Virus record (IMG/VR): IMGVR_UViG_3300032224_000681
Span: 1-54,599 of that record
From: a virus
DNA: 54,599 bases
Reading direction: 5' to 3' (one strand)
The notes under the pieces are model-generated. The model searched no databases, was not told where the DNA came from, and worked only from the letters and a program-made list of their open reading frames with translations. Below, in pieces: positions 1 through 54,599 of the stretch. Every line of letters begins with the position of its first letter. Position 1 is the stretch's first letter. Position numbers and translations under genes: made by a program.

Positions 1-1
1 C

Positions 2-397
2 TGGGTAATTTTAGGTGCTCAACATAAGATTGTAGAAGTAGAAAGAAACGTGTTTACCTACGTTACCGAGCTATTTATAGGCACTGATTCTTTGGGTTCT
101 GCTGAAAGATTTGGCGGTTCTTTAGTATCGGCCCCTCCTTCAAAAAAGATAAGAACAATAAAACCTGGGGTTGCTCAAACTAGAGTTAAACCAAAAAGTA
201 AAATAGTTAAAAATAACATTAAAGCTAATAAAAGAAATGTTACAAGCTTTGGTAAGATAGGAAACCGAACAAAGCCGACATCAGGTGTAAAAGCGCCTTC
301 TGTATGGAAGACTACTTCTCCAGTAAAAAAGATAACCTTTACTGAAAAGAAACGTTCTGTGGCTGTTACTACAAGATTACAAAAGAGGGTTGGTTAA
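2..397 (+). CDS. Baseplate hub protein, C-terminal part (5' end outside window)
   Basis: The reading frame is open from the first bases of the window, so the gene starts upstream and only about 131 C-terminal residues are seen. The visible part begins with a short beta-rich stretch (VWVILGAQHKIVEVERN style) that resembles the end of a phage hub or late-control D-type domain, followed by a long Lys/Arg-, Thr- and Pro-rich tail that looks disordered. Its stop overlaps the ATG of the spike-like gene by one base, which places it in the baseplate operon. An internal GTG at 50 is an unlikely real start because conserved-looking sequence lies before it. The hub assignment comes mainly from gene order. 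Confidence 0.5.
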   Translation, partial: WVILGAQHKIVEVERNVFTYVTELFIGTDSLGSAERFGGSLVSAPPSKKIRTIKPGVAQTRVKPKSKIVKNNIKANKRNVTSFGKIGNRTKPTSGVKAPSVWKTTSPVKKITFTEKKRSVAVTTRLQKRVG

Positions 398-921
398 TGG
401 ACGAACTAAAGTTCTATGGTATCTATCAAGGTATCTGCGCTGACGTTGATGACCCAGAAAAAGATAGCCGTATTAAGCTGCAGGTTCCTCAGGTTATGGG
501 TGAAGAGATTACTGAGTGGGCCCGCCCTTGCCTGCCAGTAACTTCTAATTCAAACCATCCTGACCACAAGAAGCATTTAGCTGCTGAGGTAGCTGCCCTT
601 TTACTTGGGCACGGAGACCACTCGGTATCTGTATCTGGAACAACTGGTTCTGGTGGAACCCCAAGTCATACACATTCTTTTAGTGCTACCCAGACTTTAT
701 CTCACACCAACAATCACACAGGTAACAGCCTAAGCCTTGACCATGAGCACGAAACTGCTGTTGATAAAGACAATAAATGGAATGATGACCAGGAGACAAA
801 CCAGACTCCTGAGCATACACCGCATAGACTTGTACCTAGAGTTGGTCAAAAGGTGTGGGTTATGTTTGTAGGCGGAGACCCTAATTATCCAGTATGGATG
901 GGAGTAGAATTAGATGGCTGA
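397..921 (+). CDS. Baseplate spike / assembly protein V-like (gp5 OB-fold)
   Basis: 174 residues. The first 45 residues (FYGIYQGICADVDDPEKDSR, then the IKLQVPQVMG strand) and the last 30 (GQKVWVMFVGGDPNYPVWMG) are the two halves of the OB-fold typical of gp5 N-terminal and gpV spike proteins of contractile tails. A His/Ser/Thr-rich insertion (about residues 70-145, many HTH and HSH runs) sits between them and may bind a metal or replace the usual needle. It is expected at the tip of the tail tube. The gene overlaps its upstream neighbour by one base and the gp25-like gene by eight. Confidence 0.8.
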   Translation: MDELKFYGIYQGICADVDDPEKDSRIKLQVPQVMGEEITEWARPCLPVTSNSNHPDHKKHLAAEVAALLLGHGDHSVSVSGTTGSGGTPSHTHSFSATQTLSHTNNHTGNSLSLDHEHETAVDKDNKWNDDQETNQTPEHTPHRLVPRVGQKVWVMFVGGDPNYPVWMGVELDG

Positions 922-1324
922 AGAACGCGCTATATCCCTACCCTTCTCATTTAACAGTGCTGGAGAAATTGGGTATACAACTGATTTAAAAAAGATTATT
1001 CAAGACAGAGTAGTTTTAGCTGTAATGACTAAACTTCAAGAAAGAGTTATGCGACCAAACTTCGGTAGCGATGTCTACGACTCATTGTTTGAAACTCAAT
1101 CAACAGCTGAAGGCATTGTTAGACAAGCTATTACTGGATGCTTTTCTACTTGGTTTCCGTATTTAAATTTAAGAACTATCCAGGCAACCCTTATAGATGA
1201 GGTATTAGAGTTTGATATTTACTACTCTAAAGGTAAGGGTAATGAGATTGAATCAGTAAACGTAAAGACAAGCTTGCTCACAAGAGCTGGTGAAGTTATT
1301 AAGGAGATATCAAATGGCAAGTAA
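914..1324 (+). CDS. Baseplate wedge protein, GPW/gp25-like
   Basis: 136 residues. The sequence shows the GPW/gp25 pattern: an N-terminal SLPFSFNSAGEIGYT strand, a helix (LKKIIQDRVVLAVMTKLQERVMRP) followed by NFGSDVYDSLFE, and a C-terminal VNVKTSLLTRAGEVI region. This family forms the sheath-initiating wedge component of contractile tails. ATG at 914 overlaps the spike gene stop (translational coupling) and the end overlaps the next start by 11 bases. Length is normal for the family. Confidence 0.88.
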   Translation: MAEERAISLPFSFNSAGEIGYTTDLKKIIQDRVVLAVMTKLQERVMRPNFGSDVYDSLFETQSTAEGIVRQAITGCFSTWFPYLNLRTIQATLIDEVLEFDIYYSKGKGNEIESVNVKTSLLTRAGEVIKEISNGK

Positions 1325-3029
1325 TTATGTCCCACAGGTGGATTACACATCTAGAGACTACGAAGCTATTAGAAATGATTTGATAGCTCTTATTCCAAAC
1401 TTTGCACCTAAGTGGACTAACCGCGACCCTGCAGATTTTGGTATGACAATGATTGAGCTATTCTCTTATATCGGAGATGAGCTTAACTTCTACATTGACC
1501 GCGCTCTTAATGAGTCATTCCTATCAACTGCTAGCCAAAGAAATAGCGTTCTTCAAATTGCAAAGATTTTAGGTTATGTACCTACAGGAGCTACAGCTGC
1601 AACGGTACTTCTTACTTTTCAAAACTCTACAAATTCTGCAATTACAGTACCAGCAAAAACCCAAGTTGCTACTAGCACAATGAACAATGGTCAAAGAACT
1701 CAAATTGTATTTGAAACAGATACTGAAGTAGTAGTGCCCGCAAAAGCAAATTCAATTAACGGTTCGGCAACTGTATATGCTACACAGGGTGAAACAATTC
1801 TTTCTGATTCAATTGGTACATCTGACGGAAGTGCTAATCAACAGTTTGAACTAGGTGAGAGCCCAGTAATTAATGGGAGTGTTTCTATTACTATTTCTGG
1901 AGTTAACTACTCTCAAGTCCCTTACCTCATTGACCATCAGGAATATGACCCTGTTTTTATTGCAGAAACTGATGCTGATAACGTCACATATGTAACATTT
2001 GGAGACGGTATTAGTGGTCGCATTCCTCCTAATGGTGCTGAAATTTTTGCATCCTATAGAGTTGGTGGGGGTGTAGCTGGAAACGTATCAGCTAACACTA
2101 TTAAATATATTATTAGTAATCAGGTAACTGGTCTAACTGTTATAAATCAAAATGTAGGTCAGACATCGGGGGCGGCATCTGGAGGTGCTGACCCAGAATC
2201 TACAGACTCTATTAGAATAAACGCGCCTCAAAGTATCCGTGCTCTGGGTCGTGCGGTGTCTTTATCAGACTACTCTTCTCTAGCCATTCAAGTTCCTGGG
2301 GTTGCCAAAGCAATTTCTATTGCAGAAGTTTATAGCAGCATCACTCTTTATATTGCCCCTTATGGTGACTCGGGTCTTCAATCTGATGGGTTGACATCTT
2401 CTACCGTGTTTAACAACTTGGTGGAAAAAGTCTATGCATTTTTTGCAGATAAAACTCCACCAGGAACAACTCTTACATTCCAACCACCTAAATATGTTCC
2501 AGCTAAATTAAAAGTTGATTCTGTTATCCTCCCTCAATATACAAAGGCTAAAGTTACTGCGGATATTCAAGCAGCTATTGCAGAGCTTTTTGCTTTTGAT
2601 AACGTTGCATTTAATGACCGCATTACTCTTCAAGATGTTCTTGGAACCATTAATGCGGTCCCAGGTGTATCAAGAGCCAATGTGTATAAGTTAGTGCGTT
2701 CTGATGAAGAGCAGACATTTTCTATTAGCAATAAGGTTCTTACAAGCAATGTTGCAACCCTTACAACCTCTGCAACTCACAACCTATCTGTAGGACAAAC
2801 CGTATTGATAAGCAACGTTGATACCACATTTAACGGTACTTACGTTGTAACAGCTACACCTGCTTCAAATACTTTTAGCTATGGATGTATTGCAACTAAC
2901 GTAAACACTACAGCAGTTACAGGTCTTGCAGCAGTAACTGCCCTTACAGTTCGTGACATTATCTGTACTACTAATGAGCTTCCACAACTAGGAGCACTAG
3001 AGCTAACTACAACAGGAGGCATCGAATAA
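1314..3029 (+). CDS. Baseplate wedge protein, J-like
   Basis: 571 residues from ATG 1314, chosen because AAGGAGAT lies just upstream and because the residues before it (from 1290) are unlike the family. The start MASNYVPQVDYTSRDYEAIR, followed by DPADFGMTMIELFSYIGDELNFYIDRALNESFL, is the signature of baseplate J-like/gp6-type wedge proteins. Central strands and a helical C-terminal part (DNVAFNDRITLQDVLGTINAVPGVSRANV) complete the fold. Residues about 470-550 (SNKVLTSNVATLTTSATHNLSVGQ region) look like an inserted beta domain. It belongs to the baseplate periphery and sits in order after gp25, as in other myoviruses. Confidence 0.88.
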   Translation: MASNYVPQVDYTSRDYEAIRNDLIALIPNFAPKWTNRDPADFGMTMIELFSYIGDELNFYIDRALNESFLSTASQRNSVLQIAKILGYVPTGATAATVLLTFQNSTNSAITVPAKTQVATSTMNNGQRTQIVFETDTEVVVPAKANSINGSATVYATQGETILSDSIGTSDGSANQQFELGESPVINGSVSITISGVNYSQVPYLIDHQEYDPVFIAETDADNVTYVTFGDGISGRIPPNGAEIFASYRVGGGVAGNVSANTIKYIISNQVTGLTVINQNVGQTSGAASGGADPESTDSIRINAPQSIRALGRAVSLSDYSSLAIQVPGVAKAISIAEVYSSITLYIAPYGDSGLQSDGLTSSTVFNNLVEKVYAFFADKTPPGTTLTFQPPKYVPAKLKVDSVILPQYTKAKVTADIQAAIAELFAFDNVAFNDRITLQDVLGTINAVPGVSRANVYKLVRSDEEQTFSISNKVLTSNVATLTTSATHNLSVGQTVLISNVDTTFNGTYVVTATPASNTFSYGCIATNVNTTAVTGLAAVTALTVRDIICTTNELPQLGALELTTTGGIE

Positions 3030-3030
3030 G

Positions 3031-5574
3031 ATGTCACGTTACGGTCTTGATTACTATAGCTCCTCAAGTTTTCCTTTAAGTTACTACGGTAGCGATAACG
3101 CATTATCGTTTGATGCTGCACCCGTAACAGCTATTTCTTCAGGCTACCTACAAATTACAGTTAAGTGGGCATCACCCCTTGGCAATTGGGATACCTTAAA
3201 AGTTATGAGAAGCCCATATGGTTACCCAGTAAATATTACTGATGGTATAAACGTAACCACAACAACTAAATCACAAAATAATCTTTTTTATATTGATAAT
3301 ATTGGTTTAAACAAAGCTAAGTTTTATTACTATTCTTTATTTGTACACGAAACCACACAAGATTCATGGGTGTTGGCTGGAAAAGTAATTGGGTTTGCAG
3401 TTCCAAATTATGGAACTGGTGACCGCCTGTACGATTTAATGCCCAACATTACTAAAATAACTACACCTTATGTAGCTTCACAACCTGAAGATAATGATGA
3501 CCTTAGGTCTTTCTTATCTTTGTTTGGTTATCAGTTTGACTATGTTAAGGGACTAACTAACACCATCTATCAACGCTACAACTTTGAACAGATGTCAGAT
3601 ACTGTAATCCCTTTGATACTAGAGCAGTTTGGTATTAAATACGAACCTGAAATTGGGTTTCAAAATTCACGTGTAATAGCTCGTGATTCTGTACAGCTAT
3701 CAAAAGAAAAAGGTTCTTCACAAGGTATTAGAGAATATATAAAAGCTTTTACTGGTTGGGCATGCCCTTCTCCAATTGAAGGTGCAATTAACCCAGTCGT
3801 AGAAGGTATTCAAACTGGTCATAATCTTATGCTTGATTACAACGACTCTTCATTTGAAGAGAGTATTGGACGTTGGGCATCTCGAGATGGAAGCGGTAGT
3901 TTAAAGCAGATAGCGGTTGACACTGTTACTTCTTATTATGTAAACGCCAATACCCTTCACTTAAACATTGGTACTAATGGGTATCGTGTTGGTGATTACA
4001 TAACTTTAAGTGGCTTTAAAATCCCTAAATTTAATTCTATTACTCCTATAGCAATTACTGGAAGTGATTCAACTGGTATTGATATATCCATGGTTGCTCC
4101 AAATATTGCTGTGGTATCTGGATATAACGCAGATACACAAGCTTATCCAATAGTAACCCCATATCCTGCACCACGTGCTGAATCTACAGCACCAGCTTTA
4201 TACCCTAATAAACAAAAGGGTTACCTTTCAGTTTCTAATGCTGGGTCTAGTGCAGCGGTAGTAACTATTACTTGCGGTTCAACTAATCCTATTGTTTACG
4301 GAATTCCAGTTATTTCTGGAGACCCGTATACCTTTAGTGCTTACTCTGCAGCTAGCGTAACTTCTAGAACATTTACTACAGGCATTAGCTGGTATGACCG
4401 TCTAGGTAACTTTATGGCTACAAGCACAGGAACCTCTGTCTCTAACGTAGCTGGTTCTTTTTCTGCTAGAGCAACAGTTTCTACAACGGCTCCATGTAAC
4501 ATCACATTTAACTCTTTTAATACCACAACTGGAACAGGGTATGCGGATGGTTCATACGCAAATATCCCTCTTACATACGTGTCTGGAAAACAACCCTCTA
4601 TTCTTCCTAGAGTTAACGTAACCATCTACCAAGGGGCTGTGCTATCTGTTTCTGTAATCAATGGTGGAAAGGGTGCGGACACAACAACCGTTTTCACTAT
4701 AAATAAAACAGACATTGGCAGCGCTACTGGTTCTGGGTTCCTTGTTACAACTAAACTTGTACAAGAGTCCTATTACGCTGTACCTGTTATTACAGTATCT
4801 AACGTAGCTAACGCAGCCTCTAATGAGCGTCACTACTTTGATAATTGCCAATTTGAACAGGCTAACTCTGTTACTGATTTTGATGAAGCTCGTCAATCCC
4901 ACATTACTCTTAAAGCTAACCGTATTAATGAGCTTATCAATCCTAATTTCTACAATGTAAGCAGCTATGCCCCTTGGTCAGTGACTAACGGTTCTCTTTC
5001 ACGACCAGCTGATACAACAATAATGACCTCAACTGCATCAGGTAACGTAACTCTTAAATCGTTTTCTAATAGTAATCAGTATATGAAAATCTTTTATCCA
5101 AACTCTGCTTACACATTTAGTTTGTATGCTAAAGGTGGGTTTGCCAGCTACGGCACAGTTAACATCCTTTGGTATAACTCATCAAAGACTTTATTATCTA
5201 CTACAACAGCTAATGCAGAAAACATTATTACTACTGATTGGACTCGCTATAGCGTATCTGGGTTAGCCCCAGCTACTGCTGCTTATGCAACTGTCAGCTT
5301 TACATGGTTCTGTAGCGCCTCTGGTAGAACCATGCAGGTAAAAGAAGCTTTGTTTGAGAACTCTGGACTATTGCTAGATTACTTTGACGGCACTAATGGT
5401 CGCATCATTCCAAGCACGGACCTGTTCTGGGAGGGTGGACAACCTAACCAGGGACGTAGCCATTACTACAAGAACCGCACAGCCATCCAAGTACGTATTA
5501 CCAAGGGCGCTTTGGATGAGTGGATTACTAGCGGTTCTACCTACGCGATATACCTAGCACAGCCTAATACGTAG
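3031..5574 (+). CDS. Tail-end protein, gpI-like domain with long beta-rich receptor-type C-terminus
   Basis: 847 residues. Residues about 130-260 (LYDLMPNITK, QPEDNDDLRSFLSLFGYQFD, VIPLILEQFGIKYEPEIGFQ, KEKGSSQGIREYIKAFTGW) match the tail protein I pattern found after J-like proteins. The remaining 580 residues are Ser/Thr/Asn/Gly-rich predicted beta strands with repeated jelly-roll-like blocks (for example NERHYFDNCQFEQ and INPNFYNVSSYAPWSVTNG), as in carbohydrate-binding modules of adhesins. Inference: an adaptor plus receptor-binding protein at the baseplate edge. No separate tail fibre gene follows, which supports a fused function. Confidence 0.7.
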   Translation: MSRYGLDYYSSSSFPLSYYGSDNALSFDAAPVTAISSGYLQITVKWASPLGNWDTLKVMRSPYGYPVNITDGINVTTTTKSQNNLFYIDNIGLNKAKFYYYSLFVHETTQDSWVLAGKVIGFAVPNYGTGDRLYDLMPNITKITTPYVASQPEDNDDLRSFLSLFGYQFDYVKGLTNTIYQRYNFEQMSDTVIPLILEQFGIKYEPEIGFQNSRVIARDSVQLSKEKGSSQGIREYIKAFTGWACPSPIEGAINPVVEGIQTGHNLMLDYNDSSFEESIGRWASRDGSGSLKQIAVDTVTSYYVNANTLHLNIGTNGYRVGDYITLSGFKIPKFNSITPIAITGSDSTGIDISMVAPNIAVVSGYNADTQAYPIVTPYPAPRAESTAPALYPNKQKGYLSVSNAGSSAAVVTITCGSTNPIVYGIPVISGDPYTFSAYSAASVTSRTFTTGISWYDRLGNFMATSTGTSVSNVAGSFSARATVSTTAPCNITFNSFNTTTGTGYADGSYANIPLTYVSGKQPSILPRVNVTIYQGAVLSVSVINGGKGADTTTVFTINKTDIGSATGSGFLVTTKLVQESYYAVPVITVSNVANAASNERHYFDNCQFEQANSVTDFDEARQSHITLKANRINELINPNFYNVSSYAPWSVTNGSLSRPADTTIMTSTASGNVTLKSFSNSNQYMKIFYPNSAYTFSLYAKGGFASYGTVNILWYNSSKTLLSTTTANAENIITTDWTRYSVSGLAPATAAYATVSFTWFCSASGRTMQVKEALFENSGLLLDYFDGTNGRIIPSTDLFWEGGQPNQGRSHYYKNRTAIQVRITKGALDEWITSGSTYAIYLAQPNT

Positions 5575-5580
5575 TAGGAT
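5575..5580 (+). promoter_or_regulatory. Leaderless promoter -10 (TAGGAT)
   Basis: TAGGAT is followed by exactly six bases and then the ATG at 5587, so the predicted transcript starts at or next to the start codon. This is the geometry known for leaderless actinobacterial genes. The same spacing recurs at five other genes in the window. No clear -35 is visible. Confidence 0.5.
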
Positions 5581-5586
5581 AGGCTC

Positions 5587-5868
5587 ATGCTTGAGCTACT
5601 TCTTATCGGATGCTTCACAGGATTCTTCCTAGCTGGAGTACGCCCGCTACTGGATGTCCTTAGTATCTTCATAGGTATTCAAATATTAAATGCAGTGTTC
5701 TCTATTTTGTTTTCTGCTGTAGCTGTGTATTTAGTTGAAGTTTCAACTATTAAAAGCTACATCCTCTACACCATAGCTGGGGCTTTTCTAGGGGCGGCTT
5801 TACTAGCCCTTGTAGAAAGGGTTAACACCTATAGGCCAGCAGTCATTAATAGCGCCCGCCAAGATTAG
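5587..5868 (+). CDS. Small membrane protein, three predicted transmembrane segments (possible holin)
   Basis: 93 residues, strongly hydrophobic. Segments at about residues 2-20, 24-52 and 58-80 can each span a membrane, and the C-terminus is polar (RVNTYRPAVINSARQD). Size and topology would suit a class I-like holin, but no endolysin lies beside it, so this is only a possibility; a membrane anchor or superinfection function is equally open. It follows the tail-end gene by 12 bases and has its own predicted leaderless -10. Confidence 0.6.
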   Translation: MLELLLIGCFTGFFLAGVRPLLDVLSIFIGIQILNAVFSILFSAVAVYLVEVSTIKSYILYTIAGAFLGAALLALVERVNTYRPAVINSARQD

Positions 5869-5871
5869 GTG

Positions 5872-5877
5872 TAGTAT
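5872..5877 (+). promoter_or_regulatory. Candidate promoter -10 (TAGTAT)
   Basis: TAGTAT lies 24 bases before the ATG at 5901, leaving room for a short leader that contains a near-perfect ribosome binding site (AAGGAGGTCC, 5890-5899). It would start the replication operon. No good -35 was seen. Confidence 0.35.
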
Positions 5878-5900
5878 GTGGGCGACCTAAGGAGGTCCAC

Positions 5901-6578
5901 ATGGATAAGTACTATGTACTGGTAGCAGGTAATGGAGCTACAAGTCGTGCAAATGTTGAAGCGTTAATGGAAGACCACTTCTATGCCAATGGCGCAGATG
6001 GTTTTGTTGTTATGCCAATCTTTGGTAACCCAACACCTTCACAAGTATTTGTAGCGCAATACGCAAAAGAAAAGAACAAGGAAGTTGTTTACGTAGCATC
6101 TGAGGGCGCTAACCTAACTAACCTTCCAGCAGCATCAATGATTAATGATGCTGACCCAATTAACAAAGCGGTTGAAATTGTTATTGGAGAGAAGGCTTCT
6201 GGCTTTCTTCTATGGTCTGATGAAGACAATACATCCCTTGACATTCTAGTTGCTTGCAAGAAAGCTGATATCAAATGCTTTGACCTTACTGACGGCCTGG
6301 TCCCTATTAATCCATCTGCTGATATTAAAAAGGCAGAAGAGGTTAAGTTTCCTGAAAAAGAAGTTGTTACAAAAGTTGAGGAGGATGAGGACGATGGCGC
6401 GGAGGAAGAAGAAAGCGGTGAAGATGAAGAGGACGACGACGAAGAGTACGAAGACGACGAAGAAGAAGCCGAAAGTCTTGAAAATCTCTATACGGGAGTC
6501 GAAGAAATAGCCCGCATCTTTGCCCGTGCTTTCAAAGAGGAGTTTAGCCGTAATGACACAGAGACCCCTAAGCCCTAA
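5901..6578 (+). CDS. Hypothetical protein with Rossmann-like N-terminus and very acidic tail
   Basis: 225 residues. Residues 1-145 look like an alpha/beta domain (KYYVLVAGNG, ADGFVVMPIFG, NKEVVYVASEG, ASGFLLWSDED, DILVACKKADIKCFDLTDG). Residues 150-205 are an almost unbroken run of Asp/Glu, followed by a short amphipathic helix (LYTGVEEIARIFARAFKEEF). An acidic tail of this kind can mimic DNA or hold a basic partner; the following gene product is basic and DNA-binding. It has a strong Shine-Dalgarno and overlaps the next gene by 26 bases. Function unknown. Confidence 0.75.
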   Translation: MDKYYVLVAGNGATSRANVEALMEDHFYANGADGFVVMPIFGNPTPSQVFVAQYAKEKNKEVVYVASEGANLTNLPAASMINDADPINKAVEIVIGEKASGFLLWSDEDNTSLDILVACKKADIKCFDLTDGLVPINPSADIKKAEEVKFPEKEVVTKVEEDEDDGAEEEESGEDEEDDDEEYEDDEEEAESLENLYTGVEEIARIFARAFKEEFSRNDTETPKP

Positions 6579-7458
6579 GGCTTTGGGTCTCCTCGTCCAG
6601 ATTTACTTAGAGGGGGCCCCAGGAGGCGCTGAGGGCCTCGCTAAGACCTTTTCAGTAGGCGTCAAGTATGTTCTGTCAGGACTGAAGGAACTACGCTCTA
6701 TGGGCCTTGTAGACACAATTAAAGGCAAGGGGTCTAACGGGCAGTTCTGGGCTGAGCTAAACGTTACTGAGGAAGGAGTGCGGTACTGTGAAAACATGGT
6801 CAACCGCATGCCAAAAAGGAGTGCGGAACCGCATGCCATTTTAGGCTCATCCATTTCACAGAATAGCTACCTAGCAGATACTCCGTATAGTAAAGGAGCT
6901 AATTCAGTAAAAAGAAGAACGAACGGAGTTCGTTCCAAAAAGAAATACAAAACCATGGAGGTTAACGTGAACGATTTTGGCGGGACACCAATGGACCCTG
7001 ACGATATCGCGGAACTACAGGCTAAGGATAAAAAACGTAAGAGGGAAGAACGCCTTAGTCGCAAGACACAGAAGGTTGAAGAACGGGCTAAGTCCCGCGC
7101 TTCTAAGACTGTTCAAGAATGGACTGCCCAAGATAGCGTTAGTTATTTTGCGGAACAGGTTACTCACTTCTGGCAGATACCTGACCATCATGTTGATATA
7201 CAAAAATTCTTTTTTGCACTTAGTAACTTTCAGGCTAAGTACAACACCGATGGTCCTCTTGAAAAAATTATGATTGACAACTACCTTTCCTCCATCAAGC
7301 AGGACACGGCAGTGCAAAGCGCTGACCACCTATGGCGTAGGTTCATGACCATGGCTCCATCTCTTGTTGAAGATGCGAGACGTGATAGTGTCACTCCTGA
7401 ACAGCTTGAAGAGATTCGTAATAACGCTTTGCAATCTAAGACCAGAAGGGATTTGTAA
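6553..7458 (+). CDS. Winged-helix protein, candidate replication initiator
   Basis: 301 residues from ATG 6553 (GAGGAG 11 bases upstream; the longer frame from 6520 has no good start). Residues 1-75 form a winged helix (LSPKALGLLVQIYL, GAEGLAKTFSVGVKYVLSGLKELRSMGLVDTIKGKG), followed by a basic linker rich in KKKRR and a helical C-terminal domain (ESVSYFAEQVTHFW and LWRRFMTMAPSL). The overlap with the DnaC-like ATPase gene and the downstream helicase and primase suggest an origin-binding or loader-partner role, like phage initiators of the DnaD/O type. The functional call is inference. Confidence 0.6.
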   Translation: MTQRPLSPKALGLLVQIYLEGAPGGAEGLAKTFSVGVKYVLSGLKELRSMGLVDTIKGKGSNGQFWAELNVTEEGVRYCENMVNRMPKRSAEPHAILGSSISQNSYLADTPYSKGANSVKRRTNGVRSKKKYKTMEVNVNDFGGTPMDPDDIAELQAKDKKRKREERLSRKTQKVEERAKSRASKTVQEWTAQDSVSYFAEQVTHFWQIPDHHVDIQKFFFALSNFQAKYNTDGPLEKIMIDNYLSSIKQDTAVQSADHLWRRFMTMAPSLVEDARRDSVTPEQLEEIRNNALQSKTRRDL

Positions 7459-8144
7459 TGTATTTGCTAGAAACCCAGAAGGTTCGCCGTCGTACTTGGA
7501 TACAGGCATCTTCAATTCCTAAAGCTCGTATCGGTTGGACTATGCAAGACTGCGTAGATTTTAATCCTGCTGATATTGTTGACATTAAAAAGTGGATGAC
7601 TCGTTTACAAAAGGGTGAGGTCATCCGTGCCTCTGGTAATCCATATTGCGGTCGTGGGTTGTTATTGGCTGGTAAGCCTGGTCGTGGAAAGTCCACAGTA
7701 GCCGCAGCAGTTATTCAAACTCTTATGCTTACCACAGACCCAAAAGCTTTTGATATTAAAGACCATGAGGTTTTGGTACGCCCTTGCTACTTTATGACCT
7801 TTAACGACATTATTGCTTTGCAAGGTCGCATGATGGATAGCCCGACAGACTGGGAGGAAGTCCTCTACTATGGTGTCTTAGGCGAAGCGCATGACCCCTA
7901 TAACATCAGGGTCCTAGTGATTGATGATGTGGGGCGAGAGCATTCAAGCTTAAGTGGTTGGCAGAAAAACGTTCTGCATCATGTACTCCGTACACGGTTC
8001 AATCGCGGTCTTCCTACCATAGTTACTACTAACATTATGCTAGAAGACTGGGCAGGATTATATGGAGATGCAACCGCTAGCTTTGCTAAAGAAGCTTTCG
8101 TTTACTTCCCTATGGACAAGAGCCAAGGAGACCTACGAGGATGA
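7458..8144 (+). CDS. DnaC-like helicase loader (AAA+ ATPase)
   Basis: 228 residues. Walker A GKPGRGKST at residues 72-80 and Walker B VLVIDDVG at 152-159, followed by the helix HHVLRTRFNRGLPTIVTTN (sensor region) and an arginine-finger area, are the pattern of DnaC/IstB-type loaders. The expected role is to place the DnaB-like helicase (8857-10083) on DNA. The gene overlaps the winged-helix gene by one base and the SWIM gene by four, so it is translated as part of the replication operon. Confidence 0.8.
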   Translation: MYLLETQKVRRRTWIQASSIPKARIGWTMQDCVDFNPADIVDIKKWMTRLQKGEVIRASGNPYCGRGLLLAGKPGRGKSTVAAAVIQTLMLTTDPKAFDIKDHEVLVRPCYFMTFNDIIALQGRMMDSPTDWEEVLYYGVLGEAHDPYNIRVLVIDDVGREHSSLSGWQKNVLHHVLRTRFNRGLPTIVTTNIMLEDWAGLYGDATASFAKEAFVYFPMDKSQGDLRG

Positions 8145-8452
8145 GCAACGTCGTGTCAGATAATAAACTTGTACAAGTTTTTCTTAGCCAGACACAGACC
8201 CCTGGTCCAGGCATCTATGAAGTATCTGTAGATGAAGACAATAAGTTCTACTGCACATGCCAGGGTTACCAAGGTCGTAACACATGCAAGCATGTTAAGT
8301 TTGTACAAGCCCGTGTAAAATCAAATGGGGGCAACAATTATCCGCTAGAGTTCTCTAGCCGTGCTACCAAAGACGACGTTATTAAGGCTAAGCAATCTAA
8401 AGAAGATTTCCGTGACTTCGTAATTCGCTTCGGTAAGATAGAAGTTTTTTAA
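8141..8452 (+). CDS. SWIM zinc-finger protein
   Basis: 103 residues. C38, C40, C49 and H51 give the CxC-x8-CxH signature of SWIM domains in the context FYCTCQGYQGRNTCKHVKF, with the usual aromatic residues before the first cysteine. SWIM modules bind DNA or protein, for example in recombination mediators and SNF2 partners. It sits between the helicase loader and the helicase with ATGA-type overlap, so a replication accessory role is likely. No other domain was recognised. Confidence 0.72.
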   Translation: MSNVVSDNKLVQVFLSQTQTPGPGIYEVSVDEDNKFYCTCQGYQGRNTCKHVKFVQARVKSNGGNNYPLEFSSRATKDDVIKAKQSKEDFRDFVIRFGKIEVF

Positions 8453-8860
8453 ATGAAGCACGGGGATATCAGTAACGAGCTCCCCAAAAGGATGTTAGTT
8501 ACAACAGATGTAATAATGGATGTAGAAATTTCTGTAAAGAAAAAACTACTTATCATTCCTACAATAAAAGTTAATAAAAAGTTTAGACGCGATGTCTTAA
8601 GCTACCTATACATCTATACATCACGTATGGGTGTTACGCTTGAACTCGTATCATATGAACTAGACGAAGAAAATTTATCTGAGGCTATGGACTCACTTGA
8701 CAAGGTGGGCACTAATCCCTTTAGATACTTTACGGCATACGAATCGGTTAATCATTTGGTCAACGAACTTCCCTACAGACCTGAAGTTCTTGGCGTTGTT
8801 GATGTAGACTCGCGCCTCTTACAGTACGGTCGATGGGGAAGGACATTTAAGGAACTATGA
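8453..8860 (+). CDS. Hypothetical protein, possible degenerate HAD-like fold
   Basis: 135 residues of alternating strands and helices: LVTTDVIMDV near the start, a helix ending in RRDVLSYLYIYTSRMGV followed by TLELVSYEL, and VLGVVDVDSRLLQYG near the end. The order (strand with Asp, helix, strand, late strand with Asp pair) recalls small HAD-like proteins, but the canonical DxDx(T/V) loop is not convincing. Adjacent to and overlapping the DnaB-like gene. Function unknown; the fold suggestion is weak. Confidence 0.6.
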   Translation: MKHGDISNELPKRMLVTTDVIMDVEISVKKKLLIIPTIKVNKKFRRDVLSYLYIYTSRMGVTLELVSYELDEENLSEAMDSLDKVGTNPFRYFTAYESVNHLVNELPYRPEVLGVVDVDSRLLQYGRWGRTFKEL

Positions 8861-10083
8861 ACAATGAAGCAAAGCTACTAAGCAAGGTACTTGCTGACCG
8901 AGACCTATCCCCGCTATTTAATAGAGGCGTAAGCGATAGCTGGTTTGTTGACTCAGAGATAAAGCGTGTATGGATTTTTACACGTCAGCATTTTTTTAAC
9001 TACGCAGAGTGCCCAAGCCTTGACGTTATCGCAGGCAATTTTCCTTCCTATAATTTACTAGAAGTAAACGACAGCGTTGATTATTTAATTGATACGGTAA
9101 TCTCAGACAGACGTAAAGCCGCAACTATCAATATGATGGATGAAACCATCAACATTTTAGAAAAAGAAAAAGACCACGAAAAAGCACTGTTTGTTATTCA
9201 AGGTAACCTAGCTAAGCTAGAAGAAGACGGGCTTAGTAAGACCAGTGACTTAGACCTTACTGACAATCCATTAGAGCGTTTCAATGAGTATGAGTTTAGA
9301 AAGAACAACCCAGGAATGCTTGGTGTTCCTACTGGCTTCCCAACTATGGACCAGGCAACTAACGGATTACAAGATGGTCAGTTAATTGTTATTGTTGCTC
9401 CACCTAAGACTGGTAAATCAACTCTTGCTTTGCAGGTTGCACAGAATATCCATATGCAGGATAAGTGCGTTATGTTCCAATCTTTTGAAATGAGTAACCA
9501 CGAACAACAGACACGTTACGACGCTATGCGAGCGCGTATCTCCCATACACGTTTATTAACTGGTGACCTATCTGGAGAAGAAGAAGCACGATACAAGCAG
9601 AAGCTTCAGTCATTAGAAAACATGCGTAAGAAGTTTTGGTTAGTTGACTCCGCTAACGGCTCTACTGTTTCTGGCATTGCTAATAAGATTCAGGTTTTAC
9701 ATCCAGACATTGTATTTATTGATGGTACCTATTTGATGATTGATGAACAGACAGGTGAGCAGAACACTCCACAAGCTATCACTAACATCACGCGTTCATT
9801 GAAGCGTATGGCTCAGCGATACAAGGTTCCAGTAGTTATCTCTACACAGGTACTTAATTGGAAAATGAAAAAGGGGCAGGTAACTTCTGACTCTATTGGT
9901 TACTCATCTTCATTCCATCAGGATGCTGACGTAATCTTTGGTCTACAACGTGAGGATGAGCATGTAGACGACACTCGTGTTCTAAAGATTCTTGATAGCC
10001 GTAACTCTGGTCGCGTAGATGTATCACTTCTATGGGACTGGGGCACAGGTACCTTCCGCGAAATTGATGCAAGTGATATCTAA
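8857..10083 (+). CDS. Replicative DNA helicase, DnaB-like
   Basis: 408 residues. An N-terminal helical region (1-130) is followed by the RecA-type motor: GVPTGFPTMDQATNGLQDGQ leading into Walker A APPKTGKST (181-189), Walker B DIVFIDGTYLM and a motif around VVISTQVLN with FHQDADVIFGL near the end, all typical of DnaB helicases. It unwinds the fork and works with the loader upstream and the primase downstream. Slightly short for DnaB, as is common in phages (reduced N-terminal primase-interaction domain). Confidence 0.88.
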   Translation: MNNEAKLLSKVLADRDLSPLFNRGVSDSWFVDSEIKRVWIFTRQHFFNYAECPSLDVIAGNFPSYNLLEVNDSVDYLIDTVISDRRKAATINMMDETINILEKEKDHEKALFVIQGNLAKLEEDGLSKTSDLDLTDNPLERFNEYEFRKNNPGMLGVPTGFPTMDQATNGLQDGQLIVIVAPPKTGKSTLALQVAQNIHMQDKCVMFQSFEMSNHEQQTRYDAMRARISHTRLLTGDLSGEEEARYKQKLQSLENMRKKFWLVDSANGSTVSGIANKIQVLHPDIVFIDGTYLMIDEQTGEQNTPQAITNITRSLKRMAQRYKVPVVISTQVLNWKMKKGQVTSDSIGYSSSFHQDADVIFGLQREDEHVDDTRVLKILDSRNSGRVDVSLLWDWGTGTFREIDASDI

Positions 10084-10997
10084 TGACAGTAGAGGAGATG
10101 AAGGACACCCTTCTTAATCTAGGATTAAACGTCAGCGATACCCGTGGCGATGAGATTCAGATTAATTGCCCTGCCCATAAGGAAAGAACAGGCAAAGAAG
10201 ACAACAACCCTTCACTATGGATAAACGCTGATAGCGGTGCGTTCATTTGTTTCTCATGTCAATGGAAGGGAAACATCTACACACTTATAGAGCAAGTTGG
10301 TGGCGTAATTGGTGGCGGTAATGCAGATATGGCAGCAAGAGTTGAATCATCTTTGCGCTCGCGTTTTCAACGTCTTACAAAACCTAAGGACACTAAAAAA
10401 GAAGAACCAATAATTATCCACGAGTCCATGCTCAGTGCGTTTAAGGGAGTGCCTGGCGCTACATGTTTAAGTAGAGGGTTGTTACCAGACCTTGTTTGGA
10501 AGTACGGCGTACGTTGGAACTCAGATGACAAGTCATGGATTATTCCTATTAGAGACCCGCTCACTAATAAGCTTATGGGATGGCAGGAGAAAGGCCATGA
10601 CCGACGCATCTTTAAAAACACCACCCGTGTAAAAAAAGGCGATGCACTCTTTGGGTATGACCTTTATGAGGGCGGAGACATGATTGTTGTTGAATCACCA
10701 CTAGATGTTATTCGCTTAGCTTCTGTGGGCTTCCCAGGTGGCGTAGCGGTCTATGGATGCATAGTCTCTGATGTGCAGTTTAATTTAATTCGCGGTGGTC
10801 AACGTGTAATTTTTGCTATGGACAATGATAAGGCTGGTAATGAGGCTACCCGTGACCTGTTAAAACGCTCCAAAGAAGCTGGTCTTGAGTGTTGGCTATT
10901 TAATTACTCTCAAACAGATATGAAAGACGTTGGCGGAATGTCCCAAGCTGAGATAGTCTGGGGACTTGAGAACGCCACCCATATGTTAAGGAGTTGA
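10083..10997 (+). CDS. DNA primase (CHC2 zinc finger plus TOPRIM)
   Basis: 304 residues. Zinc finger at C29, H32, C56, C59 (INCPAHKE and FICFSCQWKG), a middle catalytic domain, and a TOPRIM core (MIVVESPLDVIRLAS and VIFAMDNDKAG). It lacks the long C-terminal helicase-binding part of bacterial DnaG, like many phage primases that act with a separate helicase. It overlaps the helicase gene by one base, forming a helicase-primase pair. Confidence 0.87.
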   Translation: MTVEEMKDTLLNLGLNVSDTRGDEIQINCPAHKERTGKEDNNPSLWINADSGAFICFSCQWKGNIYTLIEQVGGVIGGGNADMAARVESSLRSRFQRLTKPKDTKKEEPIIIHESMLSAFKGVPGATCLSRGLLPDLVWKYGVRWNSDDKSWIIPIRDPLTNKLMGWQEKGHDRRIFKNTTRVKKGDALFGYDLYEGGDMIVVESPLDVIRLASVGFPGGVAVYGCIVSDVQFNLIRGGQRVIFAMDNDKAGNEATRDLLKRSKEAGLECWLFNYSQTDMKDVGGMSQAEIVWGLENATHMLRS

Positions 10998-10998
10998 A

Positions 10999-11541
10999 AT
11001 GATTATTGGATTAACTGGATATGCACAATCAGGTAAAGACTCAGTTGCTAATATCCTTGTAGAAAACTATGGGTATCAACGTATTGCTTTTGCAGACCCT
11101 ATTCGCAACCTTTTATATGAGATGAACCCTATTGTTAAAGATGGGGGCTACAGACTGCAAGGTGTAGTTGATGGATATGGTTGGGACGTAGCAAAGACTG
11201 CGTTTCCAGAAGTTCGTAATATGTTACAGACTTTAGGTGTTGGTGCTCGCAAAACGTTTGGTGATATGTTTTGGGTAAAACAGGCGTTAAGCGGACTTCA
11301 GTTGTTTGGAGAAGTTAACTACGTTATTACTGATGTTAGATATCCAAACGAAGCTAAAGCTATTAGAGATTATGACAGTTCTCAGATTTGGCGTATAAAA
11401 CGCACAGGGGTTGACCCAGTAAATACCCACGCATCAGAGACTGCTATGGATGGGGAAAAGGTTGACCAAATATTCCTCAACAACGGCACCCTTGATGACC
11501 TTAAGGTTCTTATACAAACTAGGATGAGAGCTTATGTCTGA
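10999..11541 (+). CDS. Deoxynucleoside monophosphate kinase
   Basis: 180 residues with a P-loop at the N-terminus (IGLTGYAQSGKDSVANIL), the ADPIR motif and a DVRYPNEAKAI segment followed by IWRIKR, the pattern of T4 gp1-like phage dNMP kinases. It would phosphorylate dNMPs for DNA synthesis and fits with the ribonucleotide reductase later in the window. The SD is weak; the gene follows the primase by one base. Confidence 0.8.
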   Translation: MIIGLTGYAQSGKDSVANILVENYGYQRIAFADPIRNLLYEMNPIVKDGGYRLQGVVDGYGWDVAKTAFPEVRNMLQTLGVGARKTFGDMFWVKQALSGLQLFGEVNYVITDVRYPNEAKAIRDYDSSQIWRIKRTGVDPVNTHASETAMDGEKVDQIFLNNGTLDDLKVLIQTRMRAYV

Positions 11542-11815
11542 TAACAGATGTTCTGGTCATTGTTGGGTATGGGCAATGAAGACTTTGGATTGGGTTACCG
11601 ATGAAGGCAAGGTTTTTAAGGGTAACTATGTAATCCAGCGTTGCAATCACTGTCATAAGATGGGACAAGTACTTTGTAAGTATCGTCCTGAAGAGCATCA
11701 AAAGCTTATTCAAGGTTCTCAGGAAGGTTTTGCTAGAGTACATTCTCGTAGGCCGTGCCCATCCGTTGGTAGCATGGTTAAGAAAAAAGTAAAGGAGTAT
11801 CAGGATGACTTTTAA
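11534..11815 (+). CDS. Hypothetical zinc-ribbon-like protein
   Basis: 93 residues. Cysteines occur as C6-x3-C10 and C38-x2-C41 (QRCNHCHKMG), with a later C50, which suggests a zinc ribbon of the kind found in WhiB-neighbouring or transcription-associated phage proteins. The C-terminus is basic. It overlaps the dNMP kinase gene and the SNF2 gene, so it is co-translated with them. No function recognised. Confidence 0.65.
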   Translation: MSDNRCSGHCWVWAMKTLDWVTDEGKVFKGNYVIQRCNHCHKMGQVLCKYRPEEHQKLIQGSQEGFARVHSRRPCPSVGSMVKKKVKEYQDDF

Positions 11816-13397
11816 AGGCACCCTACTTCCTTATCAACCTGAGGCTGTAGACCGCATGTGCGAGCGCAACAAGATGTTAGTTGCTTATGACCTTGGTCTA
11901 GGAAAGACTGTTATCACCATTGCAGCTATAGAACGGTTGATGGATGAGAACAAAATTACGGAACCAGGTCTTATAATTTGCTTATCCTCATTGAAATATC
12001 AGTGGGCTAATCAGATTGAGAAATTTACAGATGGTACTTCACGAGCTTTGGTTATTGATGGAACGCCAAAGAAAAGAGCATCTCAGTACGCCGAAGCTAT
12101 GGACTGGCGGACTACGGGGGTTGATTACATCATCCTTAACTATGAGCAAGTTGTTAACGACTGGGATTCCATCAAAGATTTGCCACGAGGATTTGTCGTC
12201 CTCGACGAAGCCACAGCCATCAAGTCTTTTAAATCCAAACGCTCCCGAGCAGTAAAGAAACTAATCAATGCTAAATATAGATTTGCACTCACTGGTACTC
12301 CGATTGAGAATGGCAAGCCTGAAGAGCTGTACAGCATTATGCAGTTCGTTGACGCCAGCGTACTTGGTCGGTTTGATATCTTTGACGCTGCTTTTATCGT
12401 AAGAAATTCTTGGGGAGCACCTCAGTACTACCGTAATCTTTCTACACTACATACTAGGATGAAAGATGCTTGCGTACGTAAAGCACAGAAAGACCCAGAC
12501 GTAGCGCCATATCTACCTGACACTATTCACAAAGACCCTGTAAAAATTGTCTTTGATAGAGCATGCTCAAAGTTATATACGCGTATCTCACAGGACCTGT
12601 TAGCGGACCTAGACGAGGCGCAAGATTTGTTTGGTTCTAACTTTAATATCATGGCTCACTACGGTATGGAATCTAACCGTGGTGGACCGCAGGATGAGAT
12701 GCGCGGTAAGATTATGTCTAAGATTGGAGCATTAAAGATGCTCTGTTCTCACCCAGAGTTACTACGTAGTAGCGCTGCTAAGTTTAAACAAATGAATGGA
12801 GAGGGTTCTGCATATGTCACTGAGCTCGTTGATATGGGTCTTCTTGATAATACTGGTAACTCGCCTAAGCTTGACTACCTCATCCAGTACGTTAAAGACT
12901 TTTTGGAACAGAATCAGGAAAACAAAGTAGTTATCTTTGCTACCTACGTTGACATGCTTGACAAAATTGCTGAGGCTTTAGGTCCAGAGCAATGTCGTTT
13001 ATACTCAGGAAAGTTAGATGCTAAAACTAAAGAAGATAACAAAGTTGCTTTTAATACTGACCCTGCTGTTCGTGTTCTTATTTCTTCCGATGCTGGCGGT
13101 TATGGCGTAGACCTACCCGCAGCCAACATGTTGATTAACTATGACCTACCATGGTCATCAGGTACGGCTACCCAACGCAATGGTCGTATCAAACGTGCTT
13201 CTTCAACATGGCCTTCAATAGTAATTCAAGATATAGTTATTGCAGGGTCCATTGAGGAACGTCAATGGGAATCCCTACAACAAAAGAGTTCTATCGCTAA
13301 TGCTATTATTGATGGTGAAGGCGTAGATAATGATGAGACTAAGGTTTCAATGTCTGTAGGTAGTTTAAAAGCTTTCCTACAATCTTCTGACGTTTAA
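11805..13397 (+). CDS. SNF2/DEAD-type DNA helicase
   Basis: 530 residues. N-terminal Q-like motif (LLPYQPEAVDRM) and P-loop AYDLGLGKTVITIA, motif II VVLDEATAIKS, motif III FALTGTPIEN, then the second RecA domain with VVIFATYVDMLDKIAEAL, ISSDAGGYGVDLPAA and QRNGRIKRASS (motifs IV-VI). This is the SNF2/RapA-like superfamily 2 layout. Phage members remodel forks or assist recombination (UvsW-like role). SD AAGGAG lies just before the ATG. Confidence 0.85.
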   Translation: MTFKGTLLPYQPEAVDRMCERNKMLVAYDLGLGKTVITIAAIERLMDENKITEPGLIICLSSLKYQWANQIEKFTDGTSRALVIDGTPKKRASQYAEAMDWRTTGVDYIILNYEQVVNDWDSIKDLPRGFVVLDEATAIKSFKSKRSRAVKKLINAKYRFALTGTPIENGKPEELYSIMQFVDASVLGRFDIFDAAFIVRNSWGAPQYYRNLSTLHTRMKDACVRKAQKDPDVAPYLPDTIHKDPVKIVFDRACSKLYTRISQDLLADLDEAQDLFGSNFNIMAHYGMESNRGGPQDEMRGKIMSKIGALKMLCSHPELLRSSAAKFKQMNGEGSAYVTELVDMGLLDNTGNSPKLDYLIQYVKDFLEQNQENKVVIFATYVDMLDKIAEALGPEQCRLYSGKLDAKTKEDNKVAFNTDPAVRVLISSDAGGYGVDLPAANMLINYDLPWSSGTATQRNGRIKRASSTWPSIVIQDIVIAGSIEERQWESLQQKSSIANAIIDGEGVDNDETKVSMSVGSLKAFLQSSDV

Positions 13398-13470
13398 TGC
13401 CCCATAGCTCAGTTGGCAGAGCATCGCACTGTTAATGCGAGTGTCCCTGGTTCGAGTCCAGGTGGGGCAG
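13398..13470 (+). tRNA. tRNA-Asn (GTT)
   Basis: Cloverleaf of 73 nt: acceptor TGCCCCA/TGGGGCA, D stem GCTC/GAGC, anticodon stem TCGCA/TGCGA with loop CTGTTAA (anticodon GTT), T stem CCTGG/CCAGG with TTCGAGT loop, discriminator G. CCA is not encoded. It begins one base after the stop of the SNF2 helicase gene. Confidence 0.93.
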
Positions 13471-13474
13471 CGAT

Positions 13475-13550
13475 GCGGTTGTAGCTCAGTTGGTAGAGCG
13501 GCACCTTGCCAAGGTGCAGGTCGCGAGTTCGAGCCTCGTCAACCGCTCCA
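13475..13550 (+). tRNA. tRNA-Gly (GCC)
   Basis: Acceptor GCGGTTG/CAACCGC, D stem GCTC/GAGC, anticodon stem GCACC/GGTGC with loop TTGCCAA (anticodon GCC), T stem GCGAG/CTCGT (one G-T pair), discriminator T and an encoded CCA end (13548-13550). It lies four bases after tRNA-Asn. Confidence 0.93.
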
Positions 13551-13551
13551 A

Positions 13552-13623
13552 TCTCCCTTCGTCTAATTGGCAAGACTGCGGATTCTGGTTCCGCCTATCG
13601 AGGTTCGAGTCCTTGGGGGAGAG
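13552..13623 (+). tRNA. tRNA-Gln (CTG)
   Basis: Acceptor TCTCCCT/GGGGAGA, D stem GTCT/AGAC, anticodon stem GCGGA/TCCGC with loop TTCTGGT (anticodon CTG), T stem CGAGG/CCTTG, discriminator G, no encoded CCA. The T stem and acceptor each contain a G-T pair, but the fold is complete. Third of the tRNA cluster. Confidence 0.9.
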
Positions 13624-13632
13624 CTTTTAGTC

Positions 13633-13638
13633 TATAAT
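13633..13638 (+). promoter_or_regulatory. Leaderless promoter -10 (TATAAT)
   Basis: Consensus TATAAT followed by six bases and the ATG at 13645, directly behind the tRNA cluster. No ribosome binding site is present, in line with a leaderless transcript. Confidence 0.6.
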
Positions 13639-13644
13639 TATCTA

Positions 13645-13791
13645 ATGCCTAACGCACCTAAGACACCGACGCGTACTATCCGCGTATCAGACCAGCTCTG
13701 GACTGCTGTCCAGAAGAAAGCTGCAGCTGAAAAGATTACGGTTACCAGCATTATCATCGAAGCACTAGAAGCCTATATTAAAGAAGACTAA
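13645..13791 (+). CDS. Ribbon-helix-helix DNA-binding protein
   Basis: 48 residues from ATG 13645; a longer frame that runs back into tRNA-Gln is rejected. The core (RTIRVSDQLWTAVQKKAAAEKITVTSIIIEALEAYI) is a CopG/Arc-type ribbon-helix-helix, one strand and two helices. Such proteins dimerise and repress promoters. The predicted leaderless -10 sits at the ideal distance. A regulator of phage transcription is likely; the target is unknown. Confidence 0.75.
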   Translation: MPNAPKTPTRTIRVSDQLWTAVQKKAAAEKITVTSIIIEALEAYIKED

Positions 13792-13795
13792 TCAA

Positions 13796-13939
13796 ATGGG
13801 AAAACACAACGATAAGATTGTTAAGGCTCTAGAACAGCGCCGCGCAGCTACACCAAATGGCTCTGGCTACAAAAAGCCAGGCTCTATGAATAAAAAGAAA
13901 ACAGGTTATAGGGGTCAACGCGCCAAAGGCGCAAAGTAA
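13796..13939 (+). CDS. Small basic hypothetical protein
   Basis: 47 residues, start MGKHNDKIVKALEQRR, then a Gly/Lys-rich stretch (SGYKKPGSMNKKKTGYRGQ) and end RAKGAK. Highly basic and probably nucleic-acid-associated or disordered. It follows the RHH gene by four bases and is likely co-transcribed. No family recognised. Confidence 0.55.
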   Translation: MGKHNDKIVKALEQRRAATPNGSGYKKPGSMNKKKTGYRGQRAKGAK

Positions 13940-13940
13940 C

Positions 13941-13969
13941 TTGACAGGCATTTAGCCATACATTAAGTT
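13941..13969 (+). promoter_or_regulatory. Candidate sigma70-type promoter
   Basis: A perfect -35 TTGACA (13941-13946), a 17-base gap and a weak -10 TAAGTT (13964-13969) lie before the gene at 14000. The -10 matches the consensus at only three positions, so this is tentative. Confidence 0.35.
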
Positions 13970-13999
13970 CTACCTAACAACCTAAACGTTAGGAAACTT

Positions 14000-14392
14000 A
14001 TGAATCAAGATGCCGTAGTAGAAGATGTAAAGCAATTTACAGCTCTCAAAGACCAAATTACACAACTGACAGAACGTCAAACAGTTATTAAAAAGCGTCT
14101 TACAGATGCAATCGACGAGTTCGGTGCAGAAGACGAAAAAGGTCACATTGTTCTTAACTACAATGAAGACCAGCAGATAATGAAACAACGTCGTGTGTCT
14201 AAGAACCTTGACCTTGCTGCTGCAGAAATTATCCTTAACAAAAAGGGTATTAAAGATACCTGTATCAAGATGATTCCAACTCTTGATGAGTCAGCCATCA
14301 TGGCTGCTTTCTACAATGGACACTTAACAGAAGAAGATATTGATACTATGTTCCCTTCTAAAGTAAGTTACGCGTTCATCGTAGGAAAATAA
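14000..14392 (+). CDS. Hypothetical coiled-coil protein
   Basis: 130 residues. Residues 5-45 (VEDVKQFTALKDQITQLTER and the following KKRLTDAIDEF) are heptad-like and predicted to form a coiled coil; the rest is mixed (KGHIVLNYNEDQQIMKQRRV, LTEEDIDTMFPSKVSYAFIV). Followed one base later by the MerR-like gene. No known family was recognised. Confidence 0.65.
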   Translation: MNQDAVVEDVKQFTALKDQITQLTERQTVIKKRLTDAIDEFGAEDEKGHIVLNYNEDQQIMKQRRVSKNLDLAAAEIILNKKGIKDTCIKMIPTLDESAIMAAFYNGHLTEEDIDTMFPSKVSYAFIVGK

Positions 14393-14854
14393 ATGACAGA
14401 CAAGATTGATAACTTTTTATCTGATTTGGATGAGTACTACCCAAACAGTAAGCGCAAGCGTCGCACAAAAGAAGTTAAAGTAAAAAAAGAAGTTTCTGAT
14501 TGGACAATCAATCCAATTAAGAAAACGTTACCTAATGGTAGGGACATGGAGTTCTACACCATTGGTGCGTTAGCAGTAGCGTTAGGTCGCCCGCTTGTTA
14601 CTATCCGTTACTGGATGAAAGAGGGTTACTTACCTGCTCCTTCTTATCGCTTAGGTGATAAGAAAGATGCCACGGGAAAGGAAATCAAAGGCCGTAGGTT
14701 ATACTCACGTGCCCAGATTGATGTAGCAGTTGACTTGTTTGGAAAGGCTGGCGCCCTAGATAAAACTAGGATAAAGTGGCCTAACCAGCAATTGACTGAT
14801 GCAATTGCAGAGGCGTGGAGTAACATCCGCGCAGAAGAAACTAAAAATAACTAA
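14393..14854 (+). CDS. MerR-like helix-turn-helix protein
   Basis: 153 residues. After a basic N-terminus (SKRKRRTKEVKVKKE), residues about 50-110 read FYTIGALAVALGRPLVTIRYWMKEGYLPAPSYRL and GRRLYSRAQIDVAV, the winged helix of MerR/excisionase-type DNA-binding domains. No effector domain follows, so it may be a phage regulator or an accessory DNA-bending protein. Placed between the coiled-coil protein and the ssDNA-binding candidate. Confidence 0.7.
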   Translation: MTDKIDNFLSDLDEYYPNSKRKRRTKEVKVKKEVSDWTINPIKKTLPNGRDMEFYTIGALAVALGRPLVTIRYWMKEGYLPAPSYRLGDKKDATGKEIKGRRLYSRAQIDVAVDLFGKAGALDKTRIKWPNQQLTDAIAEAWSNIRAEETKNN

Positions 14855-14868
14855 AACAAAGGAAACAA

Positions 14869-15534
14869 ATGGCTATCAATAGAACAGATGAATACATGCC
14901 TGCTACTGATGACTTTACTATCGATGCGGTAGTTGAAGGTCGTCCAGCGCAAGCAACATCTTCAGCGGTACAATCAGGTTGGGATGCAGCAGATAAGCTC
15001 TCAACTTCTTCAGGTGATTTCCCAACAGAGTTTAAGTTCACTGATGGTGAGTTCACAGTTATTAAGTTCATCGACCAGAACGGTCCATTCGCTATCTACA
15101 AACAACACTTCCTACAGCAGAAGACTGTTGGTAAGCGTTCATATGTGTCATTGGGTGCTAACGACCCGCTATGCACAAAGCTTGGCAGCAAGCCAGAAGA
15201 TAAGCGAGCATTTACAATTGCCGTTATTACCCCATCAGGTGTACAACGTCAGATGTTGATTGCAAGCCCACGTCTTTACAAGACACTTCACTCAGCAGAG
15301 TTCTCACCACAGGGTCCATTGACCAAGAACTACTGGGCTATCAGCCGTACAGGCAAAATGCAGCAAACTGTTTACAACCTTAACTCAATCAAGCCACGTG
15401 ACCTCATGGAGGACTGGGGCATTGATGAGAAGATGGCAGAAGAAGGCGTAGCAGCCATCCAACCTTTCGAGCGTTCCGTTATCAAGGAACACACATGGGA
15501 AGAGTTGGACGAAATTGCTAATTCCCTTCTCTAA
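14869..15534 (+). CDS. Putative single-stranded DNA-binding protein
   Basis: 221 residues. Residues 45-175 look like an OB-type beta domain (EFKFTDGEFTVIKFID, FAIYKQHFLQ, RSYVSLGAN, AFTIAVITPSG, MLIASPRLYKTL), followed by an acidic C-terminal part (MEDWGIDEKMAEEG, EELDEIANSLL), as in phage SSBs that contact partners through acidic tails. It stands directly before DNA polymerase and is followed by a terminator, as expected for a highly expressed SSB. The assignment rests on fold impression and context, not on a diagnostic motif. Confidence 0.5.
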   Translation: MAINRTDEYMPATDDFTIDAVVEGRPAQATSSAVQSGWDAADKLSTSSGDFPTEFKFTDGEFTVIKFIDQNGPFAIYKQHFLQQKTVGKRSYVSLGANDPLCTKLGSKPEDKRAFTIAVITPSGVQRQMLIASPRLYKTLHSAEFSPQGPLTKNYWAISRTGKMQQTVYNLNSIKPRDLMEDWGIDEKMAEEGVAAIQPFERSVIKEHTWEELDEIANSLL

Positions 15535-15545
15535 TCTCTAGTAGT

Positions 15546-15580
15546 AGGCTGGGGGTAACACGTGCATTCGCCCCCAGCCT
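15546..15580 (+). terminator. Intrinsic terminator after the SSB candidate
   Basis: Stem AGGCTGGGGG (15546-15555) with CCCCCAGCCT (15571-15580), 15-base loop, followed by the pyrimidine-rich TTCTTCTATTT. It would end SSB transcripts while the polymerase gene starts at 15600. Confidence 0.7.
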
Positions 15581-15599
15581 TCTTCTATTTAAGGAACCC

Positions 15600-17573
15600 A
15601 TGAACATAATTACGACTAAAGAACAGTTAGATGAGATGGTGGCTTACTATCTTAAGCAGGATGCATATGCGTATGACTGCGAAACAGTAGGCCCACGCCG
15701 CGGTGTAACAGTGGTTAATGAAGTGTTGTGGTTAAGCTTTGCCACACATGGACGTGGAGATGTAATCCCAATGGGGCATCCCAACGGAGAGTTTATTGAA
15801 ACCATTCGTCCCCTTACAGGACAAGGACAAAAGCGCAAAGATAAAGGTTTAGAAGTAAGAGAGGCCGATTACTCTGCCGATGATAAAAAAGCTACACAGG
15901 TATTTGGTCCAGCACCAGACCAGCTCTATCCAGTAGAAGTATTTAAAGCCCTAGAGCCATTGTTTTTTAACAAAGAAATTTTAACTATTGGTCACAACCT
16001 AGTGTTTGACCTTACATCCGTTGCTAAGTATCTAGGTGGACGCATACCTGCGGGACCATATTTTGACACCATGGTTGGTTCATTTATCTATGACAACCGC
16101 AATAAGAATAAGTGCGGTCTTGATGACTGCCTAGAGCGTGAGCTTGGGTACAAGATGACCAAAGGTGTGGGAGCACAGGTAGAGATACATGCCTTTGACA
16201 TTGTTGCTAAATACGCATACCTAGATGCCAAGTACACTTTTGCTTTATGGAAGGTAGTAAAAGAAAAGATTAAGGCTGCAGATGTAGAGAACATCATGAA
16301 GCTAGAGATGGATGTTCTAGAGGTTCTTTGCCACATGAAGTTGGCAGGAGCACCTATTGATGAGAATGCTTTGGAAGAACTACATCAGCAACTAGAAAAA
16401 GATATTGAGTCAACAAGGGAAACCATTTACTCAGTAGCTGGTCGTGTTTTTAATCTTAATTCCAATCCAGAGAAACAAGAGTTGCTATACACATCTAAGG
16501 ACATGGGCGGTCGTGGATTAAAGCCTAAGGTTCTTACTGGCAAAGGTATCAAGAAAGACATGGAAGGTAGAGAGTTAGAAGTGTCTGACTACTCTGTATC
16601 AGCAGAGGCGCTTGAGCCATACCGTGAGAAAGACCCATTAGTAAAAGCACTACTGGAGTACGCAGACCTTAACAAATTGTTGAGCACTTACGTAATTCCT
16701 TATCTAGGAGGAGAAGTTGTCAGAACCACAGGTGGAAAATCTAAGATTGAAGTCAAAGACAGTCTCCTCGTCAAAGGTCGTCTACACTGCGACTTCATCC
16801 AGCATGGCGCAGAGACTGGTCGTTTCTCTAGTCGTAATCCAAATTTGCAGAACGTACCAAATCCAGCAACAGCACACGGAAAAGCAATCCGTAACCTCTT
16901 TTACGCTCCAGAAGGTTACAAGCTAGTAGTTGCTGACTACTCACAGATTGAACCACGCATCATTGCGTCTATGTCACAAGACCCCATCATGATGAAGAAC
17001 TACAAGGATGGCAGTGATATCTATACAACCGTTGGTGATGTAATGGGTGTTAATCGTCAGGGTGGTAAGACTTTGGTACTTGCCATGGCGTATGGCGTAG
17101 GGCCAGACAAAATTGCCCGTTCTATTGGATGTTCTATTACAGAGGCTAAAAACCTGCTCAGTGACTTTGCCGTTAAGTTTGCCAACATCAATCGATACAG
17201 AATTAAAGTCATTGGGGCTACTAAGGTTAAGAACTACGTGACAACCATCATGGGTCGTAAACGTTACATCCCTGAGATTAACTCCAAGAACTTTGCTGAG
17301 CGTGGCAGTGCTGAGCGTCAGGCGTTCAACACACGTATCCAGGGGTCAGCAGCAGATATCATGAAGCTTGCTATGATTAGGGCACACCAGATGATTCCAA
17401 AAGAATCACATATTCTATTGACAGTGCACGATGAATTGGTCACCATTACACCTGACCATTTAGTTGATGAAACAAAAGAAGCAATTAGAGAAGCTATGGA
17501 AGGTATCAATATGCTAGACGTACCGTTGATTGCAGACGTTAAGGTTGTTCAACGGTGGGGAGAAGCAAAGTGA
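15600..17573 (+). CDS. DNA polymerase, family A, with 3'-5' exonuclease domain
   Basis: 657 residues. Exonuclease motifs: AYDCETVG (Exo I), GHNLVFDL (Exo II) and YAYLDAKYTFAL (Exo III). Polymerase motifs: A VVADYSQIEPRIIASMS, B RQGGKTLVLAMAYG, C LLTVHDELV. The 5'-3' exonuclease is absent, as in most phage PolA. In motif B the residue matching E. coli Pol I Phe762 is Leu, and motif A has EPR where ELR is usual. SD AAGGA precedes ATG 15600. It is the phage replicase acting with the helicase and primase upstream. Confidence 0.93.
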   Translation: MNIITTKEQLDEMVAYYLKQDAYAYDCETVGPRRGVTVVNEVLWLSFATHGRGDVIPMGHPNGEFIETIRPLTGQGQKRKDKGLEVREADYSADDKKATQVFGPAPDQLYPVEVFKALEPLFFNKEILTIGHNLVFDLTSVAKYLGGRIPAGPYFDTMVGSFIYDNRNKNKCGLDDCLERELGYKMTKGVGAQVEIHAFDIVAKYAYLDAKYTFALWKVVKEKIKAADVENIMKLEMDVLEVLCHMKLAGAPIDENALEELHQQLEKDIESTRETIYSVAGRVFNLNSNPEKQELLYTSKDMGGRGLKPKVLTGKGIKKDMEGRELEVSDYSVSAEALEPYREKDPLVKALLEYADLNKLLSTYVIPYLGGEVVRTTGGKSKIEVKDSLLVKGRLHCDFIQHGAETGRFSSRNPNLQNVPNPATAHGKAIRNLFYAPEGYKLVVADYSQIEPRIIASMSQDPIMMKNYKDGSDIYTTVGDVMGVNRQGGKTLVLAMAYGVGPDKIARSIGCSITEAKNLLSDFAVKFANINRYRIKVIGATKVKNYVTTIMGRKRYIPEINSKNFAERGSAERQAFNTRIQGSAADIMKLAMIRAHQMIPKESHILLTVHDELVTITPDHLVDETKEAIREAMEGINMLDVPLIADVKVVQRWGEAK

Positions 17574-18043
17574 GTTTTTTTGACAGATTTAAGAAGAGAG
17601 AAGAAAACTTTGAAATCTTCACTAGGGATATCCCACTTAGCACTATCCTTCGTTGGTATATCTATGACACTGAATTAGGTGAGCCTAATGAAGTAGTAGA
17701 GCTTATGGGTCTTAATAGGGCTAGTGAAGAAGGTGATGAGAAAGAACGTGAAGACTCCGATGCTCGCATGGATAATATAGCCTACCTACTTCCCTATTTA
17801 AATTCTATCGGTGATATTGCATCCGATGTTATTACTGGTATTCAGGTAGATGAGATTACTAAAAACAACCCTGATAATTCAGAAGAAATTGAGCGTGAAG
17901 TAGACACAATGCGAACCCTGTATAAAGTTGTCAGCTTATCCGCTATTATTGGGGCATTCGCTTCGGCTATGGAAATAGGTTTGATTGAGCCAGGCGATAT
18001 ACAAAAAACAGAGTGGGAGAATCGGGTACTAGATGAGCAGTAA
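17570..18043 (+). CDS. Hypothetical protein
   Basis: 157 residues from GTG 17570, preferred over ATG 17555 because GTGA overlaps the polymerase stop and GGGGAG lies seven bases upstream. Start SFFDRFKKREENFEIF, an acidic middle (EEGDEKEREDSDARMDN), and a hydrophobic C-terminal helix pair (VVSLSAIIGAFASAMEIGLI). No family recognised. Coupled to the polymerase gene, which may point to a replication role. Confidence 0.65.
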   Translation: MSFFDRFKKREENFEIFTRDIPLSTILRWYIYDTELGEPNEVVELMGLNRASEEGDEKEREDSDARMDNIAYLLPYLNSIGDIASDVITGIQVDEITKNNPDNSEEIEREVDTMRTLYKVVSLSAIIGAFASAMEIGLIEPGDIQKTEWENRVLDEQ

Positions 18044-18398
18044 TTGGTGGGCAACTAAACTAGGCACACCTGCAACACCGCAGGCTGCCCCAACTCAACC
18101 AACATATGTAGCACCGCAACCCGCAACGTATGTTCAACCTTCACAGCCACAGTATCCACCTACACAGCAAGCAACACCGCAAGCGGAACGTTGCCCTGGG
18201 TGTGGAAGCGGTAACTATGGTGGTTCATCACCAGAAGCACGTAAGCGTTGTTACGACTGTGGATACCCAATTCAACAATCAGGTTCAGGAGTAGGTAAAG
18301 GTATTGTAGGAGGTCAGTCTTCTGGCGGACCTGCTCAACCTGCAAAGCAAGTGCAATCAGGCGGATTTAACCCACAGACAATCATTGGACACATTTAA
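18033..18398 (+). CDS. Pro/Gln-rich zinc-ribbon protein
   Basis: 121 residues. Residues 10-50 are rich in Pro, Gln and Thr and surely disordered. CPGCG and CYDCG (about residues 54-77) form a zinc ribbon, followed by a Gly/Ser/Gln-rich tail that ends in FNPQTIIGHI. It overlaps the genes on both sides, the downstream one being recA. The layout resembles hub-type adaptor proteins; function unknown. Confidence 0.65.
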   Translation: MSSNWWATKLGTPATPQAAPTQPTYVAPQPATYVQPSQPQYPPTQQATPQAERCPGCGSGNYGGSSPEARKRCYDCGYPIQQSGSGVGKGIVGGQSSGGPAQPAKQVQSGGFNPQTIIGHI

Positions 18399-19462
18399 TG
18401 AACGCAGAACTAACTAAACTAATAACAAAGATTAATAAGAAATACGGTTCTGACACTATAGTTATTGGCTCTGATATTACTGAAGGCATTGGGCGTTTAA
18501 CCACTGGCTCAGTATCTTTAGATGTAGCACTAGGTGGTGGATGGCCTACTAATCAGTGGCATGAGATTATTGGTGAGGCTAGCAACGGAAAGACTGCTAT
18601 TGCACTTAAGACAATTGCTGCTAATCAAAAGAAAGACCCTAACTTTACTGCGGTATGGATTGCTGCAGAACAGTGGGTTCCAGAGTATGCAGAGCTTTGC
18701 GGTGTAGATGTATCCCGTTTGTATGTAGTTTCTACCAACATCATGGAGGAAGCCTATGAAACCGTCATTGAGATTACTGGCTCTAAAACGGTCGATTGTA
18801 TTGTTATTGATTCACTACCTGCCTTGGTCCCTTCAGCAGAAGACGATAAGGAGATGGAGGAATCTACTGTAGGACGCTCAGCGCTTCTTACTAACAAGTT
18901 CTTCCGTAAGGTAGGCAAGGCGTCTAAGCGTTCCCTAATTGAGGCTGAACGTCCATTTATTGGCATCCTAATCAACCAGTGGCGCTCAAAGATTGGCGTT
19001 ATGTATGGAGACCCACGCACTACCCCAGGTGGTCTAGGCAAGGATTATGCTTTCTTCACACGTATGGAAGTACGTCGTGATAGTGAGTGGATTGAGGTTG
19101 GTACTGGACAGGATAAGAAGCGCATTGGTCAGACTATTAAAGCCAGAGTTATTAAAAATAAGTCAGCCCCACCATCACAAGTTGCTACCTTTGACTTCTA
19201 TTTTGCAAGTGGCGGAGACGTACCTGCTGGAGAGATTGACTTTGGTAAAGAGATTATGGCTATGGGTATCCTTAACAAGGTTATTACCCGAGCTGGTGCT
19301 TACTATCGCTATGAGTATCAAGGCGAGACTCGACAGTGGATGGGTCAGGATGCTATGCTTGCCTCTATACGGGAAGAGATAGACCTGAAAGAAACTTTAG
19401 AACGCGACGTGCTGGACTCTATTAAAGCAGGGTCTAAGTTTGTAGCATCCGATGAGGACTAA
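18398..19462 (+). CDS. recA: RecA-like recombinase
   Basis: 354 residues. Walker A GEASNGKTA (59-67) replaces the bacterial GPESSGKT, Walker B is CIVIDSLPAL, and the characteristic IGVMYGDPRTTPGGLGKDYAFF segment (L2/C-terminal core region) and EIDFGKEIMAMGIL follow. It catalyses strand exchange and would serve recombination-dependent replication with the resolvases and Cas4-like nuclease that follow. It overlaps its neighbours by 1 and 11 bases. Confidence 0.9.
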   Translation: MNAELTKLITKINKKYGSDTIVIGSDITEGIGRLTTGSVSLDVALGGGWPTNQWHEIIGEASNGKTAIALKTIAANQKKDPNFTAVWIAAEQWVPEYAELCGVDVSRLYVVSTNIMEEAYETVIEITGSKTVDCIVIDSLPALVPSAEDDKEMEESTVGRSALLTNKFFRKVGKASKRSLIEAERPFIGILINQWRSKIGVMYGDPRTTPGGLGKDYAFFTRMEVRRDSEWIEVGTGQDKKRIGQTIKARVIKNKSAPPSQVATFDFYFASGGDVPAGEIDFGKEIMAMGILNKVITRAGAYYRYEYQGETRQWMGQDAMLASIREEIDLKETLERDVLDSIKAGSKFVASDED

Positions 19463-19793
19463 AGGACAAAAGGAATCTAAGAAGCACGAGGACAGACTTG
19501 CAAAGGCAGTCGGTGGACAGCGTTCAGCTGGAAGCGGCGCCTTTTGGAGTCGTAAAGGCGATGTTAGGTCTAAGGACTTGTTAATAGAACACAAGTGGAC
19601 TGGCAAAGCCTCCGTAACCGTAAAGGCTGCGGTTCTGGAAAAGATTGTCAACGAAGCTATCGTTGAGAGTCGGACACCTGTCCTCGGCTTCAGTCTTAAC
19701 AATAACAATTACATAATGTTAACTGAAGATGATTATCTGGAAATGCGCCAGAAACTTCAGGAGTGTAATTGTACGACGACATTGGGCACGTAG
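19452..19793 (+). CDS. PD-(D/E)xK nuclease, Holliday junction resolvase-like (Hjc type)
   Basis: 113 residues. The pattern E...RLAKAVGGQRSAGSGAFWSRKGDVRSKDLLIEHK contains the catalytic set Glu, GD, and IExK (here IEHK) spaced as in archaeal Hjc-like resolvases and VRR-NUC-like proteins. The Ser-Gly-Ala-Phe loop is typical. It starts within the end of recA (ATG 19452). A second, RuvC-type, resolvase is encoded at 21433; the two may act on different structures. Confidence 0.65.
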   Translation: MRTKGQKESKKHEDRLAKAVGGQRSAGSGAFWSRKGDVRSKDLLIEHKWTGKASVTVKAAVLEKIVNEAIVESRTPVLGFSLNNNNYIMLTEDDYLEMRQKLQECNCTTTLGT

Positions 19794-20086
19794 AAGGCTG
19801 GAGACATAACGCCAAGTGCCGAGGCATGGACACAGAGCTTTGGTTTCCACCAAGAGACAAAGCAAAATATAAAAAGATAGCAACCATTTCTAAAGCTACA
19901 TGCTATGGAAAAGACGGTTTGCCTGAATGCCCTGTGCGTAAACAATGTTTACTGTACGCAGACAAGATGGATGAACAACACGGTATCTGGGGTGGTATGT
20001 CTCACCGTGAACGCAATGCATTAAAGCGCAAAGCAAATAAAGAAGGAAAAACCTTTAGGGAATGGGTAACGGAGGATAAGTTGTGA
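19769..20086 (+). CDS. WhiB-family Fe-S transcription regulator (Wbl)
   Basis: 105 residues from TTG 19769 (CAGGAG five bases upstream; no ATG fits). C17 in CRGMDTELWFPP, then C45, C54 and C60 (CPVRKQC), followed by the GIWGGMS turn and the basic KRKANKEGKTF tail: the WhiB layout. WhiB proteins occur only in actinobacteria and their phages, bind a 4Fe-4S cluster and act with the main sigma factor. Unusually, the second and third cysteines are separated by eight residues instead of two. Confidence 0.88.
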   Translation: MYDDIGHVEGWRHNAKCRGMDTELWFPPRDKAKYKKIATISKATCYGKDGLPECPVRKQCLLYADKMDEQHGIWGGMSHRERNALKRKANKEGKTFREWVTEDKL

Positions 20087-20092
20087 TAGGTT
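20087..20092 (+). promoter_or_regulatory. Leaderless promoter -10 (TAGGTT, extended)
   Basis: TGA-TAGGTT forms an extended -10 (TG two bases upstream), followed by six bases and ATG 20099. No Shine-Dalgarno at the usual distance. Confidence 0.5.
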
Positions 20093-20098
20093 GTATCT

Positions 20099-20956
20099 AT
20101 GAAAACAAGCAAACCTCAGCAGATAACAGGCTCCCTGAAAGCCTTCGTAGACGTGGCTAAAAAGAACAGCAGAGTACTGGGTTCAGTAGAACGTCACTTA
20201 ATTTCTAAACCGCGGGACATGAGTCGTAGAACAGATGTTCTGCACCCATCCGATATGGTTAGCGATGAGTGGTGTTACCGCGCTTCTTATTTTCATTTAA
20301 AAGGTCATGCACCTTTAAGTAATCGTGTAATGAAACTACAGACACATTCTGTATTTGCTGAAGGCCACGCTATCCATGCAAAGTGGCAGAAGTGGTTTCA
20401 GGAAATGGGAACCCTGTATGGTAAGTGGTATTGCATTGAGTGTGAAGAAGAATTCTGGGGCGGTTCTGATTGTCACGATGGGCCATTGGAATATCGTGAA
20501 GTACCCCTGTTTTATGAGCCACTACGTATTAGCGGTCACTCAGATGGTTGGCTAGTAAATCTAGGCGACCCATTGATGCTGGAGATTAAGTCAATTGGTG
20601 CTGGCACTATCCGTTGGGAAGACCCACAGTTGATGGCTCAGCACGGTGGAGATATGTCTAAGATATGGCCTGAGATTAAAGCGCCATTTACAAAGCATAT
20701 TAATCAGGTACAGATTTACATGAAGCTTGCAGAGTTAATCGGGTATCCAGATGTGCCGCAAGAAGCTGTGCTTATCTACGAAAATAAAGCAGACCAATCA
20801 GCTAAAGAATTTGTAGTACCTAAATCTGATTTTGCTATTGCACCATTGTTAGAGGCTGCTGCTATGATTGTAGAAGCAGTTAAAAATAACACCCCACCAC
20901 CGTGTAATATCGATGTTTGGGGACAATGCTCACGATGCGGAGGATTTAATGACTGA
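20099..20956 (+). CDS. Cas4/RecB-like PD-(D/E)xK exonuclease
   Basis: 285 residues. Core motifs: VLHPSDM..EWCYRA near residue 45-60, GHSDGWLV, LMLEIKSIG (D..ExK) and QVQIYMKLAEL, with a final C...CSRCGGF cluster. The cysteine in WCYRAS plus the C-terminal cysteines recall the Fe-S cluster of Cas4/AddB-type nucleases; an internal CIECEEEFWGGSDC knuckle is additional. Likely resects DNA ends for RecA. Seen widely in phages, so no CRISPR link is implied. Confidence 0.78.
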   Translation: MKTSKPQQITGSLKAFVDVAKKNSRVLGSVERHLISKPRDMSRRTDVLHPSDMVSDEWCYRASYFHLKGHAPLSNRVMKLQTHSVFAEGHAIHAKWQKWFQEMGTLYGKWYCIECEEEFWGGSDCHDGPLEYREVPLFYEPLRISGHSDGWLVNLGDPLMLEIKSIGAGTIRWEDPQLMAQHGGDMSKIWPEIKAPFTKHINQVQIYMKLAELIGYPDVPQEAVLIYENKADQSAKEFVVPKSDFAIAPLLEAAAMIVEAVKNNTPPPCNIDVWGQCSRCGGFND

Positions 20957-21443
20957 ATTAGTTGTCACAGGTATTAGCAAAGAAGTGCTAAAGGTATTGG
21001 AAAACCAAGGGCTTCCTATCAAACGTTCTATAAAGCTAGATATGCCTGATTTCCCAGAAGACATTACAGCAATTGATGAGCAAGAGCTTATGATTATGGC
21101 TAGCAAGTACATGGAGAACCTTAACTTCATCCGTACACAGGTAGCCTGCGCTACCCTTGCAGAGGCTGAGGCTAACAGCGCTTATGACATGACTGTAGCC
21201 AAAGGTCTGCTAGGAAAGACAACAGGCAAGAGCACAGAGAAGTCTGTAATGCTTAAGGCAGCCGTTGTAACAGAGCCTGAGGTAGTTGAACTAGCTAAAG
21301 CTAAAGACTTTGCGTATGCCTATCGTAAGCTCCTAGAGACCCACCTAGAGAACCTAGAACGTTACTACTCACTCACTAGCCGTGAGTTGACACGTCGTAC
21401 TTCAAACTCCCGTAATAACTCGTTTAATAGGTATGTCCCTTAA
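20949..21443 (+). CDS. Putative recombination mediator, UvsY-like
   Basis: 164 residues from ATG 20949 (GGAGG upstream; the longer frame from 20913 is rejected). The C-terminal 110 residues are helical with the order seen in T4 UvsY: ASKYMENLNFIRTQ helix, AEANSAYDMTVAKGLLG, STEKSVMLKAAVVTEPEV, and YAYRKLLETHLENLERYYSL ending in TSRELTRR. UvsY loads the recombinase on SSB-covered DNA. The match is by pattern only, but the place between the exonuclease and RuvC, behind RecA, fits. Confidence 0.45.
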   Translation: MTELVVTGISKEVLKVLENQGLPIKRSIKLDMPDFPEDITAIDEQELMIMASKYMENLNFIRTQVACATLAEAEANSAYDMTVAKGLLGKTTGKSTEKSVMLKAAVVTEPEVVELAKAKDFAYAYRKLLETHLENLERYYSLTSRELTRRTSNSRNNSFNRYVP

Positions 21444-21978
21444 AAAAATTGAAGGAGGTCTCGACCTGGCTGGCAGTAGCCCAGTTTATTTAGGTATAGA
21501 CCAATCCTTTACAGGTTTTGCAATGTGCGCCTATAAAGATGGTAAGTATTACGCAGAGGTCTACAAATCCACTAATCGCGGCATGCCACGTATGTTAGAT
21601 ATACGTGCATTTATACGTGACTGGATATCCAAGATAGAAATTATCGATGTAGCCATGGAAGGCTACGCAATGGGCGCCAAAGGCAAGGTATTCCATCTAG
21701 GTGAGCTTGGTGGCCTAGTTAAAATGGAGTTGGCAGATATTGACAAATACCCGTTGATAATCCCACCAACCACGCTAAAGAAGTATGTGACAGGTGCGGG
21801 CACAGGACAGAAAAACCAAATGATTTTGCATACCTACAAAAAGTGGGGGCAGACATTTACTGACGATAACGCTTGTGACGCATATGGACTTGCAAGGCTA
21901 TGCTCAGGGGATGGTAAGCTTGCGTATGAAAAAGCAATATACCAACAAGTACAAAGTCCAGATTATCGGGAGATTTAA
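21433..21978 (+). CDS. RuvC-like Holliday junction resolvase
   Basis: 181 residues. RNase H-fold motifs: VYLGIDQSFTGFAM (first Asp), IDVAMEGYAMGAKG (Glu), PTTLKKYVTGAGTGQKNQM, and DDNACDAYGLARL (last Asp pair), all in the order of phage RuvC-like resolvases. It resolves recombination or packaging intermediates. ATG at 21433 overlaps the upstream gene by 11 bases. Confidence 0.83.
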   Translation: MSLKKIEGGLDLAGSSPVYLGIDQSFTGFAMCAYKDGKYYAEVYKSTNRGMPRMLDIRAFIRDWISKIEIIDVAMEGYAMGAKGKVFHLGELGGLVKMELADIDKYPLIIPPTTLKKYVTGAGTGQKNQMILHTYKKWGQTFTDDNACDAYGLARLCSGDGKLAYEKAIYQQVQSPDYREI

Positions 21979-22146
21979 ATGCCAAAATATGATTTTGTCT
22001 GCATACCTTGCGACAGTACTGTAGAGATGCATTTAAATTTTGATTCTTCAGAACGACCAGCATGCGACAGGTGCGGAAATTTTATGACTAAAGTCTATAC
22101 ACCGCCTTCCGTACAATTTAAAGGCGGAGGTTGGGGAGGACAATGA
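21979..22146 (+). CDS. FmdB-type zinc-ribbon protein
   Basis: 55 residues. MPKYDFVCIPCDSTVEM with a later CDRCGNFMTKV is the pattern of FmdB-like regulatory zinc ribbons (MPxYxYxC..C...C..C). It ends in a Gly-rich KGGGWGGQ tail typical of the family. It directly abuts RuvC and overlaps the next ATG by four bases. Confidence 0.7.
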   Translation: MPKYDFVCIPCDSTVEMHLNFDSSERPACDRCGNFMTKVYTPPSVQFKGGGWGGQ

Positions 22147-22373
22147 GTAAAACCCAGGAAAAACGCGCTCGCCGTGCTGCAGAACGCGACGTTTTTATTA
22201 AAGAACGTCGTCAGGTACAGCTGGCAGTGTTTGAATCTAATTTTAAAGTAGGCCTTGAGTTCTTTGAAGCTAATAAAGACAAGATGAGCCCAGAAGAAAT
22301 TGCACAGGTAGAAGAAGAGATTGAAAAAAACCGTAAGTTGATTGAAGAATGGAAGGAAAAATGGGATGCTTGA
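22143..22373 (+). CDS. Small charged helical protein
   Basis: 76 residues from ATG 22143 (ATGA overlap with the FmdB-like stop). Nearly all helical and charged: KRARRAAERDVFIKERRQVQ, then SPEEIAQVEEEIEKNRKLIE, probably a coiled coil. No family recognised. Confidence 0.6.
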   Translation: MSKTQEKRARRAAERDVFIKERRQVQLAVFESNFKVGLEFFEANKDKMSPEEIAQVEEEIEKNRKLIEEWKEKWDA

Positions 22374-22509
22374 TGCCAACCTACCAATTTTAGTTGCAGA
22401 TGATGACTTTATTGAGCACCTGCATGAAAATGGATTTAGCGAAACTATTGAAATGGACGAGCTAGTTTTTGAATGGCTTGATTGGGAAGCTGATAACGTT
22501 GAAGCATAA
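22366..22509 (+). CDS. Small acidic hypothetical protein
   Basis: 47 residues: MLDANLPILVADDDFIEHLH, ending in EWLDWEADNVEA. Very acidic. GGAAGGAA lies just upstream of ATG 22366, and the gene overlaps its upstream neighbour by eight bases. Function unknown. Confidence 0.5.
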   Translation: MLDANLPILVADDDFIEHLHENGFSETIEMDELVFEWLDWEADNVEA

Positions 22510-22723
22510 GCAGAAAGACCTACTTGAAGATGGTTGGATGACCATCGATGATTTTGTAGATTCCCTATCCCTAGGTATGCGTGACTATCTGCATAATAAT
22601 TGGGGAAAAATTAGCAAGAAAGACGACCTACATCACCCAGAAGACCTAGCCACTAACGCATCTATTTACACGGAAATTGCCTACCGTGTATTAGCTGATT
22701 TTACTAAGTGCAGACATGGCTAA
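22499..22723 (+). CDS. Hypothetical protein
   Basis: About 74 residues if translation starts at TTG 22499, which overlaps the previous stop; an ATG at 22538 would give 61 residues and is equally possible. The conserved-looking part is MTIDDFVDSLSLGMRDYLHN and EDLATNASIYTEIAYRVLAD, mainly helical. It overlaps the next gene by eight bases. No family recognised. Confidence 0.5.
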   Translation: MKHKQKDLLEDGWMTIDDFVDSLSLGMRDYLHNNWGKISKKDDLHHPEDLATNASIYTEIAYRVLADFTKCRHG

Positions 22724-22937
22724 GAATATACGAGAGCTAAAGCCCGATTTTACGGGAACTATGGCCTATGAAAATGAGGTTTGCCACGAGTGCCCTCATT
22801 GTGAGTCCAGCCTATGGAATATAAAGGCTAGCTTTCAGGACTATGAGATATCCCAATATTTACTAGATATGGAATGTTCCATCTGTGGCACATATGCCAA
22901 GGCACCTACACCTTTAGACAGACCTAATTTAATATAG
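22716..22937 (+). CDS. Zinc-ribbon protein
   Basis: 73 residues. C23-x2-C26-x2-C29 (VCHECPHCESS) and C54-x2-C57 (MECSICGTYA) form one or two zinc knuckles. Last gene of the compact replication/recombination operon; it ends 52 bases before the SpoVS-like gene. Confidence 0.6.
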   Translation: MAKNIRELKPDFTGTMAYENEVCHECPHCESSLWNIKASFQDYEISQYLLDMECSICGTYAKAPTPLDRPNLI

Positions 22938-22946
22938 CCTTCATAA

Positions 22947-22974
22947 TTGTACCTACGGGGTTTCACACTATACG
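22947..22974 (+). promoter_or_regulatory. Candidate promoter upstream of the SpoVS-like gene
   Basis: -35 TTGTAC (22947-22952), 16-base spacer, -10 TATACG (22969-22974), then a short leader to ATG 22990. The same -10 (TATACG) occurs before the ribonucleotide reductase gene. Confidence 0.45.
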
Positions 22975-22989
22975 TAAACCGAGGTACAA

Positions 22990-23268
22990 ATGACCGAACA
23001 ACCAGAAGAGCAAATCCTTCGCGTCAGCGCAGGAAGTAACCCACAGGCTGTTGCTTCAGCCATTGCTCACAGCATTTATGAAACCCGCGCCTGCAAGATT
23101 CGTGCAGTTGGCGCAGGAGCTATCAACCAAGCAGTAAAAGCGATTGCTATCGCTCGCGGATATACAGCCCCTCGTGGCCTTGACCTTATCTGCATCCCAG
23201 GATTTACCAGCATTGAAAGTCATGATGGGCAGATTTCTGCCATTATCTTTGATGTCAAGGCTAGTTAA
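22990..23268 (+). CDS. SpoVS-like protein (Alba superfamily)
   Basis: 92 residues. The sequence ILRVSAGSNPQAVASAIAHS, then IRAVGAGAINQAVKAIAIAR and GYTAPRGLDLICIPGFTSIE, matches the stage V sporulation protein S family almost segment by segment. SpoVS-like proteins are small nucleic-acid-binding proteins of the Alba superfamily and affect cell division and sporulation in Bacillus and related functions elsewhere. In a phage it may alter host chromosome or division control. It stands alone with its own promoter. Confidence 0.85.
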   Translation: MTEQPEEQILRVSAGSNPQAVASAIAHSIYETRACKIRAVGAGAINQAVKAIAIARGYTAPRGLDLICIPGFTSIESHDGQISAIIFDVKAS

Positions 23269-23329
23269 TACTGTATTTCCCTATTTAATACCCTACTCTG
23301 TTAGGTACTCCTAGGCCAAAGGAAACTAA

Positions 23330-23656
23330 ATGAAAACAGATTCAAAGAAGAACCCAGCACCGATTGCTCCGACATCTGCGGAACCATCAAACGCTTCAGG
23401 TTCAAAGCCACGCGTTGCTATGCCTGAAAAGGGCACTCTTGTAAAGAAGAAGAACACCGCAGCTGGCGACCCAACAAAGATGGCTAAGCCATCTCGTTCT
23501 CATATTACTGCTACAAGTGGAGCTCGCTACGGTATCCGTGTGAAGTTCCAGAAGTCCACAGCTCCAGAAGCTGGTGCCGTACAGGGTAATGGACGTATAA
23601 TTCCTTCAGCAGTAAAGCGCTCAGCTCCTAACTTCAAAGATGGAATGGCTGAGTAG
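23330..23656 (+). CDS. Basic, low-complexity hypothetical protein
   Basis: 108 residues rich in Lys, Pro, Ala and Ser (SKKNPAPIAPTSAEPSNASG, VKKKNTAAGDPTKMAKPSRS), with a more ordered centre SGARYGIRVKFQKST. Probably disordered and nucleic-acid-binding or a virion-associated protein. AAAGGA upstream serves as ribosome binding site; a strong hairpin follows the stop. Confidence 0.6.
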   Translation: MKTDSKKNPAPIAPTSAEPSNASGSKPRVAMPEKGTLVKKKNTAAGDPTKMAKPSRSHITATSGARYGIRVKFQKSTAPEAGAVQGNGRIIPSAVKRSAPNFKDGMAE

Positions 23657-23672
23657 TTACAACTAAATAGCG

Positions 23673-23699
23673 CAAAGCCCCGCCATGTGCGGGGCTTTG
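23673..23699 (+). terminator. Perfect 11-bp hairpin
   Basis: CAAAGCCCCGC (23673-23683) pairs with GCGGGGCTTTG (23689-23699) around a five-base loop. A clear T tract is missing, so it may terminate weakly or protect the transcript end of the gene before it. Confidence 0.65.
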
Positions 23700-23733
23700 G
23701 CATTTGTGGAATATATTCTAAATTAGATTGTTG

Positions 23734-23739
23734 TATACT
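23734..23739 (+). promoter_or_regulatory. Candidate -10 (TATACT) for the Hsp20 gene
   Basis: TATACT lies 58 bases before ATG 23798, after the hairpin that ends the preceding gene. No convincing -35. The leader ends with an optimal ribosome binding site (AAGGAGATATATT). Confidence 0.35.
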
Positions 23740-23797
23740 ATTGCTGACCGCTCACAAGGAGGGTCACAAAAAGTTATATCGTCTAAGGAGATATATT

Positions 23798-24322
23798 ATG
23801 GCTTCAGGCTACCCAATGGGTGGATATCCAAAAGGTTCACCTCATGAACCAAATCAATGGCCCCATCACCCAAAGCAAATTGGCGCACTAGGTTCTATTG
23901 CTGTCACAGACCCATTTAAAGCGCTACACAATATGTTAGACCCATGGACTTTTGGGTTTGAGCGTCACTTAGAGTTCTTCCAGAACCTAGAAGATGTACG
24001 TATTAAGTCCAATTACCCGCCGTACAACATCAAGACCCTGCCTAACGACAAGGCAGAAATTGAACTTGCTATTGCGGGATTTAAGAAGGATGATGTTAAG
24101 ATTACATACAAAGAAAACATTATCACCGTCGAAGGTAACCGTGGCGAAGACGATGCTGAATACTCATATAAGGGTATTGCAGCACGTAACTTTGTCCAGA
24201 AGTTTGCAGTTGCAGACGACGTACTTGTAGGAGATGCAAAGCTAGCTGATGGATTCCTAACCATTGAACTACAGCGCATTCTTCCAGAAGAAAAGAAAGA
24301 AAAGACAATCAAAATTAAGTAA
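23798..24322 (+). CDS. Small heat-shock protein, Hsp20 family
   Basis: 174 residues from ATG 23798, chosen for its AAGGAGAT site; a longer frame upstream is rejected. After a Gly/Pro-rich start (MASGYPMGGYPKG) the alpha-crystallin domain spans about residues 70-170: YPPYNIKTLPNDKAEIELAIAG, VKITYKENIITVEGN, FVQKFAVADDVLVGDAKLADG, FLTIELQR. ATP-independent chaperone; Hsp20 genes are common in T4-like and aquatic phages, where they may help assembly. Flanked by hairpins on both sides, so a single-gene unit. Confidence 0.9.
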   Translation: MASGYPMGGYPKGSPHEPNQWPHHPKQIGALGSIAVTDPFKALHNMLDPWTFGFERHLEFFQNLEDVRIKSNYPPYNIKTLPNDKAEIELAIAGFKKDDVKITYKENIITVEGNRGEDDAEYSYKGIAARNFVQKFAVADDVLVGDAKLADGFLTIELQRILPEEKKEKTIKIK

Positions 24323-24354
24323 AGATAAGCAAAGCTTGTTAATACTTAGCAAGA

Positions 24355-24382
24355 AGCCCTCGACCAATGTCGAGGGCTTTTT
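24355..24382 (+). terminator. Strong intrinsic terminator after Hsp20
   Basis: AGCCCTCGAC (24355-24364) pairs perfectly with GTCGAGGGCT (24369-24378) over a CAAT loop, followed by TTTT and a T-rich stretch. Confidence 0.85.
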
Positions 24383-24407
24383 GCTGTTGCAAAATAAAAA
24401 CCTGTGA

Positions 24408-24413
24408 TAGGCT
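24408..24413 (+). promoter_or_regulatory. Candidate extended -10 (TGA-TAGGCT)
   Basis: TG two bases before TAGGCT, same form as at 20087 and 28563. It lies 38 bases before ATG 24452, directly behind the Hsp20 terminator. Confidence 0.4.
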
Positions 24414-24451
24414 TGAGCCAACAACGTCACATCACTGAGAGGGTGGGGGCT

Positions 24452-24706
24452 ATGGCAAAAAACAATCTGGGTGCCATCTTGGACCAGTTTATTGAACAGT
24501 CAAAACAGCCTGGAAAATGCTGTATTGCAATGTGGATACAGTCATTACCAAAAGAAGATGCACAGAAGTTTGAATCGTTAAGAACAGAAAATACAAAAGT
24601 ACCTATTAAAAATTTATATGAAGCGTTGATAGCGTCAGGACATGAACTACCAGGAAAGCTCACAGCGTTTCGTTCCCATTTCAAAGGATATTGCACATGC
24701 AAATAG
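24452..24706 (+). CDS. Small hypothetical protein (possible DNA-binding)
   Basis: 84 residues from ATG 24452 (GAGGGTGGGGG upstream); the frame from 24404 is rejected. Sequence NNLGAILDQFIEQSKQPGKC, then KVPIKNLYEALIASGHELPG and TAFRSHFKGYCTC. The middle could be a short helix-turn-helix. It overlaps the phosphoesterase start by ten bases, a pairing that suggests a joint function. Confidence 0.55.
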   Translation: MAKNNLGAILDQFIEQSKQPGKCCIAMWIQSLPKEDAQKFESLRTENTKVPIKNLYEALIASGHELPGKLTAFRSHFKGYCTCK

Positions 24707-25725
24707 AGCCAAAGCTTTCTATATCAGAGATTTTAGATTCATTAAAGGTAGAACAGGTTGCTGATTGGGCATGGCCCCCAATTCAACCAGCAAAGCCAAC
24801 AGTAATTAAGCCAGCAGAATATAAAGAACGTCAGGCCACTAAAAACGGATTTAAGTTATTTGTATTTGTACCAGACCCACAGATTGGCTACCGCAAGTAT
24901 GAAGACGGTACGCTAGACCCATTCCACGATGAAGCAGCAATTGACGTACACTTCCAGTTGCTTGCATATTTAGAAAAGCGTTATGGCGTAGATGAAATTG
25001 TGCACCTAGGTGATTACCTAGACCTACCAACAATGGGTAAGTATGCACAAGAAGAGATGTTTGCACACACAGTACAACCAGCACTTGATTACGGTCATAA
25101 CCTATTGGCTAAGCAACGTGCTACCTGCCCAACTGCAAAGATTACTTTGCTAGAAGGTAACCACGATTGTCGTATGCAGAAGTATGTAATTATGAATGCA
25201 ATGGCATCAAAGGGAATTAAGCGAGCTAACGCTACACCTGAGGATTGGCCTGTTATGTCTATTCCATATCTACTTCGCCTTGATGAGATTAATGTAAATT
25301 ACATTGGCGCATACCCAGCAGGGGAGTATTGGATTACCCCACACCTTCGCGCAATCCACGGAACTACCGTACGTTCTAACGGTTCTACAGCATCAGCATA
25401 TGTAAATAAGAACCCACACGTATCAACTGTGTTTGGTCACGCACATCGCCAGGAATTGCAGTATAAAACCGTGGCTAATGGTGACGGCCCTATTCGTTCT
25501 GTATCAGCATCCCCAGGATGCCTATGCCGTGTAGATGGTGCTGTTCCTTCTTATGGTTCAGGTCTTAACGACAATGGTCGCCCAGTAAAGCATTGGGAAG
25601 ACTGGCAGCAGGGAATTATGATTGGCTGGGTCCACGAGGACGACGGTCACTTTACCTTGCAACCTATTCATATCATGGATGGCGAAGCTATTTACGAGGG
25701 TAAAGAGTTTAAGGCTACGTTCTAG
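24697..25725 (+). CDS. Calcineurin-like metallophosphoesterase
   Basis: 342 residues from ATG 24697 (AAAGGA upstream). Metal-binding motifs in order: FVFVPDPQIG (D-x-Q in place of D-x-H), VHLGDYLDLP, LLEGNHDCRM, RAIHGTTVRSN and TVFGHAHRQEL, the five blocks of calcineurin-like phosphoesterases. Phage members are usually called putative DNA nucleases or SbcD/Mre11-like; the substrate cannot be read from the sequence. The first block is unusual because His is replaced by Gln. Confidence 0.85.
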   Translation: MQIEPKLSISEILDSLKVEQVADWAWPPIQPAKPTVIKPAEYKERQATKNGFKLFVFVPDPQIGYRKYEDGTLDPFHDEAAIDVHFQLLAYLEKRYGVDEIVHLGDYLDLPTMGKYAQEEMFAHTVQPALDYGHNLLAKQRATCPTAKITLLEGNHDCRMQKYVIMNAMASKGIKRANATPEDWPVMSIPYLLRLDEINVNYIGAYPAGEYWITPHLRAIHGTTVRSNGSTASAYVNKNPHVSTVFGHAHRQELQYKTVANGDGPIRSVSASPGCLCRVDGAVPSYGSGLNDNGRPVKHWEDWQQGIMIGWVHEDDGHFTLQPIHIMDGEAIYEGKEFKATF

Positions 25726-25736
25726 ACATACAGGCG

Positions 25737-25742
25737 TATCAT
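25737..25742 (+). promoter_or_regulatory. Leaderless promoter -10 (TATCAT)
   Basis: TATCAT, six bases, ATG 25749. It opens the cassette of small basic proteins. No ribosome binding site. Confidence 0.5.
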
Positions 25743-25748
25743 TGAGAT

Positions 25749-26282
25749 ATGCCAAATCCTAACCAAAACACTCAAAGCCTTGGTGCTAATGGGATGTACG
25801 GCACCTACACCAATTATGGTGCAGGTGGTACTCCTGTTGCACGTGGTGAACTTGATGGCTTGCGTATGGGTGTTGGTCGCGCACCACAGGCTGAATACCC
25901 AGACGGTTACCTAGGAACAATTCGCACACGTCGTGATGACCGTGGTCGTCCTAATGGTCAATCAGAAAATGTATTAGATAGCCTAAAGATACGTATTGGT
26001 CAGCGTTCGTATCAACGTGGCGTTCACCGTGGTGAACGTATTGATATGCAAGATTATTATTATCCAGAAGGTTTGGATAACATGGCTGGCATTCGTCGTC
26101 AGATGAAAGCTGCAAAGAATGGCGTACGTTCACAACGTCATGCGCCAGTTTCTAAATTAGTTCCTGCTCCTCATCTTCCTAATGATGGTAAAGCAGGTCC
26201 GACAGTTAAGAGCGATTCACCTATGCAGATTAACCAGGCCCGTCAGGACCAGATGGCGCGTATGCGTCCTCAGTGGAAGTAA
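25749..26282 (+). CDS. Arg/Gly-rich hypothetical protein (small-protein cassette, gene 1)
   Basis: 177 residues, basic and rich in Gly, Arg, Asn and Gln (GTIRTRRDDRGRPNGQSENV, SYQRGVHRGERIDMQDYYY, NGVRSQRHAPVSKLVPAPHL). Ends with QARQDQMARMRPQWK. Probably mostly disordered; such proteins in phages are often virion-packaged or DNA-associated, which is inference. First of eight tightly packed genes to 28550. Confidence 0.6.
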   Translation: MPNPNQNTQSLGANGMYGTYTNYGAGGTPVARGELDGLRMGVGRAPQAEYPDGYLGTIRTRRDDRGRPNGQSENVLDSLKIRIGQRSYQRGVHRGERIDMQDYYYPEGLDNMAGIRRQMKAAKNGVRSQRHAPVSKLVPAPHLPNDGKAGPTVKSDSPMQINQARQDQMARMRPQWK

Positions 26283-26283
26283 C

Positions 26284-26664
26284 ATGCCAGGTAAATATGC
26301 AGATGGAGTCTATGGTCATAAGCCGTGGGATAAAGACCGTCCTGGTATCAACACCCCAGAAGAAGCAGCGTTTCCTCCACAGGAATATTTAGGGCCATTT
26401 CAGTCTAATCAAGACCGCCTACTTAATCAGGCGCTTGCTACTTGGACAATGAGCAGTGAAGAACTGCAAGAGTATGTTCGACCTAATCTACCTCAGATTA
26501 ACCTATTTCCAGATAGATATGGTTACACAGACCAAGAATTAACTATTGAAGACGTAATTGGGTTACCAGGTTCTCGTAGCGCTCAGCGTGTAGAATCAGA
26601 CTTTAGCAACACACCAAATAGCCAGCAATCAAGTAGTCGAAATACGTTAGGAAACACAATATAA
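26284..26664 (+). CDS. Hypothetical protein (cassette gene 2)
   Basis: 126 residues from ATG 26284, two bases after the previous stop; the overlapping frame from 26182 is rejected. Start MPGKYADGVYGHKPWDKDRP, middle YVRPNLPQINLFPDRYGYTD, Ser/Asn-rich end (NTPNSQQSSSRNTLGNTI). No family recognised. The next ATG overlaps its stop (TAATG). Confidence 0.6.
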   Translation: MPGKYADGVYGHKPWDKDRPGINTPEEAAFPPQEYLGPFQSNQDRLLNQALATWTMSSEELQEYVRPNLPQINLFPDRYGYTDQELTIEDVIGLPGSRSAQRVESDFSNTPNSQQSSSRNTLGNTI

Positions 26665-26867
26665 TGGGACGTAATAACGGAGATTTTTTTGATTGGGATA
26701 CCCCAACAACTACACAAGGTTCTCCCAGCAACAAAGAATTAATGGACCGTAAGAAACCATTTAGCCCAAAAGGTTCTGAGCCTGTAAATTCTACAACTTC
26801 AAATTATGAAGAACGCAAGGCTCCGCCAGGAAATGAATATCGTTTACGAAGCTATGGGGATGACTAA
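26664..26867 (+). CDS. Hypothetical protein (cassette gene 3)
   Basis: 67 residues, charged and Pro/Ser-rich: MGRNNGDFFDWDTPTTTQ, DRKKPFSPKGSEPVNSTTSN, ending in EYRLRSYGDD. Probably disordered. Coupled by one-base overlap to the gene before and by eight bases to the gene after. Confidence 0.55.
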   Translation: MGRNNGDFFDWDTPTTTQGSPSNKELMDRKKPFSPKGSEPVNSTTSNYEERKAPPGNEYRLRSYGDD

Positions 26868-27105
26868 AATGAAGAGCGACCCAGGTTTATTTACAGACAG
26901 CACTGGCGAAGGCATGGCTGGGGCTGAAGACGTCGCTTTAAGTACCCAACAGCAGCTTAAAAACACCGTTTACAACGGTTCCAAGGCCTGTAAAGCCTGT
27001 GGTTCCGTGATGAACCCAGTACAATCTTTGAAGGACCAAAGCATTTGCCCTACGTGCAATCGCCGTAAAGCCCAACGCCTATTGAAAGGACGCATGTCCC
27101 AATGA
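26860..27105 (+). CDS. Zinc-ribbon protein (cassette gene 4)
   Basis: About 81 residues from ATG 26860, which overlaps the previous stop; ATG 26869 is an alternative. CKACGSVMNPVQ and CPTCNRRKAQRLL form a two-knuckle zinc ribbon with a basic end. Probably binds nucleic acid or protein. Function unknown. Confidence 0.6.
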   Translation: MTKMKSDPGLFTDSTGEGMAGAEDVALSTQQQLKNTVYNGSKACKACGSVMNPVQSLKDQSICPTCNRRKAQRLLKGRMSQ

Positions 27106-27311
27106 CAGTTAACATCTCACGTTCACAGAACGAGGAACTAAATGAAGGTGCAACAGACGGCAAGTACCGTAAGCGTCGCCCTAATACAACCGTACAGCCA
27201 GGTGCAGGTGATGAACTTGTACAGAAGAACCGCGCAGGCTTGCACCCATACATGAACTATGGTTTTATTAACTCTGAAGAACCATCAAAGGTAAATCCAG
27301 GGAGCAACTAA
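27102..27311 (+). CDS. Small hypothetical protein (cassette gene 5)
   Basis: 69 residues: SRSQNEELNEGATDGKYRKR, then VQKNRAGLHPYMNYGFINSE. Basic first half, no cysteines. ATGA overlap with the zinc-ribbon gene. No family recognised. Confidence 0.55.
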   Translation: MTVNISRSQNEELNEGATDGKYRKRRPNTTVQPGAGDELVQKNRAGLHPYMNYGFINSEEPSKVNPGSN

Positions 27312-27685
27312 TGGCTGAGGCATACGACCGCGCCTATGACCCTAGTCGTGTACCTCAAATAGAGGCACGCTTATCTAACAGTGCTGCTATTAGAGGCGTA
27401 GATATGTCTCCAGATGCACATAGAGACCTTAATTATCTCCATGGTTTTACTGGTCCAGCAAAAAATGGTGTAAGAACACGCCCTCAAGAACCTGGTGACC
27501 GACGTAGTACATATCAATGGGAGCAATCACCAGCAACCTATAATGAGGTTAGCACAGCACTTGTTAATCGTGCTAAATCTGGAGCTGCTGTAAAAGATGC
27601 AGAGGCTCGTGAAGCTGTAAAACGTAAGCATGTTATAGGACGTAATGTAGTTAAAATTAATACTGACCCAGCAAAGGGTAAGTAA
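27311..27685 (+). CDS. Basic hypothetical protein (cassette gene 6)
   Basis: 124 residues: AEAYDRAYDPSRVPQIEARL, NGVRTRPQEPGDRRSTYQWE, and a helical Lys/Arg-rich end (AEAREAVKRKHVIGRNVVKI). The short motif KNGVR(T/S) also occurs in cassette gene 1, which hints at a shared function. One-base overlaps with both neighbours. Confidence 0.58.
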   Translation: MAEAYDRAYDPSRVPQIEARLSNSAAIRGVDMSPDAHRDLNYLHGFTGPAKNGVRTRPQEPGDRRSTYQWEQSPATYNEVSTALVNRAKSGAAVKDAEAREAVKRKHVIGRNVVKINTDPAKGK

Positions 27686-27945
27686 TGATTAAGGGTATTC
27701 GTAGAGAATTAGATGCTCGTCGTCAATCAAAAGCAGACGTAGAATCAGCTAATACACATAAAGAGACTATGCTTGGTCTACTTCGTGCTTCTCAAACATA
27801 CCCATCAGATAAGGGCGAAGTTCGTAACCGTCGTCTAGTAGTCGCAGGAGACCCAGAAGCGGTTGCCCATCATAAAGATGGTACGGAAATTCGTACAAAA
27901 AATCCTAGTCCACGTGACTCAGGCGGACATGTAGAGGTTAAATAA
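27685..27945 (+). CDS. Basic hypothetical protein (cassette gene 7)
   Basis: 86 residues: IKGIRRELDARRQSKADVES, helical, then RNRRLVVAGDPEAVAHHKDG and GGHVEVK. One-base overlaps on both sides. Unknown family. Confidence 0.55.
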   Translation: MIKGIRRELDARRQSKADVESANTHKETMLGLLRASQTYPSDKGEVRNRRLVVAGDPEAVAHHKDGTEIRTKNPSPRDSGGHVEVK

Positions 27946-28550
27946 TGGGACTAAAAGACGTTTCAAAAGTTGCTGCTAATGCTGTAAAGCGTGAAGATTT
28001 ACGTGAAGCCGCAATTTCTATGCCAAATCCACCAACTGATGCCAGTCGTCAATTTAGTCAACAAGCAACCGATTTATCAAGAAGAATTAAACCTCGTACA
28101 AGCGAACCTGATGATGTCTCAGGTCATAGAGGTTTTAAATTTGATAGTAAAAACCCATTTCACAAAGACTTACTAAACCACCTTTATGAGAATGGCACTG
28201 TTGGAGATTTAACTTTTCATGAAGATGGAACATTATCTTTACCAAATAAAGTTGCATATAGTGAAGAAAATGCTAAAAAGTTTGAAATAGCTACAAAGAC
28301 TGGCGGAGGAAAAGTAAGTTTTCCAAATAAACCGTCTACAGCCGTTACCCCTGCGCCACGTGCTTCTGAAAAAGACTCAAAGAGGCCTGGTACACGCCCA
28401 GGAAAGACCGTACTAGAAACTGTTGGAGACGCCCTTTTAGCAGGTGCCCCACTTAATGTAGACCAACAACGTGCTCAAAAGCGTCGTGAGATGGAAGCTC
28501 GTCAGGCAAAAATTAGTGAGACCATACGCCGAAAGCGTGAGGGTAAATAG
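27945..28550 (+). CDS. Basic hypothetical protein (cassette gene 8)
   Basis: 201 residues, rich in Lys/Arg/Ser. The centre (KNPFHKDLLNHLYENGTVGD, LTFHEDGTLSLPNKV) looks folded; the end is a long basic helix (AQKRREMEARQAKISETIRR). Ends the cassette; the next gene has its own promoter 13 bases after the stop. Function unknown. Confidence 0.58.
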   Translation: MGLKDVSKVAANAVKREDLREAAISMPNPPTDASRQFSQQATDLSRRIKPRTSEPDDVSGHRGFKFDSKNPFHKDLLNHLYENGTVGDLTFHEDGTLSLPNKVAYSEENAKKFEIATKTGGGKVSFPNKPSTAVTPAPRASEKDSKRPGTRPGKTVLETVGDALLAGAPLNVDQQRAQKRREMEARQAKISETIRRKREGK

Positions 28551-28562
28551 CAACTTTTGTGG

Positions 28563-28568
28563 TAGGCT
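28563..28568 (+). promoter_or_regulatory. Leaderless promoter -10 (TAGGCT, extended)
   Basis: TGG-TAGGCT, six bases, ATG 28575. Extended -10 with TG two bases upstream. No Shine-Dalgarno. Confidence 0.55.
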
Positions 28569-28574
28569 AGCGTC

Positions 28575-29132
28575 ATGGGTAACATCGTTGACGAACTAGA
28601 GCCAGATAGAATTAACCTGCTTGTGTGTAAGCAGTGTAAAACTATCCAGGAAATTCCATACACCAAGACTGGTAAAGCGCTTGGTGAAGGTCGTTATGAC
28701 CAATCTGATAATCCATTTATTGATATGTATATCGGTGAGTGCCAGAAGGCTGGTCACTTTGGTATTCTTACAGACTGCCTTACAGTTGCGTGGATGGGTA
28801 ATGCCCCATTAAAAGAGAAGATTCTAAGTCAGATTAAAGAACAAATCCTAGGTGGCGGTTCTAAAGGACTAGACATCTTGGGAACCAATTTCTACGACGT
28901 CAAAGACACTTATTCGTCAGATGCTATGAAATGCTATGCGTTACATAACCGACCACAGGGTCAGTGTTCAGACTATAAATCAGACCGCAAAGAGTTAAAA
29001 CCAGATACAAATAAAGAACGTGCAGAAGCAGGGTTAAAGGCAACAAATACAAAGATTCACCTATGTGACTTCTGCCCTGTTAAGATGTACAACCAAAAGA
29101 AGGCATACCAATCGAGAGGGCTATACAAATAA
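28575..29132 (+). CDS. Multi-cysteine zinc protein
   Basis: 185 residues. Cysteine pairs CKQCKTIQEIPY (N-terminus) and CDFCPVKMYNQKKAYQSRG (C-terminus), with further cysteines at KCYALHNRPQGQCSDY, suggest two zinc sites. A middle helical part (LKEKILSQIKEQIL) follows WMGNAP. Predicted to be transcribed without leader. Coupled to the next gene by a one-base overlap. No known family recognised. Confidence 0.62.
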   Translation: MGNIVDELEPDRINLLVCKQCKTIQEIPYTKTGKALGEGRYDQSDNPFIDMYIGECQKAGHFGILTDCLTVAWMGNAPLKEKILSQIKEQILGGGSKGLDILGTNFYDVKDTYSSDAMKCYALHNRPQGQCSDYKSDRKELKPDTNKERAEAGLKATNTKIHLCDFCPVKMYNQKKAYQSRGLYK

Positions 29133-29446
29133 TGTCAGACGAAATCATCAACGAAGAAGATATCACTACAGAAGATATCAATATCGAACTAACCCCAGAA
29201 CAACTATTGGGAGCGCCAGAAGAGGGCGTAACAGCTTTTCTAGTAATTAAGCGTCCTAACAACGCTGGATGGTACGCAACTGCTAACCTTAACGTTCGAC
29301 CTAATATTGAGCGTCCAGCCGCTATGGAAGACATCAAGCATGGGTGTAGAGACATCACGGATAGCATGAATAACACCGATATTGCCCATATGGTGCTTGC
29401 CATGGCAAAAGACCTGATTGTAAAGCAGGATAATCAAACAGAATAA
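29132..29446 (+). CDS. Acidic hypothetical protein
   Basis: 104 residues. The acidic start (SDEIINEEDITTEDINIELT) is followed by TAFLVIKRPNNAGWYATANL and RDITDSMNNTDIAHMVLAMA. The layout resembles small phage proteins of unknown function with a beta-hairpin and a helix. Followed by a palindrome and promoter. Confidence 0.6.
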   Translation: MSDEIINEEDITTEDINIELTPEQLLGAPEEGVTAFLVIKRPNNAGWYATANLNVRPNIERPAAMEDIKHGCRDITDSMNNTDIAHMVLAMAKDLIVKQDNQTE

Positions 29447-29448
29447 CC

Positions 29449-29478
29449 CTTACAGTCGGCTGTAACTCAGGATATACT
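29449..29478 (+). promoter_or_regulatory. Promoter with overlapping palindromic operator
   Basis: CTTACA (29449-29454), 18-base spacer, -10 TATACT (29473-29478). A perfect inverted repeat TTACAG-TCGG-CTGTAA (29450-29465) covers the -35 region, as expected for an operator. The 12-mer GGCTGTAACTCA (29458-29469) is repeated at 33137-33148 before the ribonucleotide reductase gene. Confidence 0.45.
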
Positions 29479-29509
29479 GTATGTACAGACTAGGGATAGG
29501 CGGCAAGTC

Positions 29510-29734
29510 ATGGCGTTCATTGAAATGACATGTAATTGTGTAGCAAGTTTTCAAGCGGATATTTCTGATGCCGCTAACGAAGCGATGGTGCTCATGTGGG
29601 CCCAACAATTCGTTAGCGCACATCAGCAGTGTGGTTATATGAACCCTATTCGCACAGATGCACCAGAAAAGCATCGCAAATTTGAGTTTGAATCCGATGT
29701 TATGTACAAGGAATCAAAGGAAAAAGAACTATAA
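29510..29734 (+). CDS. Small hypothetical protein
   Basis: 74 residues: AFIEMTCNCVASFQADISDA, NEAMVLMWAQQFVSAHQQCG, ending in YKESKEKEL. A CNC motif at the start and a later cysteine could hold a metal. It has its own promoter, and the -10 of the following gene lies in its last codons. Confidence 0.55.
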   Translation: MAFIEMTCNCVASFQADISDAANEAMVLMWAQQFVSAHQQCGYMNPIRTDAPEKHRKFEFESDVMYKESKEKEL

Positions 29735-29735
29735 T
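29730..29735 (+). promoter_or_regulatory. Leaderless promoter -10 (TATAAT)
   Basis: Consensus TATAAT, six bases, ATG 29742. It overlaps the stop of the preceding gene. No ribosome binding site for the gene that follows. Confidence 0.6.
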
Positions 29736-29741
29736 ACATAG

Positions 29742-30671
29742 ATGAACTTCTACGATGCCCTTGTCGCGCAGGCGCGACCTGTATCCGTAGAACCATCTGA
29801 GACTTCCTACTTTACAAGACCAGGAGCAGGCTTAGACCCGCGGCTATTCCGCGATGGCAGACTTATCCCATCTGTACGCTCAATGGTATTGCGTATCCTA
29901 ACCGAGCATTTAAATCAGCATTTTAAAAACCCAACAGCCTATACCCATGTTTGGTTGGCAGGCTCAGCAGTCTCATATCAATGGTCAGCAGCTCGTAAGC
30001 CAGCAGACCTAGACTGTTTGATTGGGGTTAATTATTTACAATTCCGTCAATCTAATCCAGATTACAAAGCACTTAGCGATAAACAGATATCACAGCTGTT
30101 CAACGAAACTTTTCAAGAGCTGCATCCTACAACTAACAACTTTCTAGATTCCTATGAACTTACATTCTATGTTAATGTTCAATCCGATATTCGTTCCATC
30201 AAACCTTACGCAGCATACTCACTGACTAACGATGATTGGACTGTGCAACCAGAACTTAAAGGTGCACCCTCTAACAAGCAGTGGGATAGAAAAGTAGAGT
30301 CTGATAAGTCAATGGCGTTAGAGATACTTTCACGATACTCACGTGCATTAAGTGATATCGGAGCAGCAACTACAGACACAGCAAGACGCAATGCTGAAGC
30401 TGCATTAAAACTTGCAGTAGAACAAGGTGCTTCTTTATTTGAAGATATACATCATGGTCGTAAATACGCATTTAGCCCTAGTGGACAAGGCTATGCAGAT
30501 ATACATAATTACCGTTGGCAAGCGGGCAAATCATCTTGTACTGTGCAGGCATTAAAGCAATTGAAAGAGATTGCTACTATGACTAAACAGCAATTTGAAG
30601 AGCAAACCTATGGACAAGAACTGCCATCTGCCGATACGCTTATCAGACGTGCATTAATTAATAAACGTTAA
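29742..30671 (+). CDS. Nucleotidyltransferase-fold protein
   Basis: 309 residues. HVWLAGSAVSYQWSAARKPADLDCLIGV at residues 69-96 has the polymerase-beta-type signature: GS (74-75), then D89-x-D91 flanked by hydrophobic strands. The rest is helical, with IHHGRKYAFSPSGQGYADIH near the end. Such proteins transfer nucleotides to RNA, protein or small molecules and include toxins and defence factors; the substrate is unknown here. It has its own consensus leaderless promoter. I am fairly sure of the fold, not of the role. Confidence 0.6.
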   Translation: MNFYDALVAQARPVSVEPSETSYFTRPGAGLDPRLFRDGRLIPSVRSMVLRILTEHLNQHFKNPTAYTHVWLAGSAVSYQWSAARKPADLDCLIGVNYLQFRQSNPDYKALSDKQISQLFNETFQELHPTTNNFLDSYELTFYVNVQSDIRSIKPYAAYSLTNDDWTVQPELKGAPSNKQWDRKVESDKSMALEILSRYSRALSDIGAATTDTARRNAEAALKLAVEQGASLFEDIHHGRKYAFSPSGQGYADIHNYRWQAGKSSCTVQALKQLKEIATMTKQQFEEQTYGQELPSADTLIRRALINKR

Positions 30672-30692
30672 TAACAACAAGGAGCACTAATC

Positions 30693-31154
30693 GTGGCAAT
30701 TTTATTATTTATGGAAGGCGTTCTACGCAACGAAAAACACTTTCCTATTGCTGATGGACTTGCTCTATATAAGATTCTAAAAGAAAAAAACAGAGTCTTG
30801 GTCATGTGTGAAAACAAAGAAAAAAGCGACCACTGGCTACGCCAGCAACGCATTAACAACATGGATGACCTAGTAGATATTGCTGATGTACCAGCGCCAG
30901 GAGATTTCCCTAAACTACGTCAGGTAGAATGGGTAAGGTCTCAAGGCCCAGTGGAGTATGTGATAACATCCGACCCAGAATTAACATCTAAATTATTAGA
31001 AAAGGGTATTACCACATTAGTTTTCCTTAACCCAACCTATGCAAAAGAAGAATTTAGACCAGATAGCCGTAAAGGCGTTCGCTCATGGTCTGAGATAGTT
31101 ACAGAACTAGAACGCCAACAGGACCAATTTCAGGAGGATGAACGATTACTATGA
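30693..31154 (+). CDS. HAD-like protein with altered nucleophile motif
   Basis: 153 residues from GTG 30693 (AAGGAGC upstream). ILLFMEGVLRNEKHFPIADG at the start resembles the HAD motif I DxDGTL/V, but the first Asp is Met and the second Glu. RVLVMCENKEKSDHWLRQ resembles motif II. This suggests a HAD fold without normal phosphatase chemistry. Overlaps the GNAT gene by four bases. The fold call is tentative. Confidence 0.5.
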   Translation: MAILLFMEGVLRNEKHFPIADGLALYKILKEKNRVLVMCENKEKSDHWLRQQRINNMDDLVDIADVPAPGDFPKLRQVEWVRSQGPVEYVITSDPELTSKLLEKGITTLVFLNPTYAKEEFRPDSRKGVRSWSEIVTELERQQDQFQEDERLL

Positions 31155-31624
31155 GATTAACATTTGAACCACTACCAGACGACTCTAAAATAATTTACAC
31201 TGTCGCTAGTTGGAATCAGGCTTATTGGGGTACTCAATACCCAGACATCTTTGATGGTGATGACTTCCAGGCTACCTTTGAGGAGCATGCTAAAAATAAA
31301 GAAGGTCTGCCACGTACCTATATTGCAAAGTTAAATGGGGAATTAGCAGGGGTTATATCTATAGAATCAGAGCCAGCAATGGATGATTGGGATTTTAATC
31401 CATGGGTGGGCAATCTGTACGTAGCTGAAGACCTACGCAACCAGGGCATCGGCAACTATCTATTAGAGATGGCTTTAATTAAACTAAAAGAACTTAAATA
31501 TGAAAAAGCCTATATTTGGACTGATGCTTCCAATGAAGAGTATTACACCCGCCGCCTCTGGACAGCTGTAGCTGGGACGGAACTAGGCGAACGACGCATT
31601 TTGGTATTTGAAAAGACCTTGTAA
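31151..31624 (+). CDS. GNAT-family acetyltransferase
   Basis: 157 residues. Core motif A: WVGNLYVAEDLRNQGIGNYL, with the acetyl-CoA-binding R-N-Q-G-I-G loop, followed by helix LLEMALIKLKEL and strand KAYIWTDASNEEYYTRR. Typical length for GNAT enzymes. Substrate unknown; in phages these may modify host proteins. Overlaps or abuts its neighbours. Confidence 0.8.
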   Translation: MRLTFEPLPDDSKIIYTVASWNQAYWGTQYPDIFDGDDFQATFEEHAKNKEGLPRTYIAKLNGELAGVISIESEPAMDDWDFNPWVGNLYVAEDLRNQGIGNYLLEMALIKLKELKYEKAYIWTDASNEEYYTRRLWTAVAGTELGERRILVFEKTL

Positions 31625-33079
31625 ATGCGGATTATATATTTGGGATGTGAGATTCCAAGTAACCGCACCCTGCTAGAGTCGACTACAGCTAACCATGTGG
31701 GCCTGAGCTTCTATGGCCTGGTAAAGCGCGGATTACCTAAAACCAAAGAATATCTATTAGAGAATTACTTTTCTAAAGATTCCTATATTTATGTATACCC
31801 AGGGCTACCCAAAAACATCAACCTGTCCAGGGTAGAGCTCGAGGAGTTCGCTGCCGCCTATGAGCACATGATTGCCATGAACATAGACCGCATATCTATA
31901 TTTGCTGAGATTAATTCCGCATTTGTTGACCCAGCCTTTGTGGAGGAGCAGCGCCGCACAGCTTGGGCCCAGGTGCCGCCAAGTAAGTTTTTGCCCGTTT
32001 GGAATCCTGAATCTAAGTTAGAAACCCTAGAAAAAATGGGAGATGACTACCTAGACATAGGCATACCAGGCGATGTGCTGGACGTAGAGACCAGACTGGC
32101 GTCAGTTACAAGGCGTATGGCTAAGCGCGATGGAAGTCGCTTCCATGCGCTAGGCTGTGCCAAGCCAGACAACCTACGCTCTGTGCCCTTTGAGACTGCT
32201 AGTACCCTCTCATGGCTATCGCCAATGATGCATGGGGAAACTATCGTCTGGGATGGTACAAGGCTCATGCGCTATCCCAAGCGCATGAAAGACCAAGCCC
32301 GCTCACGCTATAACCATGTGTATGAGAAGGCTGGCATAGACGCAGATAAAATTGCTGAAGATGACCCACAAGAAGTGTGTCGCCTTGCAGTGTGGTCATA
32401 CGAACAGTTCGAGGTTAGGATAAACAAAGTGGGCGATTCTTATCATGATAATAACGATGAAACTAACATGGTAGATAGTGCGGAAGTAGCCACTACCAAT
32501 GCTGATAATAAGGGTATCCAAATGCGGAAACTTAACCCACGAAATCCAGAAGAAATGGGAAATTTACCCGTCTTTGGATACGAGGTAAAAACCGAAGTTG
32601 ATGCTGATGGAGTCATATCAGATACCACTCATGTGTCTTCACAAGCAACTTCAATTAGAGCATGCGATACATGCTTTATTGCTTCTAACTGCCCTGCTTA
32701 CAAGCCTCAATCTGCCTGTGCTTTTAAGTTACCTATCGAGGTAAAGACTAAAGACCAACTAAAGAGTCTTATCAATTCAATTATAGAAATGCAAGGACAA
32801 AGGGTCGCTTTTATGCGTTTTGCTGAAGAAATGAACGGTGGATACGCTGACCCTAACGTTTCTCAAGAGATTGACCGCCTGTTCAAACTGATTAAAACAA
32901 CCAAAGAATTGGATGACTCACGTGAGTTTATTCGCATGACTGTGGAGCGCCAAGGCTCTTCTGGTGTGCTATCTTCTATCTTCGGAGACAAGGCTCAAGC
33001 CTTAAAAGAACTCCCTGAAGGTGGGTTAAATGAAATCCAGACAACCAAAATAATCAAGGATTTAACCGAAGATAATTAA
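31625..33079 (+). CDS. TGT/DpdA-like TIM-barrel protein with C-terminal cysteine cluster
   Basis: 484 residues. Residues 1-240 look like a tRNA-guanine-transglycosylase-type barrel: NHVGLSFYGLVKRGLPKTKE, RISIFAEINSAFVDP, FLPVWNP, YLDIGIPGDVLD, RFHALGCAKPDNLRSVPFET followed by STLSWLSP (TGT/DpdA proteins usually have DSTSW there). The C-terminal half has CDTCFIASNCPAYKPQSAC (C-x2-C-x5-C-x8-C), possibly a zinc or Fe-S site, and a helical end. DpdA-type enzymes put 7-deazaguanines into phage DNA. No queC/D/E or folE gene is in this window. Function tentative. Confidence 0.42.
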   Translation: MRIIYLGCEIPSNRTLLESTTANHVGLSFYGLVKRGLPKTKEYLLENYFSKDSYIYVYPGLPKNINLSRVELEEFAAAYEHMIAMNIDRISIFAEINSAFVDPAFVEEQRRTAWAQVPPSKFLPVWNPESKLETLEKMGDDYLDIGIPGDVLDVETRLASVTRRMAKRDGSRFHALGCAKPDNLRSVPFETASTLSWLSPMMHGETIVWDGTRLMRYPKRMKDQARSRYNHVYEKAGIDADKIAEDDPQEVCRLAVWSYEQFEVRINKVGDSYHDNNDETNMVDSAEVATTNADNKGIQMRKLNPRNPEEMGNLPVFGYEVKTEVDADGVISDTTHVSSQATSIRACDTCFIASNCPAYKPQSACAFKLPIEVKTKDQLKSLINSIIEMQGQRVAFMRFAEEMNGGYADPNVSQEIDRLFKLIKTTKELDDSREFIRMTVERQGSSGVLSSIFGDKAQALKELPEGGLNEIQTTKIIKDLTEDN

Positions 33080-33084
33080 ATTTA

Positions 33085-33101
33085 ATTATCATGATAATAA
33101 C
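33085..33101. repeat. Palindrome and 16-bp repeat upstream of the reductase gene
   Basis: ATTATCATGATAAT (33085-33098) is a perfect 14-bp palindrome. The 16-mer TTATCATGATAATAAC (33086-33101) also occurs at 32440-32455 inside the preceding gene. A possible operator. Confidence 0.45.
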
Positions 33102-33157
33102 AACTAAATAGGTACGGAATCACACAGTCTGAAAAGGGCTGTAACTCATCGCTAAAA

Positions 33158-33163
33158 TATACG
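33158..33163 (+). promoter_or_regulatory. Candidate -10 (TATACG) for the reductase gene
   Basis: TATACG lies 25 bases before ATG 33189, with a GGAG ribosome binding site between. The upstream region carries GGCTGTAACTCA (33137-33148), shared with the promoter at 29449. Confidence 0.4.
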
Positions 33164-33188
33164 ACCCACCCCCACGAATGGAGAACAC

Positions 33189-35222
33189 ATGGCACTATCT
33201 TTCCGACTAGCCGAAGACTTTTTAAAGGAGTACCGTGCTAAACAAGTGCCTTGGGGATACAAGGATGCTGGTGGTAATTCCGTTGGTGAAATTACTTTTC
33301 TCCGCACCTACTCTCGTCTAAAGGCTGACGGAACTAAGGAGACATGGACTGATGTTTGCCAGCGAGTAATCGAGGGCATGTACTCAATCCAAAAAGACCA
33401 CTGCAAATCTCAACGTCTTCCATGGAATGACTCTCGTGCTCAGGCGTCTGCTAAGGAAGCCTTTGACCGCCTGTTTAACTTAAAGTGGACTCCACCAGGA
33501 CGCGGACTCTGGGTAATGGGTACTCCCCTAGTGAATGAACAAAAGAACTCCGCTGCTTTGCAGAACTGCTCTTTCGTATCCACGGGCTCTATGACTAAGT
33601 TAGACCCTGCTAAGCCTTTCACCTTTCTCATGGAAGCATCCATGTTGGGAGTGGGCGTTGGCTTTGATGATAAGGGTGCGGACAAAGACTTCCCTATTTA
33701 CGAGCCTTCTAAAGATGAATCCAACCACCAGTTGTGGGAAATCCCAGATACCCGTGAGGGATGGGTGGACTCTGTTGGCATGCTCATTAACTCTTACTTA
33801 AAACCAGACCAGCCTAGATGGGTATTTGATTACACACTTATCCGCCCAGAAGGAGAACAAATCAAAACTTTCGGCGGCACAGCTGCGGGCCCAGCTCCGC
33901 TAGTTAAGTTGCACGACTATATCTCTACTATATTTGAAGGTCGGGCTACTCAAAAGTTAACCCGTAAAGATATTGCGGATATAGGAAATCTCATTGGCGT
34001 TTGTGTGGTCTCTGGCAACGTCCGCCGCTCAGCGGAACTTCTCATGGGTCGTTTAGATGATAAAGACTTCTTAAATTTAAAGAACCCTGCCGTCTATCCT
34101 GAACGCAACTCCTATGACCCTGCTAAGCCTGGTTGGGCATGGATGTCTAACAACTCTGTCGAGGTAAAGGTTGGGGATGACTTCTCTGGAATCATTGAGG
34201 GAATCTCTCTTAACGGAGAGCCTGGGGTTATCTGGATGGATGTTACCCGTCAATATGGTCGCCTCATTGACCCAATCAACAACAAAGACCATCGAGCTTC
34301 TGGTTACAATCCGTGTGCCGAACAGTCCCTTGAATCATTTGAGTGCTGTACTTTGGTTGAAACTTACCTCAACCGCCACGACTCTATAGATGACTATAAG
34401 CGCACATTGAAGTTTGCATATCTATATGCAAAAACTGTGACACTGCTTCCTACCCATTGGGAAGAAACTAATGCAATCATGCAACGCAATCGTCGTATTG
34501 GAACTTCTATGTCTGGTGTGGCTAACTTTGCAGACCGCGTTGGGCTTCCAACTCTCCGTTTATGGATGGACGAGGGTTATCAGACAATCCAACAGTATGA
34601 TAAGACTTATTCAGAGTGGCTAGGAATCCGCGAATCTATTAAGACTACTACTGTGAAGCCAAGTGGAACTGTATCTATCCTTGCTGGAGAATCTCCTGGA
34701 GTGCATTGGACGCCAGGTGGAGAATACTTTAACCGCGCAATCCGCTTTTCTAATGATGACCCTATGCTACCTCTCTTTAAAGCGTCGGGATATAAAATAG
34801 AAAAGGCGTCGGAATCTCCAAAAACCACTTCTGTGGTCTTCTTCCCTATTCATAGCTCAGCGTTACGCAGCGAAAAAGATGTTTCTATTTATGAAAAGAC
34901 TTCTCTCGCGGCTATGGCTCAACGTCATTGGTCGGACAACTCCGTATCTGTAACTGTATCCTTTGACGCAGATAAAGAAAAAGACGCAGTAGGAACTGTA
35001 CTTCACATGTTTGACGGGCAACTCAAAACCGTTTCCTTCTTACCTATGGGGAACGCGACTTACCCGCAAATGCCATATACACAGATAACTAAAGATGAAT
35101 ACGAGAAATCTACTATGAAGTTACTGCCTATTGACTTTACTGACGTATATGCAGGGATGGCAGCGGATGCAATCGGTGAGAAATACTGCTCAACTGACTT
35201 CTGTGAAGTACCTAAATCATAA
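33189..35222 (+). CDS. nrdJ: Ribonucleoside-triphosphate reductase, adenosylcobalamin-dependent (class II)
   Basis: 677 residues, the size of monomeric class II reductases. Recognised segments: WTPPGRGLWVMGT, ALQNCSFVSTGSM (redox Cys), FLMEASMLGVGVGFDD, GNVRRSAELLMG, NPCAEQSLESFECC (catalytic Cys and Glu with N-x-C-x-E), and the C-terminal CSTDFC shuttle pair. It makes deoxynucleotides from NTPs using B12, independent of oxygen. Single-gene unit: own promoter region in front and a strong terminator behind. The phage therefore depends on host or environmental cobalamin. Confidence 0.9.
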   Translation: MALSFRLAEDFLKEYRAKQVPWGYKDAGGNSVGEITFLRTYSRLKADGTKETWTDVCQRVIEGMYSIQKDHCKSQRLPWNDSRAQASAKEAFDRLFNLKWTPPGRGLWVMGTPLVNEQKNSAALQNCSFVSTGSMTKLDPAKPFTFLMEASMLGVGVGFDDKGADKDFPIYEPSKDESNHQLWEIPDTREGWVDSVGMLINSYLKPDQPRWVFDYTLIRPEGEQIKTFGGTAAGPAPLVKLHDYISTIFEGRATQKLTRKDIADIGNLIGVCVVSGNVRRSAELLMGRLDDKDFLNLKNPAVYPERNSYDPAKPGWAWMSNNSVEVKVGDDFSGIIEGISLNGEPGVIWMDVTRQYGRLIDPINNKDHRASGYNPCAEQSLESFECCTLVETYLNRHDSIDDYKRTLKFAYLYAKTVTLLPTHWEETNAIMQRNRRIGTSMSGVANFADRVGLPTLRLWMDEGYQTIQQYDKTYSEWLGIRESIKTTTVKPSGTVSILAGESPGVHWTPGGEYFNRAIRFSNDDPMLPLFKASGYKIEKASESPKTTSVVFFPIHSSALRSEKDVSIYEKTSLAAMAQRHWSDNSVSVTVSFDADKEKDAVGTVLHMFDGQLKTVSFLPMGNATYPQMPYTQITKDEYEKSTMKLLPIDFTDVYAGMAADAIGEKYCSTDFCEVPKS

Positions 35223-35237
35223 ACTAATATAAAAAGT

Positions 35238-35276
35238 AGAGAGCCCCTAGTTACCCGAAAACTAGGGGCTCTCTTT
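35238..35276. terminator. Bidirectional terminator between converging units
   Basis: AGAGAGCCCCTAGTT (35238-35252) pairs perfectly with AACTAGGGGCTCTCT (35260-35274), 15 bp, flanked by TTTA on the right and by the AAAAA run (35231-35235, T tract on the minus strand) on the left. It separates the plus-strand reductase gene from the minus-strand operon that ends near 35370. Confidence 0.88.
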
Positions 35277-35369
35277 ATTGGGAGAGGCGCAGGTCTATCT
35301 ATCCGAAGGGGTGGGTCATGGATAGCCTTAGAGGAAGCAATGAAAAACCTCTTTGACGCCTATATTAAG

Positions 35370-35528
35370 TTATTTACATTTAACGCAGTAATTAGGTGCG
35401 CGTAGGTTCTCGGGGTAAGTCCTATACATACGACCGCAGTGATAGCAAAGTACCGATACCTCACGGCTATCAGGAAACTCTCTCTTTAATATATAGATAG
35501 GGCTACGGAACTTAAACTTAATCTTCAT
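35370..35528 (-). CDS. Zinc-ribbon protein (last gene of the minus operon)
   Basis: 52 residues: MKIKFKFRSPIYILKREFPD, then CYHCGRMYRTYPENLRAP and a final CVKCK. Two CxxC knuckles form a compact zinc ribbon. ATG overlaps the end of the acidic gene upstream by 11 bases. Function unknown. Confidence 0.6.
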   Translation of the reverse strand: MKIKFKFRSPIYILKREFPDSREVSVLCYHCGRMYRTYPENLRAPNYCVKCK

Positions 35529-35631
35529 CGTCTTCTAATTCATCATCATCATAGACATCATCATCTTCAATACTAGGTGAAGGTCTGCCCCACTCAGGGT
35601 CAGGAACTATAGGGTCAAAAGAATATCCCAT
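35518..35631 (-). CDS. Small acidic protein
   Basis: 37 residues: MGYSFDPIVPDPEWGRPSPS followed by an Asp/Glu run to the end. Very acidic and surely disordered in its second half. It starts two bases after the preceding stop. Existence is supported by the tight coding packing on both sides. Confidence 0.5.
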   Translation of the reverse strand: MGYSFDPIVPDPEWGRPSPSIEDDDVYDDDELEDDED

Positions 35632-35633
35632 GA

Positions 35634-35921
35634 TTAAATCTCTCTCTTGTACCCAACACTACCGATAAATAGTGCTGGCTTATCTTTAGCGTCTTTAATA
35701 TCTCCTGCAATCATCTTGCATGACTTTTTAGGGGTTAATGCAATTACCTGTTCTTTAATCCAACGCTTACCTGCGCTAGCGTTACTGAACGCCTCAAATT
35801 GCACATGGTTAGGTTCTACAATTCCTTCATCATAGGTAGTGATAGAACCTAGCCATGCGCCACCTTTATTAAGGTTCTTTACGAGTTTAGCGTCAAATCT
35901 TGCTGATACTTTTTTAGCCAT
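35634..35921 (-). CDS. Small basic hypothetical protein
   Basis: 95 residues: AKKVSARFDAKLVKNLNKGG, SITTYDEGIVEPNHVQFEAF, then VIALTPKKSCKMIAGDIKDA and ALFIGSVGYKREI. Mixed alpha/beta, basic. It overlaps the MSMEG_6728-like gene by eight bases. No family recognised. Confidence 0.62.
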   Translation of the reverse strand: MAKKVSARFDAKLVKNLNKGGAWLGSITTYDEGIVEPNHVQFEAFSNASAGKRWIKEQVIALTPKKSCKMIAGDIKDAKDKPALFIGSVGYKREI

Positions 35922-36342
35922 TTAATTGCTCCTTAGTGATAGGCCAAACATACGGAAGGTTCTCGTCAATCGTAGGAAAATACTTGCGATAGTGCTCGGG
36001 TAACTTCCTAACTAGGTTCGCTTGGTGCGACTTATGGAAGTCGGGGTCGCCTAGCCATGACGGATAGACTACAGGTTCAACGGGGAACTTGTCTAGTAGG
36101 TTATCTACATACCCACGTCTGCGCCACTCAACACAAACTATGCGCCCGTACTCGTACAGGGCAGGGAGATTATCTCTCCACATAAGGACGGCAGGGTGGT
36201 TGCGCCACCCACCTCTCTCTCCGCTCTCTCCATTAAGCACACGCATAATTTGATAAGCCTCAACTCTCTGCTTACCTAATCGGCGCATATCTAATATCTT
36301 TGCGGTTCTCTCAAAACTCTCATACGGCAGGAAGGTCTGCAA
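35914..36342 (-). CDS. MSMEG_6728-family protein (pyrimidine-dimer glycosylase-like)
   Basis: 142 residues from TTG 36342. LQTFLPYESFERTAKILDMR, RLGKQRVEAYQIMRVL, GWRNHPAVLMWR and VCVEWRRRGY match the actinobacterial MSMEG_6728 family, which is related to pyrimidine-dimer DNA glycosylases. Family members start with MQTFLPY, so the TTG before QTF is taken as start; a frame that reads further up through the CT repeat would add a run of alternating Arg-Glu. A (TC)12 tract lies directly upstream of this start. Likely DNA repair; activity unproven. Confidence 0.62.
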   Translation of the reverse strand: MQTFLPYESFERTAKILDMRRLGKQRVEAYQIMRVLNGESGERGGWRNHPAVLMWRDNLPALYEYGRIVCVEWRRRGYVDNLLDKFPVEPVVYPSWLGDPDFHKSHQANLVRKLPEHYRKYFPTIDENLPYVWPITKEQLNG

Positions 36343-36366
36343 TCTCTCTCTCTCTCTCTCTCTCTC
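36343..36366. repeat. (TC)12 dinucleotide microsatellite
   Basis: Twelve TC units on the plus strand, GA units on the coding strand, fill the ribosome-binding region of the MSMEG_6728-like gene: AAAGGAG at its far end and GAGAGA up to TTG. Slippage here would change the Shine-Dalgarno spacing. Confidence 0.9.
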
Positions 36367-36368
36367 CT

Positions 36369-36512
36369 TTAGATAGACGCAGGACTCCCCTGCGGTACTA
36401 GGCACATCACGCAAAAGGCTAGTCCAACTGCTACCGCTTCGTCAATATCCATATCGTCGGGTGCAATTAACTCTCCCCTGTCGTATTCAATAAAACAACG
36501 ACCGCATCTCAT
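36369..36512 (-). CDS. Zinc-ribbon microprotein
   Basis: 47 residues: MRCGRCFIEYDRGELIAPDD, then FCVMCLVPQGSPASI. Two CxxC knuckles. ATGA overlap with the gene upstream; its stop leads straight into the AGGAGAGA repeat of the next gene. Unknown function. Confidence 0.58.
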   Translation of the reverse strand: MRCGRCFIEYDRGELIAPDDMDIDEAVAVGLAFCVMCLVPQGSPASI

Positions 36513-36961
36513 TTTTCAATACCGAAATCTTCTAGGTTCTCATCAGTAATAGGTGTAGTGGGTTCTAATTTAATCTCCGTACCATATCCCTGATAAATAA
36601 CATTTCCTTCTTCATCTTTAATCATAACTACTTCTCTCGCTGTTGTAATAAAATCTTGTAGGTAGTGGCTATCAACAATAACTTCTACTGTTGCTTTGCT
36701 CTCTCCTTTATATTTAATTCCTTCGGGCAATTCAATAAGGCTATCCCACTCCCCTTCGTTAGCGTATGCGATAGCCGATATGCAGGTATCCACCATTGCT
36801 AGTGGTACGGGTGGGGTAAGGTTATTTTGTAGGTGGTACGCGACGGACTTCCAATAGTCGCTTACTTCCTCTGCTACTTCCTGTTCGTCGTTGATAATCT
36901 CGCCTTCGATAATCTCATTACCTTGTGCGTCGTGACCAATAACCTCATAGTCGTTAGACAT
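36509..36961 (-). CDS. Hypothetical protein
   Basis: 150 residues. Acidic N-terminus (NDYEVIGHDAQGNEIIEGEI), a middle beta part (KATVEVIVDSHYLQDFITTA, VVMIKDEEGNVIYQGYGTEI) and an acidic end. Possibly an OB- or SH3-like fold, not identified. Overlaps both neighbours. Confidence 0.62.
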   Translation of the reverse strand: MSNDYEVIGHDAQGNEIIEGEIINDEQEVAEEVSDYWKSVAYHLQNNLTPPVPLAMVDTCISAIAYANEGEWDSLIELPEGIKYKGESKATVEVIVDSHYLQDFITTAREVVMIKDEEGNVIYQGYGTEIKLEPTTPITDENLEDFGIEK

Positions 36962-37103
36962 GATAGGACACTCCTGTTCTTAGGTTTCTTTGATACATAA
37001 CTTCGGTAATTGTATCCCGTGTTAGACAATTATTACAATCGCATGCTAACGGGTGTCCTTCAATAAGCCTATCTAACTCATCTAATAAGTCTGTTACGTT
37101 CAT
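36954..37103 (-). CDS. Small cysteine-containing protein
   Basis: 49 residues: MNVTDLLDELDRLIEGHPLA, then CDCNNCLTRDTITEVMYQRN. The C-x-C-x2-C group suggests a metal site. Strong ribosome binding site (AAAGGAGATAGC). Overlaps the next start by eight bases. Confidence 0.58.
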   Translation of the reverse strand: MNVTDLLDELDRLIEGHPLACDCNNCLTRDTITEVMYQRNLRTGVSYHV

Positions 37104-37255
37104 GCTATCTCCTTTACAATAAGGTTAGCCTTGTGGATAAGGTCGCCGTATTCCTGACGCACCCACTCATCTGCTAACGCTAGGGCTTCCGCGCTTGTAT
37201 CTGTATTCCACGCGGTTGATATATCCGCTACAACTCTTACTTCGTACTTAGGCAT
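37100..37255 (-). CDS. Small hypothetical protein
   Basis: 51 residues: MPKYEVRVVADISTAWNTDT, then SAEALALADEWVRQEYGDLI. A beta hairpin and a helix, like many short phage proteins of unknown role. ATGA overlap with the following gene and an eight-base overlap with the gene before. Confidence 0.55.
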   Translation of the reverse strand: MPKYEVRVVADISTAWNTDTSAEALALADEWVRQEYGDLIHKANLIVKEIA

Positions 37256-37415
37256 ATTCCTCTACCTCTCGTTCAATTACGCCTTCTACAATAAGGCTAT
37301 CTAATAGGTCTGTTACATTTCCTAGACGACCTTTTAACTTTGGGTCATTTACTGCGAATCTTGCTTCCTCTATCGCGTTAATCATGGAGTATAGGTTTGC
37401 TTTAGTGTAGTCCAT
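37248..37415 (-). CDS. Small helical protein
   Basis: 55 residues: MDYTKANLYSMINAIEEARF, then VTDLLDSLIVEGVIEREVEE. The segment VTDLLDxL also occurs in the product of 36954-37103 (VTDLLDEL), so the two may be related. TAATG overlap with the gene upstream. Confidence 0.55.
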   Translation of the reverse strand: MDYTKANLYSMINAIEEARFAVNDPKLKGRLGNVTDLLDSLIVEGVIEREVEEYA

Positions 37416-37690
37416 TAGTAGTTATCCATTTCTCTATCTAACTCATTTAAGTAGCCTACAATAGGCGGTTCTATATCTAATTCCTGCATTAGTCCATAGA
37501 TACTGTCGTTAGCCTCATCTAGCACCATGCGTTCGTCATGGTAGTCAAGGCTCTCTAGGCGTTCGTCGTCTGCACCACGAAGGTATGCGGTATCCAACGC
37601 TACTCCTAGCGCGGTATCTACTAGGGTTTTCGCGTTCTCGTCACCCTCTAGGTATTTCTTTAGTAGTTCTGTATATAGTGGTACTTTCAT
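37415..37690 (-). CDS. Small acidic hypothetical protein
   Basis: 91 residues: KVPLYTELLKKYLEGDENAK, then LDYHDERMVLDEANDSIYGL. Mainly helical and acidic. ATGA overlap with the gene upstream. No family recognised. Confidence 0.58.
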   Translation of the reverse strand: MKVPLYTELLKKYLEGDENAKTLVDTALGVALDTAYLRGADDERLESLDYHDERMVLDEANDSIYGLMQELDIEPPIVGYLNELDREMDNY

Positions 37691-37845
37691 TTGCTTTTAT
37701 CCTCTAGGTAGAATAAGTAATCTAACGCGCTATCGCATGCGTTCATGCCGTATAGGTCGCCTTCCGCTTCCTCATGGGCTTTTAATCGGGTTAGTAGTTC
37801 TTTTAGTAGTTCTTTGTAATCTATATTTGGGTCTATATATTCCAT
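37687..37845 (-). CDS. Small helical protein
   Basis: 52 residues: MEYIDPNIDYKELLKELLTR, then MNACDSALDYLFYLEDKSK. First of the run of tiny genes behind the VWA gene, after a hairpin. Function unknown. Confidence 0.53.
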   Translation of the reverse strand: MEYIDPNIDYKELLKELLTRLKAHEEAEGDLYGMNACDSALDYLFYLEDKSK

Positions 37846-37872
37846 ATTTACTGCCCTTCTGTTTGTGTTGTA

Positions 37873-37906
37873 GCGGATACCTGCACTTTCAACTGCAAGT
37901 ATCCGC
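37873..37906 (-). terminator. Hairpin after the VWA gene
   Basis: GCGGATACCTGCA (37873-37885) pairs with TGCAAGTATCCGC (37894-37906) with one mismatch. There is no T tract, so it may attenuate or process the operon transcript rather than end it. GTTTGTGTTG (37861-37870), the arm sequence of the large inverted repeats further right, lies next to it. Confidence 0.5.
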
Positions 37907-37922
37907 CCGAACGTCTGTTCGC

Positions 37923-39800
37923 TTAGTGCCTCTTACCCATTACCAACTGCACTAGGTCTTTGGCAATATCCACTAGGTCGCGTGGCTCTGATACTACACG
38001 CATTACCTGTGCTTCGTGACGTACTTCCTTCGTATAACGTTGCCACGCGTCGTAGTCGCGCTCTTTGTACCAATCAAGGTCACCGAGGAAGGCTACGCTA
38101 GTCATAACACCTTCGTTAGATAGTTCTTTAATAATCCTATCGTTCTGTTCGGTCATATCCCATGAGCCGTCGGTTACCACGAATAGAATCTTTACGCCAC
38201 GACGGCTAGTGCGAAGTATGCGTTGCGCTTCTAATAGGGCTTTGTAAGGGTTAGTGCCACCGCTACTCTGAACGTATCGGTACTCTGTTGGCTTTGCTTT
38301 GTCCTCTGCACTATAAATTAGGCGAGAGTCATGGTTAAACTTATAAACGGATACGCGCCCGTTGATACGTTCGATACCGCGCTTGATAGTCCATGCGCTT
38401 TCCATAGTTCTCTGCATTTGCCACGACATGCTACCGCTAGTATCTACTAGGACTACCGCTTCTATGTCGTTGTTGGAGTTACCTTCCGACCACCTGTCGA
38501 ATAGGCGGTTAATATCGTTAATATCTGCCTTCATGGCACGACCTATATTTAACCGACCGCTTTCTACTTCTAACTCCCATGCAGGGTCGTTATCTATGCG
38601 TAGGCGTTCCATAGCCACGGCGAACGCTCTCGCGCTTACCTGCAACTTAGGGCTAACTGTGCTATTGGTATATGAACCCTGCTTAATAGCACTATGAGAG
38701 TTAGAATTACTGCGGATAGCCTTACGGACTTCCTGTGTATCTCGCTTAACGTCGTCACTCTTAATAAGATTATCTAGTGCGTTGTTAATCTTATCTTTAA
38801 GTTCCTTATCATCTGCGCTCTGCTTATCTGATAAGCCTGTTGTATCGTTGTTGTTAGTGTGGTCGGTTGGTTCGTCAAGGTTCTCATTACCTGCGCCACT
38901 ACCATTTTCTTGATTAGTAGCCTTATCTTGTAGTTTCTGTTGTTCCTTGTTACCTTCCATGCGACCTTTATCCATAAGTCCGCGCTCACCATGTCCACCG
39001 CCGTCCTGTGGGATAGGGCTATTACCTTGCGGTTGCTCATCTGTGCCGACTATCTGTGCGAATTGTCGGAGAATATCCAACGCTCTCGCATAGTCGCGTG
39101 GGAATACTAGGGTGCGGTATTCATGGATAATTACGGATAGTAACTGTGCAGTTTCTACACCATGCTTCTTAATAAATCTATCTGCGAGTTCCTGTCGTAA
39201 CTCTATATCTAAATACTTACGTCCTGTAAATAGTGGGAAGTAATCGGCAAACTCATGGGAGTTACCTTTCAGGATATATTCTAGGCAGGAAGCCTCTAGG
39301 AAGGGTGCGGTTGCAGGATACTTAGCGATTAGTAGTCGTTCGATACGGCTATCCTCTAGGATATTGAAGGCTCTACCTAAGCCTTCCTTTCTGATAGTCG
39401 TACCAAACTCACTACCACCACGGGGAGTCCATAGGACATGCGCGACCTCATGGTAGTTGAACCCATGAAGGCTCACGATACTTTCGTCGGTTACGTCCTC
39501 TAGTAGGTGCGCGTTGAACACGATATTCTTGCCGTCGTTATAGGCGGTCGTATCCATGTCGGGGTTATCCTCAACGCGTACTTCTACGGGGTCGCCTGTA
39601 ATAATCCTATCTGCTTTAGAATAGACGATACCAACGCTCTGTAACTTTTCGATATGAGCATTAACTTCGTCGGCTCTCGCTTCGATAGCGTCATAGTCGG
39701 TGACCCAATTACCTTCATCATCACGGCTAGAATAATTACCGCCGTAACGAAGTTCGTTAATAAGGTTATCTAATATGTCGTTCTGATTAGCCTTAGGCAT
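37923..39800 (-). CDS. HExxH metallopeptidase-like plus von Willebrand A protein (CobT/DUF2201-like)
   Basis: 625 residues from ATG 39800 (GAAGGTG upstream, overlap with the AAA+ gene stop). N-terminal domain: YHEVAHVLWTP (HExxH at 117-121) and, 28 residues later, NILEDSRIERLL (Glu/Asp 149-150), the gluzincin-like set also seen in DUF2201 and CobT N-termini. A low-complexity linker (about 255-345) leads to a VWA domain with MIDAS DTSGS (453-457), SSGGTNPYKAL and FVVTDGSWD. VWA proteins of this type work with MoxR/CobS AAA+ partners, which is the next gene. Role in the phage is unknown. Confidence 0.75.
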   Translation of the reverse strand: MPKANQNDILDNLINELRYGGNYSSRDDEGNWVTDYDAIEARADEVNAHIEKLQSVGIVYSKADRIITGDPVEVRVEDNPDMDTTAYNDGKNIVFNAHLLEDVTDESIVSLHGFNYHEVAHVLWTPRGGSEFGTTIRKEGLGRAFNILEDSRIERLLIAKYPATAPFLEASCLEYILKGNSHEFADYFPLFTGRKYLDIELRQELADRFIKKHGVETAQLLSVIIHEYRTLVFPRDYARALDILRQFAQIVGTDEQPQGNSPIPQDGGGHGERGLMDKGRMEGNKEQQKLQDKATNQENGSGAGNENLDEPTDHTNNNDTTGLSDKQSADDKELKDKINNALDNLIKSDDVKRDTQEVRKAIRSNSNSHSAIKQGSYTNSTVSPKLQVSARAFAVAMERLRIDNDPAWELEVESGRLNIGRAMKADINDINRLFDRWSEGNSNNDIEAVVLVDTSGSMSWQMQRTMESAWTIKRGIERINGRVSVYKFNHDSRLIYSAEDKAKPTEYRYVQSSGGTNPYKALLEAQRILRTSRRGVKILFVVTDGSWDMTEQNDRIIKELSNEGVMTSVAFLGDLDWYKERDYDAWQRYTKEVRHEAQVMRVVSEPRDLVDIAKDLVQLVMGKRH

Positions 39801-41340
39801 TTGCGTCACCTTCTGCTAGGACTTCCATAAGCGCATTAAGCGACTTTAGTTCATCATCAAGTGCCTGTACGGCGGTAACGTCGGGGTCGTTAGTGCTAAC
39901 GACGGACTCGTATGAAGCGACCTGTGTGCCTACTTCTGTATTAGCAATAGCCTGTTCTAAATTAGTATTGCCAAACACACTAGCCTTATTAGTAACTTCT
40001 AGTCCTAGTTCCTCTGCGATATTGTCGCGGTGGGTATTGACGACTAGGCGAACGCTATTGCGTTCCTCATCACCCTCAAACGAATTAACGTAAGTGTAGG
40101 TAGCGAAGTCCATGCCAAACTGCTTTGCATGCTTTACGAACGCTACGAGTGAGCGAGTAGATACGGGGGTCAATAACGTACCCTTATTAAACTCATCACG
40201 AAGTAGGTTAGCCATATCTACTAGGGCTTTGTTACCGAGTAACTTCTGTTCGATAGGCTTATCGTATGGGAAGGATAGGCGTACTGCGAAGCGGTCGGCT
40301 AGTGCCTGATTAAGCGGACGTGTGCCACGATAGTCGGGGTTCATGTCTGCCACGATTAGTAGGTCGGGGTGAGCCTTGATAACTTCCCCACCATTTTCCA
40401 TAAGTTGTATCTCACGGCGGTAATCTAATAGGCTAAAGATAAAGGTAAGGAATCTTTCGGGTGCGAAGTTAATTTCGTTAAATAGTAGTACGCCACCATT
40501 ACGGACAATTTCTGTAACTGCGCCGTCCTGCCAACGGAAGTGACCTTCGGGGGTTGGAATCCAACGACCGATAAGGTGGGAAGCCTCTAGTCCAATATGG
40601 CATGCCACGTTGAAGTAGCGCATGCCACGGGCAGACGCATAAGCCTGAACGCTCATAGTCTTACCTGACCCTGCGTGACCTTCGATAAGGATATTCATAT
40701 CGTTGGCGTTGGCGTAGTCATATACCTCAAAGTCGGTGAGGTTACCCACGACCTTGCGGTTGATATATTCCTTAGCCCACTTCTTGTCGGGTACGGATAC
40801 CATAGCCGTAACTAGGCTATTAGATAGGTTGGCATTGTTAATAGTCGTAGTAGATACGACGGGTACTTCGATAACCTTAGTAGCGACCTCTGTTTCTACT
40901 GCCTTTGCGATAGGCTTAATAGATACACCGCCTGTACGACGCTTATCTGTAATGAAGTCGGCAAGGGTATTGTCGCCTTCCTCTAGGCGTGTAATAAGAC
41001 TATCTACTGCCTCATTGTGTGCCATTGGCGCGGTTGCTTCGGGTGCGCTTTCTAACGCATATAGGGCTTTGATACCGATATTGGTAATTTGCCCAAACTT
41101 CATCATTTCAATATCCCTATCTGATAGGACTACGGCGCATGGCGCGTGGCTAATATCGGTGGTTGGGATAGTGCTATCTGTAAGTCGTTGCCATGATTGA
41201 CCGCGACCCTTCTGTCCATTGGATACGCGGTGGTATCCAATAACCTCTGTATCTGTACCGATAATGAGAGTCTGCGCCTGTGCAGGTACTCCTTCTAGTT
41301 CGGCGTTAGACACTACGAGTAGTGCTAGATTTGTATTCAT
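39793..41340 (-). CDS. MoxR/CobS-type AAA+ ATPase
   Basis: 515 residues. N-terminal 190 residues are of unknown type. The AAA+ core has Walker A GHAGSGKT (221-228), Walker B-like GGVLLFNEINFAPE (282-295; Asn where most relatives have Asp), sensor 1 DLLIVADMNPDYRGTRPL and the arginine-finger segment ALADRFAVRLSF. This is the MoxR/CobS clade, which acts on partners carrying a VWA domain, here the adjacent gene. First gene of the long minus operon; two copies of the 22-bp promoter element lie upstream. Confidence 0.78.
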   Translation of the reverse strand: MNTNLALLVVSNAELEGVPAQAQTLIIGTDTEVIGYHRVSNGQKGRGQSWQRLTDSTIPTTDISHAPCAVVLSDRDIEMMKFGQITNIGIKALYALESAPEATAPMAHNEAVDSLITRLEEGDNTLADFITDKRRTGGVSIKPIAKAVETEVATKVIEVPVVSTTTINNANLSNSLVTAMVSVPDKKWAKEYINRKVVGNLTDFEVYDYANANDMNILIEGHAGSGKTMSVQAYASARGMRYFNVACHIGLEASHLIGRWIPTPEGHFRWQDGAVTEIVRNGGVLLFNEINFAPERFLTFIFSLLDYRREIQLMENGGEVIKAHPDLLIVADMNPDYRGTRPLNQALADRFAVRLSFPYDKPIEQKLLGNKALVDMANLLRDEFNKGTLLTPVSTRSLVAFVKHAKQFGMDFATYTYVNSFEGDEERNSVRLVVNTHRDNIAEELGLEVTNKASVFGNTNLEQAIANTEVGTQVASYESVVSTNDPDVTAVQALDDELKSLNALMEVLAEGDANA

Positions 41341-41401
41341 GTTGCCCTTCGGTGCGGTAACGGAAAACGCTTTATTACGTTCTCTCTATGGCAGATACTA
41401 G

Positions 41402-41460
41402 GGCATAATCTCTCTATATTAAAGACGGCTCTCTAATCTGTTCACCTAGTTATCCACAAC
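41402..41460 (-). promoter_or_regulatory. DnaA-box promoter module 1 (MoxR operon)
   Basis: 22-bp element at 41439-41460 (TGTTCACCTA then GTTATCCACAAC on the plus strand). The -10 is not clear: TATGCC at 41 bases (41402-41407) or TATAGA at 30. It is the proximal element of the MoxR/VWA operon and the least typical copy. Confidence 0.55.
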
Positions 41461-41596
41461 CCCCCTCTCTCTACGGCTGAACAACCTATGAACAACTTAT
41501 CATCATAATAAGCCTATCCCATAGCCGTACATCTGGTCGTATCCCTACACACCTCATAAGCCTATTAGACAGTAGCCGAGGTGGCTCTCTCATCTC

Positions 41597-41652
41597 TCAT
41601 TATCATGGCTCTCTCTGCTAGTCAAATCTTTGTTAACCGAGTTATCCACAGG
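41597..41652 (-). promoter_or_regulatory. DnaA-box promoter module 2
   Basis: Element 41631-41652 (TGTTAACCGA, GTTATCCACAGG). At 38 bases lies TAATGA (weak); GATAAT at 36 bases is a better -10. A second, distal promoter of the MoxR operon, or the promoter of a small RNA in 41461-41600. Confidence 0.55.
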
Positions 41653-41660
41653 CGCGGCGG

Positions 41661-41802
41661 GTTTGTGTTGGGCAATAGCCTACGGCTTATTGCCCAACAA
41701 TGAAATGAGCCCTTTTTTAATATAAAAAAGGCTCAAAAAGGGTGGGTTAGTGAATAATGTATAATTGAATACATTATGAACGATGGGTGGGCCAACACAA
41801 AC
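41661..41802. repeat. Inverted repeat system behind module 2
   Basis: Outer arms GTTTGTGTTGG (41661-41671) and CCAACACAAAC (41792-41802). Inside are a perfect 12-bp hairpin TGTTGGGCAATA / TATTGCCCAACA (41666-41699) and a perfect 9-bp hairpin ATAATGTAT / ATACATTAT (41754-41777), plus GAGCC-TTTTTT / AAAAAA-GGCTC around 41707-41734. Confidence 0.75.
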
Positions 41803-41822
41803 ATCCAGGCCCGCGGCATGAG

Positions 41823-41857
41823 AAAGCCCCTTGCTAGTCCAAATAGCAAGGGGCTTT
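41823..41857 (-). terminator. Terminator of the 41912-43208 operon
   Basis: AAAGCCCCTTGCTA (41823-41836) pairs perfectly with TAGCAAGGGGCTTT (41844-41857), 14 bp with a 7-base loop. On the minus strand it is followed by a short T-rich stretch. Confidence 0.8.
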
Positions 41858-41911
41858 GGTGGTATCACCCGAAGGGGACGGAGATACTACAACCTAGTAC
41901 CACCACTAGGA

Positions 41912-42316
41912 TTATGATAGACCCATTTTCTTCTGTATTTCTATTGCTAGGTCTAAATCTATGGGTTTGATAGTCTTATCTGAGTAGTCCTCGCCGTACT
42001 GATAGGTCTTGTTATCTTGTACGCTTATTAGATACATAGCACCTAGGCACTCCATACTCCAATTAGCGTCGTTCCAATCCCTATCCTCAGGTGTGAGGTT
42101 CATGTATTCGCGGATTAGCACTCCGTCGGGGTCTTTCTCCTCGTCCCACTCTGCGTCCTCGTCCCATGAGAAGTACAACGCATGAGCCTCTGCCATGTGT
42201 TCTGCCTCATCTGATGAGTTAGCCGTGCCGTGTGCGATACAGGAATCGCAATACCATATCCACCCACTAATAGTGCTACTACATGTGTTTGGGGTAATCA
42301 GGTCTTTAATTTGCAT
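41912..42316 (-). CDS. Acidic hypothetical protein
   Basis: 134 residues. An early WYCDSCIAHGTANSSDEAEH looks like a one-knuckle zinc site with His residues behind; the rest is very acidic and Trp-rich (YFSWDEDAEWDEEKDPDGVL, RDWNDANWSMECLGAM). GAGGAGACC precedes the ATG. Last gene of its operon. Unknown function. Confidence 0.62.
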   Translation of the reverse strand: MQIKDLITPNTCSSTISGWIWYCDSCIAHGTANSSDEAEHMAEAHALYFSWDEDAEWDEEKDPDGVLIREYMNLTPEDRDWNDANWSMECLGAMYLISVQDNKTYQYGEDYSDKTIKPIDLDLAIEIQKKMGLS

Positions 42317-42485
42317 TGGTGGTCTCCTCTACCTCTGTACATTGGGCTATCTTACTAATATCAAAACCATACTGTTCTAGTAGGTTCTCAATCGCGTATT
42401 CCACCGCGTCGTCCTCATCTACGGCGTTAATAGTCGTATGAAGTGTGAAGTAGTCAGCCACAAAGGTTACGTTCCAGTATTTCAT
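42306..42485 (-). CDS. Small hypothetical protein
   Basis: 59 residues from ATG 42485 (overlaps the previous stop): MKYWNVTFVADYFTLHTTIN, then AVDEDDAVEYAIENLLEQYG. A beta hairpin followed by a helix; this arrangement (strands, then DEDDAVEYA) is common in small phage proteins. Overlaps the next gene by 11 bases. Confidence 0.58.
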   Translation of the reverse strand: MKYWNVTFVADYFTLHTTINAVDEDDAVEYAIENLLEQYGFDISKIAQCTEVEETTNAN

Positions 42486-42706
42486 TGTGCCACTTCTAAC
42501 ATCATATATGACCAACCCTCATTGGATTTCTCCATTACGGGCTTAATGCTATCTAATAGGGTTGATTTACCCGCCTCTACCATAGCCTCATTGGGGATAC
42601 CGCTAGTTACATACTCTAGATACTTGTGTTCCTCAATACATACATTGAACTGTACTGTGAAGGGTACTTCTACCAGTTTTACGCCGTTAATAACCTTAGT
42701 CGTCAT
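42482..42706 (-). CDS. Small hypothetical protein
   Basis: 74 residues: VKLVEVPFTVQFNVCIEEHK, then AMVEAGKSTLLDSIKPVMEK. Beta-rich first half, helical end. Overlaps both neighbours. No family recognised. Confidence 0.57.
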   Translation of the reverse strand: MTTKVINGVKLVEVPFTVQFNVCIEEHKYLEYVTSGIPNEAMVEAGKSTLLDSIKPVMEKSNEGWSYMMLEVAQ

Positions 42707-43208
42707 TTTTCACCATTTGTTCTAGTAAATCCTCTAGCCCTGCGTCTAGTAGAAAGATTGGGTCGAACTTCTGTGCCTTTGCCTCTACCGAAGCGTTAGG
42801 ACGGAATATGAGTGGTAGGTCGTCAGGTACTTCTACGTCCATAACTGCCAACATCTTACCTAACCCACCTAATAGCATTAGCATTGGTGTTAGAGCACCG
42901 CTAGCCCATGCGATATGGATTGCTAGGGTTATTGCACCCAAGTCGTCGTCATTGACCTGTTCGTCAGCGTCATGCTTGTTTCTGCAAGACTCGAAGCCTG
43001 TATTGGCGAGCGCGTTAATAAGGTTACCACGGAAGTCGTCGTCCTCTCTCATAGCCTGTGCCATGATAGCGGTCTTTAGATTGCCGTCTGATAAGCCTAG
43101 TGTGCCGTTAGGAAACATAGGCTCGTAACTCTCGTCCTCAAAATCAGGAAGTAGTTCGATTGTCGTCATTAACTCTGTAAAACGCGCTTTGCGTTCTGTG
43201 CTGTCCAT
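42696..43208 (-). CDS. Hypothetical protein, first gene of its operon
   Basis: 170 residues from ATG 43208 (AAAGGAGATACT upstream; the longer frame to 43262 is rejected). Helical, acidic; contains TAIMAQAMREDDDFRGNLIN, CRNKHDADEQVNDDDLGAIT and a hydrophobic GALTPMLMLLGGLGKMLAVM. The pattern (tests membership of a subset by small helices) is not one I recognise. Controlled by DnaA-box module 3. Confidence 0.6.
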   Translation of the reverse strand: MDSTERKARFTELMTTIELLPDFEDESYEPMFPNGTLGLSDGNLKTAIMAQAMREDDDFRGNLINALANTGFESCRNKHDADEQVNDDDLGAITLAIHIAWASGALTPMLMLLGGLGKMLAVMDVEVPDDLPLIFRPNASVEAKAQKFDPIFLLDAGLEDLLEQMVKNDD

Positions 43209-43236
43209 AGTATCTCCTTTACTAAGTAACGGCGTA

Positions 43237-43292
43237 ACTATAATCCTCTCCCCCTCTCTCACCTAATATCTGTTCATGTAGTTATCCACAGG
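43237..43292 (-). promoter_or_regulatory. DnaA-box promoter module 3
   Basis: Element 43271-43292 (TGTTCATGTA, GTTATCCACAGG); 38 bases further on the minus strand TATAGT (43237-43242). A short palindrome TTACTTAGTAA starts seven bases after the -10, followed by the ribosome binding site of the 43208 gene. Confidence 0.72.
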
Positions 43293-43293
43293 T

Positions 43294-43386
43294 GTTTGTG
43301 TTGGGGCTATTAGATGGCGCTTTGATAGATAAATCTATCAAAGCAATAAAAGCTTTAAATAGCCATCTAATAGCCCCAACACAAAC
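43294..43386. repeat. Large nested inverted repeat behind module 3
   Basis: Perfect 25-bp arms at 43294-43318 and 43362-43386 (outer part GTTTGTGTTGGG / CCCAACACAAAC, inner part unit-specific). Inside the loop is a second perfect 12-bp hairpin GCTTTGATAGAT / ATCTATCAAAGC (43319-43344). Confidence 0.9.
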
Positions 43387-43404
43387 TTTTACGGCATGAA
43401 AAAA

Positions 43405-43424
43405 CCCCCGCCTTGCGGCGGGGG
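43405..43424 (-). terminator. Terminator of the 43445-43930 gene
   Basis: CCCCCGCC / GGCGGGGG around TTGC; on the minus strand it is followed by TTTTTT, an ideal intrinsic terminator. Confidence 0.9.
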
Positions 43425-43444
43425 CTTCCTAGTAGGGGTATCTA

Positions 43445-43930
43445 CTAAGCCTCGTAAATCTCGACCTCGAGGTTATCATTTAGGAAATCATCTAAATCCC
43501 ATGTACCCACACGGAATGATGCGGAGTCATTTAAGACCGATAGGTCACCGCGAACTTCGATATCGTTGAAAGAGATATCGTCTAGAACCTGTTGCTTTGC
43601 GGCTTCTTCATCATCAGCCTCGATGTCATCAAGTTCAAGTACAACTTCACCCAAGAGGCTAACCTCTGCGCGAAATCGTGTGATAAGGTCGCTAGCCTCG
43701 GCTGTCTCCCAACCGCATGCAATCGCAATCTTATTAAATAGGTCAAGCGCGTCTTCTTCGGTCATTGAGGTACGAGCCTCGACTTTGAAGATATTAAGGA
43801 CATCTGCGCGGTTTTCTGCGCGGAGTGAATTACGTGCCATTTCTATAGCACGTGAGCGTTCTTCCTCTATGCGGGGAGCAATGTCGCTCTCCTCATAGTA
43901 GGTTATGTCGTTGAGTGTGAACATACCCAT
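43445..43930 (-). CDS. Acidic hypothetical protein (single-gene unit)
   Basis: 161 residues: GMFTLNDITYYEESDIAPRI, a helical middle (EEERSRAIEMARNSLRAENR, TSMTEEDALDLFNKIAIACG) and an acidic beta-like end (VVLELDDIEADDEEAAKQQV, GTWDLDDFLNDNLEVEIYEA). Start at 43930; a second ATG lies two codons on. One gene between its own promoter module and terminator. Unknown function. Confidence 0.62.
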   Translation of the reverse strand: MGMFTLNDITYYEESDIAPRIEEERSRAIEMARNSLRAENRADVLNIFKVEARTSMTEEDALDLFNKIAIACGWETAEASDLITRFRAEVSLLGEVVLELDDIEADDEEAAKQQVLDDISFNDIEVRGDLSVLNDSASFRVGTWDLDDFLNDNLEVEIYEA

Positions 43931-43942
43931 TCTTTCTCTTTT

Positions 43943-43963
43943 ATAAGCACCCCTTGTGCTTAT
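43943..43963 (-). promoter_or_regulatory. 5'-terminal stem-loop of the 43930 transcript
   Basis: On the minus strand ATAAGCAC / GTGCTTAT (8 bp) around the loop AAGGG. It begins six bases after the -10 of module 4, so it would be the very 5' end of the RNA. Confidence 0.65.
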
Positions 43964-43969
43964 GGGATA

Positions 43970-44025
43970 AGAGTATTGGTTACTCGTCAGTAACTAAAAC
44001 TCTTGTTTACCTAGTTATCCACAGC
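43970..44025 (-). promoter_or_regulatory. DnaA-box promoter module 4
   Basis: Element 44004-44025 (TGTTTACCTA, GTTATCCACAGC), then 38 bases and TACTCT (43970-43975). Between them is the inverted repeat GTTACT-GACG-AGTAAC on the minus strand, at the place of the missing -35. Confidence 0.68.
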
Positions 44026-44030
44026 CCCGT

Positions 44031-44112
44031 GTTTGTGTTGGGCTTGGGTATAAATAAGAGAGGCATTAATACATAGCTTTTAAATATACCCATCCCCAAG
44101 CCCAACACAAAC
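44031..44112. repeat. Large inverted repeat behind module 4
   Basis: Perfect 18-bp arms at 44031-44048 and 44095-44112, same outer 12 bp as the other copies. The 46-base loop has TATACCC, which can pair alternatively with the inner arm GGGTATA. Confidence 0.88.
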
Positions 44113-44114
44113 AA

Positions 44115-44147
44115 ATTAGCCCCCCGACTCCACTTCGGGGGGCTAAT
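44115..44147 (-). terminator. Terminator of the 44211-44690 gene
   Basis: ATTAGCCCCCCGA (44115-44127) pairs perfectly with TCGGGGGGCTAAT (44135-44147); a short T-rich stretch (TTTG) follows on the minus strand. Confidence 0.8.
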
Positions 44148-44210
44148 CTGAGAACGGACTGTATGTCAACACAGTAAGCCTTTTATACTCATGCTCAGGA
44201 GTTAATAGTC

Positions 44211-44690
44211 TTACCAAGACGACTGATAGTAGAAACTCAAGTCGTCGATATTAGGCAAGGCAAGTATGCGGTCAATCTGTTTGATAGTGCTTTTTAGCCC
44301 GTTCCAATACCACTCGTCAATATCTGTAGTACCAAAGAAAAACCCTTCCATAGGCTTGATTAGCAGAGGATTTTTATGAAAGATAGCCTGACGGCATGCT
44401 TCACGCAATTCCTCTAACTTAGCCTTAGAAACGTAGTAGTTACCGCAATCGTCGTTGCCACCCTGAACGTTCTGTACGAACCAACCATGAACGGCGTTGA
44501 CCTTACGCCAGTAGGCGCAGGTAACTGAAACCTCTGCCCCATAGATGTCTGTATGGACTGCTTCTAAGCCAGCCTCTGTAACAACCTTATCAAATTGTTC
44601 CATAGTAACCCAAGCGTCGCTATCGCCCTTTGCGTTGTAGTCAATCTTGTTGATGTAAGTTGTTGCCCTTAGATACATATCTAGACCCAT
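44211..44690 (-). CDS. Conserved phage protein of the MGLDMYL type (single-gene unit)
   Basis: 159 residues. The start MGLDMYLRATTYINKIDYNA and the segments CAYWRKVNAVHGWFVQNVQG, CGNYYVSKAKLEELREACRQ and FFFGTTDIDEWYWNGLKSTI are those of a widespread phage and bacterial family of unknown function that begins with MGLDMYL. The HxxF/W and Trp-rich core suggests a small soluble enzyme or binding protein. Own promoter module and terminator. Confidence 0.68.
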   Translation of the reverse strand: MGLDMYLRATTYINKIDYNAKGDSDAWVTMEQFDKVVTEAGLEAVHTDIYGAEVSVTCAYWRKVNAVHGWFVQNVQGGNDDCGNYYVSKAKLEELREACRQAIFHKNPLLIKPMEGFFFGTTDIDEWYWNGLKSTIKQIDRILALPNIDDLSFYYQSSW

Positions 44691-44719
44691 GTGATACCCC
44701 TTTGGTAGTTAAATCTCTC

Positions 44720-44732
44720 GCTCGGTGCGAGC
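44720..44732 (-). promoter_or_regulatory. 5'-terminal stem-loop of the 44690 transcript
   Basis: GCTCG / CGAGC on the minus strand around a three-base loop, starting five bases after the -10 of module 5. Confidence 0.5.
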
Positions 44733-44737
44733 CCCCA

Positions 44738-44794
44738 AGTATAATCACACATCTAATTCTCTTACCATATTCTGTTAACCCAGTTATCCACAGG
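44738..44794 (-). promoter_or_regulatory. DnaA-box promoter module 5
   Basis: Element 44773-44794 (TGTTAACCCA, GTTATCCACAGG), then 39 bases and TATACT (44738-44743), a strong -10. Controls the 44690 gene. Confidence 0.75.
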
Positions 44795-44799
44795 CGAAT

Positions 44800-44889
44800 G
44801 TTTGTGTTGGGTTGTTTGGATAATGGCTGATTTTGAGAGAATAAGCTTTCCCTATTTATTAACTACTAGCCAAACAACCCAACACAAAC
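44800..44889. repeat. Large inverted repeat behind module 5
   Basis: Perfect 20-bp arms at 44800-44819 and 44870-44889; the outer 12 bp are the common GTTTGTGTTGGG arm and the inner eight are specific (TTGTTTGG / CCAAACAA). Loop 50 bases. Confidence 0.88.
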
Positions 44890-44895
44890 AAAAAA

Positions 44896-44919
44896 GCTCC
44901 GCACCTTTCGGTGCGGAGC
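44896..44919 (-). terminator. Terminator of the DUF932 gene
   Basis: GCTCCGCACC / GGTGCGGAGC around TTTC; on the minus strand a run of T follows. Strong intrinsic terminator. Confidence 0.9.
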
Positions 44920-44935
44920 CTTCTTGCTAGGCTTG

Positions 44936-45943
44936 CTAGACCCCAGCGTACTCGCGGACGGCGCGTAGGATACGAGCCTTCTCAGCGTTCACAGTAGGGT
45001 CGAAACCAGCAGCAGCGCCAACGATAGCCTCGTTATTGCTTGTACGACCAGCGCGGAAATAATCCAAGCGCTCAGTCAGTGCGTTAAGGGCGCCCCAGTA
45101 ATTGCCCTTGATATTGGTCTGGGTAGGGGACTGGAAATAAATATCATCCAGTAGGTCGCGCTTGGCTTGCCACTTGGTAAGTGACTGAGGCGCTGATTGT
45201 GCGTCAGGCTTAGGATAAATTGCGTTCACCAATTTATCCCATGCAACTGAGTCCATAGAGGACTGGAAAAGGTCTTTCGCAATGGTCTCGAAAGTGTCCA
45301 TGTGATTGAAAGTAAGCCCAAGAACGCGACGAGCCTCAGCGGTACGCTCGCCAGCCTTGAGAGTATGGCGCAACTTGAAAGATTGCTTAACGCCCTTGAG
45401 CGCCATATTGAGAGTGTTTTGGCAGACTACGCGAACTGGCGTAATCGACGCGGTAACACTGGCAGACCCGTCGTGTGAAGATGAGACGAGCAGATATGTA
45501 ATGGTCTTATCGTTCGCACCCTTAGGGTCGAGGATAAACTCACGAGGTACGACGAGGGAGCCGAAAACTACCTTGCCGTTTTTAATAGAGCCAGCAGATT
45601 CCCATGAGGCACCGCCGTCGAGGATATTGTCCCCGAACGCGAATAAATCCTCGTTTTGGAATACGCGATAGCGCTTACCAACGACCGCAAGGACATCCTT
45701 GCCAGCGTCGAATGGATTGGTGCGTGTGACCATGAATAGGTCAGTGGATGAGCGGTAATCCGCTGGATACTGGACAGGCTCGAGGTCTACACCCCAGCCA
45801 GCCAATTTGGCACTTTCCAGCATGTCGCTAGTAGAGACATGCTCGTCAATGCCGAAAGTACGATTAGCCAACTTATGCCATGCGGGCGCACCGCGCAAAG
45901 CAAAAGCCACCTCACCGTTTTGAACCTCGAGCGCATGAGCCAC
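44936..45943 (-). CDS. DUF932 (phage/plasmid-like) protein
   Basis: 335 residues from GTG 45943 (AAGGGGG six bases upstream). Start MAHALEVQNGEVAFALRGAP followed by AWHKL, then RYRVFQNEDLFAFGDNILDG, GKVVFGSLVVPREFIL, TYLLVSSSHDGSASVTASIT, TPVRVVCQNTLNMAL and FKLRHT: the DUF932 / TIGR03299 layout, full length. The family is common on phages and plasmids and its biochemical role is not established. Single-gene unit with module 6, a 5' stem-loop and a strong terminator. Confidence 0.88.
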   Translation of the reverse strand: MAHALEVQNGEVAFALRGAPAWHKLANRTFGIDEHVSTSDMLESAKLAGWGVDLEPVQYPADYRSSTDLFMVTRTNPFDAGKDVLAVVGKRYRVFQNEDLFAFGDNILDGGASWESAGSIKNGKVVFGSLVVPREFILDPKGANDKTITYLLVSSSHDGSASVTASITPVRVVCQNTLNMALKGVKQSFKLRHTLKAGERTAEARRVLGLTFNHMDTFETIAKDLFQSSMDSVAWDKLVNAIYPKPDAQSAPQSLTKWQAKRDLLDDIYFQSPTQTNIKGNYWGALNALTERLDYFRAGRTSNNEAIVGAAAGFDPTVNAEKARILRAVREYAGV

Positions 45944-45966
45944 GAGAGTCCCCCTTCGGTAAATAA

Positions 45967-45983
45967 CGCGAGACCTTCTCGCG
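45967..45983 (-). promoter_or_regulatory. 5'-terminal stem-loop of the DUF932 transcript
   Basis: CGCGAGA / TCTCGCG around AGG (minus strand), perfect 7 bp, starting seven bases after the -10 of module 6. Confidence 0.65.
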
Positions 45984-45990
45984 TGTGCAT

Positions 45991-46047
45991 ATCTTAACCC
46001 TATCTCTCGTCTCTTATAATAATCTTGTTAACCTACTTATCCACAGG
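45991..46047 (-). promoter_or_regulatory. DnaA-box promoter module 6
   Basis: Element 46026-46047 (TGTTAACCTA, CTTATCCACAGG; the base before the box differs), then 39 bases and TAAGAT (45991-45996). Confidence 0.7.
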
Positions 46048-46056
46048 GCGCCGATT

Positions 46057-46145
46057 GTTTGTGTTGGGCTTGTTGCTAGTAGTTAAAGAAAGAAAGAAAG
46101 CTATTCCACTCAACATCAACCATTAACAACAAGCCCAACACAAAC
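46057..46145. repeat. Large inverted repeat behind module 6
   Basis: Perfect 19-bp arms at 46057-46075 and 46127-46145. The 51-base loop contains a purine-rich (AAAG)n-like run. Confidence 0.88.
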
Positions 46146-46147
46146 AA

Positions 46148-46175
46148 ATAGCCCCAGCCGATTGGCTGGGGCTAT
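46148..46175. terminator. Terminator of the 46203-46604 unit
   Basis: ATAGCCCCAGCC / GGCTGGGGCTAT around GATT, 12 bp. A second hairpin TTTTACAC / GTGTAAAA (46179-46199) lies between it and the gene. Confidence 0.85.
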
Positions 46176-46202
46176 GTTTTTTACACGGGGGGTGTAAAAC
46201 CC

Positions 46203-46604
46203 TTAGACGAGAGGCTCGTCAATTTTGAACAGGTCGCGTAGCGCCTGAAGTTGCTTTTGGTACTTGCGGGCTTGCGCCTTGTAGTTATCGCGTTCAGCGA
46301 TTAGGTCGGCTATCATTTTATCGACAGTACCGATTGCGCCTTCTTGCTTAGCCTTTTTGGTCTTATACTTACCGCGTGTCTTAGGCTTAGCATTAGCAGG
46401 ATTGTGTGTGCCTACGTGAATAGACATTTGTGGACGTGAGAGCGTTTGCTCACCACATGTGAGGCAACCATAACTGACTAGAATGTTGTTGCTTTCTTCT
46501 AGCCATGTTAATTCAACCATATTGTTGAAGAATGTACCTGCTCGCATTGGATTAGGTACAGTATTGCGCTCGCATAGAATTGCGTTTTTGCGTGTGAATT
46601 GCAT
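46203..46604 (-). CDS. C2H2-like zinc-finger protein with coiled coil
   Basis: 133 residues from ATG 46604 (GGGGGG seven bases upstream); a GTG at 46625 is an alternative. VSYGCLTCGEQTLSRPQMSI then HVGTHN gives C-x2-C...H-x3-H, a single zinc finger. A basic linker (KPKTRGKYKTKKAKQ) and a coiled coil (DKMIADLIAERDNYKAQARK, YQKQLQALRDLF) follow. Probably DNA- or RNA-binding and dimeric. Preceded by a 12-codon reading frame with its own ribosome binding site. Confidence 0.65.
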   Translation of the reverse strand: MQFTRKNAILCERNTVPNPMRAGTFFNNMVELTWLEESNNILVSYGCLTCGEQTLSRPQMSIHVGTHNPANAKPKTRGKYKTKKAKQEGAIGTVDKMIADLIAERDNYKAQARKYQKQLQALRDLFKIDEPLV

Positions 46605-46624
46605 ATTATCACCCCCCTGTTGCA

Positions 46625-46663
46625 CTAGAGTTTCTCCCTTAGGAGTTCGACGTATCTCGTCAT
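46625..46663 (-). CDS. Possible leader peptide (12 aa)
   Basis: ATG at 46663 with AGGAGAACTACC in front encodes MTRYVELLREKL and stops at 46625. It lies in the leader of the zinc-finger gene, and its TAG overlaps an alternative GTG of that gene. It may control translation of the gene behind it or may simply be a re-initiation device. Small size keeps confidence low. Confidence 0.35.
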   Translation of the reverse strand: MTRYVELLREKL

Positions 46664-46685
46664 GGTAGTTCTCCTATCTATCTAG

Positions 46686-46703
46686 ATGAGCCGTGTTGCT
46701 CAT
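46686..46703 (-). promoter_or_regulatory. 5'-terminal stem-loop of the 46604 transcript
   Basis: ATGAGC / GCTCAT around a six-base loop on the minus strand, starting six bases after the -10 of module 7. Confidence 0.6.
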
Positions 46704-46709
46704 GTGAGT

Positions 46710-46766
46710 ACTATAACCATAAATCCTAAATCTTATTCCCCCCTTGTTCATCTAGTTATCCACAGG
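46710..46766 (-). promoter_or_regulatory. DnaA-box promoter module 7
   Basis: Element 46745-46766 (TGTTCATCTA, GTTATCCACAGG), then 39 bases and TATAGT (46710-46715). Confidence 0.73.
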
Positions 46767-46771
46767 CAGGA

Positions 46772-46850
46772 GTTTGTGTTGGGGCGTGTGTATATATAAA
46801 GAAGCTTTTAAGCCATACATACATACACACCCACACGCCCCAACACAAAC
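46772..46850. repeat. Large inverted repeat behind module 7
   Basis: Perfect 19-bp arms at 46772-46790 and 46832-46850 with the common outer part. The TATATATA and ATACATAC stretches inside could extend the stem imperfectly. Confidence 0.88.
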
Positions 46851-46854
46851 AAGA

Positions 46855-46880
46855 AAGCCCCCTGTGACGGCAGGGGGCTT
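46855..46880 (-). terminator. Terminator of the 46897-47474 operon
   Basis: AAGCCCCCTG / CAGGGGGCTT around a six-base loop, followed on the minus strand by TCTTGTTTG. Confidence 0.8.
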
Positions 46881-46896
46881 CTTGCAGGGGGTTTAG

Positions 46897-47199
46897 TTAT
46901 GCGGCTTGCCTTACGGCAAGCGCACGACGGATATAATTCTGTTGCTTGCTTGTAGTAGGGCTGAACTTCTGTTCTACTACATACCAGCCATTTTCCCCGA
47001 ACCATGCGATAGGCGTATTGTATGAGAAGACAATATAGGCGCCTTGCTTGAACTCGTTTGATAGTCTTATGAATTCATCGCCTAGACGTCCCGCGCCTGG
47101 TGTGTAATTCATATACTTACCGCTTAGAGATGAAGCCTCGAATGGCATGCGGTTGATAATGCGCTCGATTGCTTCTTTCTGATTAACGTGCATTTTCAT
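46897..47199 (-). CDS. Hypothetical protein
   Basis: 100 residues from ATG 47199 (AGAAAGG upstream); the longer frame to 47337 is a shadow of the gene before it. Sequence VNQKEAIERIINRMPFEASS, AYIVFSYNTPIAWFGENGWY, VVEQKFSPTTSKQQNYIRRA. A helix plus a beta meander; HTH-like end. Last gene of a three-gene unit. Unknown family, although similar short phage proteins (IAWFGENGWYVV) occur. Confidence 0.6.
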   Translation of the reverse strand: MKMHVNQKEAIERIINRMPFEASSLSGKYMNYTPGAGRLGDEFIRLSNEFKQGAYIVFSYNTPIAWFGENGWYVVEQKFSPTTSKQQNYIRRALAVRQAA

Positions 47200-47341
47200 A
47201 GTCGTAACCTTTCTGACTGTCCTCGTAACCCTCACTGTAACCCTTGAACCAGTAGGCGCGAGAGGTGAAGAAGAATACCGCTCCACCGATGATGATATCG
47301 ACGAGAAGATTGAAGCCGTTATAGAAGATGATTTCATGCAT
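47183..47341 (-). CDS. Small membrane protein, one transmembrane segment
   Basis: 52 residues from ATG 47341 (overlaps the zinc-protein stop). MHEIIFYNGFNLLVDIIIGG and AVFFFTSRAYWF make a single membrane span, followed by an acidic, Tyr-rich cytoplasmic end (GYSEGYEDSQKGYDYENAR). Might be an inhibitor or membrane tether; unknown. Confidence 0.6.
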   Translation of the reverse strand: MHEIIFYNGFNLLVDIIIGGAVFFFTSRAYWFKGYSEGYEDSQKGYDYENAR

Positions 47342-47474
47342 TGACTCGCTCCGCTTCCTTGTTAGCACACTCGTAGCAGATTTGTTCAATTCTATCCATG
47401 CAACCTAATAGAAACGCGTCTACGCCACTATGCACGATGTTTTCTGTTGTGCCACATATTGAACACTTGTTCAT
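47334..47474 (-). CDS. Zinc-ribbon microprotein
   Basis: 46 residues: MNKCSICGTTENIVHSGVDA, then a later CYECANKEAERVNA. Two CxxC knuckles 29 residues apart. First gene of its unit behind module 8 and a 5' stem-loop. Unknown function. Confidence 0.62.
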   Translation of the reverse strand: MNKCSICGTTENIVHSGVDAFLLGCMDRIEQICYECANKEAERVNA

Positions 47475-47489
47475 TTGATACCCCTATCT

Positions 47490-47506
47490 GTGAGCCCCTT
47501 GCTCAC
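47490..47506 (-). promoter_or_regulatory. 5'-terminal stem-loop of the 47474 transcript
   Basis: GTGAGC / GCTCAC around AAGGG on the minus strand; starts seven bases after TAAATT of module 8. Same loop as at 43943 and 48537. Confidence 0.6.
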
Positions 47507-47513
47507 TGTCTGT

Positions 47514-47569
47514 AATTTATAGTTTTGTGTCGGTCTGTGCAACTATCTGTTAACTTAGTTATCCACAGG
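47514..47569 (-). promoter_or_regulatory. DnaA-box promoter module 8
   Basis: Element 47548-47569 (TGTTAACTTA, GTTATCCACAGG). TAAATT at 38 bases (47514-47519), overlapping TATAAA at 36 bases; either can be the -10. Confidence 0.68.
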
Positions 47570-47579
47570 GTTTTAATGT

Positions 47580-47601
47580 GGGGGCAGGTTGCCCTGCCCC
47601 C
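47580..47601 (-). terminator. Terminator of the 47609-47794 gene
   Basis: GGGGGCAGG / CCTGCCCCC around TTGC. No large inverted repeat accompanies this one; the hairpin directly follows module 8. Confidence 0.75.
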
Positions 47602-47608
47602 TTGCGGG

Positions 47609-47794
47609 CTACGCCGTAATTTCTGCGATAGCCTTATTGATTGCCTTTTCTACCGCGTCGCTTGTAATTGTTTCGATAACCTTTTGGGAAACCGCATCTA
47701 CACGCGCCTGTAGGTCTGCGTTATCTAAAACGCCCTTAGAGATTGCTAGCGCTGAAAGTATCATCGCCCAATCCTCAGGTGTAAATTTATCCAT
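47609..47794 (-). CDS. Small helical protein (single-gene unit)
   Basis: 61 residues from ATG 47794 (GGGGGTG eight bases upstream): MDKFTPEDWAMILSALAISK, then VDAVSQKVIETITSDAVEKA. All helical. Own promoter module and terminator. No family recognised. Confidence 0.58.
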   Translation of the reverse strand: MDKFTPEDWAMILSALAISKGVLDNADLQARVDAVSQKVIETITSDAVEKAINKAIAEITA

Positions 47795-47846
47795 ATATAT
47801 CACCCCCTTGCCGTCATCTAGTAGGTCATTATTAAGTTATGAGAGA

Positions 47847-47902
47847 AGACTATTTGAAAGGCTTATTAGATGCAAACGCCCGTTAACCTAGTTATCCACA
47901 GG
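47847..47902 (-). promoter_or_regulatory. DnaA-box promoter module 9
   Basis: Element 47881-47902 (CGTTAACCTA, GTTATCCACAGG), then 38 bases and TAGTCT (47847-47852). The sequence CGTTTGCAT downstream of the element is shared with module 10. GTTTGTGTTGA (47950-47960) behind it is a single arm without partner. Confidence 0.68.
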
Positions 47903-47995
47903 CTCTCTTGTTCTTGGGGTTCTTTTGCCAGTCCCTATGCCGTTCTAATGTTTGTGTTGACCCACCCTCCCCATACCCCTACGGGGAATCGAGAG

Positions 47996-48023
47996 AGAGG
48001 CTGGGGGGGAAGTCCCAGCCTCT
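47996..48023 (-). terminator. Terminator of the 48027-48517 unit
   Basis: AGAGGCTGGG (47996-48005) pairs with CCCAGCCTCT (48014-48023); four bases after the stop of the gene on the minus strand. Confidence 0.75.
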
Positions 48024-48026
48024 GCT

Positions 48027-48389
48027 CTACTTGATTACAGTAACCATATCTTTCCACGTGTAGTTTATGGTTAAAGCCTCGTGCCATTCGCACCACCATT
48101 CGCCGTTATATTCGGCGCCACACCATTCAGGTTCATCGCAGGTAACCCATACCACGATATCGTCTGACCGCTTGTACTTGCGCCATTCATCGTCGGGTGC
48201 ATGTAGTGCAGGTGCTGCCTTGCAACCTACCTTGATTACATCGTCAGTAATGCCGTAGTTGCGTGGGTTGTCCTGTATATCCAACAGGAGCGCGTCTACT
48301 GACTCGTACAACATGTTGTCATAGTCGGTGACGATTATGTCCGCGTTATATATCTTGCCCTTGATAGTGGGCGCTGTCTCGTATGCCAT
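48027..48389 (-). CDS. Hypothetical protein
   Basis: 120 residues. First half: KGKIYNADIIVTDYDNMLYE, then DALLLDIQDNPRNYGITDDV. Second half: DIVVWVTCDEPEWCGAEYNG and WWCEWHEALTINYTWKDMVT, Trp-rich with three cysteines. TAATG overlap with the microprotein upstream. No family recognised. Confidence 0.6.
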   Translation of the reverse strand: MAYETAPTIKGKIYNADIIVTDYDNMLYESVDALLLDIQDNPRNYGITDDVIKVGCKAAPALHAPDDEWRKYKRSDDIVVWVTCDEPEWCGAEYNGEWWCEWHEALTINYTWKDMVTVIK

Positions 48390-48517
48390 TATTCGCCACG
48401 TCCCGTCAATAGTAGGAAAGCCTTACCTAGTTTGCTATTGCGATAGCACTCGCGCTTAGCGCATGTATCGCATAGGTGAAAGCGAGTTACTAGATGATAT
48501 TCGATTGCTCGTATCAT
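48389..48517 (-). CDS. Cysteine-containing microprotein
   Basis: 42 residues from ATG 48517 (GGGGGATAAC upstream): MIRAIEYHLVTRFHLCDTCA, then KRECYRNSKLGKAFLLLTGR. The C-x2-C...C group with preceding His recalls the small CxxC-RECY type found in actinobacterial DNA-binding proteins. First gene of the rightmost minus unit. Confidence 0.58.
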   Translation of the reverse strand: MIRAIEYHLVTRFHLCDTCAKRECYRNSKLGKAFLLLTGRGE

Positions 48518-48536
48518 GTTATCCCCCATGCTATTC

Positions 48537-48555
48537 GGTGAGCCCCTTGCTCACC
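48537..48555 (-). promoter_or_regulatory. Leader stem-loop of the 48517 transcript
   Basis: GGTGAGC / GCTCACC around AAGGG (minus strand), starting 11 bases after the -10 of module 10. Nearly identical to the stem-loop at 47490. Confidence 0.58.
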
Positions 48556-48566
48556 TTGTATTGCAT

Positions 48567-48622
48567 ACACTATGCCATAGCCCTATTACATGCAAACGTT
48601 TGTTAACCTGGTTATCCACAGG
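48567..48622 (-). promoter_or_regulatory. DnaA-box promoter module 10
   Basis: Element 48601-48622 (TGTTAACCTG, GTTATCCACAGG), then 38 bases and TAGTGT (48567-48572). Last copy, at the divergent border with the plus-strand genes. Confidence 0.7.
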
Positions 48623-48733
48623 TCTCCCGCTAGTCTCAGACCCCCCCACCCTTAAACGAAGTTACTGGCGAGTAGGCCACCAGGGCGCACCTATACCTGT
48701 ACATATATTAGAGAAGGCAGTAGCCTAAGGGGC

Positions 48734-48868
48734 ATGAGTGCGGTTTATCTGGAATGGGTGCGGGAACGCAATAAAGTGCGGATGGCTAAGTGTGCCTGTG
48801 GAGCGCCTGCCGTAGACCTTCGATGTGAAGGCGCGTTGCTATTTCCTGCCTGTGAGAAACATGTGTAA
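48734..48868 (+). CDS. Zinc-binding microprotein
   Basis: 44 residues: MSAVYLEWVRERNKVRMAKC, then ACGAPAVDLRCEGALLFPAC and EKHV. Cysteines C20, C22, C31, C40 plus a final His suggest a zinc site like that of DUF7455-type proteins. AAGGGGC stands before the ATG. The ATG of the next frame overlaps its end. Confidence 0.55.
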   Translation: MSAVYLEWVRERNKVRMAKCACGAPAVDLRCEGALLFPACEKHV

Positions 48869-48947
48869 AGAGTGCGGGAACTGTAGTCGGGAACACACCC
48901 GTACGATTGATGATGCCGTTGATGAGATTTTAGATTCACCCATTTAG
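48861..48947 (+). CDS. Very small cysteine-rich protein
   Basis: 28 residues: MCKECGNCSREHTRTIDDAV, then DEILDSPI. C2, C5 and C8 plus H12 could bind zinc. Start overlaps the previous stop (ATGTGTAA). Small size leaves doubt. Confidence 0.42.
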   Translation: MCKECGNCSREHTRTIDDAVDEILDSPI

Positions 48948-48975
48948 GCAGTAGCTTTTCTGTCACTATACGGTT

Positions 48976-49203
48976 GTGAGTTTCATAGATTATCTAGAGG
49001 AAGCCCAGGACTTTGATGGTCGTGTGGCTAAGTTTGCCTATATCGTTTTTCAGGATATTTCTAACGGATGTGGCTCCTCTAAGTTCGATGCGATTGCATG
49101 GAAGGCCCATTTCATTGATAAACACACAGAGAAATCAGGTGTATTAGTTGATTTGTTGTTAGTCGCTTATACCTCGTATGTCCTTACTATAAAAGCAAAA
49201 TAG
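48976..49203 (+). CDS. Small hypothetical protein
   Basis: 75 residues from GTG 48976: SFIDYLEEAQDFDGRVAKFA, then WKAHFIDKHTEKSGVLVDLL. Helical. A TATACG motif ends three bases before the GTG, too close for a usual leaderless start, so the promoter or start is uncertain. No family recognised. Confidence 0.52.
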   Translation: MSFIDYLEEAQDFDGRVAKFAYIVFQDISNGCGSSKFDAIAWKAHFIDKHTEKSGVLVDLLLVAYTSYVLTIKAK

Positions 49204-49217
49204 GAGATACTCATCTT

Positions 49218-49451
49218 ATGGACGATATGACAACACCAGGACCTAACCATCCAGCTAATCGCGGAATTCGTAATCGTGGCGGAGGAGAGAATCGTCGTCA
49301 CGAATTTTTTGACCAGAACCTAACTGATGCTCAGAACAATGTTCAGAACGCTCACTTTGGTAATACTACAAATTCAGCAATCGCACCGAATGTGGTCTCC
49401 ATGGCAGCGTACAAGCGAGCTAAAGATTCACGTCGCCCAGAGGGATACTAA
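49218..49451 (+). CDS. Small hypothetical protein (second cassette, gene 1)
   Basis: 77 residues: DDMTTPGPNHPANRGIRNRG, EFFDQNLTDAQNNVQNAHFG, then VVSMAAYKRAKDSRRPEGY. Disordered start, basic end. AGGAGA upstream; GATACT six bases before the ATG could also serve as a weak leaderless -10. First of a second run of tiny coupled genes. Confidence 0.55.
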   Translation: MDDMTTPGPNHPANRGIRNRGGGENRRHEFFDQNLTDAQNNVQNAHFGNTTNSAIAPNVVSMAAYKRAKDSRRPEGY

Positions 49452-49543
49452 TGTCAAAAATCAAATGCACCGTCTGTGACCATGAAATGGGTTACGCGGT
49501 ATGTCTAGAGGAGGATTGCACCTGCGTGTGCACTACATCATGA
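49451..49543 (+). CDS. Zinc-binding microprotein (second cassette, gene 2)
   Basis: 30 residues: MSKIKCTVCDHEMGYAVCLE, then EDCTCVCTTS. Six cysteines, with CTVC and CTCVC pairs. TAATG overlap before and ATGA overlap after support that it is translated. Confidence 0.5.
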   Translation: MSKIKCTVCDHEMGYAVCLEEDCTCVCTTS

Positions 49544-49809
49544 GCGAAGCATGGACAAAGAAAGCTGGTAAGAACCCTAAGGGTGGTCTCAATGAAAAGG
49601 GACGTAAGTCTTATGAGAAAGCACATCCTGGTTCTAATTTAAAACCTCCAGTATCAAAAGAGAAAGCAAAGAAGTCTCCTGCATCTGCAGCACGACGTAA
49701 GTCTTTCTGTGCACGTATGGAAGGTATGAAGAAGGTTAATACATCTTCCAAGACTGCAAAAGACCCTAATAGCCGTATTAATAAATCTCTACGTAAGTGG
49801 GATTGTTAA
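49540..49809 (+). CDS. DUF6321-like protein
   Basis: 89 residues from ATG 49540 (ATGA overlap; the frame from 49501 is rejected). EAWTKKAGKNPKGGLNEKGR, HPGSNLKPPVSKEKAK, AARRKSFCARMEGMKKVN and SRINKSLRKWDC are the conserved blocks of a phage family annotated as DUF6321. Highly basic. Found in many T4-like and other large phages; function not established. Confidence 0.72.
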   Translation: MSEAWTKKAGKNPKGGLNEKGRKSYEKAHPGSNLKPPVSKEKAKKSPASAARRKSFCARMEGMKKVNTSSKTAKDPNSRINKSLRKWDC

Positions 49810-50048
49810 TGAAAGACCCAGCAGTTGGGCGTTCTAAAGCAGAACGTGCTTTTGGTAAAGATGCACCTAAGAAGGGTGTAAACACCAAAAAGGCTCCCGC
49901 GTCAAAGAAGCTTAAGAAAGCTAATACTAAGCGTGTTAATGCTTTAGGAATGTTTGACGGACCACGCCCATCCTATGGCAAGTACAATGTATCTGAACAA
50001 GCGAGTGATATTCTCAACCGCTCAATCAACAAGAAAGGCACAAAATAA
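49809..50048 (+). CDS. Basic hypothetical protein (second cassette, gene 4)
   Basis: 79 residues from ATG 49809 (TAATG). KDPAVGRSKAERAFGKDAPK, KKAPASKKLKKANTKRVNAL, then MFDGPRPSYGKYNVSEQASD. Very Lys-rich start. One-base coupling with both neighbours. Unknown. Confidence 0.57.
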   Translation: MKDPAVGRSKAERAFGKDAPKKGVNTKKAPASKKLKKANTKRVNALGMFDGPRPSYGKYNVSEQASDILNRSINKKGTK

Positions 50049-50263
50049 TGGCAGCAGCAGCAGGATTGCTAGCACGACTAGCGCCGATGTTAACAAGAGT
50101 TGGTGGCTCAGCAGCTGGACAAGCTGCAAAGTCTGGCGCAATTAAAGGCGTTGAATATGGAGTTGCTGGACGTACAGCAAATCTTATTCAAGGAAAAGAT
50201 AAAGATAGCAATAACACCACACCACGCAATGAGAGCCTTGAGGGCTGGTTCCCAGGTAGATAA
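50048..50263 (+). CDS. Ala/Gly-rich small protein
   Basis: 71 residues: AAAAGLLARLAPMLTRVGGS, AAGQAAKSGAIKGVEYGVAG, then a polar end NNTTPRNESLEGWFPGR. The first 45 residues form an amphipathic or membrane-active helix. Could associate with membrane or capsid. Unknown. Confidence 0.55.
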   Translation: MAAAAGLLARLAPMLTRVGGSAAGQAAKSGAIKGVEYGVAGRTANLIQGKDKDSNNTTPRNESLEGWFPGR

Positions 50264-50514
50264 TGAAAAAGAATTCTGACCAGTTTCCTACCTGTGATGG
50301 GTGCGGACGTGAAATCCGTGGAGAAGCTAAATCTGTTAGCTTAAAGCATGGGGGTTCACAAAGTTTTCACCCTGATGCACATGCGTGTGCATCGGCTCCT
50401 GAAAAGCGCCCAGCTAAGACATTTTCTAAAGACGGAGCTATGCATACTCCAAATTACAGTATTGCAGACTCAGTTAACTTAGGATACGAGGGTAACAGTG
50501 CCAAAGGTTATTAA
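50263..50514 (+). CDS. Zinc-binding small protein
   Basis: 83 residues: FPTCDGCGREIRGEAKSVSL, then HGGSQSFHPDAHACASAPEK. C-x2-C followed by HPDAHAC gives a LIM/ZnF-like site. Disordered C-terminus. Coupled to both neighbours. Confidence 0.57.
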   Translation: MKKNSDQFPTCDGCGREIRGEAKSVSLKHGGSQSFHPDAHACASAPEKRPAKTFSKDGAMHTPNYSIADSVNLGYEGNSAKGY

Positions 50515-50686
50515 AGCAGCTGGTGAGAAGCACACTATTAAAAAAAATAAAAAAGGCGAAATTATTGTCGACCATGCTGGCAATAAGGGAAAGTACGATA
50601 AAATTAATCTTACAAAGAAAGCTGGCGCTAAAACTATAAAGCAGGGCGTAAAAGCAACTAAAGATTGGCACAAGAAAAATGGCTAA
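50498..50686 (+). CDS. Small basic protein
   Basis: 62 residues from GTG 50498, overlapping the previous gene by 17 bases: MPKVIKAAGEKHTIKKNKKG, DHAGNKGKYDKINLTKKAGA, KATKDWHKKNG. Almost entirely basic; probably nucleic-acid-associated. The start is supported by the absence of an ATG and by gene packing. Confidence 0.52.
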   Translation: MPKVIKAAGEKHTIKKNKKGEIIVDHAGNKGKYDKINLTKKAGAKTIKQGVKATKDWHKKNG

Positions 50687-50825
50687 AGATTCTAATCCTT
50701 GCTGGGACGGTTACGTTCAAGTAGGTATGAAGATGAAGGGCGGCAAGAAGGTCCCTAATTGCGTACCTGCAAGTTCTGGTAAGAGTAAAGTTGCAAAACC
50801 TACAAAGAAAGCGACTAAGAAATAA
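50679..50825 (+). CDS. Small basic CWDGY-type phage protein
   Basis: 48 residues: NPCWDGYVQVGMKMKGGKKV, then PNCVPASSGKSKVAKPTKKA. The C-W-D-G-Y...G-M-K-x-K-G-G-K...P-N-C-V-P motif is shared by many small phage open frames and by ends of phage structural proteins. Two cysteines. Function unknown. Overlaps its neighbours by 8 and 1 bases. Confidence 0.65.
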   Translation: MAKDSNPCWDGYVQVGMKMKGGKKVPNCVPASSGKSKVAKPTKKATKK

Positions 50826-51049
50826 TGGCTGAAGATAGAGCAAACCATCCAGGTCGTACACCCAAGTACTCTGAGGTAAGAGATGCAGTCGTTAAAGGAT
50901 TCATTACTCGCTCAGAGGCTACCGATTTAGGAAAAACAGTAATATCTGACGGAAAGTTTGATAACAAACCTGGTCGTGCACGTCAAAGTGAAGAAACCAT
51001 TGCAAGAAAAGTTCACAAAAACGCTGGGCTTTCGCAAGGAGATTGGTAA
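50825..51049 (+). CDS. Small hypothetical protein
   Basis: 74 residues: AEDRANHPGRTPKYSEVRDA, VVKGFITRSEATDLGKTVIS, then TIARKVHKNAGLSQGDW. Basic and helical. One-base overlap with the gene before. No family recognised. Confidence 0.55.
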   Translation: MAEDRANHPGRTPKYSEVRDAVVKGFITRSEATDLGKTVISDGKFDNKPGRARQSEETIARKVHKNAGLSQGDW

Positions 51050-51051
51050 CC

Positions 51052-51345
51052 ATGGCTGAAACAAAAAAATTCGGTCCCTACAAGGGCTCTGATGCTAATG
51101 GCGGACGTCCTATCTATGTTTATAAGAAAAAGGTTGGCGGTAAGTGGGTAACCACTTCAAAGAACAAAGCCCGCGCAGATTATGAGTCTAAAAACGGTAA
51201 AATTAAATCTAAAGATGTTACTGTTGACCATAAGGACAACAACCACAATAATGATTCTAAGGGAAACCTTCGTGCTATCTCCCGCAGTAAAAATACTGCT
51301 AAAGAAAACAAGCGCCGAGCAGGTAAGAAAGAGAATGAAAAATGA
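51052..51345 (+). CDS. HNH-type endonuclease-like protein
   Basis: 97 residues from ATG 51052 (AAGGAGATT upstream). VTVDHKDNNHNNDSKGNLRA followed by ISRSKNTAKENK matches the HNH core (D59-H60, N63/N64, N72, then N81) of phage HNH endonucleases. The beta-rich N-terminus (YVYKKKVGGKWVTTSKNKAR) may bind DNA. Short; either a free-standing homing-type nuclease or a cassette protein related to one. Confidence 0.68.
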   Translation: MAETKKFGPYKGSDANGGRPIYVYKKKVGGKWVTTSKNKARADYESKNGKIKSKDVTVDHKDNNHNNDSKGNLRAISRSKNTAKENKRRAGKKENEK

Positions 51346-51488
51346 ACCACAATGGTAACCAGTTCGGTATGAGTGCCGAAGAAGAAGCTGAAGAAAAGAA
51401 CGCTAAGCTTGTTGCCAAGTATGGTAATGAAGGCAGCGCTAATTCTGAAGAAGAACAAGAGTATCTAGAGAAGAAGAGACCTCACTAA
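51342..51488 (+). CDS. Small acidic protein
   Basis: 48 residues: MNHNGNQFGMSAEEEAEEKN, then AKLVAKYGNEGSANSEEEQE. Acidic and disordered. ATGA overlap before and TAATG after. Unlike its basic neighbours; could partner them. Confidence 0.52.
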   Translation: MNHNGNQFGMSAEEEAEEKNAKLVAKYGNEGSANSEEEQEYLEKKRPH

Positions 51489-51784
51489 TGCCTATCTATC
51501 GTAAGGGCGATGACTTAGCACCACTACATAAAGCTGCTCTTGCTCAGCAGTTAGGTGAGGCCACTGCACGTCGTAATATGACTGGCAATGAACTACGTGA
51601 GTATGACTACAACACTGGTCGTACAGGCGCAGAACGCGCTGTTACAGCAGGTCCTGCTTTTGACCCACGTAAAGATACAATTGGTCCAGTTAGCGCTGAC
51701 CATATGAACCGTTTTAAGGACAGTGTAAAACGCGGTAAGCAAGAAACAGAAAAAGAGACTAAAAGAATTCAAGGAAGACCATAA
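51488..51784 (+). CDS. Hypothetical protein, MPIYRKGDD family copy 1
   Basis: 98 residues. Begins MPIYRKGDDLAPLHKAALAQ; the second half (GPAFDPRKDTIGPVSADHMN) includes GPVSA, also found in the next gene. Basic C-terminal helix (KRGKQETEKETKRI). The next gene starts with the same nine residues, so the two are tandem paralogues. Confidence 0.6.
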   Translation: MPIYRKGDDLAPLHKAALAQQLGEATARRNMTGNELREYDYNTGRTGAERAVTAGPAFDPRKDTIGPVSADHMNRFKDSVKRGKQETEKETKRIQGRP

Positions 51785-52074
51785 TGCCTATTTATCGTAA
51801 AGGTGATGACCAGTTCCCACTATGGAACCGCGCTAAAGAACAAGAAGCTTCACATAAGAAAAATGAAGCTGATGATAATGGTCATTTAATAGGTGCTAAC
51901 CCTTCTATGACTGTAGAAGAGTTTAAGGGCATAGGCGGAGGACCAGTTAGCGCTAAAGGTATGCGTATGGGTGCTGAAACTCTTCATTGGCAGCGTCAAA
52001 ACCCACAGGTATGGAAAGCCGCTGGTCTTACCACTTTTGATGAACGTGAAGCAGCAAAGAATAAGGAGAAGTAA
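51784..52074 (+). CDS. Hypothetical protein, MPIYRKGDD family copy 2
   Basis: 96 residues. MPIYRKGDDQFPLWNRAKEQ at the start and GGGPVSAKGMRMGAETLHWQ in the second half match copy 1 in order, with divergence elsewhere. TAATG overlap with copy 1. Basic and mostly polar. Function unknown. Confidence 0.6.
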   Translation: MPIYRKGDDQFPLWNRAKEQEASHKKNEADDNGHLIGANPSMTVEEFKGIGGGPVSAKGMRMGAETLHWQRQNPQVWKAAGLTTFDEREAAKNKEK

Positions 52075-52076
52075 CA

Positions 52077-52277
52077 ATGGTAATCACAGAGGTAACCCGC
52101 GAGTTAACAGCTCAAGACCGCTGTGATTCTTGCAGCGCCGCTGCACAAGTAGTTGTTACATTTCTTAACGGAGAGCTTATGTTCTGCGGACATCATGCTA
52201 AAGAAAAGCGTGATGCACTAATTGCTAAGTCCGCAACAGTGTTTGACCCAAATAATTTTTTAAATATTGTAGAATAG
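52077..52277 (+). CDS. DUF7455-like zinc protein
   Basis: 66 residues: ELTAQDRCDSCSAAAQVVVT, then FLNGELMFCGHHAKEKRDAL. The CDSC...C-G-H-H pattern with LTAxDRCDxC is that of DUF7455, a small zinc protein widespread in actinobacteria and their phages. Supports the host call. Two bases after the previous stop. Confidence 0.72.
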   Translation: MVITEVTRELTAQDRCDSCSAAAQVVVTFLNGELMFCGHHAKEKRDALIAKSATVFDPNNFLNIVE

Positions 52278-52305
52278 TCTTACCTTTTAGGAGAGAGAAG
52301 ACAAG

Positions 52306-54599
52306 ATTCTTCCACTGCGTCTATTCGCAGCACTATTCCTTACATTATTTCTTTATTTACTAGGGCAACAATCTGCCTACGCCGACGACCCTGTTGTAGA
52401 ACAACAGGTCATTTCCCCTGCTCCCGTTGATGGAGCAACAGTAACGAGTACTCCTGCGCCCTCCGAGACTCCTGTTGTAACCAGTTCTCCTGCGCCTTCT
52501 GTAACTCCAGAACCAACTCTTTCGCCTCAGACGTCTCCTTCTTCAAGTGGTGCAGCTGAAGTACCAACCGTAACTTCATCCAGCGGAACGCCATCAACCA
52601 ACCAATCAACCACACAACAGGGAGAAACAACAAGTACACCAGCTCCTGAGACACCTACAACTACCTCCATACAGACTAAGATTGATAGTGCAACTGTAAC
52701 AGTAAACACTGCTGTTAGTGGAGCTGAATCTGCGGTTTCTACTCTTCTTCCTACCCCTCAGATGGCTCAAGCTGTAGCTTCTACCACATCAGTAGTTCAG
52801 GCTGTTTCTACAGCAACAACAAAATTAAGTGAGGCTGCTACTGCCATAAATGCGGCTCAATCTTCTTTAGAAACAGCCACAGTATTAGTGCAACAGGCTG
52901 AAAGCGCTACTGCACTTATAGCACCCGCAGCAGCAACAGTAGAAACCGCTACCTCCGCTGTTGCTGTTGCGGTCTCAAATAACCAAGCTGCTGAGACTGC
53001 GCTTAATACACAGACTCCAATTACTATTGCAGCCCAAGAAGCTAATGCTGTAGCTCGTGATGCTAACGATGTTGCACAGGCTGCTGTAGCTCCAGCTAAT
53101 GAAGCTGTTGCTGCACAGATTCCTGTTGTTGCTGCAGCTCAATCAGTTAAAAATACAGCTCAGGCTGCAGTAGATGTTAATACATCTTCAGGATTAAAGG
53201 TAGAGGTTTACAACGTACAGGGTCAAAATAATGCCCCAGTACTTCCAGCAAACGCTGTTCCTATTCGTACATTTACAGATACCAATGGTATTAATGAACA
53301 ATGGGGCAGCGGAAACGTTGCTGGTTCTACTCGTTCAGAAGATGTAATTGTTAAGTATTCTGGCAATATTACTTTTCCAGTTGGCGGAACTATACGTTTT
53401 TATGCTCCTGGAGATGACGGAGTAAGAGTCATTATTGATGATAAAACAATTATAAATGACTGGTATGACAAAGGTGGAGGCGGTTCAACCTCCATGGAAA
53501 ACTTTAATTCTAATACCCCTTACCCATTTACACTTTGGTATTATGAAAATGGTGGCGGAGCTTGGGTACAGTTTTATTGGCATATTGGACAGGGATACAC
53601 AATTGTTCCTGGTTCAGCATTTACACAATCATCTGCTACCCCAGAACAGTTAGCTACCCTTGCATCTGCTAAAACAGTGCTAACAACAGAGACAAATGTT
53701 CTAACTCAGTTACAAGAAGCGGCCACTACAGCGCAAACAAATGCATCTAATGCCCTTGAAACTTACATACAAGCTAACAAAGATATGGTGGCTGCGGAGG
53801 CTGTGCAAGCACCAATTCAACAAGCTGCTTGGGATACTCGTGCTGCTGTAGAAACTGCCAACACAAACTTAACAAACGCACAAACTAACCTAACAACTGT
53901 TACTAATGCTGCTAGTGAGGCTACAAGTGTTGCTAATACTGCTTTAGATACAGCTAATCAATTAGCTAACACTGCGGTTGTAAAGGCAAATGAGGCTAAA
54001 ACCGCATTAGAAACCGCAACTACCACAGTCTCCATTGCTGCTTCTCAGTATGTTGCCGAACAGCTTCGTTTGCAAGCTCTGAGAGATGCTGAAGCTGCTG
54101 CTCGGTTAAAGGCTCAGCAGGAGGCTGCTGCTGCTGCTGAGGCTGCTCGTCTTGCTGCAGAAGCTGCTGCTCAAGCAGCTGCTTCTTCTTCAACGCCAGT
54201 TGAGCCACCAGCTCCAAATACTCCACAGACTCCTGTTGTCGATGAGCCAACCACTCCTGCTCAGACAGATTCTGAAAATCCATCTACTGAGTCACCCACA
54301 GAAGAGCCATCACAACCCACAGAAGAGCAACCACCCGTGGAAGAGCCCGAAACGCCACCCGTAGCACCCGAGGAGCCTCCTGTGGAACCTGAGCAACCTG
54401 TGGAAGAACCACAAGAACCAGTGACACCAGAGCCAGAGCCACAAAATCCGATAGAAGAACCATCACAACCTCCTGTAGAAGAACCTGCCCCAGAGCATAC
54501 CACACCAGCAGAAGAAGCTACCGCTGCCGTAGAAGCTGTTCTATCTGACGGCAAGCTTTCTGCTGCCGATGCTGACAAAGTTATGGCTGCTTTAAATGC
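52306..54599 (+). CDS. Large secreted PA14-domain protein (3' end outside window)
   Basis: At least 764 residues, open to the window end. No ATG, GTG or TTG lies in frame before the signal peptide; ATT 52306 (AGGAG 12 bases upstream) is the best start. Signal peptide ILPLRLFAALFLTLFLYLLG ends in AYA, cleavage before DDP. Then Thr/Ser/Pro-rich linker, Ala/Thr-rich helical repeats (about 110-290 and 450-620), a PA14-like domain between (about 295-440: IRFYAPGDDGVRVIIDDKTI, WYYENGGGAWVQFYWHIG), and a Pro/Glu repeat (about 635-745). PA14 domains bind glycans. Probably surface-exposed or cell-wall-associated. Confidence 0.7.
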   Translation, partial: MLPLRLFAALFLTLFLYLLGQQSAYADDPVVEQQVISPAPVDGATVTSTPAPSETPVVTSSPAPSVTPEPTLSPQTSPSSSGAAEVPTVTSSSGTPSTNQSTTQQGETTSTPAPETPTTTSIQTKIDSATVTVNTAVSGAESAVSTLLPTPQMAQAVASTTSVVQAVSTATTKLSEAATAINAAQSSLETATVLVQQAESATALIAPAAATVETATSAVAVAVSNNQAAETALNTQTPITIAAQEANAVARDANDVAQAAVAPANEAVAAQIPVVAAAQSVKNTAQAAVDVNTSSGLKVEVYNVQGQNNAPVLPANAVPIRTFTDTNGINEQWGSGNVAGSTRSEDVIVKYSGNITFPVGGTIRFYAPGDDGVRVIIDDKTIINDWYDKGGGGSTSMENFNSNTPYPFTLWYYENGGGAWVQFYWHIGQGYTIVPGSAFTQSSATPEQLATLASAKTVLTTETNVLTQLQEAATTAQTNASNALETYIQANKDMVAAEAVQAPIQQAAWDTRAAVETANTNLTNAQTNLTTVTNAASEATSVANTALDTANQLANTAVVKANEAKTALETATTTVSIAASQYVAEQLRLQALRDAEAAARLKAQQEAAAAAEAARLAAEAAAQAAASSSTPVEPPAPNTPQTPVVDEPTTPAQTDSENPSTESPTEEPSQPTEEQPPVEEPETPPVAPEEPPVEPEQPVEEPQEPVTPEPEPQNPIEEPSQPPVEEPAPEHTTPAEEATAAVEAVLSDGKLSAADADKVMAALN

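Follow-up and report, generated by a model that had tools for sequence, protein, structure and literature searches.

A repeated 22-bp element with a DnaA-box core at nine predicted promoters of an uncultured actinobacterial virus

Introduction

Several described systems resemble the repeated 22-bp element addressed here, which occurs in IMG/VR record IMGVR_UViG_3300032224_000681, an uncultured actinobacterial virus; the window analysed is that whole stretch of 54,599 nt. The SAS and ESAS sequences of cluster K are comparable in that one actinophage carries numerous copies, all pointing the same way, ahead of its non-structural genes. The SAS is a 13-bp sequence, GGGATAGGAGCCC, whose distance to the start codon is 3-9 bp. 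The ESAS combines inverted repeats of 15-17 bp, lying within a 46-47 bp promoter motif, with a SigA-like promoter; its inverted-repeat consensus differs between subclusters, which is a further likeness. Unlike both, the present element, which includes a DnaA box, lies upstream of the -35 hexamer and downstream of a separate hairpin of 70-90 nt. It has another sequence than the SAS, lies 62-98 nt upstream of the next plausible start codon (290 nt for the copy at 41631), and its inverted repeat is found upstream, outside the promoter.

The operators and stoperators of cluster A mycobacteriophages are asymmetric, share one orientation relative to transcription, number more than 20 per genome, and vary in consensus among relatives, but they lie mostly away from promoters and are bound by the known repressor of a temperate phage (PMC6550527, PMC9283540). 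A single orientation relative to transcription is also seen here, in 10/10 copies. However, every copy is upstream of promoter-like sequence, eight of the ten having TANNNT at 28/29 nt, and neither the window nor its closer relatives, in records that may be incomplete, yielded an integrase or an HTH_3 match.

DnaA can both activate and repress transcription (PMC8203912). DnaA-regulated promoters (dnaA, nrdAB, the lambda origin) likewise carry TTATCCACA near sigma-70-type promoters (PMC8203912, PMC3985674), and a reference cited in PMC3985674 has DnaA stimulating transcription at the phage lambda origin. Those cases are single promoters, whereas here the box stands at nine promoters of one phage. 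The PHO boxes, 11-nt repeats of GTTCACC (PMC6988585), and the MtrA sites, direct repeats spaced 11 bp (PMC5650626), are similar to 11-bp direct repeats beside the DnaA box in two element types of related phages (A' and B, below). Finally, Streptomyces phage Evy (Stanwilliamsviridae, MK977711) also has a DUF932 gene in a terminal block of small genes, many of which have a terminator of their own and a TAGACT-type -10 in front of them. Evy differs in having no DnaA boxes at these promoters and another repeated word, CGGGCCCGGACA, after its terminators.

Ten Copies of the Element

The whole window was searched with the 22-bp consensus, allowing up to three mismatches, and compared with 100 shuffles. 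Exactly ten matches were obtained, all on the plus strand, with a shuffle expectation of 0 (n=100), and there were no further copies in the whole record. Read in coding sense, on the minus strand, the element is CCTGTGGATAACTAGGTTAACA. A first-pass annotation of this DNA had described ten intergenic copies in one orientation and proposed a motif search of the complete record; the search returned these ten, at the coordinates given and all in intergenic DNA, and no others. Its quoted consensus holds in that all ten copies fall within three mismatches, but none is identical to it (mismatches per copy 3, 1, 3, 2, 1, 1, 2, 1, 1, 1). The perfect DnaA box that it saw in each copy is borne out, TTATCCACA being intact in 10/10 with all 16 mismatches outside these nine bases, which by our own arithmetic has a probability of about 2e-4 if mismatches fall evenly over the 22 positions. 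The right half reads GTTAAC in six copies, TGAAC in three and TAAAC in one. The window contains 11 exact occurrences of TTATCCACA, of which ten are clustered in one gene block; the other, at 37132, is on the opposite strand within a small ORF. The copies head nine units, with a doubled copy before the MoxR/VWA operon, as had been claimed. The pattern matches, all read on the minus strand, and the predicted promoters downstream of them are as follows.

48601-48622, minus strand: copy 1 (CCTGTGGATAACCAGGTTAACA), start codon 48517; -10 TAGTGT at 48567-48572 (coordinate computed from the 28-nt offset), -35 TTGCAT 17 bp upstream
47881-47902, minus strand: copy 2; -10 TAGTCT at 47847-47852, -35 TTGCAT
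47548-47569, minus strand: copy 3; -10 TAAATT at 47514-47519, -35 TTGCAC
46745-46766, minus strand: copy 4, right half GATGAACA, with a 12-codon leader coming first downstream; -10 TATAGT at 46710-46715, -35 poor (GAATAA)
46026-46047, minus strand: copy 5, ahead of the DUF932 gene; -10 TAAGAT at 45991-45996, -35 TTATAA
44773-44794, minus strand: copy 6; -10 TATACT at 44738-44743, -35 poor (GGTAAG)
44004-44025, minus strand: copy 7; -10 TACTCT at 43970-43975, -35 TTTAGT
43271-43292, minus strand: copy 8, right half CATGAACA; -10 TATAGT at 43237-43242, -35 poor (TAGGTG)
41631-41652, minus strand: copy 9, outer of two before the MoxR operon; TTGACT at -35, TAATGA in the -10 place
41439-41460, minus strand: copy 10, inner of the two, 98 nt from the ATG at 41340

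Predicted Promoter Architecture and Presumed Regulated Genes

A TANNNT -10 hexamer is located 28-29 nt downstream of the element in 8/10 copies, copies 9 and 10 being those without it. When type A copies of the window and two relatives are taken together, 18/27 have the hexamer at this distance, against a shuffle maximum of 8, and the fixed spacing is also present, less strongly, in the element types B, C and A' of other relatives. The element thus spans about -62 to -41, and most -35 hexamers are poor. Located beside mostly weak -35 boxes, it would offer a place where an activator contacts host RNA polymerase. The best reading of the sequence is that the element is a promoter part and that the nine sigma-A-type promoters are co-regulated, the element probably acting as a common on/off switch for this gene set. 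The fixed -10 distance backs the proposal that one common regulatory element marks nine promoters, and a check of relatives found the element before the same genes.

The presumed regulated block consists of small genes without known function together with the following genes.

44936-45943, minus strand: DUF932 protein, gene after copy 5 (4e-46)
39793-41340, minus strand: MoxR-type AAA ATPase, first gene after copies 9 and 10 (AAA_5, 3e-22)
37923-39809, minus strand: second MoxR-operon gene, encoding a VWA-domain protein (VWA, 5e-7)

Six copies are preceded by a long hairpin (GTTTGTGTTGG...CCAACACAAAC), which is itself behind a terminator, and its arms are under selection. An Rfam search returned tRNAs only. 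The features (energies in kcal/mol) are these.

46772-46850: long inverted repeat ahead of copy 4, GTTTGTGTTGG...CCAACACAAAC, -43.4, z -7.6
46055-46147: long inverted repeat ahead of copy 5, -48.7, z -10.2
44799-44890: long inverted repeat ahead of copy 6, -42, z -9.2
44030-44113: long inverted repeat ahead of copy 7, -37.9, z -6.3
43294-43386: long inverted repeat ahead of copy 8, -57.7, z -13.8
41661-41802: widely spaced version of the repeat ahead of copy 9, enclosing a 12-bp hairpin (41666-41699)
46148-46175, minus strand: rho-independent terminator directly upstream of the inverted repeat
46854-46881 and 44112-44150: further rho-independent terminators

Terminator, long hairpin, element and promoter would together form a repeated cassette that sets adjacent units apart.

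Element Types in Related Phages

Related phages have the same gene slots and hairpins with different elements. Type A' joins the DnaA box to GTGAAC repeats, type B joins it to 11-bp GTTAT repeats, and type C is without a DnaA box, reading CCTGTGAGTTT...CGGCGTGTCG. The left half, TGTGGATAA, is constant in types A, A' and B, and the right half is replaced. This speaks against the earlier view of the element as GGATAAC-TA-GGTTAAC, a direct repeat for a dimeric activator, since the two halves evolve separately; the nine-base repeat is in any case partial, being lost in copies 4, 7, 8 and 10 and in relatives. The A' phage G001, with 11 boxes, some of them doubled, and the type C phage G013, with no DnaA boxes at these promoters, are sisters, and therefore all promoters switched in concert.

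More distantly, the hairpin flanks of 17 contigs contain 21 exact copies of TTATCCACA where 0.08 were expected (about 260-fold) and 13 one-mismatch boxes where 1.6 were expected, on a panel whose related contigs are not independent of each other. In eight of these 13, TTGTCCACA and TTATACACA among them, the mismatch is at box position 3 or 5; the box pairs are both direct and inverted. A first scan of the collection also gave single-copy matches in contigs of high GC content, such as L012 and L016-L018; these were set aside, since the contigs are unrelated and have a DnaA box but no cassette.

Candidate Readers of the Element

We favour, with moderate confidence and from sequence comparison, sigma-A-type phage promoters with a composite site, of which host DnaA reads the left half and another protein, particular to the phage lineage, the right. 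The left half, CCTGTGGATAAC, would most likely be bound by host DnaA: the exact 9-mer is present in 10/10 copies, and distant relatives have variants that DnaA tolerates. For the right half (GTTAAC/GTGAAC) the presumed reader is another DNA-binding protein, which would not be the same in all phage lineages. The best-studied DnaA boxes of actinobacteria read TTGTCCACA (PMC4285127), a variant also seen in the distant contigs, where the present element has TTATCCACA, and the box of this phage's host may differ. The earlier claim of a regulon run by DnaA or a mimic stands in so far as relatives treat the core as they would a DnaA box, but DnaA is not the whole story, because these promoters lack a DnaA box in a phage with an 80% identical DUF932 protein. 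We infer that the promoters are active, that DnaA binds them and activates rather than represses, and that the units are early; the host is presumably a low-GC actinobacterium. Two exact tRNA-Gly patterns gave no match among genome contigs. DnaA domain IV was absent from 25 records and sigma region 4 from 23. A literature search for DnaA boxes at phage early promoters gave no match under strict terms and some under looser ones. Should DnaA act at these promoters, phage expression would directly follow the replication-cycle state of the host; to our knowledge, such a coupling has been demonstrated for a phage solely at isolated sites, the lambda origin being one.

The window encodes a MerR-like and a WhiB protein. 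Nothing points to either, because they are nearly alike in sister phages with A' and C elements. The element of the window is unlike the BldC repeats, AATTNNNN(C) of 9 bp (PMC5859096), so that BldC-like binding by the MerR-like protein was discarded. HTH_3 rose above the cut-off in one record (G028) and fell below it in G026, with no match in the window or closer relatives. Among proteins limited to few types, no clear candidate for a type-specific regulator emerged.

It is possible, though on balance unlikely, that a lineage-specific regulator encoded by the phage reads all 22 bp, as cluster A repressors read stoperators, and that the DnaA box is coincidental. Sites that differ between close relatives and switch at all promoters in concert are expected if one trans-acting protein changes, and a small protein at 24452-24706 of the window diverges far more than its neighbours, the start of its putative last helix being P-x-K in A/A', P-M-G in C and P-x-E/Q in B. 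However, its model is of low confidence (pLDDT 59.5) with no Pfam match; tyrosine or serine integrases were absent from all 23 records, which may be incomplete, and HTH_3 from the window and closer relatives; and the DnaA-tolerated variants and arrangements in distant phages fit DnaA better. It seems very improbable that the boxes chiefly titrate host DnaA, whereby at least 10 high-affinity boxes per genome, multiplied by replication, would starve the host origin. The clustering of 10/11 exact boxes in one gene block and the 11 boxes of G001, some doubled, would suit titration, but it needs neither the -10 spacing, the single orientation nor the strict promoter location, and the boxes are absent from type C. 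DnaA boxes and repeats are typical of replication origins, and the phage itself encodes a DnaC-like loader, together with a DnaB-like helicase and a primase recognized from reading the translations. A role as parts of the phage replication origin is nonetheless hardly credible, given ten units over 7 kb, one per promoter with genes between, and their exchange for unrelated sequences in close relatives.

Returning to the composite site, a doubtful refinement makes the right half the site of a host OmpR-family response regulator (PhoP- or MtrA-like), such that the promoters would follow host physiology via two host factors. Direct repeats spaced 11 bp are found as RTGAAC-N5-RTGAACA in A', GTTAT-N6-GTTAT in B and GTTAC-N6-GTTAC in L113, and no other repeat distance is as enriched as 11 bp (70 vs 9). 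Against this, the window element has only one half site where A' and B relatives have two units 11 bp apart, the sequence likeness is loose, and 12-bp TGAGAG repeats are enriched as well. No OmpR-type regulator domain was detected among 25 records. More broadly, and only tentatively, a wide group of apparently non-integrating uncultured actinophages may use a standard hairpin-plus-site promoter cassette to put an entire gene block under the joint control of host DnaA and another host regulator, with sister phages swapping the regulatory word at all promoters in concert, perhaps on a change of host or host regulator. This concerted exchange, with genes, hairpins and spacing kept, would amount to a natural experiment on regulator change in a multi-promoter regulon, and the conserved hairpin cassette is a simple DNA signature with which to find these phages in metagenomes.

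The repeated element and its predicted promoters

The first-pass annotation had described a 22-bp repeat carrying a DnaA box, in ten copies of one orientation between 41439 and 48622, before nine minus-strand units that include the MoxR operon. A search of the full record with the plus-strand pattern TGTTAACCTAGTTATCCACAGG, allowing up to three mismatches, bears this out, with ten plus-strand matches at the claimed positions, none expected in shuffled sequence, and no further copies. On the coding (minus) strand the element reads CCTGTGGATAACTAGGTTAACA, a consensus matched exactly by 0 of the 10 copies; the nine bases TTATCCACA are free of mismatches, and all 16 mismatches of the ten copies lie elsewhere. 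The right half is GTTAAC in six copies, TGAAC in three and TAAAC in one. Apart from these, the window has a single exact TTATCCACA, at 37132 on the other strand, within a small ORF. We hold with high confidence that the element is real, non-random, promoter-associated and common to the nine units.

A TANNNT hexamer stands 28 or 29 nt downstream of the element in 8/10 window copies, and in 18/27 copies of this type (type A) when the relatives G002 and G006 are included; the maximum for the best pair of neighbouring offsets in 2000 shuffles was 8. Because a -10 box usually has a known place relative to the start, the element would lie at about -62 to -41. Four copies have a fair -35 (TTGCAT, TTGCAC, TTGACT), and the remaining ones GAATAA, TTATAA, GGTAAG, TTTAGT, TAGGTG and similar; a consensus promoter scan picks up few element promoters, in agreement with weak -35 boxes. 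The start codon follows the element by 62-98 nt, the exception being the outer MoxR copy, 290 nt upstream.

The leaders have features of their own. Directly after promoter 46745 (named, like the others, by the coordinate of its element), a 12-codon leader ORF, MTRYVELLREKL (46625-46663, minus strand), precedes a larger ORF, and similar leader ORFs (MTRFV...) occupy the same place in G002 and G006. Short GC-rich hairpins lie between the -10 and the ribosome-binding site at 48537-48555 and in the leaders of 47548, 46026, 44773 and 44004; the leader hairpin GTGAGCAAGGGGCTCAC occurs in two units, and relatives have similar GC-rich hairpins.

Closely upstream of six of the ten copies is a long inverted repeat whose outer arms, GTTTGTGTTGG/CCAACACAAAC, are conserved, giving a cassette of terminator, inverted repeat and element. 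RNA folding of five such repeats yields -38 to -58 kcal/mol, with z-scores of -6 to -14. In a set of 57 distinct inverted repeats drawn from many phages, inner-arm sequences diverge widely, yet 9.0 of 12 inner positions pair with their own partner vs 4.0 with arms of other repeats (largest permuted mean, 5.2); pairing, and not sequence, is therefore conserved.

Exchange of the element among relatives

The element stands before the same genes in three close relatives from IMG/VR (G002, G006, G019), in 5-9 copies confined to this gene block. The type C phage G013 has a DUF932 protein with 80% identity to that of the window; its corresponding promoters have no DnaA box and carry CCTGTGAGTTT...CGGCGTGTCG instead, and the only two DnaA boxes of G013 lie together beside one hairpin. 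In G001 (type A'), a DnaA box, often doubled, is followed by two RTGAACR units 11 bp apart; in type B (G014-G018), CCTGTGGATAACT is followed by GTTAT repeats spaced 11 bp. A tree of DNA polymerase, NrdJ, RecA and MoxR places G001 and G013 as sisters with full support. One lineage has thus replaced the element at every one of its promoters but kept its genes, hairpins and promoter layout.

Doubled DnaA-box elements, 24-35 bp apart, occur at single promoters of G001 (5866-5911, 7306-7351 and 9842-9898). A conserved palindrome resembling a CRP/GlxR site, TGTGGCGCWTATCACA, is common to type B and C phages before MoxR (G014:27800-27830, G013, G015, G016, G017, G018), where type A has the 22-bp element.

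Words beside the hairpin and candidate readers

A hairpin-only scan found 37 DNA stretches. Within 120 bp on each side of the hairpin, in 17 contigs outside types A-C, exact TTATCCACA occurs 21 times vs 0.08 expected, and one-mismatch boxes 13 times vs 1.6. In eight of these 13, the mismatch is at box position 3 or 5 (our own binomial estimate is about 0.003, the contigs not being independent). The boxes stand singly, as direct repeats or as inverted pairs, e.g. TGTGGATAACTTTATCCACA; judged by sequence, such variants and arrangements are those that would be expected for DnaA. Further words adjoin the same hairpin, including 11-bp GTTAT/GTTAC repeats, GGCGTGTC and CCTGAGAGT. Over 144 flanks, the most enriched 5-mer repeat distance is 11 bp (70 vs 9 expected), and 12 bp ranks second (63, which on visual inspection are mostly TGAGAG repeats). 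In A' and B, the 11-bp repeats look like PHO boxes (PMC6988585) and MtrA sites (PMC5650626), a likeness and no more.

DnaA domain IV and the OmpR-type DNA-binding domain were not found in 25 records, many fragmentary, nor were sigma region 4 and tyrosine or serine integrases in 23, many likewise fragmentary; a single record, the distant G028, has HTH_3, and one more has it below cut-off. As no phage DnaA was found, the reader of the left half, if this is a DnaA site, would be host DnaA, and we lean somewhat towards this reading. Several bacteria use DnaA both to activate and to repress transcription (PMC8203912), and a reference cited in PMC3985674 has DnaA stimulating transcription at the lambda origin. 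However, the boxes of studied actinobacteria are TTGTCCACA (PMC4285127), and the type C phage lacks a box at these promoters. A phage-encoded regulator is a serious rival. Its best candidate is the protein at 24452-24706, which is small and rapidly diverging and has a poor structure model.

This protein ends in H-x4-C-x-C, diverges strongly among otherwise close relatives, and weakly matches proteins of Mycobacterium and Gordonia phages. A putative winged-helix protein (6520-7458), ahead of a DnaC-like loader, is 33-41% identical in relatives where its neighbours are mostly 60-95% identical.

Host and known systems

We infer an actinobacterial host because the window encodes a WhiB protein, a marker of actinophages (PMC10202952), and its DUF932 protein has relatives in Streptomyces and Mycobacterium phages. 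The low G+C content would fit a low-GC actinobacterial group such as Nanopelagicales. Three consecutive tRNA genes (Asn, Gly, Gln) lie at 13398-13624; a search of the genome collection with exact stretches of the tRNA-Gly gave no match.

Like the window element, the ESAS of cluster K are repeated, promoter-bearing and lineage-specific, but differ in place and sequence (PMC3203893, PMC11373665). Stoperators share the single orientation and lineage-specific consensus, but lie mostly outside promoters, in temperate phages (PMC6550527, PMC9283540). Streptomyces phage Evy has a similar one gene/one promoter organization around its DUF932 gene, with a different repeated word and no DnaA box, and its terminal block offers a parallel from an isolated phage. 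Small genes make up that block (1-14326), and many of them have an individual terminator, a word resembling CGGGCCCGGACA and a -10 of the TAGACT type.
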